IMG/VR virus record: IMGVR_UViG_3300031999_000051
Coordinates: 1-44,467 of that record
Source: a virus
DNA: 44,467 bases
Reading direction: 5' to 3' (one strand)
Below are positions 1 through 44,467 of this stretch, one piece after another. The notes under the pieces were generated by a model. The model searched no databases. It saw nothing but the letters and a program-made list of their open reading frames with translations, and was not told where the DNA came from. Within the stretch, counting starts at the first letter, position 1. Every line of letters begins with the position of its first letter. The translations under genes were made by a program, and so were the position numbers.

Positions 1-142
1 TGGCTCACGCCAATGTTACGACCACTGTTCCGGCTTTTACAACCGCTACTTACGGCTGGGTAACAATCGAATTTACCACTAATTTCAGTTTATCGGCTTC
101 TACTGTCTACTGGATAGTTTTAAAAACGGCTGCCGCTGCCAC
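1..142. repeat. Terminal direct repeat (left copy) closing the circle
   Basis: These bases are repeated at 44326-44467 with one difference: T at 16 against C at 44341. The fibre reading frame passes through the repeat in the same register at both ends, so it is the overlap of a circular or circularly permuted genome rather than a gene duplication. The mismatch changes one fibre codon from Val (GTT) to Ala (GCT), which suggests a mixed population or an assembly error. Confidence 0.9.
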
Positions 143-1655
143 CAATATTAATTATGCCTGGGCTTCTGATGCCAGTTCGCCAAGCTACACCCCGGGCACG
201 ATGGCTGTCTCCGTTGACGGTGGTGCGACCTGGGCAGCAGTAACAGTCGCTGATGCTTACTTCAGAGTTTTGGGTAATTCCACTTCGATCAATAGTTCCC
301 TTATTACTAGTATCGGAGGAACAAAAAAGATCTATTTTGGGACCGGTAATCCTACCGGCACAGAAAACAGTGATGCCCGTCTATATAGTTATGACGGCTC
401 AAATTGGGTTTTAACCAAAGTAATGACAAGCGAATGTACGATTGCTTCTTTGGCAGAATATTCAGAAGTCACTAAAGTTTACCTCGGTACCGGGGGTTAT
501 GCGAAAGTTTACGAGACGGCAGATTTTACCACTTTTACGTTGGCCAAAGATATTGATGTACCGCAAAACCCCGGTTATGTTTATGCCATGAAAGAATATA
601 ATTCGGTTTTGTATGCCGGCGGTGGATCCCCGGAGATTGTACCAACACAGTATTACAGTGGTTTTCTTTTCTATTACGATTCCACTAAATGGCGGAATTT
701 GTATCCTTTTGATTTCACTGTTATAAAATCTTTGGAATTTTATGATGCCTATCTTTTTATGGGAACTTACCATGGCCATGTTTATGTCTTTGATACGGCT
801 TCACTAAATCCTCTATTCAATTTTAAAGATGATTATGCTTATCAACTGCAGATCTTTGATATGCAGTATTTTGATGACAGATTATATATCGGTACTTATC
901 CCCAGGAAGGGACTGGTGATACTAATGCCGGCGTATGGAAGTTTGACCGCCGGGGAATCTCCCTAGCCCATACCGCTTCCGGAGTCACTGGCTATCGTTG
1001 TTTTGCTGTCGTTAATGGCGATTTACTGGTAGGAACAGGGGATGATGGCTATGTTTATAAACTTGATGAAACTAAATATGCGGCTACCGGCTGGTATCAA
1101 TCTTCTTATTATGATGCCAATTTGCCTAACTATACCAAACTATATAATTCAGTGACAGTTAAACATGATCCTTTAACGGTCGATCACAGCATTGTAGTTT
1201 ATTATAAATACAAAGAATCGGATTCCTGGACGACACTGGGGACTTCCAATACGCTAAACGCTACTGAAAAAGAGATCCTTTTCCCGGCCGGGACTAATTC
1301 CAAAAAGATTACTTTAAAAGTTGAATTAAATACTACCAATAGTTTAACCACGCCGGTATTAACAGAAGTAGTGTTAAAGTATACCCTTTATCCGATCAGA
1401 CGGTGGCAGTGGAATCTGCGGTTGCTTCTTAAAGAAAATATTAATCTTTTGGACAATAGCCTGGAAAACAGAACAGCTGCCACCATGAGATCGGCTATCG
1501 AGAATTTATTATCTTCCCAAACACTTTATACATTTGTGGATATCGATGCGACTTCTTACAATGTTTTGGTAGTGGATACTGACCAAACCAGTTGGGTAAT
1601 TAACCAGGACGCAACCAATGAAGACGAGATAAATATTACTTTATTAGAAGCTTAA
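1..1655 (+). CDS. Giant tail fibre, C-terminal part (begins at 42543)
   Basis: The frame is open from the left edge, so the ATG at 201 is internal and not the true start. After the end of the beta-rich module come several repeats of the form G-T-(G/Y)-x-x-x-V-Y-x-F/Y-D, for example around 330-400, 560-800 and 850-960. These look like blades of a beta-propeller, a fold used for glycan or protein binding. The last 100 or so residues include a charged helix and a short beta-rich end. The gene finishes just before a strong ribosome-binding site for the next gene. The propeller assignment is inferred from repeat pattern only. Confidence 0.8.
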   Translation, partial: AHANVTTTVPAFTTATYGWVTIEFTTNFSLSASTVYWIVLKTAAAATNINYAWASDASSPSYTPGTMAVSVDGGATWAAVTVADAYFRVLGNSTSINSSLITSIGGTKKIYFGTGNPTGTENSDARLYSYDGSNWVLTKVMTSECTIASLAEYSEVTKVYLGTGGYAKVYETADFTTFTLAKDIDVPQNPGYVYAMKEYNSVLYAGGGSPEIVPTQYYSGFLFYYDSTKWRNLYPFDFTVIKSLEFYDAYLFMGTYHGHVYVFDTASLNPLFNFKDDYAYQLQIFDMQYFDDRLYIGTYPQEGTGDTNAGVWKFDRRGISLAHTASGVTGYRCFAVVNGDLLVGTGDDGYVYKLDETKYAATGWYQSSYYDANLPNYTKLYNSVTVKHDPLTVDHSIVVYYKYKESDSWTTLGTSNTLNATEKEILFPAGTNSKKITLKVELNTTNSLTTPVLTEVVLKYTLYPIRRWQWNLRLLLKENINLLDNSLENRTAATMRSAIENLLSSQTLYTFVDIDATSYNVLVVDTDQTSWVINQDATNEDEINITLLEA

Positions 1656-1670
1656 AGGAGGTGAATAAAA

Positions 1671-1922
1671 ATGGCATTCACATACACTCATAAATATATT
1701 ATTAAGGCTAAAGGGAAAACATATGAAGGAGAAATAGTCTTGCATCCGGATCAGACTTATACATCGTCTGAAGTAGAACGGGAGCAAGGTTCCACCACCA
1801 CCGAAGTGGCTGCGATTACAACTTTTTTAACGGCCGTAAATACTTTATACGGGGTGATGAAAAATATCGGGGCTATTACTATTTTTCCGAAGAAAGCCGG
1901 TGGCTCGGTACCGAAATCATAG
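1671..1922 (+). CDS. Small hypothetical protein, 83 aa
   Basis: A perfect AAAGGAGGTG ribosome-binding site precedes the ATG. The protein starts with a beta-rich segment (TYTHKYIIKAKGKTYEGEIV) and continues with a Thr-rich middle and a basic tail. I do not recognise the family. It lies between the giant fibre and the lysis-like genes, so a fibre accessory or chaperone role is possible but unsupported by any motif. Confidence 0.7.
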   Translation: MAFTYTHKYIIKAKGKTYEGEIVLHPDQTYTSSEVEREQGSTTTEVAAITTFLTAVNTLYGVMKNIGAITIFPKKAGGSVPKS

Positions 1923-1940
1923 TTATAAAGAGGCATAAAG

Positions 1941-2360
1941 ATGAGCAAAAAAGATAACCACTTTAAATGGAATGATGGTATTTCCCTTAAGGAATACTTT
2001 GAAAAGTTAATGGCAGAACTTATCAGGGCTAATGACCAAAGGTTTAATGACCTTGAGGAAAAGTTACAAGTCATTTTTGATAAGAACGAAATAGCCTTAC
2101 AAAAATCAGATATTAAATTGGATGCCAGGCTTTCGCTTATGAACGAATTTAGGAGCCAGATGAAAGATCAGGCTGCTACCTTTGTCACCAGAAATGAATT
2201 GAAGATGTGTGTAGAGAAAATAGACATGAGTATCAGAAACCTTGAGATTAGCAAGGCAGCTTTAGAAGGTAAGGCGAGCGCACAGGCTTTAATGTTTACT
2301 CAAATAATGACTTTTATTAGTTTATTAATCGGCCTTGTGGCTTTGATATTTAAAATATGA
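1941..2360 (+). CDS. Coiled-coil protein with C-terminal membrane anchor (XhlA-like lysis accessory), 139 aa
   Basis: The first 110 residues are charged and helical with heptad-like spacing. Residues about 117-138 form a single hydrophobic segment (MTFISLLIGLVALIF) followed by a basic end. This soluble-coil plus C-terminal anchor layout matches XhlA/hemolysin-type phage proteins that assist holins. The stop overlaps the ATG of the endolysin candidate by four bases, which supports a lysis role. Family membership is inferred from architecture, not from a diagnostic motif. Confidence 0.65.
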   Translation: MSKKDNHFKWNDGISLKEYFEKLMAELIRANDQRFNDLEEKLQVIFDKNEIALQKSDIKLDARLSLMNEFRSQMKDQAATFVTRNELKMCVEKIDMSIRNLEISKAALEGKASAQALMFTQIMTFISLLIGLVALIFKI

Positions 2361-3355
2361 AAAAACTAAAAGTACCGGAAGTATACGGACAAAGAGATAA
2401 TCGTTGGAATAATATCCTTCTGGGTTACAATTCTAATTCCCAGTATACGATCGGTCTGTATGGCTGCCTTATCTCTTGTTTAGGAATGATAGTCCATAAG
2501 ACTCCGGACGAAGTAAACACAATCCTGAAAAATAACAGTGGTTTTGTTTCCGGATCAGGTGATTTCTATTGGGGTAAATGTAGTGCTTTAGGGTTAAATC
2601 AAATCTACACTTCACCTTCTTACGACGGCCCGGTAACTCCTCAGGGAATGACAAAGATAAAAGAACTTCTGGACGATAATCATCCATTATTATGTGAAAT
2701 TGACTTTAATCCGGCGACTACAAGCGTTGAAGAACATTATGTGCTTTTGATTGGTTATGACGGCGATCAAATAATTGCGGCTGATCCGTGGACTGGACAA
2801 ATAATTAGTTTGGATGTCTATGGGGGCGCCCAACGGTCAATTATTCAATTCCGGTCTTATGATAAAACTTTTGATGATGAAGCTGACAGCCAAGTGGCTT
2901 TGTTGGAGCGTGAATATGCGCAGTGCCGGAATGACCGGGATGGGCATTGGATTGAGTTACAAACTTTAAAACAACAATACGGCGATTTGGATACAAAATT
3001 TACTTTATTAACTGGTGATAAAGAACGTATTTCTCGAGAATTAGACCAATCCTTAAAAAACACTTCAGAATTGCGTGATGTTACAAATAAACAGATCGAT
3101 GCCCTTTCTCAGCAGTTGGAGAACGAGACTGCTAACTTAACAACGGCCAACGACAAGATTAAGGAATTGACCACTCAACTTAATGCTACCGATATAGGTT
3201 CTATTCTTACTGAAAATGAGGGTTTGAAAATCCGGATCGGTGAATTGACTGATGAGCTTGCTAAACGGCCAAAACTTAAAAAGATTTGGAAGCTAGGAAA
3301 GAGTGGACTACTAATCGGATTACTAGATGATAAAAGCCCCGCAAACGTGGGCTAG
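2357..3355 (+). CDS. C39-type cysteine peptidase, probable endolysin, 332 aa
   Basis: Residues 8-170 match the papain-like Peptidase_C39_2 layout: QRDNRW near the N-terminus, Cys37 in GLYGCLISC as nucleophile, His127 in EEHYVLLIGYD and Asp143 in AADPW. Such domains cleave peptide bonds and occur in cell-wall peptidases. Residues about 175-305 are a long coiled coil and the last 25 are basic and hydrophobic, perhaps for wall or membrane binding. The gene overlaps the coiled-coil membrane protein before it and precedes small membrane proteins, which fits an endolysin. A fibre-processing protease is the main alternative, since the giant fibre is nearby. Confidence 0.7.
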   Translation: MKKLKVPEVYGQRDNRWNNILLGYNSNSQYTIGLYGCLISCLGMIVHKTPDEVNTILKNNSGFVSGSGDFYWGKCSALGLNQIYTSPSYDGPVTPQGMTKIKELLDDNHPLLCEIDFNPATTSVEEHYVLLIGYDGDQIIAADPWTGQIISLDVYGGAQRSIIQFRSYDKTFDDEADSQVALLEREYAQCRNDRDGHWIELQTLKQQYGDLDTKFTLLTGDKERISRELDQSLKNTSELRDVTNKQIDALSQQLENETANLTTANDKIKELTTQLNATDIGSILTENEGLKIRIGELTDELAKRPKLKKIWKLGKSGLLIGLLDDKSPANVG

Positions 3356-3379
3356 TAGCTAGATTAGGAGGTGAGAAAT

Positions 3380-3589
3380 ATGGAAAGCAGTAGATTTGAA
3401 TTAAATAAATTAGATTGGCAGAAGATAGGGACTAACGCAGTTATATTTTTAGCTCCGGCATTGTTGATATTTTTAATTTCTTTGCAAGGCGGTTCGGACT
3501 TGCCCGATGCTTTGGATATTCTTAAACTTTATATTTTAAATGTAGTTATTGATACTTTAAGAAAATGGATTGCGGGACACGCAAACTAA
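3380..3589 (+). CDS. Small membrane protein, holin candidate, 69 aa
   Basis: The ATG at 3380 is preferred over the in-frame GTG at 3371 because the GTG lies inside the GGAGGTG ribosome-binding site. The protein has a charged N-terminus, one clear hydrophobic segment around residues 17-35 (NAVIFLAPALLIFLISL) and a weaker second one near 50-60. Size, topology and position directly after the endolysin candidate fit a holin or antiholin, but no specific holin family is recognised. Confidence 0.6.
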   Translation: MESSRFELNKLDWQKIGTNAVIFLAPALLIFLISLQGGSDLPDALDILKLYILNVVIDTLRKWIAGHAN

Positions 3590-3604
3590 TTGGAGGTGAT
3601 TAAA

Positions 3605-3742
3605 ATGAGTTTATCTAGTTTCTTTTTGTGGTTTGGTTTAACCTTATTTGTTATTTTGCCGGCACTTCCGGCTATTTTTAGTTTATCTTTGGCTGGATTA
3701 TTGATGGTTGTGGGCATGGTTCTATTAGTTTTGGATAAATAA
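3605..3742 (+). CDS. Mini membrane protein with two hydrophobic segments, 45 aa
   Basis: A GGAGGTG ribosome-binding site at 3592-3598 precedes the ATG. The 45 residues are almost entirely hydrophobic, with two membrane segments separated by a short turn (LPALPAI) and ending in LDK. The gene was found by reading the sequence between the neighbouring genes. It follows another small membrane protein, so a holin/antiholin pair is plausible. Function is inferred from context. Confidence 0.6.
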   Translation: MSLSSFFLWFGLTLFVILPALPAIFSLSLAGLLMVVGMVLLVLDK

Positions 3743-3743
3743 C

Positions 3744-4109
3744 ATGGAACGAGAACTAACTAGACGAAGGTTTTTAAAAGTAATACCCGGTGTATTGTTG
3801 GGGTTGGTGGCTGGTGAGACACTGGCTGATCCCTTGAAACCACCAATGAGCGGTAAGTCACCAGAACGGATAACCTTAGACGACCATGAAAAGAAGTTAG
3901 TGGAGTTAGCGGAAGTAGATTTACTTACCGTTAATACTTTGATGAACGTGGCGGTTATAAGCGACATGAACGATACCATTTTGGATAAGCGGTTAAAAAG
4001 AGTTGAACTTTTAGTTCCTGATATCCAAGAGCCTGATTTGTTTTTAGGCAAAGGTTTACAACAAGCAAAGACGGTATTTAAAGGAAAGAATGGCCCCGTT
4101 AGAGGTTAG
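3744..4109 (+). CDS. Protein with a twin-arginine (Tat) signal peptide, 121 aa
   Basis: Residues 6-12 are TRRRFLK, a good match to the twin-arginine motif, followed by a hydrophobic stretch (VIPGVLLGLVAG) and a likely cleavage region around ALADP-like residues 26-30. The mature part is about 90 residues, helical and charged, without recognised domains. Tat export would place a folded protein outside the host membrane, which is unusual for a phage product. It sits at the end of the lysis-like block and overlaps the next gene by 20 bases. Confidence 0.65.
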   Translation: MERELTRRRFLKVIPGVLLGLVAGETLADPLKPPMSGKSPERITLDDHEKKLVELAEVDLLTVNTLMNVAVISDMNDTILDKRLKRVELLVPDIQEPDLFLGKGLQQAKTVFKGKNGPVRG

Positions 4110-4332
4110 GCTGAACGGCAACTGGCATGAAGTGGTGGGAATCGGCAAGGCGCATAAAGCCAGTGGTGAATACGCAGACGGAGTAGCAAGAATACTACCA
4201 CCGTTTTATGTTTTAGATAACGGTATGACAGTACACCCGCAAGCGCTTAACCTAGAAATTAAAGGGACAATAGATAATACAATTTTTTTAGCTAACCGTG
4301 ATGGAACGCCAAAAACTAAGGATGTTAAGTGA
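4090..4332 (+). CDS. Small hypothetical protein, 80 aa
   Basis: The ATG lies inside the end of the Tat-signal gene and follows AAAGGAAAG, a fair ribosome-binding site. The protein reads as a small beta-rich domain (LEVRLNGNWHEVVGIG) with a hydrophilic tail. No family is recognised. It overlaps genes on both sides, so the three small proteins at 3744-4501 are probably co-expressed. Confidence 0.6.
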   Translation: MAPLEVRLNGNWHEVVGIGKAHKASGEYADGVARILPPFYVLDNGMTVHPQALNLEIKGTIDNTIFLANRDGTPKTKDVK

Positions 4333-4501
4333 AGTAGTCAGGAATAAACAAGGTTCATTTGAAGTCGTTACCCAATGGTATGAAGGCTGGCAACCTAAAC
4401 TTGGAACTTTTATTCAAGGTTGGACCGGGCCGGAAACACGAGTAGAAAAAACCAAGATAAAACCAGTAGTAATTTTTAAAGGAGGCCAAAATGAGTTGTG
4501 A
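4301..4501 (+). CDS. Small hypothetical protein, 66 aa
   Basis: The ATG at 4301 is preferred to the adjoining GTG at 4298. The product is rich in Trp and Lys (VVTQWYEGWQPKLGTFIQGW) and could be a small wall- or surface-binding module, but this is guesswork. It overlaps the previous gene by 32 bases and the next by 11. No domain is recognised. Confidence 0.5.
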   Translation: MERQKLRMLSEVVRNKQGSFEVVTQWYEGWQPKLGTFIQGWTGPETRVEKTKIKPVVIFKGGQNEL

Positions 4502-4703
4502 AATGCCAAAAGTGCCATGCTTGGGACCAGTGCCGCCGATAACTGAATTTGTTAGTCCGGGTGATAGTGGGCGTCCAGCGGGATTGGTAGAACAGAAGTT
4601 TAAAGCGCCATGTTGGGAACAGGACTGGGTGGCCGGAGAGTGTGAGACATGGGGAAATAGTACAATTGTTTATTTAAGGGCGGCAAGGAATAGTAAGCAT
4701 TAA
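4491..4703 (+). CDS. Small cysteine-containing protein, 70 aa
   Basis: The sequence AAAGGAGGCC just upstream is a strong ribosome-binding site. The protein carries Cys residues at positions 3, 9, 41 and 50, with several Pro and Trp residues, and may bind a metal or form disulphides. The family is unknown. It is the last gene before the structured region and the convergent integrase. Confidence 0.6.
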   Translation: MSCEMPKVPCLGPVPPITEFVSPGDSGRPAGLVEQKFKAPCWEQDWVAGECETWGNSTIVYLRAARNSKH

Positions 4704-4712
4704 ATATGCATC

Positions 4713-4721
4713 TGGTATAAT
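4713..4721 (+). promoter_or_regulatory. Extended -10 promoter TGGTATAAT
   Basis: The sequence TGGTATAAT is a perfect extended -10 element. The longer string CATCTGGTATAATTAC closely resembles CATCTGGTATATTAC at 11391-11405 in front of the packaging genes. No good -35 box is visible, as expected for an extended -10. It would transcribe the hairpin pair at 4724-4792 and read antisense into the integrase. Confidence 0.6.
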
Positions 4722-4723
4722 TA

Positions 4724-4792
4724 CCCGCTATCAAGGCCGAGCGCCTGATAACGGGCAGATATCACACACTAATAGCTCGGCGTGGTGTGATA
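4724..4792 (+). ncRNA. Two hairpins with complementary loops (kissing-loop candidate)
   Basis: Hairpin 1 pairs 4724-4733 with 4746-4755, nine pairs and one mismatch. Hairpin 2 pairs 4760-4767 with 4785-4792, eight pairs. The loop of hairpin 1 contains GCCGAGC (4736-4742), the exact complement of GCTCGGC (4775-4781) in the loop of hairpin 2, so a GC-rich seven-base kissing interaction or pseudoknot can form. Loop 1 could instead extend its own stem by three GC pairs. A promoter-like TATAAT ends two bases upstream. It could be a small RNA or a DNA recombination/replication site beside the integrase. No known ribozyme core is present. Confidence 0.55.
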
Positions 4793-4815
4793 CAAATTCA
4801 ATATGAATTATTTCA

Positions 4816-5871
4816 CTAAGGTTTGTCAATAACTACTTCCAAACTTAATCTTGTTTTTGTCTTTTCCAATCGAGTATAAAAACGGTCATCTTTATTTAAT
4901 TTAAAATTATTAAACGTTTGTTCGATTCTTTCCAGAATTTGGTCGGGTAATTCTTCTTTTTTAATCAATGGATGATAAGACAATGCTTTTGCCATATCAT
5001 CAATTAATAAATGCTGATAGGTAGTCAGGGTTTGGAAGGGATTGGAATGACCCAACAGTTGGGAGACAACCGCCACGCCCCCCGGAGGATTGGCTTTCAG
5101 CATCTCGGTGGCGAAAGAATGGCGTAGTAAATGAATCCAAACATTCCTATTTATACCGGCCAGTTTTGCTCTTATCTTAAATTCAGCCTGAAATTGATTT
5201 GAAGGAAGTGGTTTATGGGACCGGTGAGAAACAAAGATATAATCTTCTCCGGATTTATCTTTGATAAATTCTTTTAGATCAGTAGCCAGTTTTTGACAGA
5301 TAGGGAAAATAGCCGGATTGCCGTTCTTAGTTTCTTTAATAGTGATAAAGGTGTTTTCTCCGAATTTAATGTCTTTTACCTGTAAATCAGCTATCTCCCG
5401 TAACCTTCGTCCGGTTAATGCCAAGAGACGAAAATAGAGGGAATATGATTCATCCAGCCCCGGCCATCTCATCTTTCTTCTGATAGACAGGATCCCCTCA
5501 ACCTCTTGTAAAGATAAAATGTCAGTAACTTTGGCCCGTTTAGCTTTAACATAGGGAAAAGATTGAAAAATGTTTTCTTGGACTAATCCGCAGTTAACAA
5601 GATATCTGCCAAAATATTTAGCGGTAGCAATGAATTTATTGAGGGATTGCCGGGTAGTGCCTGTCTCTAATTTATAATGAAGAAATTGAGTAAGATTTTC
5701 AGAACTAAAATAAATATCGCCTGTAAAAGCAAGTAGTTGCTTAATCCCACTTTTGTGGTTTTTAATGGTATTCGGTTTAAGGGCAAGATCCAAAGACAGG
5801 AAGGATAAGAAACCATTAACTAAAGAAGGTTTATCAATATAATCCCTTCTGCTCGGCGGGGAATATCCCAT
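4816..5871 (-). CDS. int: Tyrosine recombinase / phage integrase, 351 aa
   Basis: The C-terminal half carries the full catalytic set: Arg156 in TGRRLRE, Lys182 in KETKNGNP, His247 and Arg250 in HLLRHSF, His274 in LLGHSNP and the nucleophile Tyr285 in TTYQHL. Residues 15-110 form the usual helical core-binding domain. Length fits XerC/XerD-like and phage integrases. It would join phage and host attachment sites. It is the only large minus-strand gene and points away from the HTH/early operon, a layout typical of temperate phages. No obvious excisionase is seen beside it, though the 65-residue HTH protein at 6143 is a candidate. Confidence 0.92.
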   Translation of the reverse strand: MGYSPPSRRDYIDKPSLVNGFLSFLSLDLALKPNTIKNHKSGIKQLLAFTGDIYFSSENLTQFLHYKLETGTTRQSLNKFIATAKYFGRYLVNCGLVQENIFQSFPYVKAKRAKVTDILSLQEVEGILSIRRKMRWPGLDESYSLYFRLLALTGRRLREIADLQVKDIKFGENTFITIKETKNGNPAIFPICQKLATDLKEFIKDKSGEDYIFVSHRSHKPLPSNQFQAEFKIRAKLAGINRNVWIHLLRHSFATEMLKANPPGGVAVVSQLLGHSNPFQTLTTYQHLLIDDMAKALSYHPLIKKEELPDQILERIEQTFNNFKLNKDDRFYTRLEKTKTRLSLEVVIDKP

Positions 5872-5906
5872 GGTATTTTACTTCCGAACACGCAAGAAAG
5901 CAATAT

Positions 5907-5935
5907 CTGTCAAGTACTGTCTATCTCTACCTGTC
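5907..5935 (+). other. CTGTC repeats upstream of integrase, possible arm-type sites
   Basis: Three CTGTC copies start at 5907, 5917 and 5931 in the stretch between the integrase start and the rightward promoter. Repeated short sites beside an integrase are often arm-binding sites of the phage attachment site. Spacing is about one helical turn for the first pair. No core attachment sequence can be recognised without the host genome. Confidence 0.25.
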
Positions 5936-5950
5936 CGGCCAAAGTACTCC

Positions 5951-5979
5951 TTGACATTGACTCTAGATAATACTAGAAT
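5951..5979 (+). promoter_or_regulatory. Strong sigma-70-type promoter for the early operon
   Basis: TTGACA at 5951-5956 is followed by a 17-base spacer and TAGAAT at 5974-5979. A second, overlapping set is TTGACT at 5957-5962, 17 bases, GATATT at 5980-5985. The second copy contains the phage-wide element as TTGACTCTAGATAAT (5957-5971). Transcription would start near 5986 and enter the leader/terminator and the HTH gene. Confidence 0.7.
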
Positions 5980-5985
5980 GATATT

Positions 5986-6112
5986 GTTTGATAATTTAAC
6001 AGAGGAATCACGAAGACTTCTTAACTTCAATACGTAGTAGTTGCACGTCAATTACTACTAAAGAAGCTTAGAGATTAAATCTTCCAAACCTCTGCGCAAT
6101 CAGAGGTTTTTT
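5986..6112 (+). ncRNA. Structured leader RNA or small RNA ending in a terminator
   Basis: Between the promoter and the intrinsic terminator lies a 127-base non-coding stretch. A central hairpin pairs GTAGTAGTT (6034-6042) with AATTACTAC (6050-6058). CAGAGG at 6000-6005 can pair with CCTCTG at 6089-6094, which is the left arm of the terminator, so an antiterminator fold is possible. It is either a stand-alone small RNA or an attenuator in front of the early operon. No ATG-initiated peptide lies inside the predicted transcript. Confidence 0.5.
6086..6112 (+). terminator. Intrinsic terminator / attenuator
   Basis: AAACCTCTG (6086-6094) pairs with CAGAGGTTT (6101-6109) around a six-base loop and the stem runs into six T residues (6107-6112). 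It lies 31 bases before the HTH gene, so it would either end a small RNA or reduce read-through into the early operon. Confidence 0.75.
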
Positions 6113-6142
6113 AAAGACCCTCTTTAATTTTCAAACAAGTCT

Positions 6143-6340
6143 ATGCTAAGAAAAAATCTTCCAACTGTCAAGGTCAACTTTGTTGAGGTCACTAAATTGA
6201 TGTCTAAACCCCGGGATGCTGTTGTTTATCGTATGTGGAAAAGCGGTAAATTCTTAACTCAAGATGAACTGGCTAAACATTTAAGCATAACCAAACAAGC
6301 ATTATATTTAATTTTACGAAAATTTAAGGAGGGAAAATGA
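6143..6340 (+). CDS. Small helix-turn-helix protein, 65 aa
   Basis: The C-terminal half (FLTQDELAKHLSITKQALYL) reads as a clean helix-turn-helix, with the Q-x-x-x-A-x-x-x-x-(I/V) pattern seen in small phage regulators and MarR/TetR-like DNA-binding domains. The N-terminal 30 residues are basic. It is the first gene after the rightward promoter and attenuator, so a regulator of lysogeny, an excisionase or an early activator is plausible. It could be the protein that reads the TTATCTAGTGTCAA element, but nothing in the sequence proves this. Confidence 0.7.
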   Translation: MLRKNLPTVKVNFVEVTKLMSKPRDAVVYRMWKSGKFLTQDELAKHLSITKQALYLILRKFKEGK

Positions 6341-6426
6341 AACTATTTAATATTTTCAGGTTATATATTCATCAATCTATCCGCCGTTACCGAATTAAAA
6401 AGTTTATCGAAAGGATAAATAAATGA
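6337..6426 (+). CDS. Mini basic protein, 29 aa
   Basis: The ATG overlaps the stop of the HTH gene and has AAGGAGGG seven bases upstream. The stop overlaps the start of the next gene (ATGA). The 29 residues are basic and amphipathic (FRLYIHQSIRRYRIKKFIER). Tight overlaps on both sides and the excellent ribosome-binding site argue that it is translated. Function unknown; coupling translation of the next gene may itself be its role. Confidence 0.55.
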   Translation: MKLFNIFRLYIHQSIRRYRIKKFIERINK

Positions 6427-7040
6427 AAAAAGATGACTTAATTTCAACAGCCATGCAAATATTCGGTGCTGATAAATTAAAGAAATTATCAGGGGTAGGG
6501 ATGAGCCGGGTAGACCCGACCGATATCTTGCCTCCCCGGATTCTCCTGGCCCAGAAGTCATCGGCCTTGACTGAGATGGTAGATAAAACCGGCAAAGAGA
6601 TAAAAGCCGGCCAATTTTATCATACCGGCAAGAAAGAGATTATGGAGAAATTTGAGTGTTTCTTTCTATTTGCTGCCAAGAAAAAGTATGTTGATGGCCG
6701 TAAGCCTGATGAAGGCGAAAAAGATATGTATCAGGCGATTGGCGTAATGAAAGATGATCTTTCCTTATTCGGCATGAGTTTCCGCTCATCAGCTCTTTAT
6801 GCCCTGTCAGGTCTGTTTACCGCTACCCAGTCCCAACAGGCACCCATGTTTGGCTTTAACTGCACGGTTGAGTCCAAAATGTTGGAAGGCAAACTTGGCA
6901 CGTGGTATGTACCGGTAATCAGGGTAGGCGACCTGGTGAATGACAAAGATAAGTTTGAAGCCTTGTTTGCGCAAGCCAAACACTTTGATGACAAGGCAGA
7001 TGTAATCATCAATAACCAAGAGACTGAAAATGATAAATAA
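6423..7040 (+). CDS. Probable ssDNA-binding / recombination-associated protein, 205 aa
   Basis: The N-terminal 30 residues are helical. The core, about residues 35-185, includes LPPRILLAQKSSALTEM, KAGQFYHTGKKE and an alternating beta pattern similar in style to phage RPA/SSB-like proteins. The C-terminus is acidic (DDKADVIINNQETEN), a common trait of ssDNA-binding proteins. It stands at the head of the early block, as SSB and annealing proteins often do. The assignment rests on pattern and context, and remains tentative. Confidence 0.45.
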   Translation: MKKDDLISTAMQIFGADKLKKLSGVGMSRVDPTDILPPRILLAQKSSALTEMVDKTGKEIKAGQFYHTGKKEIMEKFECFFLFAAKKKYVDGRKPDEGEKDMYQAIGVMKDDLSLFGMSFRSSALYALSGLFTATQSQQAPMFGFNCTVESKMLEGKLGTWYVPVIRVGDLVNDKDKFEALFAQAKHFDDKADVIINNQETENDK

Positions 7041-7206
7041 ACCGGATAGCGGCCATTGTAGTGATTGTAAAGATTTAATTCACCATGTGGTTGAAGATTT
7101 CTCACTGCGGTACTTTAAACGGCCACTGTGTATCCCTTGCCAGGATAAACAAAGAAAATGGACAGAAATGAAAAAAAAGTATCACAAACCAGGACGAGTA
7201 GCATGA
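7030..7206 (+). CDS. Small zinc-ribbon protein, 58 aa
   Basis: The ATG lies inside the end of the preceding gene. The protein has two Cys pairs, C10-x2-C13 and C34-x2-C37, the arrangement of a zinc ribbon, followed by a lysine-rich tail. Such small proteins usually bind nucleic acid or act as transcription adaptors. The strict Cys spacing supports a real gene. Confidence 0.6.
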   Translation: MINKPDSGHCSDCKDLIHHVVEDFSLRYFKRPLCIPCQDKQRKWTEMKKKYHKPGRVA

Positions 7207-7216
7207 GCGGTCAGGC

Positions 7217-7282
7217 GGTTGAAGATTAAACTTCAACCGTACCTGGTTCAGAGGCCCGTCCCCTGGACCAGGTACAGTTGAA
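7217..7282 (+). promoter_or_regulatory. Two mutually exclusive hairpins at the start of the 7278 gene
   Basis: CTTCAACC (7231-7238) pairs perfectly with GGTTGAAG just upstream (7217-7224). Alternatively TTCAAC plus 7239-7251 pairs with 7263-7275 plus GTTGAA (7277-7282) in a stem of about 19 base pairs with one mismatch and an 11-base loop. The long stem buries the TTG at 7278, the best start upstream of ATG 7293. The layout is that of a translational switch or of an RNA processing site. No ligand class is recognised. Confidence 0.55.
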
Positions 7283-7670
7283 ATTTAAGCCTATGTTAAC
7301 TAAAACCTTTTGGGGACAAACCATAAAGGAATCAGATTCAGGTAAAACCTGGGAGTTGACGATCGCTAAAGCTTTCTGGGACGGTACTGTCGGTATTAAT
7401 AAAAAACTTGTCGATGAAGCCTGTAAGAACTTTACCAGACGGTTAAAGATAAAAGTATTGGACAAAAATGTTGAGTTTACTGTCCCGGCAGTCAAGGTTA
7501 AGATCAACCGGAAGTATATTTACGAACGTACTTCTAAATTCTCCAATGGTTCACCAATGACTTTCTATATGTATTCAATTCCCTATCAAAAATTACAACC
7601 AAAATATGAAGAAGAACCGATTGTCGGCGGTTATGTTACCGATAAAGGTCAACAGTTGAAATTTTTATAG
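7278..7670 (+). CDS. Hypothetical protein, 125-130 aa, unusual start
   Basis: No ATG with a ribosome-binding site is found. The frame can begin at TTG 7278, which lies in the right arm of a long hairpin, or at ATG 7293 (MLTKTFWGQ). The protein mixes beta and basic segments (RRLKIKVLDKNVEFTVPAVKVKINRKYIYERTSK, positions given rather than quoted in full: about residues 54-87). It may bind nucleic acid. It follows the SSB-like and zinc-ribbon genes and precedes the large non-coding region, so a replication or recombination role is plausible but not shown. Confidence 0.6.
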   Translation: MKFKPMLTKTFWGQTIKESDSGKTWELTIAKAFWDGTVGINKKLVDEACKNFTRRLKIKVLDKNVEFTVPAVKVKINRKYIYERTSKFSNGSPMTFYMYSIPYQKLQPKYEEEPIVGGYVTDKGQQLKFL

Positions 7671-8028
7671 CTTTGCGCCCTTTCTGCTGGCTGTCCCTGT
7701 CCGGAAGCAAGCTAAGCTGGTCACTCGCAAGGCGACCAGCAGAAAGGGTATCTCATCGGCAGAGTGGTCGCCCTAAGCGCTAACGGAAAAAAGCGCATTA
7801 TAAATAACCGATGACCACAGCAGGGACTCAAGGAGAACTCAGCGAAATCTCTTGATAAGCGGTGTAGGCTAAGAGGTCTTAACGCTTCCCGGCGCAAGTA
7901 ATAGTACGACTAGCTTGTGACTGATAGACCGAAATGTTTATCGCCGTCTAGATAAACATACTGATTAATCCCTCCTATAGGGATCTAAGAAAAATCTAGA
8001 CGAAATCATTAGGGAAAGCCAAGAAACC
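7671..8028 (+). ncRNA. Large structured non-coding RNA candidate, about 350 nt
   Basis: This stretch has no plausible gene but contains many long helices. 7678-7690 pairs perfectly with 7736-7748 (13 bp), and 7693-7699 with 7821-7827, which would be pseudoknotted with the first. 7753-7759 pairs with 7808-7814, 7828-7836 with 7848-7855, and 7857-7861 with 7883-7887. 7935-7942 pairs with 7951-7958 (8 bp), its loop CGTCTA (7945-7950) pairs with TAGACG (7997-8002), and 7968-7973 pairs with 7979-7984. The CCAGC arm at 7736-7740 also fits 7716-7722, and 7731-7738 fits 7765-7772, so alternative folds exist. I see no tmRNA, RNase P, tRNA or clear group I intron signature. Confidence 0.6.
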
Positions 8029-8050
8029 ATGAAAAATAATCCTAACGAAT

Positions 8051-8152
8051 ATGAGCGAAATTTTAAAAATAATGATCTATCTTTATTTTATCTTTTCGAC
8101 AATCAGCTTTATTATCGGTTTTTGTGTGTTATTCGGCACTAAACTTAAATGA
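8051..8152 (+). CDS. Mini membrane protein, 33 aa
   Basis: An ATG-initiated frame encodes one long hydrophobic segment (IYLYFIFSTISFIIGFCVLF) with a lysine-containing end. The stop overlaps the start of the next mini gene (ATGA). A start at 8029 in another frame gives a less membrane-like peptide of similar length. No strong ribosome-binding site is seen, so confidence is modest. Confidence 0.4.
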   Translation: MSEILKIMIYLYFIFSTISFIIGFCVLFGTKLK

Positions 8153-8253
8153 ATAAAGATATCTGCGATTTTAAACTATTCATGTTAATTCTGCTTTTAA
8201 GTTTGATATTTTCTTTATTTATGTTTTATTTATTTCCGATGTTACCTTGGTAA
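8149..8253 (+). CDS. Mini membrane protein, 34 aa
   Basis: The ATG overlaps the previous stop in the ATGA manner. After a short polar start the peptide is one membrane segment (LFMLILLLSLIFSLFMFYLF) ending in MLPW. The stop lies directly before the AAGGAGG of the next gene. Two adjacent single-span peptides may form one membrane complex. Function unknown. Confidence 0.4.
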   Translation: MNKDICDFKLFMLILLLSLIFSLFMFYLFPMLPW

Positions 8254-8261
8254 GGAGGATT

Positions 8262-8432
8262 ATGACACCTATGCATTTTTGCGATAAAGTAAAGATTGAA
8301 TTTATGACAGAAGAAGTATTGTTGACGTTTCATAGTTTAACTGATGAGGAAATTAGGATTGTTTTGCAAAAAAACGAAGCAGAAAAACTTAAAGAAATGT
8401 TAAAAGAAATGTTAGGAGGTACAAATGGTTAA
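8262..8432 (+). CDS. Small acidic helical protein, 56 aa
   Basis: AAGGAGG at 8252-8258 fixes the ATG at 8262; the earlier in-frame GTG would lie upstream of the ribosome-binding site. The C-terminal half is strongly helical and charged (TDEEIRIVLQKNEAEKLKEM). It overlaps the next gene by eight bases. No family recognised. Confidence 0.55.
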   Translation: MTPMHFCDKVKIEFMTEEVLLTFHSLTDEEIRIVLQKNEAEKLKEMLKEMLGGTNG

Positions 8433-8709
8433 TTTACCGAATGCATTACCGGAAGTAAAAGTAAGAAAAGAGGTTAAATTAGAAGATTTGGAGGCGGCAA
8501 AAGGATTGTTTGATCCGCCACAAATTATGTCACCTCAATTATCACCATCCATGCAGGAAATCAGGGAAGAAAGCCATGCCTGGGAAATCTTCTTGGGCAT
8601 TTTAATAGTGTTGGCAATCTTTATGTTGGGCTTTGGCGCAGGAGTTATGTACGCCCAGAATCAGTATATGAGGCAGATTATAAATAGCCAGTTGGTGAGG
8701 CCGCAATGA
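8425..8709 (+). CDS. Single-span membrane protein, 94 aa
   Basis: The ATG follows TTAGGAGG. The first 50 residues are polar and Pro-rich and likely cytoplasmic. Residues about 54-76 form one hydrophobic segment (WEIFLGILIVLAIFMLGFGAG), and a short polar end follows. The stop overlaps the next ATG. It may anchor an early complex or act in superinfection exclusion. Neither is shown by a motif. Confidence 0.6.
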   Translation: MVNLPNALPEVKVRKEVKLEDLEAAKGLFDPPQIMSPQLSPSMQEIREESHAWEIFLGILIVLAIFMLGFGAGVMYAQNQYMRQIINSQLVRPQ

Positions 8710-8888
8710 AAACTAAAAAATATTATGTCATATCATCAACCAAAGGTACTAAACAAGAGATTCTGGAAAAGATAGCCAACTGGATGGAGGATGGGGACTT
8801 CAATGAGAATAGCCAGGTGTACCAGATAACCGAGAAGACTAAGGTGTTTAAGCCGGTAAATGAGATTAGTTTAAAGGAGAAGAAATGA
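8706..8888 (+). CDS. Small hypothetical protein, 60 aa
   Basis: It is coupled to the previous gene by an ATGA overlap. The protein starts with a basic beta strand (TKKYYVISS) and continues as a charged helix with a second strand, a small alpha/beta fold. No family recognised. It is followed by another overlapping mini gene. Confidence 0.55.
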   Translation: MKTKKYYVISSTKGTKQEILEKIANWMEDGDFNENSQVYQITEKTKVFKPVNEISLKEKK

Positions 8889-9058
8889 GAAAGGATAAAT
8901 TATATCCAGGAGAAATAGGTGAACTTTGGCAGGTTAAATATATTCCTAGCTATATGCAACATTGGCCTGAATGGAAAGCAAAGATTATGTGTTGGATTAT
9001 GAATAGACTACCATTAAAAATTGTTAGGAAAATGGATAATTGGTTTGAAAAGAAATGA
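8885..9058 (+). CDS. Small Trp-rich basic protein, 57 aa
   Basis: The ATG overlaps the stop of the previous gene (ATGA) and follows AAAGGAGAAG. The protein is basic with five Trp residues and an amphipathic centre (WKAKIMCWIMNRLPLKIVRK). It may be membrane-associated. The ATGA overlap at the other end with the next gene supports translation. Confidence 0.5.
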   Translation: MRKDKLYPGEIGELWQVKYIPSYMQHWPEWKAKIMCWIMNRLPLKIVRKMDNWFEKK

Positions 9059-9207
9059 CAACCCATATCAAGTACGTCAAGAAAGCAAACCTTTGGTGCG
9101 TTACTACCACCAGCGGTTTTGGTAAAGAAAGAACGCAGAAGCAAGTTTGGGTAAATAGTGAAAAAGAAGCAAGGGAGAGTTTAAATGGGCAAATCTCAGA
9201 GAACTAA
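9055..9207 (+). CDS. Small basic hypothetical protein, 50 aa
   Basis: The ATG overlaps the stop of the previous gene. The peptide (HIKYVKKANLWCVTTTSGFG, then a charged helix) looks like a small beta-hairpin plus helix domain. Its end overlaps the nuclease-like gene by 23 bases. Evidence is mainly the tight packing of the operon. Confidence 0.45.
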   Translation: MTTHIKYVKKANLWCVTTTSGFGKERTQKQVWVNSEKEARESLNGQISEN

Positions 9208-9496
9208 AGGTGCAGAATGGGAAAGGGAAATAGCTAGATGGTGGCAGAAAATGGGTTGGAAAGATGCCAAGAGGAATCTTAATCAATACCAAGAGAGAGA
9301 TGGCAGAGATATTAAGAATACCGAGCCATATTGTCCTCAATGCAAGGTAGGTCAGCATATTTCACTGTTAGAAGCCTATAAAGAAGCCAAAGAGGCGGCA
9401 GGCGACAAAGAGATTGCCCTGGTGCAGTTTAAGTATGATCGGGAAGAACCGATGGTGTTAATGAGCTTGGAGGATTTCGCATGGCTGATAAAGTAA
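9185..9496 (+). CDS. PD-(D/E)XK / Holliday-junction-resolvase-like nuclease, 103 aa
   Basis: The layout fits small phage resolvases. A basic start and helix with Glu (KGAEWEREIARWWQ) leads to RDGRDI supplying the Asp. A C-x2-C pair sits where the usual beta strand runs, and ALVQFKYDREEP stands where the catalytic Lys strand would be. The family normally reads (E)...D...(E/Q)xK; here the last motif is VQFKYD, an acceptable but not perfect match. It would resolve branched DNA for packaging. The length suits the family. Confidence 0.5.
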   Translation: MGKSQRTKGAEWEREIARWWQKMGWKDAKRNLNQYQERDGRDIKNTEPYCPQCKVGQHISLLEAYKEAKEAAGDKEIALVQFKYDREEPMVLMSLEDFAWLIK

Positions 9497-9807
9497 TCTA
9501 TGGTCCGGATGGCAAGCCAATGTTCGTCTCTCAAGCTATTAGTGTTGGACCCAATGGCAAACCAGTGTTTGTCGGACAGGATAAACCGCAAGAGAATCTG
9601 TTAAAGAGACAAGAAGGCAGTAAGATTACTTGTCCGGTCTGTGGAAAAGATGTTGATTACTTAGTCGGTGAGACTGATACAACAACCGGAGAAGTTCAAG
9701 GCTGTGAAGCCTGTCACAAGCCCGCTAGACTGCCCAAGAAAGGAGGTGAAGGACAAAATGCCGGCCCAAAAGATGCCAGAAACCCCAAAGAAACTGTATT
9801 TGACTAA
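9481..9807 (+). CDS. Zinc-ribbon protein with internal repeat, 108 aa
   Basis: The first 33 residues contain a tandem repeat, IYGPDGKPMFVSQ then SVGPNGKPVFVGQ. Residues 51-78 carry C51-x2-C54 and C75-x2-C78, a zinc ribbon. The C-terminus is low-complexity and Lys-rich. It overlaps the nuclease-like gene by 16 bases and the next gene by 50. A nucleic-acid-binding role is likely from the ribbon. Confidence 0.6.
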   Translation: MADKVIYGPDGKPMFVSQAISVGPNGKPVFVGQDKPQENLLKRQEGSKITCPVCGKDVDYLVGETDTTTGEVQGCEACHKPARLPKKGGEGQNAGPKDARNPKETVFD

Positions 9808-10015
9808 AGCTGAGATCCAGAACGTGGCTTCAAGGAAGTCGCTTATGGAACAGTATATATATTTGACAAGATTATTAGATGCGGATCTGCAATCGTATGT
9901 GATGAATATTGTCTGTCCCAGATTAAGTGTAGCAAAAGGGGCAAAGGTTAAGTTATCTGATGATTTGAATTACTTGGAAGTAGTAGAGGAAACCAAAAAA
10001 GATGATAAAAAGTGA
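9758..10015 (+). CDS. Small helical hypothetical protein, 85 aa
   Basis: The start at 9758 is chosen because AAAGGAGGTG lies seven to ten bases upstream; the longer in-frame start at 9668 lies deep in the zinc-ribbon gene without such a site. The protein is helical with a Lys-rich end. No family recognised. Confidence 0.6.
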   Translation: MPAQKMPETPKKLYLTKAEIQNVASRKSLMEQYIYLTRLLDADLQSYVMNIVCPRLSVAKGAKVKLSDDLNYLEVVEETKKDDKK

Positions 10016-10190
10016 TTTTGACCTTGTGCAGCCATTATTAAATGATAGTTTAAGTCTACTGGCGGGCTTAGAGATATTGGAAATGGATAAGTTATGTCCG
10101 GAAGCACAAGGATATTTATTATCGCATTTAAAGAAACATATTGGCAGAATAGGTAATTTTGTCATCAAATATGAAAAGAAACAAAAATGA
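10002..10190 (+). CDS. Small helical protein, 62 aa
   Basis: The ATG lies in the end of the previous gene. The whole protein reads as amphipathic helices (LVQPLLNDSLSLLAGLEIL) and ends in lysines. It overlaps the next gene by 20 bases. No recognised domain. Confidence 0.5.
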   Translation: MIKSDFDLVQPLLNDSLSLLAGLEILEMDKLCPEAQGYLLSHLKKHIGRIGNFVIKYEKKQK

Positions 10191-10353
10191 GTATATAAAG
10201 AAGTGGTGCAGGAAGAATCAATTGAGAAGACGGATGCACTTGCTTAAGTATTATTATAGCCATAAGGAAGCCTATAATTTCTCAAAGCCAAGTAGTAAGG
10301 ATGACAAACAGGATGAATACTTGGCAAGACTGTACGGTAAAACGTGGGTGTAG
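10171..10353 (+). CDS. Small very basic protein, 60 aa
   Basis: The ATG at 10171 is preferred over the upstream in-frame ATG at 10159. The first 30 residues are rich in Arg and Lys (WCRKNQLRRRMHLLKYY), which suggests nucleic-acid binding. It ends immediately before the convergent minus-strand gene, closing the rightward early operon. Confidence 0.5.
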   Translation: MKRNKNEYIKKWCRKNQLRRRMHLLKYYYSHKEAYNFSKPSSKDDKQDEYLARLYGKTWV

Positions 10354-10590
10354 TTAAACAGAATCGAACTTATAGACTTTAACTGAAGCTTTGGTAAGTG
10401 GGACAAAGCGTTTCTTGATTATTCGTTCTAATTGCACGCTGCCAACCGTGATTCCCACGAAGATTTCTTTACGACCTATATAGAATGATACTCCAAACTT
10501 ACCCTCAATACCGGCTATTCTTGAGAAGAACCAATGCTTTCTGGTTTTTTTTTCTTCTAATAATTCGTTAGGATAAAGTTTATGAGCCAT
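10354..10590 (-). CDS. Small beta-rich hypothetical protein, 78 aa
   Basis: It is the last gene of a three-gene minus-strand operon. The protein alternates strands and basic residues (FGVSFYIGRKEIFVGITVG). Its ATG overlaps the stop of the upstream gene by one base (TAATG), indicating coupling. No family recognised. Confidence 0.55.
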   Translation of the reverse strand: MAHKLYPNELLEEKKTRKHWFFSRIAGIEGKFGVSFYIGRKEIFVGITVGSVQLERIIKKRFVPLTKASVKVYKFDSV

Positions 10591-10751
10591 TAGAGTTTAC
10601 CTCGGCGTTTCATATCCAGAGCAATTGCTACCGCTTGGGCTTGTGGAACTTTCCGGCGGGGATTGGATTTACTGACTGGTTGGTGTGTATTCTTGCGTAC
10701 TCCTTCACTCATTATTTTTTCTATTTTATTACTTACTTCTGAATCTTTCAT
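10590..10751 (-). CDS. Small basic protein with QAVAIAL motif, 53 aa
   Basis: GGAGGAATATTAAA precedes the ATG on the minus strand. The C-terminal half (VPQAQAVAIALDMKRRG) resembles the K-Q-A-I-A-I-A-L-S-x-A-R-R motif of small DUF6496-type phage proteins of unknown function. It is overlapped one base at a time by the next minus-strand gene and was found between the longer reading frames. Confidence 0.6.
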   Translation of the reverse strand: MKDSEVSNKIEKIMSEGVRKNTHQPVSKSNPRRKVPQAQAVAIALDMKRRGKL

Positions 10752-10752
10752 T

Positions 10753-10971
10753 TTAATATTCCTCCAGATTTGCTACTCTTCCGGAACCGGCTTTGGCGTG
10801 GGTGGGAAAAGTATCTTTTAATTTATTATCGATTTTCTTCAGTTGTGCTATTTTTTCTTCTAGTTTATCTGAGTCAAATGCAGAGGTAATTGACCAGATG
10901 TATTTGCCGTGAGTGGTAAGTTTGAGATTGATTTCAATTGTGTTTTTCTCAAGATAGGCGAAGGTTTGCAT
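10753..10971 (-). CDS. Small hypothetical protein, 72 aa
   Basis: It is the first gene of the minus-strand trio. The N-terminal half is beta-rich (TIEINLKLTTHGKYIWSIT), followed by a charged helix (DKLEEKIAQLKKIDNKLKD). The stop lies inside the ribosome-binding region of the next gene. Upstream, on the minus strand, TTCAAC (11030-11025), 17 bases and TGTAAT (11007-11002) make a plausible promoter overlapping the phage-wide palindromic element. Confidence 0.6.
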   Translation of the reverse strand: MQTFAYLEKNTIEINLKLTTHGKYIWSITSAFDSDKLEEKIAQLKKIDNKLKDTFPTHAKAGSGRVANLEEY

Positions 10972-11002
10972 CAGAACGATTATTGTTTTTTAAGACAGAG
11001 AA

Positions 11003-11031
11003 TTACACTAGATAATTAATTAGTGTTGAAT
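11003..11031. promoter_or_regulatory. Divergent promoter palindrome with the phage-wide element
   Basis: ACACTA (11005-11010) and TAGTGT (11021-11026) form an inverted repeat around an AT-rich centre. Read rightward it contains CACTAGATAAT of the recurring element. Read leftward it offers TTCAAC-17-TGTAAT for the minus-strand trio. The symmetry fits a dimeric regulator controlling both directions. Confidence 0.5.
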
Positions 11032-11054
11032 AAGGAAAGAGGTCATCCTATAAT
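11026..11054 (+). promoter_or_regulatory. Rightward sigma-70-type promoter
   Basis: TTGAAT (11026-11031), a 17-base spacer and a perfect TATAAT (11049-11054). Transcription would begin around 11060, inside the left arm of the long inverted repeat, and run toward the packaging genes. Confidence 0.65.
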
Positions 11055-11150
11055 ATTGTGCGACAATTCCGCTTGCAGATTTCCTCTGTTAGCTAGTCAG
11101 GTTCAAGTAGTCTGTTAGCAACAATTAACAGAGGTAGCATGTCGCACAAT
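11055..11150 (+). ncRNA. Two-tier inverted repeat / structured RNA upstream of the terminase genes
   Basis: ATTGTGCGACA (11055-11065) pairs perfectly with TGTCGCACAAT (11140-11150). Nested inside, CCTCTGTTA (11083-11091) pairs perfectly with TAACAGAGG (11126-11134). TCTGTTAGC occurs twice (11085 and 11111), giving an alternative partner. ATTGTGCG recurs at 11155-11162 and could displace the outer stem. It may be a small RNA, an operator or a packaging signal. Confidence 0.5.
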
Positions 11151-11395
11151 AAACATTGTGCGCCAGGGGGTAGTGGGAGTATCCCAATTGAGCCGCCTGT
11201 CTGTAAATATTTGTTATAGTCTTTCTGCAGCATGGTTTAGGATCCTCTAACTCTAAAATATAGAATATTTATCCTATAACTTTTTAATCAATAATTTAAT
11301 TCTAATCTTATCGGAGTACCAGGGTTCCACCGCCTGGATCAAAATACCATTTATCTTATAATTCTTTTATCTAGTTTCATCTCCTCTAACCATCT

Positions 11396-11403
11396 GGTAT
11401 ATT
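11396..11403 (+). promoter_or_regulatory. Extended -10 promoter for packaging genes, leaderless start
   Basis: TGGTATATT (11395-11403) lies ten bases before the ATG at 11413, so transcription would start at or next to the start codon. No ribosome-binding site is present. A degenerate copy of the recurring element, TTATCTAGTTTCAT, begins at 11367 with TAGTTT at 11372, 41 bases before the ATG. Confidence 0.55.
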
Positions 11404-11412
11404 ACTTAGTTA

Positions 11413-11955
11413 ATGCCGATTCCAGTTTGTACTATATGCATATCTCCTTTTAAGAGAGAAATTGAAGAAGATTATTTCAATAGAGATCGTTATCACAGAA
11501 CCCTCAAAACAATGTACGCCAAATGGACTCCGTTAATGAAATATCAAGGTTCTTTTAAAGCCTTCGCTCAAATGATGTGGCTGCATGGTAAACATGCTCA
11601 TTTAAGAGGTTCTACAGCTAAATTATTAAAGACTGCCGATAAGCTTGAAGAAGTACCAATAGAAGATATTATTACCAGAATAAGAAATGTTTATGGTACA
11701 AAACTAAATAAAACTCCAGTAAATATTCTAATGCGGGAAGTACGTCTTAAAGATGTCTTGGACGGCGAGAAAGTACTGATCCAGGCCAAGCGGGTACAGA
11801 TAGAAGAAAACGCCCTGGAGTCGATGATGGTTAAACTGTTCGGACCGAAACTGGATAATAAAGTAATTGAAGGCGAAGTAGTTGAAGAAAAGAAAGGAAA
11901 TCAGATTGAAAATCGATCTGGAGAAACTCCTATCCTACAACCAGCAAATCCATAA
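11413..11955 (+). CDS. Probable small terminase subunit-like protein, 180 aa
   Basis: It lies directly upstream of, and overlaps, the large terminase gene, the usual place of a small subunit. The N-terminus has CTIC and a charged helical region (SPFKREIEEDYFNRDRYHRT) that may bind DNA. The middle and end are helical and the tail is acidic to Gln-rich. No diagnostic small-terminase motif is seen, so the call rests on position. The start appears leaderless, with the -10 element ten bases upstream. Confidence 0.5.
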   Translation: MPIPVCTICISPFKREIEEDYFNRDRYHRTLKTMYAKWTPLMKYQGSFKAFAQMMWLHGKHAHLRGSTAKLLKTADKLEEVPIEDIITRIRNVYGTKLNKTPVNILMREVRLKDVLDGEKVLIQAKRVQIEENALESMMVKLFGPKLDNKVIEGEVVEEKKGNQIENRSGETPILQPANP

Positions 11956-13426
11956 TAGTCCCTTAGAGTTTGGTAAAGTAATCCTTGGGCTGCCGTTCCA
12001 CCAAGGACAGATTAAATGGATTAATAATTCCACCAAAAGAATTAATATCCTGCGGCCCGGTAACCGGTGGGGCAAGTCAGCCATCCTGGCGGTTAAGCAT
12101 ATCTGGCAATGTATGTGTAAACCAAACTTAGACGGCAAGGTATCTTCAGGTAAAGAATGGCGCAAAGTAGAGTATCAGACATTGAACTTTGGTCCGACGT
12201 ACGAATTAGGCCGTGGGGTACTGCAACTGGCCCGGGATATAGTCCAGGGTAATTTCCTCTTAAAATCAGGTAAGACTAATCAATCTTTATTGGCTGACTG
12301 GGCGATTGAAGAAGATAGAAGCGATGCCCAAGTGCTGCCCCATATTGTCTTTAAGACTGGTGCCAGACTGTTGGGTAGATCCTACTCGGAAATGGGAGTA
12401 GCGTTTAAGATGAAAGCGATTGCTTACCTGACCGGGGATGAGTGTGCGGATATTGCTGAGTTGTGGACCTTTACTAATAATACACTCCTGCCCCGGTTGG
12501 TATCTTTAGACGGTAAGATTGATTTTGCCGGTACGCCCCAGCCGGAAGGGATTGACTATATCCGGATGATTGAGATGGCCGAAGAGGATATGCAGCTGCC
12601 GGATTATACCAATACCGGACTTTTCTATACCCAGAAAGGGTCAATGTATGAAAATATCTTTCTACCCCGGGAAGCAATTGCCGAAATTGAAAGGATTTCT
12701 GACCCGGTGATGCGCCGACAGATAATCAACGGTGAGTTTGTGGAGACCGGTGAAAAGTATTTTGGCTTTGAGCGGATCCAGAACGCTATTGATAAGAATT
12801 TAAAACTGCAGGAATCAGGATATCCGGGCAGAAAGTACATTACGGCGGTTGATTTTGCCGGCGGTGAGTCGGCCTGGGCGGATTTTACAGTGATTATTAC
12901 CCTGGATTACACCGAAGAACCCTATAAAGTTGTTTACTTTAACCGGTTTAAGGGCGGAGATATGCCGATTCCGGTACAGTATAAGATGGTTGAGGACGTG
13001 GCCATGCGTTTTGGGGGCAAAGGTTGTCTGATTATTGACAATACTTCCCTGGGTGGCAGGAACGCCATGCAGTTTTTATCGGGGATGATGCCGATTTCCT
13101 TTGAAGTTTTGGCTAAAAACAAGGGTGAAATGCTGGCTACGTTCAAGATTACCCTGGATGGCGGCCAGTCAAAGAAGTACCGGCGGGACCGGGTGCGGAC
13201 AGATGATGGACTCTGGGTTGAACAGAATAAAGATTGGGGGCTGCTGCGGTTTCCCGATATCCCGGTACTGATTTCGGAATTGATTAACTATAAATTGGAT
13301 GATAAAAAGATCAGACAGGATTGCGTCATGGCTTTGGGGATGGCGGTCCACTGGGTGGAAATGAGACGGCCTAAGCCGCAACTGCGACCTATTCAGGATT
13401 TTGATCTGGCTGCCGCTACTTGGTAA
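11906..13426 (+). CDS. terL: Terminase large subunit, about 506 aa
   Basis: TTG 11906, with AAAGGA upstream, is the likely start; TTG 11882 is an alternative. Numbering from 11882, the ATPase half has Walker A RPGNRWGKS (58-66), a Walker B-like AYLTGDE (181-187) and a coupling-type motif IDFAGTPQ (213-220). The nuclease half has the RNase H-like acidic residues Asp324 (TAVDFAGG), Asp386 (LIIDNTS) and Asp480 (RQDCVMALG). It cuts concatemeric DNA and drives it through the portal. It overlaps the gene before it by 50 bases and the convergent membrane gene by 11. Confidence 0.9.
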   Translation: MKIDLEKLLSYNQQIHNSPLEFGKVILGLPFHQGQIKWINNSTKRINILRPGNRWGKSAILAVKHIWQCMCKPNLDGKVSSGKEWRKVEYQTLNFGPTYELGRGVLQLARDIVQGNFLLKSGKTNQSLLADWAIEEDRSDAQVLPHIVFKTGARLLGRSYSEMGVAFKMKAIAYLTGDECADIAELWTFTNNTLLPRLVSLDGKIDFAGTPQPEGIDYIRMIEMAEEDMQLPDYTNTGLFYTQKGSMYENIFLPREAIAEIERISDPVMRRQIINGEFVETGEKYFGFERIQNAIDKNLKLQESGYPGRKYITAVDFAGGESAWADFTVIITLDYTEEPYKVVYFNRFKGGDMPIPVQYKMVEDVAMRFGGKGCLIIDNTSLGGRNAMQFLSGMMPISFEVLAKNKGEMLATFKITLDGGQSKKYRRDRVRTDDGLWVEQNKDWGLLRFPDIPVLISELINYKLDDKKIRQDCVMALGMAVHWVEMRRPKPQLRPIQDFDLAAATW

Positions 13427-13613
13427 GTTGTTTTCTCTCTAAAAGACCAACTGAGAGAAAGGCCAGTAGGGAACCGATAACTCCGGCGACCAGGGCGGTA
13501 CCGAACCAATCAAGGGAAGTTTGAGCAGCGGCAAAGGCGGCAATTAATCCGGTACCAAACGACCAGATAATTTTCGTAACTATATTGTCAAAGTTAAACT
13601 GCATTTTCTTCAT
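13416..13613 (-). CDS. Two-span membrane protein, r1t-like holin candidate, 65 aa or less
   Basis: The protein has two hydrophobic segments, about residues 15-33 and 37-58, the second with DWFGTALVAGVIGSLLAFL, similar in style to r1t-type holins. On the minus strand TTGACA (13641-13636), 18 bases and TATAAT (13617-13612) form a near-consensus promoter. The TATAAT overlaps the first ATG, so translation probably starts at the internal ATG at 13604 as a leaderless message. It is a lone minus-strand gene inside the virion block, convergent with the terminase. Confidence 0.6.
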   Translation of the reverse strand: MKKMQFNFDNIVTKIIWSFGTGLIAAFAAAQTSLDWFGTALVAGVIGSLLAFLSVGLLERKQLTK

Positions 13614-13632
13614 TATAAATAATTCAATTATC

Positions 13633-13665
13633 TAGTGTCAATATTTTAGTGTTTCTCTTATGGTT
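13633..13665. promoter_or_regulatory. Divergent promoter region with recurring element
   Basis: TTATCTAGTGTCAA spans 13629-13641. Leftward it supplies TTGACA for the membrane gene. Rightward, TAGTGT begins 38 bases before the portal ATG (13671), which has no ribosome-binding site, with TCTTAT (13656-13661) as the weak -10 candidate. TAGTGT is repeated at 13647-13652. Confidence 0.5.
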
Positions 13666-13670
13666 GGATT

Positions 13671-15566
13671 ATGGCGTTATTTGGACTGAAAGCTGATAAC
13701 CTTCTTGATTTATCCGAATCTAAATTACCCATGCAGGGGACTAAAGGTGATCGGGATGATTGGTCAAAAAGAATTGATGAATATGTTCAGAATTTGACTT
13801 CGGAAAAGAATGAACGGATTTCGGCCAATAACAAACGCCATGATTTCTACGAAGGTCAGCAAGGTGATTACTCCAATATCTTCGGTATTATAAGAGACAC
13901 TAAACAGAAGAAAGGCCACACCAATCAAGTGACTAATTATGCCGGTAAGACCGTGGTTAAGATGGCCTATGCCTTGGCCAACAACCCGCCCAAAATGTCG
14001 GTGGCCTCTTTGGACGATGCGGACTGGGCGGTCGAGGGCGTGCGGGCGCAGGCGATCGAGGAATATATTGATTCAGTTCTTAATAGTCCGGTCAACCGGT
14101 TCTGGAAAAAGACTTACCGCCGGGCTTGTTTTATCCAAGGGGAGTACGGCGATGCGGCCATCAAAACTTATTTAGTTGAAGATGAGATTAAAATCTGCAA
14201 CCAGGACAATATGTCTAATCTTATGGTTATCTGGAACGGCGAGGATGCGGCTTCTTTTGATGCGGTGATAGCGGAGAACTACATGACCCCGGAGTTGATT
14301 GAAGAAAATTTTGGGATTAAGGTTAACCGGAAGAAACTGCCGCAGGCTGATTTATCCAAAGCTTCTTCAAGCCAGGGAACCTGGAGCCGGGGGCAGAGTA
14401 ATAATTGGGCCACGACTAATACTTTAAATCAGACTAATAAACTGCCGACCGGTAAAAGTAATGTGGCCAAGTTAAAGGTTTTGGAATACGATTCTGAAGA
14501 TCATTATATTATTAAGATTGAAAATGAAATTGTTGAGTTTGTCGAAAAGGACGATACTAATTTTCCAAAAGTAAAGTTTTGGACAATCGTTCCTAATATC
14601 CCTAATCCTCCCTCTCCTTGGTCGATTGCCGATATTGATTATTTGTTTGATATCCAGCTGGAGTTAAATGATAACGATAACCGGACAGCTGACTATATTC
14701 GGGTGGGTGGGGTGCAACGTTATGTAGCCTACAATATGACTGACTTTGACCCGGAATCGATCAAGACTTCTTCCGGGCAGGTGATCTTTGTCAACGATCC
14801 GGACGGCCGATCAAAGTTTGAACCCCTTCCCACTAATATTAATAACTTTCCGGCTGATCAATATCATGCCAGAAAACTTAACCAGATGTATGATTTGGGT
14901 TTGCCCAAGGTGGCTTATGGAGCATCGGGTGGCGATTCGGGCAGAAGCAAAGCCCTGGATTACCAATCCTCGATTGACGTGACGATCTTTAAACGGGACG
15001 GCTGGGAACTGGCGATGCAGGATATTTGTGCCAAAATCCAGATTTTCGGTAATTTCTTATTGGGTAAAAAGGTTGATTGGTTTAAAGATAAGATGGATGA
15101 TTTTGTGGTCCGCAATATGGAGTTTGATTGGACTGATCCCCTGCCCGTTTCCCAATCGGACAAGGTAGTGAATGTTTTAAATAAATTCACCATGGGTATA
15201 CCCCTGAGGCAAGCTTATAAAGAGTTAGGTTACCGAAATCCGGAGTCGCTGTTGCAGCAATTGAAACAGGAAATGCAGGATCCGAACATGATGATTCTGC
15301 GGGCTAAAGCCTGGCAGTATGCCGAGGGGTTACTTAAAGCGATGATTGAGGCCCAGAACCAGATGCCGCCGCCAGTGCAGCCCCAGGCCCAAGGAACTCA
15401 GCCTCCAGCCCCTAATCCTAACCAGGCCGGACCGGTCCTGACCAGTTCGCAGAATACCCAAAGCGCCAGGCCAATGTCACAACGGGGCGGTACGACCGCT
15501 TATTCCTCAGCGGCTGGTTTATTGGATCGGACTAGACAAAACCAGGCGGCTGCGGTAGGAGGTTAA
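13671..15566 (+). CDS. Portal protein, 631 aa
   Basis: Position after the large terminase and content identify a portal: an N-terminal NNKRHDFYEGQQGDY helix, a KTVVKMAYALANNPPK segment, a long stem region with LNDNDNRTADYIRVGG, and a C-terminal helical region. The last 90 residues are Pro/Gln-rich. The portal forms the dodecameric DNA channel at one capsid vertex. The gene lacks a ribosome-binding site and probably has a leaderless or near-leaderless start driven by the element at 13629-13641. Five bases separate it from the next gene. Confidence 0.8.
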   Translation: MALFGLKADNLLDLSESKLPMQGTKGDRDDWSKRIDEYVQNLTSEKNERISANNKRHDFYEGQQGDYSNIFGIIRDTKQKKGHTNQVTNYAGKTVVKMAYALANNPPKMSVASLDDADWAVEGVRAQAIEEYIDSVLNSPVNRFWKKTYRRACFIQGEYGDAAIKTYLVEDEIKICNQDNMSNLMVIWNGEDAASFDAVIAENYMTPELIEENFGIKVNRKKLPQADLSKASSSQGTWSRGQSNNWATTNTLNQTNKLPTGKSNVAKLKVLEYDSEDHYIIKIENEIVEFVEKDDTNFPKVKFWTIVPNIPNPPSPWSIADIDYLFDIQLELNDNDNRTADYIRVGGVQRYVAYNMTDFDPESIKTSSGQVIFVNDPDGRSKFEPLPTNINNFPADQYHARKLNQMYDLGLPKVAYGASGGDSGRSKALDYQSSIDVTIFKRDGWELAMQDICAKIQIFGNFLLGKKVDWFKDKMDDFVVRNMEFDWTDPLPVSQSDKVVNVLNKFTMGIPLRQAYKELGYRNPESLLQQLKQEMQDPNMMILRAKAWQYAEGLLKAMIEAQNQMPPPVQPQAQGTQPPAPNPNQAGPVLTSSQNTQSARPMSQRGGTTAYSSAAGLLDRTRQNQAAAVGG

Positions 15567-15570
15567 TCTT

Positions 15571-16158
15571 ATGGGTGTCTTAGATATCTTAAAGAATTTA
15601 TTTTCTTCTAAACTTATTTCACCAATTCCTGAGAATCAATTGGTGAAAAATTCATTTAAACCCGGCAGTTGGTCGATCCAAAATCCCCGGGCAGTGCAGC
15701 CGGTTAACAAAACCATGCCGGTTGTCCAGCCGGCGAAAGCAGTCGAACAACCGAATAAGGATTTTTATTTTGATTTTTCCCAATATCCTTCCAGCCGTGG
15801 TTTTCAACCTACCCAGCCACCGGCACAGTTAGCTACGTTAATAAGGCAGAACTTCCCTAATGAGGCGACTCCGGCAGCGGCGGTTGCCTGGGCCGAGAAC
15901 AAGGGTTACCGTCCCGGAGCGGTGAGTTTACCTAATGCAAATCTATCCCGTGATTATGGCCTGTTCCAAAACAACTCAGCTACCTTGGCGGATTTAATGA
16001 AAAGAAAACCGCAACTTATAAAAAGCCTGGGGATAAATTCGGTTCAGGATTTATTTGATCCGGCCAAGAATGTCCGGTTGGCTAAAGTAATTAAAGATGA
16101 AGGCGGTTGGGGACGTTGGTTTGGATGGCAGAATTTAGGTTTTAAAAATCTGAAATAA
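15571..16158 (+). CDS. Virion-associated lytic transglycosylase-like protein, 195 aa
   Basis: Residues 85-190 fit a lysozyme-fold transglycosylase: Glu109 in AWAENKGYRPG as catalytic acid, RDYGLFQNN (127-135) as the glycan-binding motif, and LFDPAKNVRLAKVI plus GGWGRWFGW as later motifs. It would cleave the glycan strands of peptidoglycan during DNA entry. The N-terminal 80 residues are Pro-rich and probably link it to the virion. Its place among portal and internal proteins supports a virion role rather than lysis. Confidence 0.75.
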   Translation: MGVLDILKNLFSSKLISPIPENQLVKNSFKPGSWSIQNPRAVQPVNKTMPVVQPAKAVEQPNKDFYFDFSQYPSSRGFQPTQPPAQLATLIRQNFPNEATPAAAVAWAENKGYRPGAVSLPNANLSRDYGLFQNNSATLADLMKRKPQLIKSLGINSVQDLFDPAKNVRLAKVIKDEGGWGRWFGWQNLGFKNLK

Positions 16159-16159
16159 A

Positions 16160-18382
16160 ATGGCAACTTATTCTTCCAGAGCCGGTCAACTAGCAGAACA
16201 GAGGAGTGGGGCTAAAACTTATAGCCTGTTTTCCGGTTCCAGAAAGGTACTGGCGCCGAAAGATTCTTCAGTTGATTCAATTGCCCGCAAAACCGTAACA
16301 AGCCAGATTGATTCAATGGTTTCCCGTTACAACAATGGCGAAGTTACCAACGATGATATGTTAAATCTATTATCAGCCCAGCAGAATAATCCGACTTTAA
16401 CTAACGCTGAACGGTTGGATCTTGTTAATAAGATAAAAGATTTTAATGTTTTGATTAAAAAGGACCGGTTGGAGGCAGTCTTTAAGGCGGCCCCGGATAA
16501 ATCCCTGACCCAGATCCAGGCTGCCCAGGCGCTGTCAAAGTTTTATACCGATCGGGCGTCTGGGATGATGACCGGTACGCCTGCCCAGTCCCAATCTTTG
16601 GAAAATGCGGCGGTCTGGAATCAGAAAGTAACTGATGTCCAGACGGCGATTGATAAGGACCAGCGGACTAAATATCGGTTAGAACAATTAAAAACAGTTG
16701 CCAGTATTGTTCCTAATACCACTGCAGAAATCCAAGCCAAAGCTCAGGCTTATCAGAATATTGCCAATGACGCCCGGGCCGATGGGGCAGATACTGAAGC
16801 AATCAGGTATGAAACTTTGGCCCAACAGGAAATGACTAGTCTTCCGGCAGCCCAAACAAAAGAACAAAAAGCCCAGATTGCCAAAAATGTTTCTGATTGG
16901 GAAGTCAAGATTTCTAAATTAAAAGACAGAAGTCCGTCTGAGATTGATGCCAAAAAACAGATGGCTTTGGATATAGCTCAGCAGTATTACAACATTGGGG
17001 ATCAGTTGGGTTACAACAAATACACGGCAATGGCTAATGAAATGGATTTGAAACTCTCAAATATGTATGCGGCTAATGGCAACTTAACTATTAAGAAAGA
17101 AATCCAGACAGTTTATGATGAGTTGTCCCAGGCCAGACGTGCTTATACTTATGGCACTGACTATACCACTAGCGACGGCCAAAAAATACAAATAGACGCT
17201 CCAACTTTATCTTTTATCGAAACCAGTTTATTTACTCAACTGGCAGACTTAATAGACAAGGGAATGTATGCTGGCATTAAGGGTTTGGAAAATGACGCCC
17301 GGACGATCCAGGATGAATTGGCTAAAGCCAAAGATACGACTCTCAAGTTGGATAACCAGGAATTGGTGGAAACGGTTAACAACAAAGGCAAGAAAACTCT
17401 TGTTAATATTACCGATCCGGATACCAGAGCCAAGTATGTTGAGTCCGGACGGTTTTGGTATCCTTTGGAAACACCTAAATCCCAGACCCCGGGATCAACT
17501 GGTTTAACTCCTTTGGAAACACAAAATCTGGTTGATACTGGCAGAGCTTATTATTTGAGAGATTCTCAGGGGAATACCGTCAATAAAGCCGGCGATGTTA
17601 TTATGCAGGATGAGAATGGTGTTTGGAGAAAGCCGATGGCTGATCCGACTACCGGCCAATATATGTTAGATGATAAGGGCCAACCAATGCTAAATCCCAT
17701 AAAAGTCGAAGATCCCCGGGTTGTTCCTGAACAATATGTCGATATTAAAACTGCCAAAGGAACGGAAAGGGTTTGGAGTAAACACGATGAAACCGGCCAG
17801 CCTATGGGTTGGTATCCGGAAACAGGGCAAATCCCGGATAAATATACCCCAGCACCTTATACTTCTGAACAATACCAGGGTATATTAAATGCTCCGGAAC
17901 CGGTTTCCCGGCTTGGGCAACCATTTAATTTGGGACCGAAAGCTACACCTGCGGTTAACCAACAAGCGCCGGTAACAGCGGCCATGCCCGGAGGGGAAAC
18001 ACAAGGAATATTACCTTCAGCCTTACCTAAAACCAGATCTGATTTGGCTTCTTATCCGGGAGTTACACCAAATTTTGGACTTAATACGGCACCGGTTAGA
18101 CAACCAGCCGGACCGGGGCAGTTGCAATCAGCTATGCCGCTTCTGGGAACATCGCTACAATCTACCCCGCAATATAAACCGCCGGCAGCACAAACTATAC
18201 AGCCTTTAACTGCGATGGACATTTCAAGTCAAAGAGCTGCACAACAGCAACCAGCGCCGGCATCTAATTTTCTACAGAATATTATCCAGCCGGTGTCGAA
18301 GTTTATCCAGCCGGCGGTTAAAACCGTATCTAATATTATTTCCGGCTTAGGTCAGAAATTATCAAAGTTTAAATTCTGGTGA
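16160..18382 (+). CDS. Large helical virion protein, possible ejection protein, 740 aa
   Basis: The first 450 residues are long charged helices. Residues about 450-600 have short G-(D/E)-x-(N/G) strand repeats (SQGNTVNKAGDVIMQDENGV). The last 130 are Pro/Gln-rich and end in SGLGQKLSKFKFW. The motif MPGGE and GTSLQ(S/T) recur in the protein at 41378, hinting at shared partners or signals. Location between a transglycosylase and a polyvalent-type protein fits an internal protein ejected into the cell. No specific family is recognised. Confidence 0.6.
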   Translation: MATYSSRAGQLAEQRSGAKTYSLFSGSRKVLAPKDSSVDSIARKTVTSQIDSMVSRYNNGEVTNDDMLNLLSAQQNNPTLTNAERLDLVNKIKDFNVLIKKDRLEAVFKAAPDKSLTQIQAAQALSKFYTDRASGMMTGTPAQSQSLENAAVWNQKVTDVQTAIDKDQRTKYRLEQLKTVASIVPNTTAEIQAKAQAYQNIANDARADGADTEAIRYETLAQQEMTSLPAAQTKEQKAQIAKNVSDWEVKISKLKDRSPSEIDAKKQMALDIAQQYYNIGDQLGYNKYTAMANEMDLKLSNMYAANGNLTIKKEIQTVYDELSQARRAYTYGTDYTTSDGQKIQIDAPTLSFIETSLFTQLADLIDKGMYAGIKGLENDARTIQDELAKAKDTTLKLDNQELVETVNNKGKKTLVNITDPDTRAKYVESGRFWYPLETPKSQTPGSTGLTPLETQNLVDTGRAYYLRDSQGNTVNKAGDVIMQDENGVWRKPMADPTTGQYMLDDKGQPMLNPIKVEDPRVVPEQYVDIKTAKGTERVWSKHDETGQPMGWYPETGQIPDKYTPAPYTSEQYQGILNAPEPVSRLGQPFNLGPKATPAVNQQAPVTAAMPGGETQGILPSALPKTRSDLASYPGVTPNFGLNTAPVRQPAGPGQLQSAMPLLGTSLQSTPQYKPPAAQTIQPLTAMDISSQRAAQQQPAPASNFLQNIIQPVSKFIQPAVKTVSNIISGLGQKLSKFKFW

Positions 18383-18386
18383 GACT

Positions 18387-20909
18387 ATGGGAGTATTACT
18401 TGATGAAATTTTAAAACAACGTGGGAATACCGGGCAGCCAGCACCGGCGGCTGCCGGCCAGCCTATGGTTACCCCAAAACCTTTGTATGGCCAAACCAAG
18501 CAAGTGGTTAAACCGGTTATTAAACCTCAAACTCAACTCCAACCCCAGCCAAGTCCTTTGCAGAAAGCGGCTAGTACTTATGAAAAAGTAGGGAAAAAAC
18601 TACAGGGAGTGACGCAAACAGTAATGAAACCGCCGATGGCAGCTTTAGGGAAAGTGGGCGAAGTTTTATCTATACCTTCTCAAATGACTGAAAAGGGACT
18701 AACTAGTGTTTATTCAAAAGCGACCGGTAATCAGGCGAAAAGTTATGAAGATATAGCCTCAAATCTTGGGGTAACTAATAAATATGCCCAAACCGGGATC
18801 GGTTTGGCTTCAAGGTTGGTCTTGGATCCTTTAAATCTTTTGGGAATTAGCGAGGTAAGAAATGCTTTGTCTTTACCTCTTAAGGCTTTAAAACCAGTCG
18901 GAACGGCGATTAAAGAATTGCCTCAAGTGGAAAAAGCGGTCCAGTGGGCCAAAGAAACACCGGCGGTTTACAAACCCTTAGAGGCGACCGTTGCCCCGTA
19001 TTTCAGGAATCCGGAAGCCGGAAAAGTAATTGAAGTAACCAGGCAAGCAATAAGAGGAAAAGTAAATGAGCTTTTCCATTTAGTTGATGAGTCAGCCAAA
19101 GGTTTAACGCCAGCTCAACAGGTGAGAGTAGGGCAGTTGATTGAGGGCAGTCTTGCTTCGGCTAAAACTGAACCTAGATTAGTAGAAGTGGCTAATCAGT
19201 TTAAAACTCTGGCTAAAGATATCGGCCAGCAAGCGGTTGATACTGGTCTTTTAAATAAAGAGGCATTTACCAAAATGACCGAATCCGGTTATATGCCGCA
19301 TGCGGTTTGGGAAATGGCCACCAACCCGGAGACGGCTAACCAGTTCTTAAAAACCGGGAATGTTCCTAAGATAAGCGGACAGTTTTTCCAACAAAGGAAA
19401 GGCGCTGAGGGTTATGTAAAGAGTTTTGCTCCTAATGTCTTTAAGGGTTTAGGAACGGAAATTTCAGACATAGAAGCGGCCAAGATGTTTAAAAATATCG
19501 GTGAGCAGTTTGGCAAAGCACCGACGGCTGAATTGGCCCAAAAAGGTTATCAGATGGCAGATTTAGGAAAAGCCAAAGGCCAGCAATTTTTGAAAGATAA
19601 AATGTTGCCCCAAGAAGTGGTTGATTATTTAAAGAAAACCATGCCGGCGGGTAAAACAGATGTAGGTAAAGTTATTGATACTCTTATGGGAACCTGGAAA
19701 AAAGGCAAAACTATTTGGAATCCAGCCTACCATGTCAGGAATATTGTCTCTAATCAGATATTATCCCATATCCAAACCGGAGAAAGTATGCCTAAAACTT
19801 TAGCCAATTATGTTGATTCAGTGGCTAAATACTTGGGCAAAGGCGATCAGACTTTTGTAAATGAAGCTATAAAATCAGGAGTAATTAAAAATAAATACTT
19901 TGGCGAAGGAGTAGAACAGTTTACCAAAAACGCTTTTAAACCGGAATCAAAGACAATCTTCCAAAAAATTCTTTCTGTTCCCGGTAATGTTGATAAAAAA
20001 CTGGCTGAGTTTCAATCATTTTCTGAGGATACAGCCAAACTTAATGTTTTTTCCCATTTCAGAAAAGAGGGTTTAACTGCCGAGGAAGCGACCGCCAAAG
20101 CCCAGGAAGCCATTTTTTCACCTTATCAGATTAATCCGGTGGAACGTTCAACTATGGGCAAAGCAATTCCATTTTACTCATTTACCAGGCAGGCGGCACC
20201 GTTTATTGCCAAAAATATTGTAACTAATCCGCAAAGATTTACTTCATTCCCAAAATATGAGAAAGCTATTGAATCTTTATCTACCCCTCAAGATAAAAAG
20301 TATATGCCTGATTATATGAAAGAAATGGTTAGAACGCCATTTAAAAACGAAAAAGGCCAACAGAAGTACTCTAATTTACAATACTTTTATCCCTGGGGTT
20401 CATTCTTTGGGGAAGAAGGACCGAATATGGGTGTTGGTCAAGGTCAGTTACCGTTGGGATTGGGTATAAATCCGGCAGTGTCAGAAGCCTTTTCTCAATT
20501 ATATAATTATGATCCTTATTTCGGGACGACAATTACTAAACCAGGGCAACCACCATCTGAACAATTAAAGGCAAGAGGGGAACATGTTGCCAGAACATTC
20601 TTACCGACTGCTTATACCACGGCCGGCAAAGTTAAAGCAGCAGTCCAGGGACGGCCGGATTACATGGGCAGGGAAAGAAGTCTTCAAGATTTAATTTTAG
20701 GTGAGGGTTTAGGCATTAAACTTTATCCTTATGACAAAATCAAAGGGATTCAGAATTATACCAGTCAAATTAATCAAATAGATAAAGATTTATCCGGGGA
20801 AATTAATTCAGTTATTCGTGATCAAAGTTTGAAACCGGTTGAAAGAAAACAAAAATTAACAGATTTAATTAAGTGGCGGAATGATAGGCTTCAAAAGTTA
20901 ACTAAATAA
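18387..20909 (+). CDS. Large internal virion / polyvalent-type protein, 840 aa
   Basis: The N-terminal 70 residues are Pro/Gln-rich. A helical middle follows. Around residues 440-480 the segment TIWNPAYHVRNIVSNQILS and later IPFYSFTRQAAPFIAKN resemble a domain common in large polyvalent phage and plasmid proteins, where it accompanies DNA into the host. The C-terminus is helical and charged. It probably is carried in the virion and delivered with DNA. The exact activity is unknown; no protease or ADP-ribosyltransferase motif is seen. Confidence 0.6.
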   Translation: MGVLLDEILKQRGNTGQPAPAAAGQPMVTPKPLYGQTKQVVKPVIKPQTQLQPQPSPLQKAASTYEKVGKKLQGVTQTVMKPPMAALGKVGEVLSIPSQMTEKGLTSVYSKATGNQAKSYEDIASNLGVTNKYAQTGIGLASRLVLDPLNLLGISEVRNALSLPLKALKPVGTAIKELPQVEKAVQWAKETPAVYKPLEATVAPYFRNPEAGKVIEVTRQAIRGKVNELFHLVDESAKGLTPAQQVRVGQLIEGSLASAKTEPRLVEVANQFKTLAKDIGQQAVDTGLLNKEAFTKMTESGYMPHAVWEMATNPETANQFLKTGNVPKISGQFFQQRKGAEGYVKSFAPNVFKGLGTEISDIEAAKMFKNIGEQFGKAPTAELAQKGYQMADLGKAKGQQFLKDKMLPQEVVDYLKKTMPAGKTDVGKVIDTLMGTWKKGKTIWNPAYHVRNIVSNQILSHIQTGESMPKTLANYVDSVAKYLGKGDQTFVNEAIKSGVIKNKYFGEGVEQFTKNAFKPESKTIFQKILSVPGNVDKKLAEFQSFSEDTAKLNVFSHFRKEGLTAEEATAKAQEAIFSPYQINPVERSTMGKAIPFYSFTRQAAPFIAKNIVTNPQRFTSFPKYEKAIESLSTPQDKKYMPDYMKEMVRTPFKNEKGQQKYSNLQYFYPWGSFFGEEGPNMGVGQGQLPLGLGINPAVSEAFSQLYNYDPYFGTTITKPGQPPSEQLKARGEHVARTFLPTAYTTAGKVKAAVQGRPDYMGRERSLQDLILGEGLGIKLYPYDKIKGIQNYTSQINQIDKDLSGEINSVIRDQSLKPVERKQKLTDLIKWRNDRLQKLTK

Positions 20910-20916
20910 GGTATTT

Positions 20917-21138
20917 TTAATTATTTTTATCACAAAAATATTTTATAGTGCGGTTGGTAGTTATCGTTCCAGTACAAACGGTATGAGTTAGTTTATTAAT
21001 TCTTATAAACATGGGTAAAGAACCAGTAGTGTCGGTAACAGGAAGATAAGAATATATTTCTGACCAAACTAAAATAGCAAGAAGAATATTTATAATTAGA
21101 AAAAAAATTAATGTAGCAACCCTAAAAATACTTTTCAT
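20917..21138 (-). CDS. Small membrane or secreted protein, leaderless, 73 aa
   Basis: The start is placed at the ATG of MKSIFRV because an extended -10 TGGTATAGT (minus strand, 21153-21145) ends six bases before it, leaving no leader. Residues 6-25 are strongly hydrophobic (VATLIFFLIINILLAILVW), a membrane anchor or signal. The exterior part has two Cys (CTGTITTNRTIKYFC). A lone minus-strand gene with its own promoter inside late genes is typical of lysogenic-conversion or exclusion genes. Confidence 0.6.
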   Translation of the reverse strand: MKSIFRVATLIFFLIINILLAILVWSEIYSYLPVTDTTGSLPMFIRINKLTHTVCTGTITTNRTIKYFCDKNN

Positions 21139-21144
21139 AACTTT

Positions 21145-21177
21145 ACTATACCACAAATAATAATTATCTAGTGTCAA
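21145..21177 (-). promoter_or_regulatory. Leaderless promoter with recurring element
   Basis: TTGACACTAGATAAT (minus strand, 21177-21163) followed by the extended -10 TGGTATAGT. TTGACA begins 39 bases before the ATG at 21138. The same element lies 91 bases from the rightward scaffold gene, which has its own ribosome-binding site. Confidence 0.6.
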
Positions 21178-21259
21178 ATAGTTTTCTCCCTTGTTATCTT
21201 GAGGCCAAGTAATTAATTCGTGGACGTAGCACGTTAAACACGAAGAAAGGAGTTCGTCT

Positions 21260-21964
21260 ATGGAAGACGTTAAAGCCCAAGCAGGTGTACCTTCCCAAAC
21301 GGAAGTAATTACGGGAGAAACAGCGACTCCCAGTTCTGTTCCACCACAGACAGATCAAACGACTGTAGAGAGTAAACCTACAGCAGTACCTATCAAAAGC
21401 ACGGTGCCTGACAGATCAATACCTTATCCGAGGTTTGCGGAAGTAAACAAAAAGATGAGGGAATACCAAAAGGAACTTGCTACATTGAGGGGGAGAAGTC
21501 AATTAGAGGCGTATGATCCGGCAGAAACAGAAAGGGTCATGCAACATCCTCTAGTCCAGAAACTGCTGATTGATAATGCAAAGTCTCAAGTAACTGATTT
21601 TGCTAAAGGATATTTGGAGCAATTTCCAAGTTTCCCATCGGTGGTTAAAAAGGCAATCTTAAAAAACGTCAGGGGTTTTATAAATGAAGAAACCACTGAT
21701 CCGGAGACTGCCAAAGAGGACGTAAGACAATACATTGATGACGTTTGGGCAGAACAGGAAGCTTCACAGGCTCCTGCTAACTTACCTGGCCAAGTAACCC
21801 CGGCAACTGTTCCCGTAGTCAGTCCTACCAATATCGGTAATGCGCCTGGCAGCGAAGCTGTCAAGCCAAAAGATATCCAGGAGATCTTGGGTAAACCTTT
21901 AACCGAATGGACGGATGAAGATACTGCAAAAGTTGAAAGCTACAGCCAAACCCTGAAGAAATAA
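21260..21964 (+). CDS. Scaffolding protein, 234 aa
   Basis: It lies directly before the major capsid gene and has the typical makeup: acidic, Pro/Thr-rich termini without structure and a helical middle (FAEVNKKMREYQKELATLRG). AAAGGAG precedes the ATG. A short TTCGTG/CACGAA inverted repeat (21217-21222, 21239-21244) lies in the leader. It would guide capsid assembly and leave before DNA packaging. Confidence 0.7.
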   Translation: MEDVKAQAGVPSQTEVITGETATPSSVPPQTDQTTVESKPTAVPIKSTVPDRSIPYPRFAEVNKKMREYQKELATLRGRSQLEAYDPAETERVMQHPLVQKLLIDNAKSQVTDFAKGYLEQFPSFPSVVKKAILKNVRGFINEETTDPETAKEDVRQYIDDVWAEQEASQAPANLPGQVTPATVPVVSPTNIGNAPGSEAVKPKDIQEILGKPLTEWTDEDTAKVESYSQTLKK

Positions 21965-21991
21965 TAGGGGGGAGGTGAATAGTAAAAAAAT

Positions 21992-22951
21992 ATGGCAGTT
22001 ATTAATATAGGATCATTAACAGATCTTGAAAAAACAGCTTATATTCGTGAAGGATTACCGATAGCCAAACCTAAACTGCTTTATAGTCAATATGCAGTTA
22101 AGGACCGGGTTGCCAAAAGAGAAGGCAAAACCAGACAGTGGTTTAGAATGACGAAATTAGGATTGACAACTCGCTCTGGAGATTTCTCCGGTACGACTTA
22201 TCAATACGTCAAGAACACGACTGGCGCAGCCCCAACTTGGACACCGGCAACCCCGGCTTTAACGACAGTAACCGCTCAGGCAGATTTCCTATTTGGCCAA
22301 GGCCATGAATGGAACGAGGGAGTAGAATATACCTCTTTCGCCGATCTTCCCAAAGAACTTCGGATCTTAAACGTCACTCAGGCCGCTGAGGCCATCGACA
22401 CGGAAGTGCGGGATGTTATAAAAGCCGGTACGACTGTTAGTTACGCTAACGGCCGGACGACAAGGCCAACCCTTCTATCAACCGATCAGGTTGACATGAA
22501 CGACATTTTTGATGCAGTAACGACACTGAGGAATAACGACGCTCCGGATATCCAAGGTATGTATTCAGCCATCTGTTCGGCGAATGTTATCGCCCAACTG
22601 ATGAAAGATACAGCTTTCCAGAGCGCAGTCCAATTCCAAAAACCATATATATTTGCCGGCACGATTGCCGAACTATATGGAGTTAGGTTTGGATTTACCT
22701 CAATGGCGGCAACGACCACGAGCGCAGGTTCTGCTTCCCAAATCTCTACCGTTGATCAAACCATTATCACTGGTGATAATGCTTACGGTAAAACTGCTTG
22801 GATGCTGGATGACTATGATATGGTCTATACCGGTCCGGGTGGTTGGAATGATGAATGGGCAGTCAGACACGCTTTGACTTGGAAGTTTATGTTCAAATCA
22901 GTAATTTTGAACCAGAACTGGTTGTTACGGTTGGAAAGTTCAAGAGCTTAA
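21992..22951 (+). CDS. Major capsid protein, N4-gp56 family, 319 aa
   Basis: The sequence has the features of N4-gp56-type capsid proteins: LLYSQYAVKDRVAKREGKT, then RQWFRMTKLGL, a Thr/Pro-rich segment, and a C-terminal strand region ending LRLESSRA. Length fits the family, which adopts the HK97 fold. Placement after the scaffold supports the call. A GGGGGGAGGTG tract lies upstream but 16 bases from the ATG, further than usual. Confidence 0.85.
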   Translation: MAVINIGSLTDLEKTAYIREGLPIAKPKLLYSQYAVKDRVAKREGKTRQWFRMTKLGLTTRSGDFSGTTYQYVKNTTGAAPTWTPATPALTTVTAQADFLFGQGHEWNEGVEYTSFADLPKELRILNVTQAAEAIDTEVRDVIKAGTTVSYANGRTTRPTLLSTDQVDMNDIFDAVTTLRNNDAPDIQGMYSAICSANVIAQLMKDTAFQSAVQFQKPYIFAGTIAELYGVRFGFTSMAATTTSAGSASQISTVDQTIITGDNAYGKTAWMLDDYDMVYTGPGGWNDEWAVRHALTWKFMFKSVILNQNWLLRLESSRA

Positions 22952-22991
22952 ATTTCGGACTAGCATAATGTCTATTACTCACTATGCCGTC

Positions 22992-23016
22992 TGGCCCACG
23001 ACACGGGCCAATTTTT
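22992..23016 (+). terminator. Intrinsic terminator after the capsid gene
   Basis: TGGCCC (22992-22997) pairs with GGGCCA (23005-23010) around a seven-base loop and is followed by A and five T residues. It probably lowers read-through from the abundant capsid message into the downstream cassette. Confidence 0.6.
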
Positions 23017-23424
23017 ATGATAGTTGATATCGATCTTAATAAAGTTTTAGACCAGTTTTGTTCGGTTTGTGGCGAAAAGAAACGGAAGTTTATCAGTCGA
23101 TCTTTAGGAGTGCCAAGTGTGATGTTTGAGTCTACCTGTAATTGTAACCGATTAGTTTATCGGAAATCTTTAAAATCTGAAAAAGAAATCTTTGATGAAC
23201 TACAAACCCCTTTTTGGAAAATAGCCGGTATGAAACCCAAACCCCACGAACAAAAATTAGAAAGATTGTTGAAATGGAAAAATATGAGTTGGGGTGATTA
23301 CCGCCGGTACAGGGATCATCTTGCCAGAGCTTCACATCCTTCAGCGATGCCCAGATTTGAAAATCATATTAAAAAATATAAGTGGAACAATGAACCAGCG
23401 CCATCATTCACTAAAAAAAGTTAA
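23017..23424 (+). CDS. Zinc-binding hypothetical protein, 135 aa
   Basis: The ATG at 23017 sits just after the terminator; the longer in-frame start at 22984 lies before its stem. C15-x2-C18 and C41-x-C43 suggest a metal site. The rest is basic and Trp/Tyr-rich (WKNMSWGDYRRYRDHLARA). It overlaps the next gene by 35 bases. Function unknown. Confidence 0.55.
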   Translation: MIVDIDLNKVLDQFCSVCGEKKRKFISRSLGVPSVMFESTCNCNRLVYRKSLKSEKEIFDELQTPFWKIAGMKPKPHEQKLERLLKWKNMSWGDYRRYRDHLARASHPSAMPRFENHIKKYKWNNEPAPSFTKKS

Positions 23425-23659
23425 ACCATATAAGCAGTTTTTAAGTGAACAGAAATTCTTCTTTCCGGAAATTCTATCTAATGATATGCGGGCGGATAAT
23501 AAAAAGATTATCAAGATTACCATTAATGGCAAAGTCTATGAGGTTTTAACCGGGGAGATAACAACAGTTGCTTATGAAACCTTTTGTCTTTTAAAAGATA
23601 ACGGCATTATTACGGATGACGGCAGGTATGAAATAGGAGGTAGATTTGACCCCCTATGA
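23390..23659 (+). CDS. Small hypothetical protein, 89 aa
   Basis: The ATG at 23390 (MNQRHHSLKK) is preferred to the upstream start at 23294, which lies deep in the previous gene. The C-terminal half (IKITINGKVYEVLTGEITTV) is beta-rich and resembles the end of the C2H2 protein at 31170, which also has TINGxxY. It overlaps the first glycosyltransferase by 14 bases. Confidence 0.5.
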   Translation: MNQRHHSLKKVKPYKQFLSEQKFFFPEILSNDMRADNKKIIKITINGKVYEVLTGEITTVAYETFCLLKDNGIITDDGRYEIGGRFDPL

Positions 23660-24710
23660 TTGGCTGGAACCGTTTAATTGGTGGGGGTGGAGCAATCCAA
23701 TCTCCGGTTATGGGATTGTTAATCTTGAATATGCGACTGCTTTGGAGCGGTTGACCGGTAAAGTTTCCTATGGTTGGGAAAGAAAAGAACACATCTTGCC
23801 TAAGAATTTTGAACAGTTAATCCAGGAACAGAAAGATATTTTAACTAAACCATATATAAAATCTTCTTTGGGCATTATTAAAACTATTCCCCAGCTTTTC
23901 TATATGAATAAATCTGATTTCAGAATCGGTTATACGATGGTGGAAAATACCAAAATCGGCAAAAGATGGGTGGAATATTGCAACCAAATGGATGCGCTTT
24001 TCGTCCCCAGTAAATTTTTAATCGATGTTTTTTCCTCCTGCGGAGTAAGAAAACCAATTAAAGTAGTTAAGCAGGGAATAAATCAGAAGAAATTTCCATA
24101 TTATAAACGAACCAAAAAAAACAAGTTTATTTTCGGTACTGTCGGTTATATGGATGACCGTAAAAACTGGCAGGATATGGTTTCAGCTTTCGGTTCGGAA
24201 TTTGATAATAATGAACCGGTGGAATTGTGGATTAAAAATAACAATGGTTATTTTATCAATACCCGGTTTGATGACCTGCGGATTAAAGTAATTAACCGGA
24301 TTTATAGTTTTGAAGAGATTCAAAGACTTTACCGGTTGTTTGATTGCTATTTATGTCCTTCTCATGCTGAGGGATCAAGCCTGACTCCCCGGGAGGCGAT
24401 GGCTACCGGCCTGCCGACGATTTTAACCAACTGGTCAGGAATGACAGAGATCTGCAATCCGCAGTTTAATTATCCCCTAACCCCGATTGCTATTAATGTT
24501 CCTGATATCCGGGGTCCGGAACAGCCCGGGTTTATGGCACAGATTGACATTTCGGAACTGATGTATTGGATGCGCTATGTTTACGAACATTGGGAAAAAG
24601 CGATGGAAAAAGGCAAAAAAGCCTCGGAATATATCCATAAGGAATGGAATTGGGATACCTGCGCCATTGATCTTTTAACTAAAGTTAAGGAATTAAAGGA
24701 GGGAAAGTGA
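23646..24710 (+). CDS. GT4-type glycosyltransferase, 354 aa
   Basis: The start is TTG with GGAGG about seven bases upstream. The protein has a GT-B layout: an N-terminal acceptor half beginning with GYGIVNLEYA, FIFGTVGYMDDRKNW (161-175) at the start of the donor half, and the E-x7-E motif EGSSLTPRE (242-250) followed by AMATGLPTIL. Such enzymes retain the sugar configuration and use nucleotide-sugars. It opens a chain of about 20 coupled sugar-modifying genes. The sugar and acceptor are unknown. Confidence 0.85.
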   Translation: MTPYDWLEPFNWWGWSNPISGYGIVNLEYATALERLTGKVSYGWERKEHILPKNFEQLIQEQKDILTKPYIKSSLGIIKTIPQLFYMNKSDFRIGYTMVENTKIGKRWVEYCNQMDALFVPSKFLIDVFSSCGVRKPIKVVKQGINQKKFPYYKRTKKNKFIFGTVGYMDDRKNWQDMVSAFGSEFDNNEPVELWIKNNNGYFINTRFDDLRIKVINRIYSFEEIQRLYRLFDCYLCPSHAEGSSLTPREAMATGLPTILTNWSGMTEICNPQFNYPLTPIAINVPDIRGPEQPGFMAQIDISELMYWMRYVYEHWEKAMEKGKKASEYIHKEWNWDTCAIDLLTKVKELKEGK

Positions 24711-25306
24711 ACGATTTTTTCGGATTTAACGATTGGTTTACCGCTAAATATTTAATTAAATCTTCCCAAAGATTTCATTCTTTTAAGGCAGCTTTGAATA
24801 TTATTCTCCAGCGGGGTTTTGGCAATATTGTGGAAACCGGCACGACCCGGATGGTTGATGACTGGGGAGCCGGGATGTCAACTTATCTTTTTGGCGATTT
24901 TGCCAAACATTACGGTAAGCACGTCTGGACGGTGGATATTTTATCCAGTGCGATTGAAATCTGTAAAAAAGTAACTGAGGAATTTAAAGACCAAATTACT
25001 TATACGGTTGGTGATTCGGTTAAGTTTTTAGAATCATTTGAAAGCCAAATTGACCTTTTGTATCTTGATTCAATGGATTGTCCGATTGAAGTTCAAGCCG
25101 ATTCACCTGATCTTTTGGCTTCCCAAAATCATCAGTTGGCAGAACTAAAAGCGGCCTGGGAAAAATTGTCCTATCATCCGGTGATTTTATTGGATGATAA
25201 CTGGTTTAGTAACGGTGGCAAGGCCAAACTATCTAAGGAATTTTTACAGCAGAAAGATTATTTATGTTTAATGGATTACCAGCAGTCTTTGTGGATTAAA
25301 AAATGA
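24707..25306 (+). CDS. Class I SAM-dependent methyltransferase, 199 aa
   Basis: The GTG start overlaps the previous stop and follows AAAGGAGGG. VETGTTRMVDDWGAGMST (about 43-60) is the glycine-rich SAM loop, VDILSS the acidic strand end, DLLYLDS and VILLDDNW later strands, matching Methyltransf_24-like sugar O-methyltransferases. Likely O-methylates a sugar in the glycan. It is coupled to glycosyltransferases on both sides. Confidence 0.7.
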   Translation: MNDFFGFNDWFTAKYLIKSSQRFHSFKAALNIILQRGFGNIVETGTTRMVDDWGAGMSTYLFGDFAKHYGKHVWTVDILSSAIEICKKVTEEFKDQITYTVGDSVKFLESFESQIDLLYLDSMDCPIEVQADSPDLLASQNHQLAELKAAWEKLSYHPVILLDDNWFSNGGKAKLSKEFLQQKDYLCLMDYQQSLWIKK

Positions 25307-26301
25307 ATATTTTGTATTTGTCGTGTCATTCGATTCTGGAATATTTGGAAACAAAACTGTTTACTGAGATGGGCCACCAGGTATTTTCTTTTGGTTCATA
25401 TATTAATTCCTGGCATCCCCATGATAATAAACGCCCGGGATATGAAGGTTTTTATTCACATAAATTAATTACCCTAGCCGGAAAATGCACCCAGGAAAAT
25501 TTAGACCAGAAATTAATCAATTGGGCAGACGTGGTGATTGTTATGCACAAACCGGAATGGATTATTAATAATTGGCAGAAAATGAAAGGTAAAACAGTTG
25601 TCTGGCGGACGATTGGCCAGTCAGTGCCGGAGATTGAAGGCTTATTAAGCTTATCCAGGAAAGAAGGTTTAAAAATAGTCCGTTATTCTCCTCGGGAAAG
25701 AGCTATCCCCGGGTTTATTGGCGAGGATACTCTTATCCGGTTTTATGTTGATGAGGAAGAATTTACTGGGTTTACCGGGGAAAACCCAGTAGTAATTACG
25801 GTAGTACAAAGTATGAAAAACCGGCTTAATTACTGCAACTGGGATGTGTTTGAGAAAGTGACCAGCGGTTTTAACCGGAGTGTTTACGGACCGGGGAATG
25901 AAAACGTGGCTGGCAATGCTGGAATTTTATCTTATGAGGATTTAAAAAAGGCTTACCGGACTAACCGGGTTTTTGTTTATACCGGTACTTATCCGGCTTC
26001 CTATACTTTAGGTTTTATTGAAGCGATGATGACCGGGATACCGGTAGTGGCAATCGGAGAAAGGTTAGCGGACATCAGACTTTATCCGATGCAAACTTAT
26101 GAGGTAGATAAAATTATTAAACATAAAGAAAACGGGATTTGTTCTGAAAATATTAATGAATTGCGGGATTTAATCAGTAGTTTATTGACAGATATTAATG
26201 ATGCCAAAAGGATCGGGGAAGCCGGCAGAAAAACAGCCATAGAATTATTTTCTAAAAAAGTTATTAAACCACAATGGGAGGCATTTTTCAAAACATTATG
26301 A
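25303..26301 (+). CDS. GT-B-fold glycosyltransferase, 332 aa
   Basis: The ATG overlaps the previous stop (ATGA). The N-terminal domain starts NILYLSCHSILEYL. The C-terminal part has YTGTYPASYTLGFIEAMMTG and IPVVAIGE, the donor-binding region of GT4-like enzymes. The overall length is normal. Specificity is unknown. Confidence 0.75.
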   Translation: MNILYLSCHSILEYLETKLFTEMGHQVFSFGSYINSWHPHDNKRPGYEGFYSHKLITLAGKCTQENLDQKLINWADVVIVMHKPEWIINNWQKMKGKTVVWRTIGQSVPEIEGLLSLSRKEGLKIVRYSPRERAIPGFIGEDTLIRFYVDEEEFTGFTGENPVVITVVQSMKNRLNYCNWDVFEKVTSGFNRSVYGPGNENVAGNAGILSYEDLKKAYRTNRVFVYTGTYPASYTLGFIEAMMTGIPVVAIGERLADIRLYPMQTYEVDKIIKHKENGICSENINELRDLISSLLTDINDAKRIGEAGRKTAIELFSKKVIKPQWEAFFKTL

Positions 26302-26912
26302 AATTATTACTACCTATTTATCCGGAACCATCAAATCCTGCTTACTCGATGTACAACACGGGAGGTGTGGAAGTTGAAGTTGGTGAATTTCTTTATGGTT
26401 TGGTGAGGATGATTAAACCGGAAGCGATTTTAGAAACCGGTACTCACAAAGGAATTTCTGCCTCATATATGGCTACTGCCTTAAAAGAAAACGGTAAAGG
26501 AAAAATTACCACCTTGGAGTTTGAACCACAACATTGGGAAATAGCCAATAATATGTTTCAAATAATGGGATTGCAATCTTGGATTATTTCAAGTTTACAG
26601 GATGCTAGCACTTATCCGGTCAAAGAAAACGAATTTGATTTTATCTTTTTGGATACTGAGCCACACTTGAGATTTGCCGAGTTTTTGCGGTATTGGCCGG
26701 CCTTGAAGCCCGGAGGATTTGTGGGAATCCACGACCTTGGACCAGGGATGGGACAGTCAGGCCAAACTGTTAATGGGGTATTTAACTGGCCGTTTGGCAC
26801 ACTGCCGGAGGAAATGAAGCGGATTTTAAAAGAAGAAATTCAGAGTTTCCATTTTAAAACGCCTCGGGGATTATACCTGGGACAGAAGAAAGCGGAGGAT
26901 TTCTATGAGTAG
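26298..26912 (+). CDS. Class I SAM-dependent methyltransferase, 204 aa
   Basis: The start at ATG 26298 overlaps the previous stop and is preferred over 26274. AILETGTHKGISASYMA (about 44-60) is the SAM loop, TTLEFEPQH the ribose-binding acidic strand, FDFIFLDTEPH a later strand and GFVGIHDLGPG a conserved loop, as in Methyltransf_24/cephalosporin-hydroxylase-like enzymes. Probable sugar O-methyltransferase. Confidence 0.75.
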   Translation: MKLLLPIYPEPSNPAYSMYNTGGVEVEVGEFLYGLVRMIKPEAILETGTHKGISASYMATALKENGKGKITTLEFEPQHWEIANNMFQIMGLQSWIISSLQDASTYPVKENEFDFIFLDTEPHLRFAEFLRYWPALKPGGFVGIHDLGPGMGQSGQTVNGVFNWPFGTLPEEMKRILKEEIQSFHFKTPRGLYLGQKKAEDFYE

Positions 26913-27870
26913 AGCAGCATTATTACCTTCCAGAGGTGATCCGATTACCCTGCGTCTGGTTTGGCATTATTTTGAGACTGTCTGGCAGGATGAGGTGGAT
27001 AAACTGTATTTAAACGTTAATACTCCCTGTGAAAAATCAGTGGTTGATTTTATCCAAAAGTTTACCAAGCACCCGAAAGTGGTCTTTTCTTACGATGACC
27101 ATTCCCTGGACCACGGCGGATCCCTAACCAAAATGTTTAAACAAGGGACTGAAGAATTTATTGTTTTTATAGAAGATGACAGCTTGATTTATAAAAAAGG
27201 CGTACTTGATGCTCATTTTAAATATATCGAAGCCGGCGGTTTTGACGGCGTAGGGGCTTTACGTTGGTCCTGTTCCGGACCGTTGGTTGACCGGGGCAGG
27301 GAAATATTTGGACTTCGTGATGCAAAATATGATCCGGGCGGTTGGTTCTGGCCCTGTTTTTTCTTTGCCAAACGATCGGATCTTAACAAAACCGATTTAA
27401 ACTTCTGCGGCAAACATTGGAAACGGGGAGAGTTTATCGAACCGATGGGTTGGTATTCTCCGGAAGATATGGATTCCGATACGTTTGTCTGGATGAGTAT
27501 TCAACTGCGGGCTTTAGGATTGCGGTTTATGGAGATTCCTACGCCTTGTGATTTAGGTACTGGCTGGGTGCATTTGACTACCTTATCTTCTCCTATGGAG
27601 TATTTATTGACTGATGATAATGATTGTCCCATAGCTCTAAGGCATGGTAAGAGCGCCTATAAAGCCAGTCCGGTGTTGGCTGAAACCGGTGAATTTAATA
27701 AAAAAGTGGCCTGGATGAAAATCTGTCTGGAGAAATTCGATTATTCGGAAATTAAAGAATTTCGGGATGTCTATGAAAAAGCGATTGAACGGGCAATCGA
27801 CCGGTTTTCTGCCAATAGGAATAATATAGAAAATTTTAGAAAGGAGTATAAAAATGCGTTGGGCTTTTGA
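26905..27870 (+). CDS. GT-A-like glycosyltransferase, 321 aa
   Basis: The segment FIVFIEDDSLIYKKG provides a DXD-like metal and nucleotide-sugar site near residue 92. GVGALRWSCSGPLVDRG and FFFAKRSDL follow, as in small GT-A transferases that carry no membrane anchor. It is a paralogue of the protein at 28201, with the same GDP-x3-L-x3-W-x-Y start. It overlaps its neighbours at both ends. Confidence 0.65.
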   Translation: MSRAALLPSRGDPITLRLVWHYFETVWQDEVDKLYLNVNTPCEKSVVDFIQKFTKHPKVVFSYDDHSLDHGGSLTKMFKQGTEEFIVFIEDDSLIYKKGVLDAHFKYIEAGGFDGVGALRWSCSGPLVDRGREIFGLRDAKYDPGGWFWPCFFFAKRSDLNKTDLNFCGKHWKRGEFIEPMGWYSPEDMDSDTFVWMSIQLRALGLRFMEIPTPCDLGTGWVHLTTLSSPMEYLLTDDNDCPIALRHGKSAYKASPVLAETGEFNKKVAWMKICLEKFDYSEIKEFRDVYEKAIERAIDRFSANRNNIENFRKEYKNALGF

Positions 27871-28204
27871 TATTGACTCTGTTATCACTGCTAATCCTGA
27901 GTTTTTTCGCTGGTGGATTTATCACCTGAAGAAAAGCAAACAGGAGGTTTTTATCGTTACGGCTAGAAACCCGAAACGGGAACAAGAAACAATCTTTGAA
28001 TTGGAAGATTGGCATATTCCCTATGACAAGATTTATTTTATGCCAGACATTTTGCCAAGGGATTTTTCCGATCAAGCGATGTGGAAGAAAAAGAAAATAA
28101 AGGAACTTAAAATTGATATCTGGGTAGACGATAATTTCAAGATTTACCGGAGGGCATTGGGAATTAGTACTGATATTAAAGGAGTGACAAAAATTGAAAT
28201 ATGA
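27854..28204 (+). CDS. HAD-superfamily phosphatase, 116 aa
   Basis: Motif I is Asp6-x-Asp8 (FDIDSV), motif II TAR at 36-38, and motif IV VDDN at 91-94, the pattern of small HAD phosphatases related to 5'(3')-deoxynucleotidases and sugar phosphatases. AAGGAG precedes the ATG, which lies in the end of the previous gene. In this setting it could remove phosphate from a sugar or nucleotide intermediate. Confidence 0.75.
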   Translation: MRWAFDIDSVITANPEFFRWWIYHLKKSKQEVFIVTARNPKREQETIFELEDWHIPYDKIYFMPDILPRDFSDQAMWKKKKIKELKIDIWVDDNFKIYRRALGISTDIKGVTKIEI

Positions 28205-29142
28205 GAATAGCAATAACTCATTTTGACGGTGATCCGTTTGTTTTAGATTTTTGGTTGTATCTTTACCAACGGTTTTGGCGGGGAGAAGTGGATACAGTTA
28301 TGGCCGATGTTTGTTATGACCCGCAATTGGTACCCGACAGTGTTATCGAATCACAAAAGATTTCCTGCGGTCGTTTCCCGGAGATTGAGGTAAAGTGGAT
28401 ACCCAATTGTCAGGTGCCGGAACAATCTAACGTTGAACTGATTAAGAAAGTTAAAAAAGGTTTTCTGGTTTTGGTGGAGAGCGATTGTTGGATATTCGGC
28501 AAGGGAATAATTAAACAATATTTCAAATATATTGAAGAGGATTCACATGATATAGTCTGTGGCAATTACCGGCTTTGGCCGGAAAATGTTGATAATATTT
28601 TGGGTTATGCCGGTTTTATGCGCAACCTTTTTTTTGCCCGGAAAAAGTTATTTGAGATTATTGATTTGGATTTTTTCCCCAGATGTTCACCGGATGGTTT
28701 ATCCCTAGATTGTTTTGGTTGGATTTCCTACCAACTGGCCCGGATGAAACCCAGAGTTTTATATATCCCCAATAATTTTGTGGTTGATAACCAGAATCCT
28801 GGTGAATTTATCCAGAATAAGTGGCTGCATATCAGACAAATGAACTCCAGTATTTTGGGTTTTGGTAATTGTGGCATTTATCGGGGATTTGCTACTGGTG
28901 ATGAGAAGAAAATAGCAAAAGTTAAAAAAGAAGTAATCGGCAGTGAGCCAGCCGAATGGCAGTATTACAAAGCAATCGCCATGCGACTTTTAATGTTGGG
29001 AGTATTGCCAGAGAAAAAAGAATTAGAGGAATACCGCAAAAACTATCTGGAAACTATTAAATTGGTAATGGTCCAGTTGGGATTGGACCAGGGAAAGATA
29101 GCCAAGTTTAAAGCTTTTTACCGGGCGGTGATGGAAGTATGA
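28201..29142 (+). CDS. GT-A-like glycosyltransferase, 313 aa
   Basis: This is a paralogue of the 26905 protein. FLVLVESDCWIFGKG replaces EDD by ESD at the metal site, YFKYIEEDSHDIVCGN matches YFKYIEAGGFDGVGA, and FFARKKLF matches FFAKRSDL. The ATG overlaps the stop of the HAD gene. The changed metal-site residue may alter the donor. Confidence 0.6.
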   Translation: MRIAITHFDGDPFVLDFWLYLYQRFWRGEVDTVMADVCYDPQLVPDSVIESQKISCGRFPEIEVKWIPNCQVPEQSNVELIKKVKKGFLVLVESDCWIFGKGIIKQYFKYIEEDSHDIVCGNYRLWPENVDNILGYAGFMRNLFFARKKLFEIIDLDFFPRCSPDGLSLDCFGWISYQLARMKPRVLYIPNNFVVDNQNPGEFIQNKWLHIRQMNSSILGFGNCGIYRGFATGDEKKIAKVKKEVIGSEPAEWQYYKAIAMRLLMLGVLPEKKELEEYRKNYLETIKLVMVQLGLDQGKIAKFKAFYRAVMEV

Positions 29143-30089
29143 TTAATGTTTTGAGCTACTGGCACCATAGCGATCTTTGGTGGTCTTTACAGCTTTTGTG
29201 TAATCGGTTGGGATTTACCCTATCCCGGATGGTGGGAATGGAATGGTACGAAAAAGGCTTTTTTGATATTTATGATCCCCAGATTTACGCCCATAAATAT
29301 TTAGTAGATGATGTGGGGCTTTACCAGCGCTTGGATCCGGACTTTCCCTCGGAAAAGACTTTAAATTTTAAGTCGGCTTTAGAAACTCCAATAGACATTA
29401 TTTTATGTTCTAATCGGGAGACAGAGAGGCCATTATGGGATTTTGCCCGCAAGCATAAACCAAATGCCAAACTGATCCGCCAGGTTGGCAATATGCTGGA
29501 TACGGTGGATATCCAGAAATACCCCCATACTTTATATTCTGACAAACAGAGTTTTGAGGAAAACCAGGGCCATAAGATTTTATACCATCAGGAATTTAGG
29601 ATGGATTTGTTTACCTACCAACTATCGGTGAATAAGAATAGAATTTATACTTTTCAGAATGACTATCATCAGTATAAGCCAGCGGAAGTGTTTTCTAACC
29701 AGTTAAAACAGAAATTTCCAGATTATATTTTGAAAGAATACGGCCGGAATACTACCGGCGGTTTTATTTTTCCCAAAAGAGATTATATCCGGGCGATCCG
29801 GGAAGCTAGTTTTATCTGGCAAGTAAAGCATTGGGAGGGTTATTCCCATAATATTCATTCTTCTTTTGCTTTAGGCCGGCCCATGATTCTGCGGCGTGAA
29901 GATATTAAAGGTAAGATTTTTGAGCCTTTGTGCGATGAAACTACCACTATATTTACCGACCAGTTGGAACGGATAAGGACTATAGATTTACAGGATATGT
30001 CAGCCAACTGCCGGATCAGGTTTGAAAATACAGTCAATTTTGATAAAGAAGCAGAAGAATTAAAAAAGTTCTTTGAGTTGGTTTTATGA
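29139..30089 (+). CDS. GT-B-like glycosyltransferase, 316 aa
   Basis: It starts HHSDLWWSLQLLCNRLG, shared with the next protein. AKLIRQVGNMLDTVDI, ILYHQEFRMDLF, and HNIHSSFALGRPMILRRED near the C-terminus are typical of a donor-binding half. Family recognition is at the fold level only. The ATGA overlaps mark coupling on both sides. Confidence 0.6.
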   Translation: MINVLSYWHHSDLWWSLQLLCNRLGFTLSRMVGMEWYEKGFFDIYDPQIYAHKYLVDDVGLYQRLDPDFPSEKTLNFKSALETPIDIILCSNRETERPLWDFARKHKPNAKLIRQVGNMLDTVDIQKYPHTLYSDKQSFEENQGHKILYHQEFRMDLFTYQLSVNKNRIYTFQNDYHQYKPAEVFSNQLKQKFPDYILKEYGRNTTGGFIFPKRDYIRAIREASFIWQVKHWEGYSHNIHSSFALGRPMILRREDIKGKIFEPLCDETTTIFTDQLERIRTIDLQDMSANCRIRFENTVNFDKEAEELKKFFELVL

Positions 30090-31123
30090 ATGTATTTTGT
30101 GATAAACATCATATTGGTCTTTTATATTCTTTACAACTTTTGTTTGAAAAACGCTTAGGCTGGAATTTATATACTCCGATTGGTGAAGAATGGTTTACTT
30201 CCGGCTTTTGGAAAATAGCCGAGCCTTACGGAAATCATCCATCTACTATTAGCCAATTTTTATCTTTAAATAATACTTACCAGCCGACTCTCCAAATGCC
30301 TTCCCAAAGTACGATTACCAAAGAAAAGCTTAATTATTATGAAATCTTAGATTCCCAGAATAATACTACTCATAAAGCGATTACTTTAGAACAGTTTAAG
30401 CAGATGTCGATTGATATTGTGATTGCTTCAATCCCGGATCATATTGAACCATATAAGAGACTTATTAGTTTATACCAACCGAAAGCTAAATTTATTTTCC
30501 AGATGGGTAATATGTTTGGATTGGATTTTTCTGCGATCCCGAATTTAATGGCTTCAACCATGCCGTTTACCGTTTCTTGTAATGCTATTTTCTACCATCA
30601 GGAATTTGACTTAAATATTTTTAAGTATGTACCGGTAACCGGAAAAAAGAAAATCAGCAGTTTTGTCCACTGTTTGCCGGAAAGGGAAGTTTATGCCAGT
30701 TATAGAAATTCTTTACCGGAGTTTAATTTTAAAGCTTATGGCGCTGGTTGTCCGGACGAAGCGATAACTGCCAGCCGTGACGTAGCCAAAACCATGCAGG
30801 AATCTGATTTTGGCTGGCATATCAAACCCGGCGGTGATGGTTATGGTCATACTATCCATAATTGGTTTGCTTGCGGTCGGCCGGTGATCACCCGTCGTAG
30901 TGATTATGCTGACAAACTAGCCGGGAGTTTACTGGAAGATGGAGTAACTTGCATTGATCTTGAAAAACGTGGGTTTGAGGACAATTTAAGGTATATAAAA
31001 GAATACTCTGAAGCAGAAAAGCTTCAGAAATTGGCTTTAAATGCGTCTAACAGATTCAAGAATACGGTTAATTTTGATTCTGAAGAGCAAAAAATCAAGG
31101 ATTTTCTATTTAGCATTATCTAG
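30086..31123 (+). CDS. GT-B-like glycosyltransferase, paralogue of 29139, 345 aa
   Basis: The N-terminus HHIGLLYSLQLLFEKRLG, AKFIFQMGNMFGLDF, IFYHQEFDLNIF and HTIHNWFACGRPVITRRSD align with the preceding protein, so the pair arose by tandem duplication. The stop codon TAG lies inside the recurring regulatory element. This gene ends the first coupled run of the cassette. Confidence 0.6.
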   Translation: MNVFCDKHHIGLLYSLQLLFEKRLGWNLYTPIGEEWFTSGFWKIAEPYGNHPSTISQFLSLNNTYQPTLQMPSQSTITKEKLNYYEILDSQNNTTHKAITLEQFKQMSIDIVIASIPDHIEPYKRLISLYQPKAKFIFQMGNMFGLDFSAIPNLMASTMPFTVSCNAIFYHQEFDLNIFKYVPVTGKKKISSFVHCLPEREVYASYRNSLPEFNFKAYGAGCPDEAITASRDVAKTMQESDFGWHIKPGGDGYGHTIHNWFACGRPVITRRSDYADKLAGSLLEDGVTCIDLEKRGFEDNLRYIKEYSEAEKLQKLALNASNRFKNTVNFDSEEQKIKDFLFSII

Positions 31124-31146
31124 TGTCAAAAAATGGTCAATTTAAT
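31113..31146 (+). promoter_or_regulatory. Recurring element at the break in the cassette
   Basis: ATTATCTAGTGTCAA begins at 31115, with TAGTGT at 31121-31126 overlapping the stop codon. TAATAC/TACAGT about 16-19 bases downstream could serve as -10. The next gene, a C2H2 zinc-finger protein, has a normal ribosome-binding site, so an internal promoter for the second half of the cassette is likely. Confidence 0.4.
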
Positions 31147-31169
31147 ACAGTGAAGGGAGGTGAAGACTT

Positions 31170-31454
31170 ATGCCAACTAATTTAATGATTTGTGAAATAT
31201 GCGGCAAGAAATATATCAACAGGGACTATTTTAAACGCCATATGGAAAATGATCATAAATCAACACCGGTAGTAGAAACGCCGGTGGTAGCTGAAATTCC
31301 GACAACAATTACTTTGCATTTTGCCGATCCGGTGGAAGTAACGATTAATGGAATCCATTATAGCGGAAAAGAAATGAAGGTAGCCAATATGGAGATAGCT
31401 TCGGAGATTGTCAGGATTGCCAAAGAAGCCTATGGAGAACATATTTTATTGTAA
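31170..31454 (+). CDS. C2H2 zinc-finger protein, 94 aa
   Basis: Residues 8-29 fit a classical finger: C8-x2-C11-x12-H24-x4-H29, with Tyr and Phe at core positions. The rest is Val/Thr-rich then beta-rich (ITLHFADPVEVTINGIHYSG). AAGGGAGGTG precedes the ATG. Bacterial and phage C2H2 fingers are uncommon; it may regulate the cassette or bind a partner protein. It stands alone between two glycosyltransferase runs. Confidence 0.75.
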   Translation: MPTNLMICEICGKKYINRDYFKRHMENDHKSTPVVETPVVAEIPTTITLHFADPVEVTINGIHYSGKEMKVANMEIASEIVRIAKEAYGEHILL

Positions 31455-31468
31455 AAGTAAATCATTAT

Positions 31469-32239
31469 ATGTTGAGTGTAATTATTCCGTCTCATAATGA
31501 AATATATCTTCAAAAGACGATCGACTCGCTTCTTAAAAACTGTGGTGGAGAAATAGAAATTGTTGTTGTCTTAGATGGTTATTGGCCGAAGATTCCTTTG
31601 TTGGAAGATAAACGGGTAAAGGTAGTTCATTTAGGTAAGAACCGGGGAATGAGAGGGGCGATCAACGCCGGAGTATTAGTTTCCAAGGGTGAATATATTA
31701 TGCGGACCGATGAGCATTGTATGTTTGGCGACAGATTTGATCTTCTTTTAACAGCCACGATACAAGATAACTGGATAGTAACTCCCCGGAGATATTTCCT
31801 TGATCCGGTAAAGTGGGAAGTCATGGATTTACCACCAGTTGATTATGAAAAATTGGTTATCCAGGATAACAAAAAGTTCTCCGGACAAAGGTGGGATTCA
31901 AGAACCGAAGAAAGAAAAGACATTATGGTTGATGAGACTATGGCGATGCAGGGATCCTGTTGGATTATGAAACGTAGTTGGTGGGATAAAGTGATCGGAG
32001 AATTGCAAACCGAAGGGTACGGACCGCTTTATCAGGATTCCCATGAAATGGTATTTAAAACCTGGAAAGCTGGCGGAAAACTGATGATAAATAAAAGCAC
32101 CTGGTTTGCCCATAAGCACCGGAGTTTTCCCAGGACCCACAATTACGGTACGGCCGAAGCCACTCCCGGTTGGACTTATTCTTTAAATCTTTGGCGTGAT
32201 TATTATTTAAACGAAATTGTACCCAAATGGAAGATATAA
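31469..32239 (+). CDS. GT2 family glycosyltransferase, 256 aa
   Basis: The start LSVIIPSHNEIYLQKTIDSL is the GT2 signature, IEIVVVLDGYWP binds the nucleotide, GMRGAINAGVLVSKGEYIM follows, and TDEH (80-83) is the DXD-like site. MQGSCWIMKR and DSHEMVFKTWKAGG complete the fold. Inverting transfer from a nucleotide-sugar is expected. It shares many positions with the protein at 35256. Confidence 0.85.
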   Translation: MLSVIIPSHNEIYLQKTIDSLLKNCGGEIEIVVVLDGYWPKIPLLEDKRVKVVHLGKNRGMRGAINAGVLVSKGEYIMRTDEHCMFGDRFDLLLTATIQDNWIVTPRRYFLDPVKWEVMDLPPVDYEKLVIQDNKKFSGQRWDSRTEERKDIMVDETMAMQGSCWIMKRSWWDKVIGELQTEGYGPLYQDSHEMVFKTWKAGGKLMINKSTWFAHKHRSFPRTHNYGTAEATPGWTYSLNLWRDYYLNEIVPKWKI

Positions 32240-32925
32240 CTTTACTTTTTATTACCGGCAATCGGGTCCCTGAAAAATGGGGAGCGTTTCAGCGTAAAAC
32301 CATGCTGGAAGCTGGGAAGGGCAGTCCGGTTATTACAATATCAAGACAACCGATGCCGTTTATGCCCGGGATTAATTTATTGGATGATAAGCCTTCTGGA
32401 CCACTTAATTTCTACAGCCAGATACTAAGGGGTGCCAAAACTGCTACCACTCCCTATGTGGCTTTGTGTGAGGACGATACTTTATATACCGAGGATCATT
32501 TCAAATTCAGACCGCCGTTGGATACCTTTGCCTATAACGTCAACCGTTGGTCTATCTACACTTGGGGTGTGCCGACTTATTCGTTTAGAAAAGGCTCAAG
32601 GTGTGGTTGTGCCGGGATCTATCCCAGACAATTGGCAGTAGATTCGTTAGAGGAAAGATTCGAAAGATACGGCGACCATATACCAATCAAGATTTTCGGT
32701 GAGTTGGGTTGTTATGAGAAATATATGGATGTCACCATAAGAAAGACAATTAACTTTTATTCTGATCCGCCGATTATCCAAATGGCCCATCACTACTTTT
32801 CTTTACATGAGAATACGCCGGAAGCAAGAGTGCATATAGAACGTAAGAGAATGGGTTTTGTCCGGGCCTTTGAGGTGCCGTATTGGGGAAAAGCTGAAGA
32901 TATTGTGAGGTATTTCCATGACTGA
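32227..32925 (+). CDS. Small GT-A-like glycosyltransferase, 232 aa
   Basis: TLLFITGNRVPEKW starts the protein, PVITISRQPM follows, and TPYVALCEDDTLYTEDHF carries the EDD metal site. It belongs to a three-member family with 32918 and 34092. It overlaps the neighbours by 13 and 8 bases. The ending VPYWGKAEDIVRYF is shared with its paralogues. Confidence 0.65.
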   Translation: MEDITLLFITGNRVPEKWGAFQRKTMLEAGKGSPVITISRQPMPFMPGINLLDDKPSGPLNFYSQILRGAKTATTPYVALCEDDTLYTEDHFKFRPPLDTFAYNVNRWSIYTWGVPTYSFRKGSRCGCAGIYPRQLAVDSLEERFERYGDHIPIKIFGELGCYEKYMDVTIRKTINFYSDPPIIQMAHHYFSLHENTPEARVHIERKRMGFVRAFEVPYWGKAEDIVRYFHD

Positions 32926-33589
32926 TTTAACAATTCTTTATTTAACATTGAATAAACTGCCGGAAGGTTGGATGGCCTACCATAAAAAAGTCTTATTGGA
33001 AGCGGTTGGGGATACACCGATAATTACTATCTCCAAGAAACCGATGGATTGGGGAATTAACATATTACAAACTGAACCGGAATCATTATCCAATATTTAT
33101 TGGCAGATGTTAAAAGCGGGTAAAATTGCCACCACGCCGTTTGTGGCAATAGTTGAAGATGACACGCTGTATTCCAAAGAACATTTTGCCTTCCGTGATC
33201 CGACCGCTTTTTCCTACAATATGACCCATTGGTCTTTGTTTACCTGGGGAGAACCGACTTATTCCTGGAGGGATCGGACCGGTAATTATTCAATGATTTC
33301 CTCAAGACAGTTAATGATTGATGCTTTGGAAGAAAGATTTGCCAAATGGCCTAATGGTACGCCAAAAGATATAACTGGGGAATTGGGAAGGGATCGGGTT
33401 AATAGGAATTTAGGTTTGTCAAAACGAAAGTTAGTTGAGTATTTTACCACCATTGGAATCGTCAATTTCAACCATGATTATTCCGAAGAAGAATACCAAC
33501 GCACCCATGTTAAAAGGATGGGACCATTACGGGCTTATGATATACCGTTTTGGGGAAAGGCCAGCGAACTGGTAAAAAACTTTAAATGA
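32918..33589 (+). CDS. Small GT-A-like glycosyltransferase, 223 aa
   Basis: This is the closest paralogue of the 32227 protein: TILYLTLNKLPEGW, PIITISKKPMDWGINI, TPFVAIVEDDTLYSKEHF, SLFTWGEPTYSWRD and IPFWGKASELVKNF align along the whole length. Tandem duplication is clear. Divergence in the middle may set acceptor or linkage. Confidence 0.65.
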   Translation: MTDLTILYLTLNKLPEGWMAYHKKVLLEAVGDTPIITISKKPMDWGINILQTEPESLSNIYWQMLKAGKIATTPFVAIVEDDTLYSKEHFAFRDPTAFSYNMTHWSLFTWGEPTYSWRDRTGNYSMISSRQLMIDALEERFAKWPNGTPKDITGELGRDRVNRNLGLSKRKLVEYFTTIGIVNFNHDYSEEEYQRTHVKRMGPLRAYDIPFWGKASELVKNFK

Positions 33590-34095
33590 CAACATCAAGT
33601 GAAAAATACCGACTGCATGGACCATATCATTGGTGGTGGTATAAAAATAAACCAAAATATACCCGGTATGTTAATAAAGTTAAGGAGTGGATAAAGGAAA
33701 CTAATGTTCTTGATGTTGGGGCAGGAGATGGATTGATAGTTCATGTTTTGGGGATAATGGGAGTGGATAATGTACCACACGCAGTTGAATTGGCAAGGAG
33801 AAGGGGAGCGGATGTAATTTGGGGGGATGCTTATGATTTATCTTTTAGAGACGGAGAATTTGATGCAGTTTTTATGGGCAATGTTCTGGAGCACTTGGAT
33901 AATCCCAAAAAGGCATTAAATGAAGCCAGAAGGGTTTTGTCGAAATATCTTTATCTTATAGTTGCGGCAAAAGAACTCCCATTCATGATTACATCGCAGG
34001 AATTAAAAGAAATGGTTGAAAATGAAGGATTTAAGTTAGAAGGAAAAATATTACTAGATGATAAAGCGTGGTGGGCCAAGTTTAAAAAAATATGA
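33586..34095 (+). CDS. SAM-dependent methyltransferase (type 11), 169 aa
   Basis: NVLDVGAGDGLIVHVLG is motif I, HAVELARR the next helix, GDAYDLSFRDGEFDAVFMGNV motifs II/III and LEHLDNPKKALNEARRVL the classic type-11 end. It is short, lacking a long C-terminal cap. It probably methylates a sugar. The ATG overlaps the stop of the previous gene. Confidence 0.8.
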   Translation: MTTSSEKYRLHGPYHWWWYKNKPKYTRYVNKVKEWIKETNVLDVGAGDGLIVHVLGIMGVDNVPHAVELARRRGADVIWGDAYDLSFRDGEFDAVFMGNVLEHLDNPKKALNEARRVLSKYLYLIVAAKELPFMITSQELKEMVENEGFKLEGKILLDDKAWWAKFKKI

Positions 34096-34721
34096 ATAGA
34101 ACAATTTTGTATTACACCAGCAATAAGGAAGATGAAGTTTTTGAAAAAAAGATTAGGGAAAATATCTTAAAACAATGCGGAGATATTCCGATCGTTAGTG
34201 TATCCCAAAAGCCGATAGACTTCGGGCAGAATATCTGTGTTGGTGATGTCGGCAGTTCCTATTTTAATCAATGGCGGCAGATTCTTATTGGTCTGAAAAC
34301 GGTTAAAACCAAGTATGTTATTTTTTGTGAATCAGATTTCCTTTATTCCAAGGATTATTTCGACTTTAAACCTAAAGATAATCTTAGTCGGTATGAGAAT
34401 GTTTGGATTGTGTTTAACTATCGAATCAATGGATATAACCGGAAGATATATTCAGAAGGGGCGCAAGTCGGTAATACTAAATACCTGATTGACCAATATG
34501 AGAAGTTTTTTGAAGATAAACCTGAATGGTCAAATTTGAGATTGGGTAAAAATAACTATCCATTATTTGCTGAACCGTTCAGTTGGTTTACCGGAACTCC
34601 CTGCGTTAGTTTCAAGACAGGGAAAGGTGTCAGGGCTTTTACCAATACATTAAAACACAGAGAAACAACTTTGCCTTATTGGGGGGATGTTGAAAAATTA
34701 AAGGAGAAATATTTATGTTAA
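34092..34721 (+). CDS. Small GT-A-like glycosyltransferase, third paralogue, 209 aa
   Basis: TILYYTSNKEDEVFEKK, PIVSVSQKPIDFGQNI, TKYVIFCESDFLYSKDYF and LPYWGDVEKLKEKY align with the proteins at 32227 and 32918. EDD is replaced by ESD, as also happens in the 26905/28201 pair. Coupled by ATGA to the methyltransferase before it. Confidence 0.6.
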   Translation: MNRTILYYTSNKEDEVFEKKIRENILKQCGDIPIVSVSQKPIDFGQNICVGDVGSSYFNQWRQILIGLKTVKTKYVIFCESDFLYSKDYFDFKPKDNLSRYENVWIVFNYRINGYNRKIYSEGAQVGNTKYLIDQYEKFFEDKPEWSNLRLGKNNYPLFAEPFSWFTGTPCVSFKTGKGVRAFTNTLKHRETTLPYWGDVEKLKEKYLC

Positions 34722-35269
34722 TGCAGAAACAACCAAGGTTAAACCATTCTAAGGGTTGGTCAACCCATCAGACTTTATTATTAAAAGCTTTGTTTTCCAG
34801 CAAAGGCCCGGTATTGGAAGTTGGCGGAGGTTTATTCTCTACTCCATTATTACATTGGATGTGCAAGAGTTTGGACAGAAAATTAGTCAGCTGTGAAAAT
34901 GATAAGGAATGGTTTGATATTGTAGTCCATAATTTTGTAGCTCCTAATCATCGGACTGTATTTATAACCGATTGGGAAAAAGAATTGGATTTAAAAACTC
35001 ATTGGGGCCTAGTGTTTATTGACCATCACCCGAATATCAGAAGGGCGCTGGATGTAATCAGGTTTAAAGATACGGCTGATTATATTGTTATCCATGATAC
35101 TGATTATGAAGGCATGAATAGGAGAATGAGATATGACTATGCCCGGGTCTGGCCGAATTTCAAATATATCTATCACTGGAAAGCTTGTCGCCCTTGGTCA
35201 TCGGTAGTTTCTAATTTTTATGATGTATCAAAGTGGGATGACAATATTTTACATTATGAAAGATCTTAG
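34715..35269 (+). CDS. Class I methyltransferase-like protein, 184 aa
   Basis: VLEVGGGLFSTPLLHWM (about 33-49) is the SAM loop, KLVSCENDKEWF the acidic strand, WGLVFIDHHPN and DYIVIHDTDYEGM later strands. It follows AAAGGAG and overlaps the previous gene. A sugar O-methyltransferase is likely; motif II differs enough that activity is unproven. Confidence 0.65.
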   Translation: MLMQKQPRLNHSKGWSTHQTLLLKALFSSKGPVLEVGGGLFSTPLLHWMCKSLDRKLVSCENDKEWFDIVVHNFVAPNHRTVFITDWEKELDLKTHWGLVFIDHHPNIRRALDVIRFKDTADYIVIHDTDYEGMNRRMRYDYARVWPNFKYIYHWKACRPWSSVVSNFYDVSKWDDNILHYERS

Positions 35270-36215
35270 CATTTTAATACCAAGTCGAAATGAAATATTC
35301 CTCAAAAATACGATTGAGGATATTTTAAAGAATATTGAGGCCGATACTGAAGTTATCGCTGTTCTTGATGGTAAGTGGACTGAACCGCAAATCCCCCAAC
35401 ATGAACGAGTTAATTTAATTTATGTTCCGCAAGCTATTGGGCAACGGGCAGCCACTAATCTATCCTGTAAATCTTCCAAAGCCAAGTATGTGATGAAACT
35501 GGATGCTCATTGTTCTTTTGACAAGGGCTTTGACCGCAAGATGCTGGAAGCATTTAAGGTAACAGGGGATAACGTGACTATGGTACCGATAATGAGAAAC
35601 CTGTGGGCTTTTGATTGGAAATGTTATAAATGTGGTAAAAGAATATACCAGGATAAAACTCCAATTTGTCCGCTTTGCGGAACCCCGATGAAACGAAAGA
35701 TGTTGTGGATTGGCAAACGTAACCCTTCATCTACCTCTTATTGTTTTGATGCTGAGCCTAAATTCACTTACTTTGAAGATTGGAAACACCGGTCGCAATA
35801 TTTAAAAGATAAACAAGAAAAAGGAATAACTGAAACCATGAGTCTGCAGGGTTCATGTTTTATGTGTACCAGAGAGAAATATTTGGAACTTAATTTATGT
35901 GACGAAAGTTTAGGCAGTTGGGGAAATCAGGGAATAGAAGTAGCGGTCAAAACTTGGCTTTCGGGTGGCCGGGTGCTTTGTAACCATAAGACTTGGTATG
36001 CCCATCTTTTCCGGACTAAGCAAATTTTCGGTTTCCCTTGGCCGGTTTCCGGCAGTGACCAGCAAAGAACTAAAAAAAACGTTAGGGATCTATTATGGAG
36101 CGGTAAATGGCCTAAACAAATACATCCGATTTCCTGGTTGGTAGAGAAGTTTTGGCCGGTAAAGGGATGGACAGAAGAAGATTTGAATAAACTAAAAAAT
36201 GCTAATTACAACTGA
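35256..36215 (+). CDS. GT2 glycosyltransferase with an inserted zinc ribbon, 319 aa
   Basis: The start at ATG 35256 gives a clean GT2 beginning (LSILIPSRNEIFLKNTIEDI) with the LDAH metal site at 82-85. Between the metal site and the later LQGSCFMC motif lies C123-x2-C126-x11-C138-x2-C141, a zinc ribbon absent from the paralogue at 31469. The insertion could bind an acceptor protein or partner. It ends at the deacetylase gene, overlapping it by 17 bases. Confidence 0.8.
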   Translation: MKDLSILIPSRNEIFLKNTIEDILKNIEADTEVIAVLDGKWTEPQIPQHERVNLIYVPQAIGQRAATNLSCKSSKAKYVMKLDAHCSFDKGFDRKMLEAFKVTGDNVTMVPIMRNLWAFDWKCYKCGKRIYQDKTPICPLCGTPMKRKMLWIGKRNPSSTSYCFDAEPKFTYFEDWKHRSQYLKDKQEKGITETMSLQGSCFMCTREKYLELNLCDESLGSWGNQGIEVAVKTWLSGGRVLCNHKTWYAHLFRTKQIFGFPWPVSGSDQQRTKKNVRDLLWSGKWPKQIHPISWLVEKFWPVKGWTEEDLNKLKNANYN

Positions 36216-36690
36216 TGATTTATGCTTGTCATATCTTAAAAACTTTAGTTATTTTGACAAGTTAAAGGAGAAGAAACCTGATTTAAAAGTCATCGCTTTT
36301 ACAATCGGTAACTTTAAAAACAATGAACCTTTATTGGAGTCAACTATTTTTAAGGAATGGTTTGAAAAACATAAAGATTGGGTTGAAATTGGCGTTCACA
36401 GCTATGACCATGACGGTTTACCGGACGGCGACAGAGATGATGAAGAATATTGGATTAAGAAAGCCTTAGAAAGTTTACGGCCGTTTCTGCCGGAAAGGTA
36501 CGGTTATCGCAGTCCCGGTTGGCAGACAACGATTAAAACGATACCGATATTAAAAAAGTTAGGTTTCTCTTATATCGCTTATTTTAGCAAGATAAGAGAC
36601 CTAAAGGAGGAAAAGATAATCGAAACTGAAATTATAAATTCTCATTTATACGATATTAAATCGTTACAAAAGATAGGAGGTGAACTATGA
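36199..36690 (+). CDS. Polysaccharide deacetylase-like protein, 163 aa
   Basis: TTDDL (Asp6, Asp7) gives the metal and base aspartates, GVHSYDH (His67, His71) the H-x3-H zinc ligands, and YRSPGW (103-108) the conserved arginine motif of NodB-type carbohydrate esterases. It would remove acetyl groups from N- or O-acetyl sugars. It is short for the family and lacks the usual last His motif in clear form, but NSHLYD near 146-151 may serve. Confidence 0.75.
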   Translation: MLITTDDLCLSYLKNFSYFDKLKEKKPDLKVIAFTIGNFKNNEPLLESTIFKEWFEKHKDWVEIGVHSYDHDGLPDGDRDDEEYWIKKALESLRPFLPERYGYRSPGWQTTIKTIPILKKLGFSYIAYFSKIRDLKEEKIIETEIINSHLYDIKSLQKIGGEL

Positions 36691-37148
36691 AATATTTAAA
36701 AATTACTATTCTTGAACCTGCTGGTGGTTCGATGATTTATCCAAATGGATATCAGTCAGAAATCGGCGATTATAATGTTCATCCTCTTTATTATGATGAA
36801 AACAAATTAGATAACCAATCAGAATTATTATTGATGATAAAAGACAAAGACTTTAAACCAGAAATGATTCGTGATCGGGTAGTGGAAATAACTGAGACAG
36901 AGGCAAAAGCAATTTCTGAAGCCAATGAAAATCGGGTTGAAGAAATTAAAGATGAAGCTAAAGTCAGACGGTTAGAAATTAAAGCTCAACTTGGAATGGC
37001 ATTAACAACTGAAGAAATTAATGCCTTAGATCCGACTAAACCTAATTCTGCTTTTGGCACAAGCAAGATTTTTGCCGATAAAGTGGATGAGTTAAAATCT
37101 CAGGAATTAATAGCCAAAAACAAAGGAAAGGATAAACCAATTGCCTGA
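36687..37148 (+). CDS. Hypothetical protein with helical C-terminus, 153 aa
   Basis: GGAGGTG precedes the ATG. The first 70 residues form a small beta-rich domain (ITILEPAGGSMIYPNGYQ), the rest is a charged helix (KAISEANENRVEEIKDEAKVR). Position before a fibre gene and this layout resemble fibre-assembly or fibre-accessory proteins, but no family is recognised. It overlaps the next glycosyltransferase by eight bases. Confidence 0.5.
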   Translation: MKYLKITILEPAGGSMIYPNGYQSEIGDYNVHPLYYDENKLDNQSELLLMIKDKDFKPEMIRDRVVEITETEAKAISEANENRVEEIKDEAKVRRLEIKAQLGMALTTEEINALDPTKPNSAFGTSKIFADKVDELKSQELIAKNKGKDKPIA

Positions 37149-38466
37149 TTTAGTTTCAATTATCATTCCGGTACGTTACCGGGTTGATTTAACTAGGGTT
37201 TGTATAGACAGCATTATTAACTATACGAAATGCCCGTATGAATTGATATTGGTGCAGGAAGGCGAAGACCCGGAAATAACTAAGTTGTTGCAATCTTTTA
37301 AAGCTAAATTTGTTCAGAATAAAGTACCAAAAGGATTTGCCGGGGCAATGAACTCAGGTTTGACTTTGGCAGAAGGGGATTACTATTGCTTTCTAAATAA
37401 CGATACGGTGGCGATTCCCGGTTGGCTCGAGGAAATGCTAAAGGTATTTGAAGATAAATCTGTTGGTCTAGTAACACCAACTTATTCGGAAATGCCGGGA
37501 CGGCAGGTAGTTGATTACAACATGGGTCAACAGTTTGACTATGTAGATGATCCAATATCTTTAAAAGGAGTTTGTTTTCTGGTTTCTAAAATAGCCATGA
37601 ATAAAATTGGATCATGGGACGAAACTTTTGGTTTGGGTGGCGGGGATGACAATGATATCTGTATGCGGATCAAGAAGGCAGGATTTAAGTTAGTCATTGC
37701 CCGAAAGTCATATATCTACCATTATGGTTCAGCTTCATTCCGGGAAAAATTTAATAATGACGCTGATTATTCTAAGAAATTTGCGGTGGGACAGTTTAAT
37801 AAATTTAGGAAGAAATATGAAATGGATAAGAAGGAGAAACCGAAAGTATTTATTTCCATCCCTTGTACTGATGGTTTTATCCATCATGAATTGGCTTTAC
37901 GGTTAATCCAGTGGTCACATATCCCGGAAATACAAATTAAAATCCAGTTTTATCCTAATTTGCAACCTTTGGATAATGCTAGAAATAGGGCGGTTAAAGA
38001 TTTTTTAGAAGATTATTTTGATTTTTTTCTCCATATAGACGATGATATAATCCCGCCAGTAAATGCTTTGAGGGAACTTTTGGTGGCGGATAAAGATGTG
38101 ATTGCCCCTTTATGCTTTACTATGAAACAGGATGATAATGGTTTTTGGTTTCCGATAATTGTTGCTCATAGATATGATAAAAACCATGAATATCGGCCTT
38201 ATTATGGTAAGGGGATTGAGGAAACAGACGTAGTGACTGGAGGTTGTCATCTGGTAAAAAGGGAAGTATTTGAAAAACTGGAACGGCCATATTATTTTAC
38301 TTACCACAAAAACGGTTTGGTGATTTATTCAGAGGATTTTGTTTTTTCCCAGCAAGTTCAAAAACTAGGTTACAAACTTTATACCCATTATGGTTTGCAC
38401 TGCAAACATATAAGGTTAGTGGACATTAAGTCTATCAATAACTTAATGGCAAATTATGGCAGGTAA
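37141..38466 (+). CDS. Two-domain GT2 glycosyltransferase, 441 aa
   Basis: The start is TTG. Domain 1 (1-230) begins VSIIIPVRYRVDLTRVCIDS, has LNNDT (85-89) as metal site and GGGDDNDICMRIKKAG as acceptor loop. Domain 2 (about 236-441) begins KPKVFISIPCTDGF, has HIDDD near 298 and a GGCHLVKREVF motif. Two catalytic sites in one chain suit synthesis of a disaccharide or repeat. The stop lies 11 bases inside the next gene, the Ser-Pro-rich fibre, so the two are translationally coupled. Confidence 0.85.
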   Translation: MPDLVSIIIPVRYRVDLTRVCIDSIINYTKCPYELILVQEGEDPEITKLLQSFKAKFVQNKVPKGFAGAMNSGLTLAEGDYYCFLNNDTVAIPGWLEEMLKVFEDKSVGLVTPTYSEMPGRQVVDYNMGQQFDYVDDPISLKGVCFLVSKIAMNKIGSWDETFGLGGGDDNDICMRIKKAGFKLVIARKSYIYHYGSASFREKFNNDADYSKKFAVGQFNKFRKKYEMDKKEKPKVFISIPCTDGFIHHELALRLIQWSHIPEIQIKIQFYPNLQPLDNARNRAVKDFLEDYFDFFLHIDDDIIPPVNALRELLVADKDVIAPLCFTMKQDDNGFWFPIIVAHRYDKNHEYRPYYGKGIEETDVVTGGCHLVKREVFEKLERPYYFTYHKNGLVIYSEDFVFSQQVQKLGYKLYTHYGLHCKHIRLVDIKSINNLMANYGR

Positions 38467-40375
38467 TTGTATTAGTTCGGAAAATAATAGTACTGGTGTT
38501 ATATATAAATATACTGGTTTTTCTTCAACTATCTCTTCTAGTTTTAGTAGTCCTAGTAGTTACACTGAGGGAGTTGGTTGGGATGGAACTAATTTATTAA
38601 GTGAAGATGCTCCACTATCTAATGGAAGATCATATAAACATAGTGGATTTTCAACTACCCTTACAACTACCTTTGCTAATTCTTATCCTCCAACAGGAAT
38701 GTGTTGGGATGGAACAAATTTATTAGATACTGGTTCTGCAAAGATTTATCTCCACTCTGGATTTACTACCACAATAAGTAGCAGTTTTAGTAGTCCTAGT
38801 AATCAACCATTTGGTGTTGGATGGGATAGTAGCAGTGTATTAAGTAGTGATACCACTAATATCAGGATTTATCTCCACTCTGGATTTACTACCACAATAA
38901 GTAGCAGTTTTAGTAGTCCTAGCACTGGGCCAACTTGTCTTGCTTGGGATGGAGCTAATGTAATAAGCGGAGATACAAATTCAGACGCAATTTATCTCCA
39001 CTCTGGATTTACTACCACAATAAGTAGCAGTTTTAGTAGTCCTAGCACAAATCCTCATGGTTTAGCTGATGACAGTTGGACTGGGAAGGCGGGTTCATTT
39101 TCTCCTTCAGTTAGTCCTTCAGTTTCCCCAAGTCCTAGTCTTTCGCCGTCTATTTCACCATCAGTAAGCCCTAGTCCATCTTTAAGTCCATCAGTTAGTC
39201 CCAGTCTTAGCCCATCAATCAGCCCCTCGGTGTCTCCCAGTCCAAGCCGTTCGCCGAGTTTATCTCCGTCACTTTCGCCTTCAGTCAGTCCGAGTCCTTC
39301 AGTATCACCCAGTCCTTCGCTTTCTCCAAGTCTTAGTCCGTCTGTTAGCCCATCCATTAGTCCGAGTCCGAGTTTATCGCCAAGTCTTAGTCCTTCTGTA
39401 TCGCCTTCGATCAGTCCATCGCCCTCTCGGTCTCCGAGTGTTTCGCCTTCATTAAGTCCTAGCATAAGTCCCTCGGTTTCTCCTAGCCCAAGCCTGTCGC
39501 CGTCGGTAAGTCCGTCTATTTCTCCCAGTGTTAGTCCCTCTCCTTCCAGAAGCCCGTCAGCTTCACCCAGTTTGTCTCCCAGTCTTAGTCCTTCGGTTTC
39601 GCCATCTGTGTCGCCTTCGCCTAGTTTAAGCCCGTCGTTATCGCCTAGCCTTTCACCTTCCCTCTCTCCTTCGGTTTCGCCAAGTATAAGCCCGAGTCCT
39701 AGCCGATCGCCTTCTTTATCTCCTAGTCTCAGTCCTTCAGTCAGCCCCTCGGTCAGTCCCTCTCCTTCCAGAAGCCCGTCTCTTTCTCCTAGTCTTTCTC
39801 CTTCTGGTAGTCCATCACCTTCATTGAGTCCTTCTTTATCTCCATCAGTTTCGCCTTCGATCTCCCCATCACCTTCTTTATCTCCCTCGGTTTCGCCAAG
39901 TCCCAGTTTGTCCCCAAGTGCATCTCCGTCAATCAGCCCCTCGGTTAGCCCAAGCCCCAGTCTTTCCCCGAGCCTTAGCCCGTCAGTATCACCTTCCCTT
40001 TCACCTTCAGTCAGTCCATCGCCTTCCCTAAGTCCGAGTTTAAGCCCTTCACTGTCTCCGTCGGTCAGCCCTTCGATTTCTCCATCACCCAGTCTTAGTC
40101 CTTCCCTTTCACCTTCAGTCAGTCCATCGCCTTCCCTAAGTCCATCGGTTAGCCCTTCGGTATCTCCGAGTCCTAGTCGATCTCCTAGTCTCAGTCCCTC
40201 CGTCAGCCCCTCGGTTAGTCCAAGTCCATCGGAATCACCTTCACCTTCGCCTTGGACAGAAGAGGTTACTCCTGGAACGACTTGGAACGAAAATGCGACA
40301 GAGGCTACGACATGGGGTGAGTCGACACCAACATCTCCAACTTGGACTAAAGAAACGCCAGTATATATTCATTAA
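38456..40375 (+). CDS. Fibre-like protein with a 384-residue Ser-Pro-Ser tract, 639 aa
   Basis: Residues 1-210 hold five repeats of about 41 residues with YxHSGFTTTISSSFSSPS and GxxWDGxN, likely propeller blades or a beta-solenoid. Residues 216-599 are almost purely S-P-S-x, where x is Val, Leu, Ile, Pro, Arg, Ala or Gly. The last 40 residues are W-T-E/T-W-N/G-E repeats. The tract is mucin-like, extended and full of hydroxyl acceptors. Located directly after the glycosyltransferase chain, it is a strong candidate for O-glycosylation on the virion. Tail-fibre identity itself is inferred. Confidence 0.75.
   Translation: MAGNCISSENNSTGVIYKYTGFSSTISSSFSSPSSYTEGVGWDGTNLLSEDAPLSNGRSYKHSGFSTTLTTTFANSYPPTGMCWDGTNLLDTGSAKIYLHSGFTTTISSSFSSPSNQPFGVGWDSSSVLSSDTTNIRIYLHSGFTTTISSSFSSPSTGPTCLAWDGANVISGDTNSDAIYLHSGFTTTISSSFSSPSTNPHGLADDSWTGKAGSFSPSVSPSVSPSPSLSPSISPSVSPSPSLSPSVSPSLSPSISPSVSPSPSRSPSLSPSLSPSVSPSPSVSPSPSLSPSLSPSVSPSISPSPSLSPSLSPSVSPSISPSPSRSPSVSPSLSPSISPSVSPSPSLSPSVSPSISPSVSPSPSRSPSASPSLSPSLSPSVSPSVSPSPSLSPSLSPSLSPSLSPSVSPSISPSPSRSPSLSPSLSPSVSPSVSPSPSRSPSLSPSLSPSGSPSPSLSPSLSPSVSPSISPSPSLSPSVSPSPSLSPSASPSISPSVSPSPSLSPSLSPSVSPSLSPSVSPSPSLSPSLSPSLSPSVSPSISPSPSLSPSLSPSVSPSPSLSPSVSPSVSPSPSRSPSLSPSVSPSVSPSPSESPSPSPWTEEVTPGTTWNENATEATTWGESTPTSPTWTKETPVYIH
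38744..39045 (+). repeat. Three 56-bp near-identical direct repeats, 123-bp period
   Basis: Copies lie at 38744-38799, 38867-38922 and 38990-39045. They encode the YLHSGFTTTISSSFSSPS core of the fibre blades. The spacing equals 41 codons, so the frame is kept. Near-identity at DNA level means recent duplication, or ongoing recombination that can change blade number. Confidence 0.85.
39101..40252 (+). repeat. Ser-Pro-Ser coding repeat tract, 1152 bp
   Basis: Codons alternate among TCN and AGY for Ser and all four CCN for Pro, so the amino-acid repeat is regular but the DNA is not a clean tandem repeat. No constant direct repeat with unique spacers exists, so it is not a CRISPR array. The antisense open frame here is a by-product. 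Confidence 0.9.
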
Positions 40376-40380
40376 TCTGA

Positions 40381-40417
40381 TTATCTAGTGTCAAGTTTGG
40401 AGGCTAAAAGCTAAAAA
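40381..40417 (+). promoter_or_regulatory. Recurring element and leaderless promoter before the 40424 gene
   Basis: GATTATCTAGTGTCAAG begins at 40379 just after the fibre stop; TAGTGT (40386) is 38 bases before the ATG. TAAAAA (40412-40417) is at -10 distance for transcription starting at the ATG. The only GGAGG is about 20 bases upstream, too far to act on this start. Confidence 0.45.
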
Positions 40418-40423
40418 TAAATC

Positions 40424-41056
40424 ATGGCAATTTATAGAAGCGATTTAAGGACAGAAATAAGGGACAATATTGCGGAAGCCACCGGGGTTGCCAACGCTAT
40501 TTGGTCCGATGCTCTCTTAAACCGGCATATAGCCAGGGAAATAAAAAGTCTACCCACTAAAAATATTTATCTTGAAGAAAATTGGACTGCTTCTGAAACC
40601 GAAAACCAACGTGATTATGGTTTACCCCCTAAGTGTAAAAAGCTGGAAAAACTGGAAAGGAATGAAAGTACAACGGCGGTGGCTGACTGGCAGGAAATAA
40701 AGGGGTGGGAAGTCTACGGTACTACCTTACGGTTAGCTTATTGGCCCAGTTCTAATGTTAAAACTTTACGGGGTTACTTCCGGATCAGCTTTGTTAACCC
40801 TGATGACGATATAACTGCTTTGGATCTTCCGGATGATATCTGCGAATTAGTAGTTTGGGGAGTGACTATCCGCTGCTACTCAATACTGATCGGTTATTTA
40901 AGAGGCAGCCGGTCGTGGGACTCGGTAACCAAACCGGGAGATTTATCAATTCCGGTAATTATCAGTTGGTTACGGGAAGCCAAACAAACCTATAAAGAAT
41001 TAGTTGGCCAATATGCTACTAATCCCAGGCCAAGGGATATAAATTTAGTAGCCTAA
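40424..41056 (+). CDS. Head-tail adaptor / neck protein candidate, 210 aa
   Basis: The N-terminal SDLRTEIRDNIAEATG helix, IWSDALLNRHIAREIKSLP, and a later beta region resemble phage neck or adaptor proteins that dock under the portal. It has no ribosome-binding site and appears leaderless. Position among virion genes supports a structural role. Family assignment is tentative. Confidence 0.5.
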   Translation: MAIYRSDLRTEIRDNIAEATGVANAIWSDALLNRHIAREIKSLPTKNIYLEENWTASETENQRDYGLPPKCKKLEKLERNESTTAVADWQEIKGWEVYGTTLRLAYWPSSNVKTLRGYFRISFVNPDDDITALDLPDDICELVVWGVTIRCYSILIGYLRGSRSWDSVTKPGDLSIPVIISWLREAKQTYKELVGQYATNPRPRDINLVA

Positions 41057-41068
41057 AAGGGGGTGAAT

Positions 41069-41332
41069 ATGGAAAATTACAGTTATTTTCATGGAGCCAG
41101 CGCTCAAACACGGGTAATAAAAAACGGTCCCGGGTATCTGCATACTCTAACTATTAATACATTAGCCGCCAGCACCATCACTCTTTATGATAATACAGCG
41201 GCATCAGGAACAATTATTGCGGTCATAAAAGCTTCGGCATTAGAGCAGACTTTTATTTATGATTGCCAGTTTGCGGTTGGCTTAACTATTATTACGGCAG
41301 GAGCGCCCGATATTACAGTCAGTTATACTTAA
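41069..41332 (+). CDS. Small beta-sandwich virion protein, 87 aa
   Basis: The ATG at 41069 follows AAGGGGGTG; the GTG at 41063 lies inside that site. GPGYLHTLTINTLAASTITLYDNTAASGTIIAVI and VGLTIITAGAPDITVSY (residue runs at about 20-53 and 69-85) match a small beta-rich family common in phage structural blocks. It could decorate the capsid or tail. Confidence 0.55.
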   Translation: MENYSYFHGASAQTRVIKNGPGYLHTLTINTLAASTITLYDNTAASGTIIAVIKASALEQTFIYDCQFAVGLTIITAGAPDITVSYT

Positions 41333-41340
41333 ATATTATC

Positions 41341-41369
41341 TAGTGGGAAAAAGAAACTAACTTTATATT
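41341..41369 (+). promoter_or_regulatory. Recurring element variant and leaderless promoter before the 41378 gene
   Basis: ATTATCTAGTGGGAA begins at 41335, with TAGTGG at 41341. Seventeen bases later lies TATATT (41364-41369), nine bases before the ATG. There is no ribosome-binding site. This is the clearest -35-like/17/-10/ATG arrangement in the set. Confidence 0.55.
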
Positions 41370-41377
41370 ATTGATCT

Positions 41378-42199
41378 ATGCCCTATACCAATTTAGCTTC
41401 AGGAACAGATATCGGTAGTTTACTGCGTTTAATCCAAGAAGAAAGAGCTTCTCAGGCTTTGGCCGGACGGCCTGGAGTAGAGGTAGCTGCACCAATGCGG
41501 CAAATGATTACTCCACCGCCTATAGGGCCAGAAGATGTTGGTACTTCCCGGATGGTTGGTATAAAACCGGAAGCGGCAGTGGGACCAACGGCCACACCAG
41601 TCGTGCCGACAGGAGCAACTCCGGCAAGGACAACGGTTGGACCGACAGCGATCGGTGGTCTCCCGGTAACCCAGGCTATGCCGGGAGGGGAGAGACTACC
41701 TTCAGTATTTCAATCAATTAATCAATCATCCGGCCAACCCGGTAGAGCCGGCCCAGGGCCATCACCTCAACCAGCTCCCGGACCAGCACCACAAAGGGCA
41801 ACTCAAGCACCAGCGCCTGCCAAACAAGCTCAACCGGTAGGCAAGAGCATATCAGCAACGATGGGGGTAAGTCAGCCTTCACTGGGAACCAGTCTGCAAA
41901 CGTCAGCAACAAGTTTGGCTAAAGCCTTGGGGACACTTGCCTATAGCGCTTATATGCAACTTGAGAATCAAAAACAGGCTACTTTAAAAAATATCGCAGC
42001 TTTAACTAAACAAGAACAAGCCCAAGCTAATAAAGTTAATCAATATAATACGGCCGGAAATATGGGTAATGTAAGTAATTTATTTTCCGGCAGCAAAGGT
42101 TATGGAACAAGTTACCCGGTTTCCCAACCAAAAGCTCCCAGTATAGGACAAAAACTTGTTTCTTCTGTTTCCTCTTTGGTTAAGAGATTATTCGGCTAA
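41378..42199 (+). CDS. Pro/Gln-rich virion protein, 273 aa
   Basis: The first 170 residues are Pro/Ala/Gly-rich and unstructured. Residues about 175-215 are helical and the end is basic (SIGQKLVSSVSSLVKRLFG). MPGGE and LGTSLQ also occur in the 740-residue protein at 16160, which suggests common partners. The start is leaderless. Exact role unknown. Confidence 0.55.
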   Translation: MPYTNLASGTDIGSLLRLIQEERASQALAGRPGVEVAAPMRQMITPPPIGPEDVGTSRMVGIKPEAAVGPTATPVVPTGATPARTTVGPTAIGGLPVTQAMPGGERLPSVFQSINQSSGQPGRAGPGPSPQPAPGPAPQRATQAPAPAKQAQPVGKSISATMGVSQPSLGTSLQTSATSLAKALGTLAYSAYMQLENQKQATLKNIAALTKQEQAQANKVNQYNTAGNMGNVSNLFSGSKGYGTSYPVSQPKAPSIGQKLVSSVSSLVKRLFG

Positions 42200-42212
42200 T
42201 AATCTGATTATC

Positions 42213-42244
42213 TAGTGTCAAAAAATACCCCGCTTTGGCATAAC
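42213..42244 (+). promoter_or_regulatory. Recurring element and leaderless promoter before the 42253 gene
   Basis: AATCTGATTATCTAGTGTCA begins at 42201 and shares TCTGATTATCTAGTGTCAA with the 40379 copy. TAGTGT (42213) is 40 bases before the ATG. TGGCATAAC (42236-42244) is an imperfect extended -10 nine bases before the ATG. Confidence 0.5.
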
Positions 42245-42252
42245 TTGACTAT

Positions 42253-42543
42253 ATGCCTGGTGGTTATGCTGAGTTTAAACAATCTCCAAAAGCTTTAACA
42301 ACGGCCGATCAAATTGCTCCCGGAGCAATCGGTCTAAATCATTTATCCCCGGATCTTTTTTTAGAAGTCCAGAGTATCCGGCAGCATTCTCATACCGGAA
42401 CTAAATCAAGAAAAATAAATATTAAAGATTTAACCGGATTTTTTGGAATCAATGGATTTTATATGTACAGCTCAGACAGTACTAAACGGTATAAGGTAAC
42501 AATCGATTCAGCAACAGGAACGTTTGTTTTAACGGAGAGTTAA
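42253..42543 (+). CDS. Small fibre- or neck-associated protein, 96 aa
   Basis: The sequence includes IAPGAIGLNHLSPDL and IRQHSHTGTKSRKI, segments like those found near the ends of phage fibres and base proteins. It directly precedes the giant fibre and its stop overlaps that ATG, suggesting an attachment or assembly partner. The start is leaderless. Confidence 0.55.
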   Translation: MPGGYAEFKQSPKALTTADQIAPGAIGLNHLSPDLFLEVQSIRQHSHTGTKSRKINIKDLTGFFGINGFYMYSSDSTKRYKVTIDSATGTFVLTES

Positions 42544-44467
42544 TGGCTGCATACCAAGTAAAATACCACATTGGACTAAATTCAGTAGGTTATATCCTTT
42601 CTCAAAAACGGGGGATTAAATATTATCAAAAGAAAAAGGCCCCGGAATTTGTCAATAAATTCGGATCCGGGGATTCTTCTTACCGGGATAATACCTTCTG
42701 GCAATTTTTTGTCCAAACTAACTGGAGAAATGGTTGCAAACAATTGAAGTTTGATGACTTTGGCAAGTTTTGGAAATCTTCCAATGTTGATACTTCCCAA
42801 CTGGAGAAATTGTCTTTATCCAATTTATTGACTTCAGCCGGGCAAGTAGCCAGTGGCATAAAGATTAATACTCTCGATAGCTGGAAAGCGTCTGCCAGCG
42901 GAGCCTTTGGTGACGGTTCGGATAATGCTTTGACTATTTCCAATAGTGCTACCGATGCTCCGATTGACGCTTCTTGTGCCGGTACAGCTGGTACGAATAC
43001 ATTGACGGCAACCAATGTTTCCTTTGCCGCTCCCCAGAAAATTTTAATCCATCAATCAAGAGGAACCAATGCCGGTAAATGGGAAATAAATAGTATTGCC
43101 GGATACTCTACCGGAGTAATCACAACCGGTAGTCCTTTGGTTAATACCTATACTTCTTCCGGGGCTGATGCAGCCCAGGTTTTGGTCTTAAAACAATATA
43201 CCAATGTCACGATTGATGCGGCTAAAACTTTGACGGCCAAAGCTTGGGATGGAACGGTTGGTGGTATCCTGGCATTTCTAGCCAAGGGTACGGTGACGGT
43301 TAACGGTACAATTTCCGGCAATGGTGGAGCCGGCGCTTCAAGTGTACAAACTGGTGGCTCCGGTGGCGGTACTGGAGGCGGTTTTAGGGGAGGCAATATT
43401 CGATCAGCCCCGACCACGCCCGGATCTGGTTATCAAGGTGAGGGAACTGCCGGAGTGGGAAGCGAATCATATTCTGCCAATGGCAATGGCGGTTGCGGTG
43501 GTCTTGATTCTTCATCTTTTACAGGAGGCGGCGGTAATGGTACGGCCGGGAATGTAAGCGAAAGTGGTTATGGCGGAGCGGCAGTTGGGACAGCTGATTT
43601 AACCACGATGTTATTTGGGGGTGGAGGCGGAGGTGGAACCTGCACCGGTGATCCGGGAAACCATCCTAATGCCCGGGGCGGAGCCGGAGGCTCCGGTGGA
43701 GCAATAATCTTTATCGGAGCAATTAGTTTAATAGTAAATACCGGCGGGGCGATCACTGCTACCGGTGGAGCGGGTGGAAACCCGGTCGAAGTTGGTTGTC
43801 AAGGCGGAGGCGGTGCCGGCGGTTCAATCTTGATGCGGGTGCAAACAGGCGTTTTAGGAGCAAGTTTAATTACTGCTAATGGTGGTGCCAAGGGCACTGG
43901 CGGCGGAGGCACCGGCACAGGCGGTGCTGGCAGAATCCATATTGATTATTTAACTTCATATACCGGCACAACTACTCCTACTCTTGATGCTAAACCAGAC
44001 AATAGTTTAACCGATATAGCGGCTTCCACCAGTTCAACCGGAATAGCCGGAGGATCAAACGGCAAAATTTATTCCTGGGATAATGCTACGGCCTGGACAG
44101 AAATGTTTGACTGCCGGAAGTTGGAATGGTATGAGACCGGCAATGATACCGATAAATTAATTGGTGATGTGGCTGATGTAGAAACAGCCCAAGCGCAATC
44201 TTTCCAATTAGACGCCAGCGTTAAAGTTAAAGCAGTTCAGGTTTACTTAAAGAAAAATGCCGGTACTCCTGGGGATATCACCGTTACGATTGAAACTAAT
44301 TCGACTGATAAACCTTCCGGGACTTTGGCTCACGCCAATGCTACGACCACTGTTCCGGCTTTTACAACCGCTACTTACGGCTGGGTAACAATCGAATTTA
44401 CCACTAATTTCAGTTTATCGGCTTCTACTGTCTACTGGATAGTTTTAAAAACGGCTGCCGCTGCCAC
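42543..44467 (+). CDS. Giant glycine-rich tail fibre, N-terminal part (continues at 1-1655)
   Basis: The ATG overlaps the TAA of the preceding gene and has a GGAG six bases upstream. The frame is open to the end of the window and continues at base 3, giving a 1145-residue protein in total. Roughly the first 150 residues are non-repetitive. A long Gly-rich stretch follows (about 43310-43930, many GGAGG-type runs), as in phage fibres that fold as glycine-rich helical sandwiches. Next comes a beta-rich module around 44180-44467 resembling carbohydrate-binding or anchor domains. Fibre identity is inferred from composition, length and position; the receptor is unknown. It follows a small putative fibre or neck protein in a virion block. 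Confidence 0.8.
   Translation, partial: MAAYQVKYHIGLNSVGYILSQKRGIKYYQKKKAPEFVNKFGSGDSSYRDNTFWQFFVQTNWRNGCKQLKFDDFGKFWKSSNVDTSQLEKLSLSNLLTSAGQVASGIKINTLDSWKASASGAFGDGSDNALTISNSATDAPIDASCAGTAGTNTLTATNVSFAAPQKILIHQSRGTNAGKWEINSIAGYSTGVITTGSPLVNTYTSSGADAAQVLVLKQYTNVTIDAAKTLTAKAWDGTVGGILAFLAKGTVTVNGTISGNGGAGASSVQTGGSGGGTGGGFRGGNIRSAPTTPGSGYQGEGTAGVGSESYSANGNGGCGGLDSSSFTGGGGNGTAGNVSESGYGGAAVGTADLTTMLFGGGGGGGTCTGDPGNHPNARGGAGGSGGAIIFIGAISLIVNTGGAITATGGAGGNPVEVGCQGGGGAGGSILMRVQTGVLGASLITANGGAKGTGGGGTGTGGAGRIHIDYLTSYTGTTTPTLDAKPDNSLTDIAASTSSTGIAGGSNGKIYSWDNATAWTEMFDCRKLEWYETGNDTDKLIGDVADVETAQAQSFQLDASVKVKAVQVYLKKNAGTPGDITVTIETNSTDKPSGTLAHANATTTVPAFTTATYGWVTIEFTTNFSLSASTVYWIVLKTAAAA
44326..44467. repeat. 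Terminal direct repeat (right copy)
   Basis: This is the second copy of bases 1-142, identical except at 44341. Removing one copy gives a circle of 44,325 bp with an uninterrupted fibre gene. Short overlaps of this sort are usual when an assembler reports a circular or terminally redundant phage genome. A true short terminal repeat cannot be excluded from sequence alone. Confidence 0.9.

Follow-up and report, generated by a model that had tools for sequence, protein, structure and literature searches.

The phage genome studied here has, in its early region, a gap of 358 bases at positions 7671–8028 (+ strand), which the first-pass annotation described as an unclassified, highly structured RNA. 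Is this gap indeed non-coding, does its fold exceed what chance would give, and in what capacity might such an RNA act?

Genomic context and coding status of the candidate RNA

The window analyzed is the whole 44,467-base record of the IMG/VR virus IMGVR_UViG_3300031999_000051. Comparison of the contig ends showed 99.3% identity over 142 bases between positions 1–142 and 44326–44467, and the contig is therefore probably a closed, complete genome or a circularly permuted one. A tyrosine integrase, a terminase, a portal protein, and a major head protein are encoded. Relatives were sought through the terminase, the capsid protein, and ORF130, the gene upstream of the gap, and two related phages were found: an IMG/VR contig of 44,510 bases (head protein and terminase 78% and 59% identical, respectively) and a prophage within a Candidatus Collierbacteria genome (69% and 57%). 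Since the latter resides in Ca. Collierbacteria, the host of the phage is probably a member of Patescibacteria, as far as one prophage can indicate.

The locus is composed of the following features.

7278–7670, +, ORF130, coding-like, 130 codons from TTG or 125 from ATG 7293
7671–8028, +, candidate RNA, filling the whole gap from the ORF130 stop to the tiny membrane ORFs
8051–8152 and 8149–8253, +, two tiny predicted membrane ORFs with a stop/start overlap, directly downstream of the candidate

The 5′ edge of the candidate directly abuts the stop codon of ORF130, and its 3′ edge is set by an ATG at 8029, 22 bases before the ATG at 8051. The codon scores of 7671–8028 were −0.19 to −0.25 across all six frames, each frame containing 5–10 stops; neither a decayed coding frame nor a codon signal compatible with stop read-through was detectable. 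The segment is thus non-coding, and it also lacks any Rfam, tRNA, or tmRNA match, in agreement with its first description as an unclassified non-coding RNA. The codon score of ORF130 (0.172 from ATG 7293) falls among those of true genes, which span 0.00 to 0.25. No family match or relative of ORF130 was found, the gene is not present in either related phage, and an AlphaFold prediction of the protein alone was uninformative (pLDDT 50). The tiny membrane ORFs gave negative codon scores, and their coding status is therefore weak. No Shine-Dalgarno sequence was seen before 8029 or 8051.

Helices of the candidate RNA and their excess over chance

The helices predicted on the + strand are as follows.

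7671–7676/7759–7764, +, extension of the long stem in the minimum free energy (MFE) structure
7678–7690/7736–7748, +, perfect 13-bp stem with a 45-nt loop, pair probabilities 0.84–0.98
7693–7699 (GUCCCUG)/7821–7827 (CAGGGAC), +, possible pseudoknot of the long-stem loop with a downstream sequence, seven perfect Watson-Crick pairs
7716–7722/7734–7740, +, alternative 7-bp hairpin, overlapping the next helix and excluding the upper part of the 13-bp stem
7731–7738/7765–7772, +, competing 8-bp helix, excluding the upper part of the 13-bp stem
7753–7759/7808–7814 (7 bp) and 7764–7769/7813–7818 (6 bp), +, crossing helices with a 2-nt overlap
7777–7781/7792–7796, +, hairpin inside the crossing helices
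7771–7776/8009–8014, +, long-range closing helix of 6 bp, pair probability 0.6–0.85
7828–7855, +, hairpin UCAAG(G)AGA/UCUCUUGA, pair probabilities 0.3–0.93
7858–7886, +, hairpin AGCG/CGCU with inner helix 7866–7870/7875–7879, pair probabilities 0.81–0.98
7893–7919, +, hairpin CGCAAG/CUUGUG with inner helix UAGU/ACUA
7923–8002, +, two-state 3′ module, with hairpin 7968–7973/7979–7984 in both states

The segment had been credited with at least seven perfect or near-perfect helices, and a count with a minimum length of 7 bp gave nine perfect Watson-Crick helices, compared with a mean of 2.9 in 200 dinucleotide shuffles, only one of which reached nine. For perfect helices of at least 9 bp the count was three versus 0.22, a number matched by none of the shuffles. 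Comparison with 362 other 358-nt windows of the same genome was less striking: nine or more such helices occurred in 24 windows, and an equal or higher helix score in two. Among the helix measures, only the 13-bp stem was unique, being matched in none of the 200 shuffles and none of the 362 windows, so that this element of the original description is borne out. The competition of three partners for 7734–7740 was likewise confirmed, the partners being 7716–7722, 7686–7690 (inside the long stem), and 7765–7772. In addition, the strands of hairpin 7893–7919 have alternative perfect pairings with 7673–7679 and 7708–7714 (7 bp each). The pairing 7693–7699/7821–7827 and the crossing helices 7753–7759/7808–7814 and 7764–7768/7814–7818 are adjacent on the 3′ strand (7808–7827) and would be compatible with the long stem, a suggestive arrangement.

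The MFE of the segment is −109.8 kcal/mol, with a z-score of −2.9 on the + strand and −1.8 on the reverse strand; for 7870–7989, the local z-scores are −2.9 and −1.1, respectively. The better z-score on +, together with the 3′ module described below, is the strand evidence for +. A surplus of A in the unpaired bases was dropped as strand evidence, as it is near the expectation from composition (z 1.1). Compared with GC-matched genome windows, the folding energy is only 1.2 SD lower, and we therefore conclude that the structure signal is real but moderate and is mostly carried by the long stem.

Nested and pseudoknotted forms of the 3′ module

The first-pass annotation proposed an H-type pseudoknot at 7935–8002. 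Both of its helices exist: in the pseudoknot state, 7934–7942 pairs with 7951–7959 (9 bp), leaving six pairs (7945–7950/7997–8002) of the 9-bp helix 7945–7953/7994–8002 free of clash. A nested pair that had been overlooked, 7923–7929/7936–7942, is combined with the full 9 bp of the latter helix in the alternative state. The nested state has the better energy, −22.0 kcal/mol, versus −16.0 kcal/mol for hairpins 7934–7959 and 7968–7984 before addition of the six pseudoknot pairs and the penalty. The nested pairs reached probabilities of 0.87–1.0 in an ensemble model that does not allow for pseudoknots. In the genome, 14 compact crossing helices are equally strong, and shuffled genomes contain 2–15 of them, so that the H-type pseudoknot alone is weak evidence. 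The modest energy excess, the favored nested rival, and the lack of a homolog in the searched collections leave two parts of the original description not established. The segment is moderately rather than highly structured, and the two proposed pseudoknots, the H-type one and the perfect 7-bp pairing 7693–7699/7821–7827, are possible pairings that are not established as real features.

Searches for homologs and comparison with known RNAs

An Infernal covariance search against Rfam 15, the check proposed at first pass, assigned no family, with no match at the gathering score and, for 7671–8028, none up to E = 10; snoRNA and PVX matches were rejected as chance. The statement that the segment bears no tRNA, tmRNA, RNase P, or intron hallmark is in line with these results and with the absence of an ARAGORN fold. 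A blastn search of 50,697 phage and 72,556 plasmid records found no homolog. The scans of viral contigs and genome contigs were sensitive to close relatives only: 2.9 million viral contigs, searched with short patterns, yielded nothing related; a pseudo-protein scan in two frames with 11 degenerate patterns returned 36 candidate stretches, none of which was confirmed; and, as exact DNA patterns, a 16-mer found 23 loci with no similarity beyond the 16-mer, and an 18-mer found none. In about 1,100 Patescibacteria genomes (blastn, three overlapping draws of 374–393), only chance matches of 23–37 nt appeared, one within a peptidase-like gene and one beside a tRNA-like sequence. A single-sequence covariance model of the 3′ domain had no match in 374 genomes of one class. 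Both related phages lack a counterpart, their early regions being largely unrelated.

The large phage RNAs ROOL and GOLLD are often located near tRNA islands and are backed by covariation, and GOLLD often exceeds 800 nt (PMC12286853). The candidate resembles them in being non-coding, multi-helical, and phage-encoded, with possible pseudoknots, but differs in its size of about 350 nt, in the lack of homologs in our searches, and in the lack of tRNA genes, which often but not obligatorily accompany ROOL and GOLLD and of which ARAGORN found none in the window. The ROOL and GOLLD covariance models did not match 7671–8028 at E ≤ 10. The first-pass annotation called the segment not recognizably related to these RNAs, and no test supports a kinship; its comparison with them is fair as an analogy of type, but every membership test made fails. 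Group I introns share with the candidate the combination of nested and crossing helices, and a GAUAGAC stretch resembles by eye what we take to be a P7 strand, which we regard as a lead only. Unlike in group I introns, however, no P4–P6 domain lies between the crossing helices and no split gene surrounds them; as the Rfam intron model was also unmatched at E ≤ 10, a group I intron core was rejected.

Possible roles of the segment

Our tentative preference, held at rather less than even confidence, is that 7671–8028 is a structured RNA specific to this lineage, forms part of the early transcript that runs rightward, and acts in cis. This reading is favored because the segment spans the whole gap on the strand of its neighbors, has competing helices near the next starts, and is bordered on the + strand, in a crude scan, by neither a sigma-70-like promoter nor a terminator-like site, which fits co-transcription rather than a unit of its own. 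The absence of a coding signal, the helix excess, the unique 13-bp stem, and the better folding of + than of − relative to shuffles also speak for it; the lack of a homolog and an energy not unusual among genome windows speak against it. The RNA would fold within the mRNA, separating ORF130 from the next genes, and the fold would set the translation level of the downstream tiny membrane ORFs or the stability of the transcript. The 3′ module, which lies shortly before the start codons at 8029 and 8051, could adopt either of two forms that exclude each other and so might act as a switch. Like structured mRNA leaders and phage cis elements, the candidate is flanked by early genes of the same orientation and has competing helices before possible starts, but unlike in structured leaders, no ligand, expression platform, terminator, sequestered Shine-Dalgarno sequence, or covariation has been identified. 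A cis-regulatory leader is located 5′ of a translated gene in the same transcript; the position of the candidate fits, but the coding scores of the tiny ORFs are weak. Because of this and the missing Shine-Dalgarno sequence, the supposedly regulated target is itself uncertain. At present, the candidate amounts to a moderately strong lead. Should the fold prove genuine, a structured RNA could be assigned to a phage from the candidate phyla radiation, where few examples are known to us, and metatranscriptomic and probing work would have a concrete target.

We consider it rather unlikely that the segment is an ordinary intergenic spacer or a decayed insertion that seems structured since it is GC-richer than its surroundings. 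The unexceptional energy among GC-matched windows, the 24 of 362 genome windows with as many helices, the frequency of equally strong pseudoknots by chance, and the absence of conservation are all as such a spacer would have it, but the shuffles matched neither the 13-bp stem nor the count of helices that reach 9 bp, and the early region is gene-dense, with no trace of a decayed frame in the gap.

It appears unlikely that the segment gives rise to a separate phage RNA of about 350 nt that acts in trans, represents a new class, and is either processed from the operon or transcribed apart from it. The existence of large structured phage RNAs (PMC12286853) lends this reading some plausibility, as do the size, the multi-helix architecture, the closing helix 7771–7776/8009–8014, and the sharply defined 5′ edge where ORF130 stops; the borders without promoter- or terminator-like sites, the lack of homologs, the absence from both related phages, and the lack of a nearby tRNA island argue against it. 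Its more specific version, a pseudoknotted trans RNA class of about 350 nt that acts early in infection and is limited to one lineage of Patescibacteria phages with poor sampling, is improbable.

Similarly doubtful is a DNA-level element (a replication origin, partition site, or regulatory site) that would work through its inverted repeats in DNA form, jointly with the repeat-rich region 7090–7664 upstream. All the perfect helices are strand-symmetric, a 29-nt inverted repeat is present at 7226–7288, and the motif GTTGAARWTT, chosen post hoc, occurs five times in the 44 kb, always within 7090–7664. However, the + strand folds better than the − strand, and 7671–8028 contains no iteron-like direct repeats. 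An origin by GC skew was rejected, as the cumulative skew rises through the region with no turning point at 7671–8028.

Neighboring elements and other regions of the genome

Two tandem strong hairpins closed by AGGC/GCCU occupy 7206–7292, directly before ATG 7293 of ORF130, and include the 29-nt inverted repeat (7226–7254/7260–7288). With an MFE of −39.8 and a z-score of −5.6, this local fold is far stronger than that of 7671–8028; its Rfam matches were all far below threshold and reflect the long hairpin. The location of so strong a fold immediately before a start codon suggests that structured leaders may be a habit of the ORF130 operon, and the element deserves the same attention as 7671–8028. 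Two identical copies of a 13-nt direct repeat, ACAGTTGAAATTT, enclose ORF130 at 7274–7286 and 7652–7664; this repeat and the GTTGAARWTT set may represent an array of protein-binding sites or the remnant of an insertion.

Elsewhere in the genome, a long gene run at 23646–38466 includes several glycosyltransferase- and methyltransferase-like genes. A 639-aa ORF at 38456–40375 consists mostly of an SPS(L/V/I/A)SPS repeat, and its product is a large, repetitive, perhaps surface-exposed protein. The non-coding stretch 10960–11412, upstream of the terminase genes, carries inverted TTGTGCG-type repeats, and part of it is conserved at the corresponding position of the relative G001; it is possibly a packaging or regulatory site.
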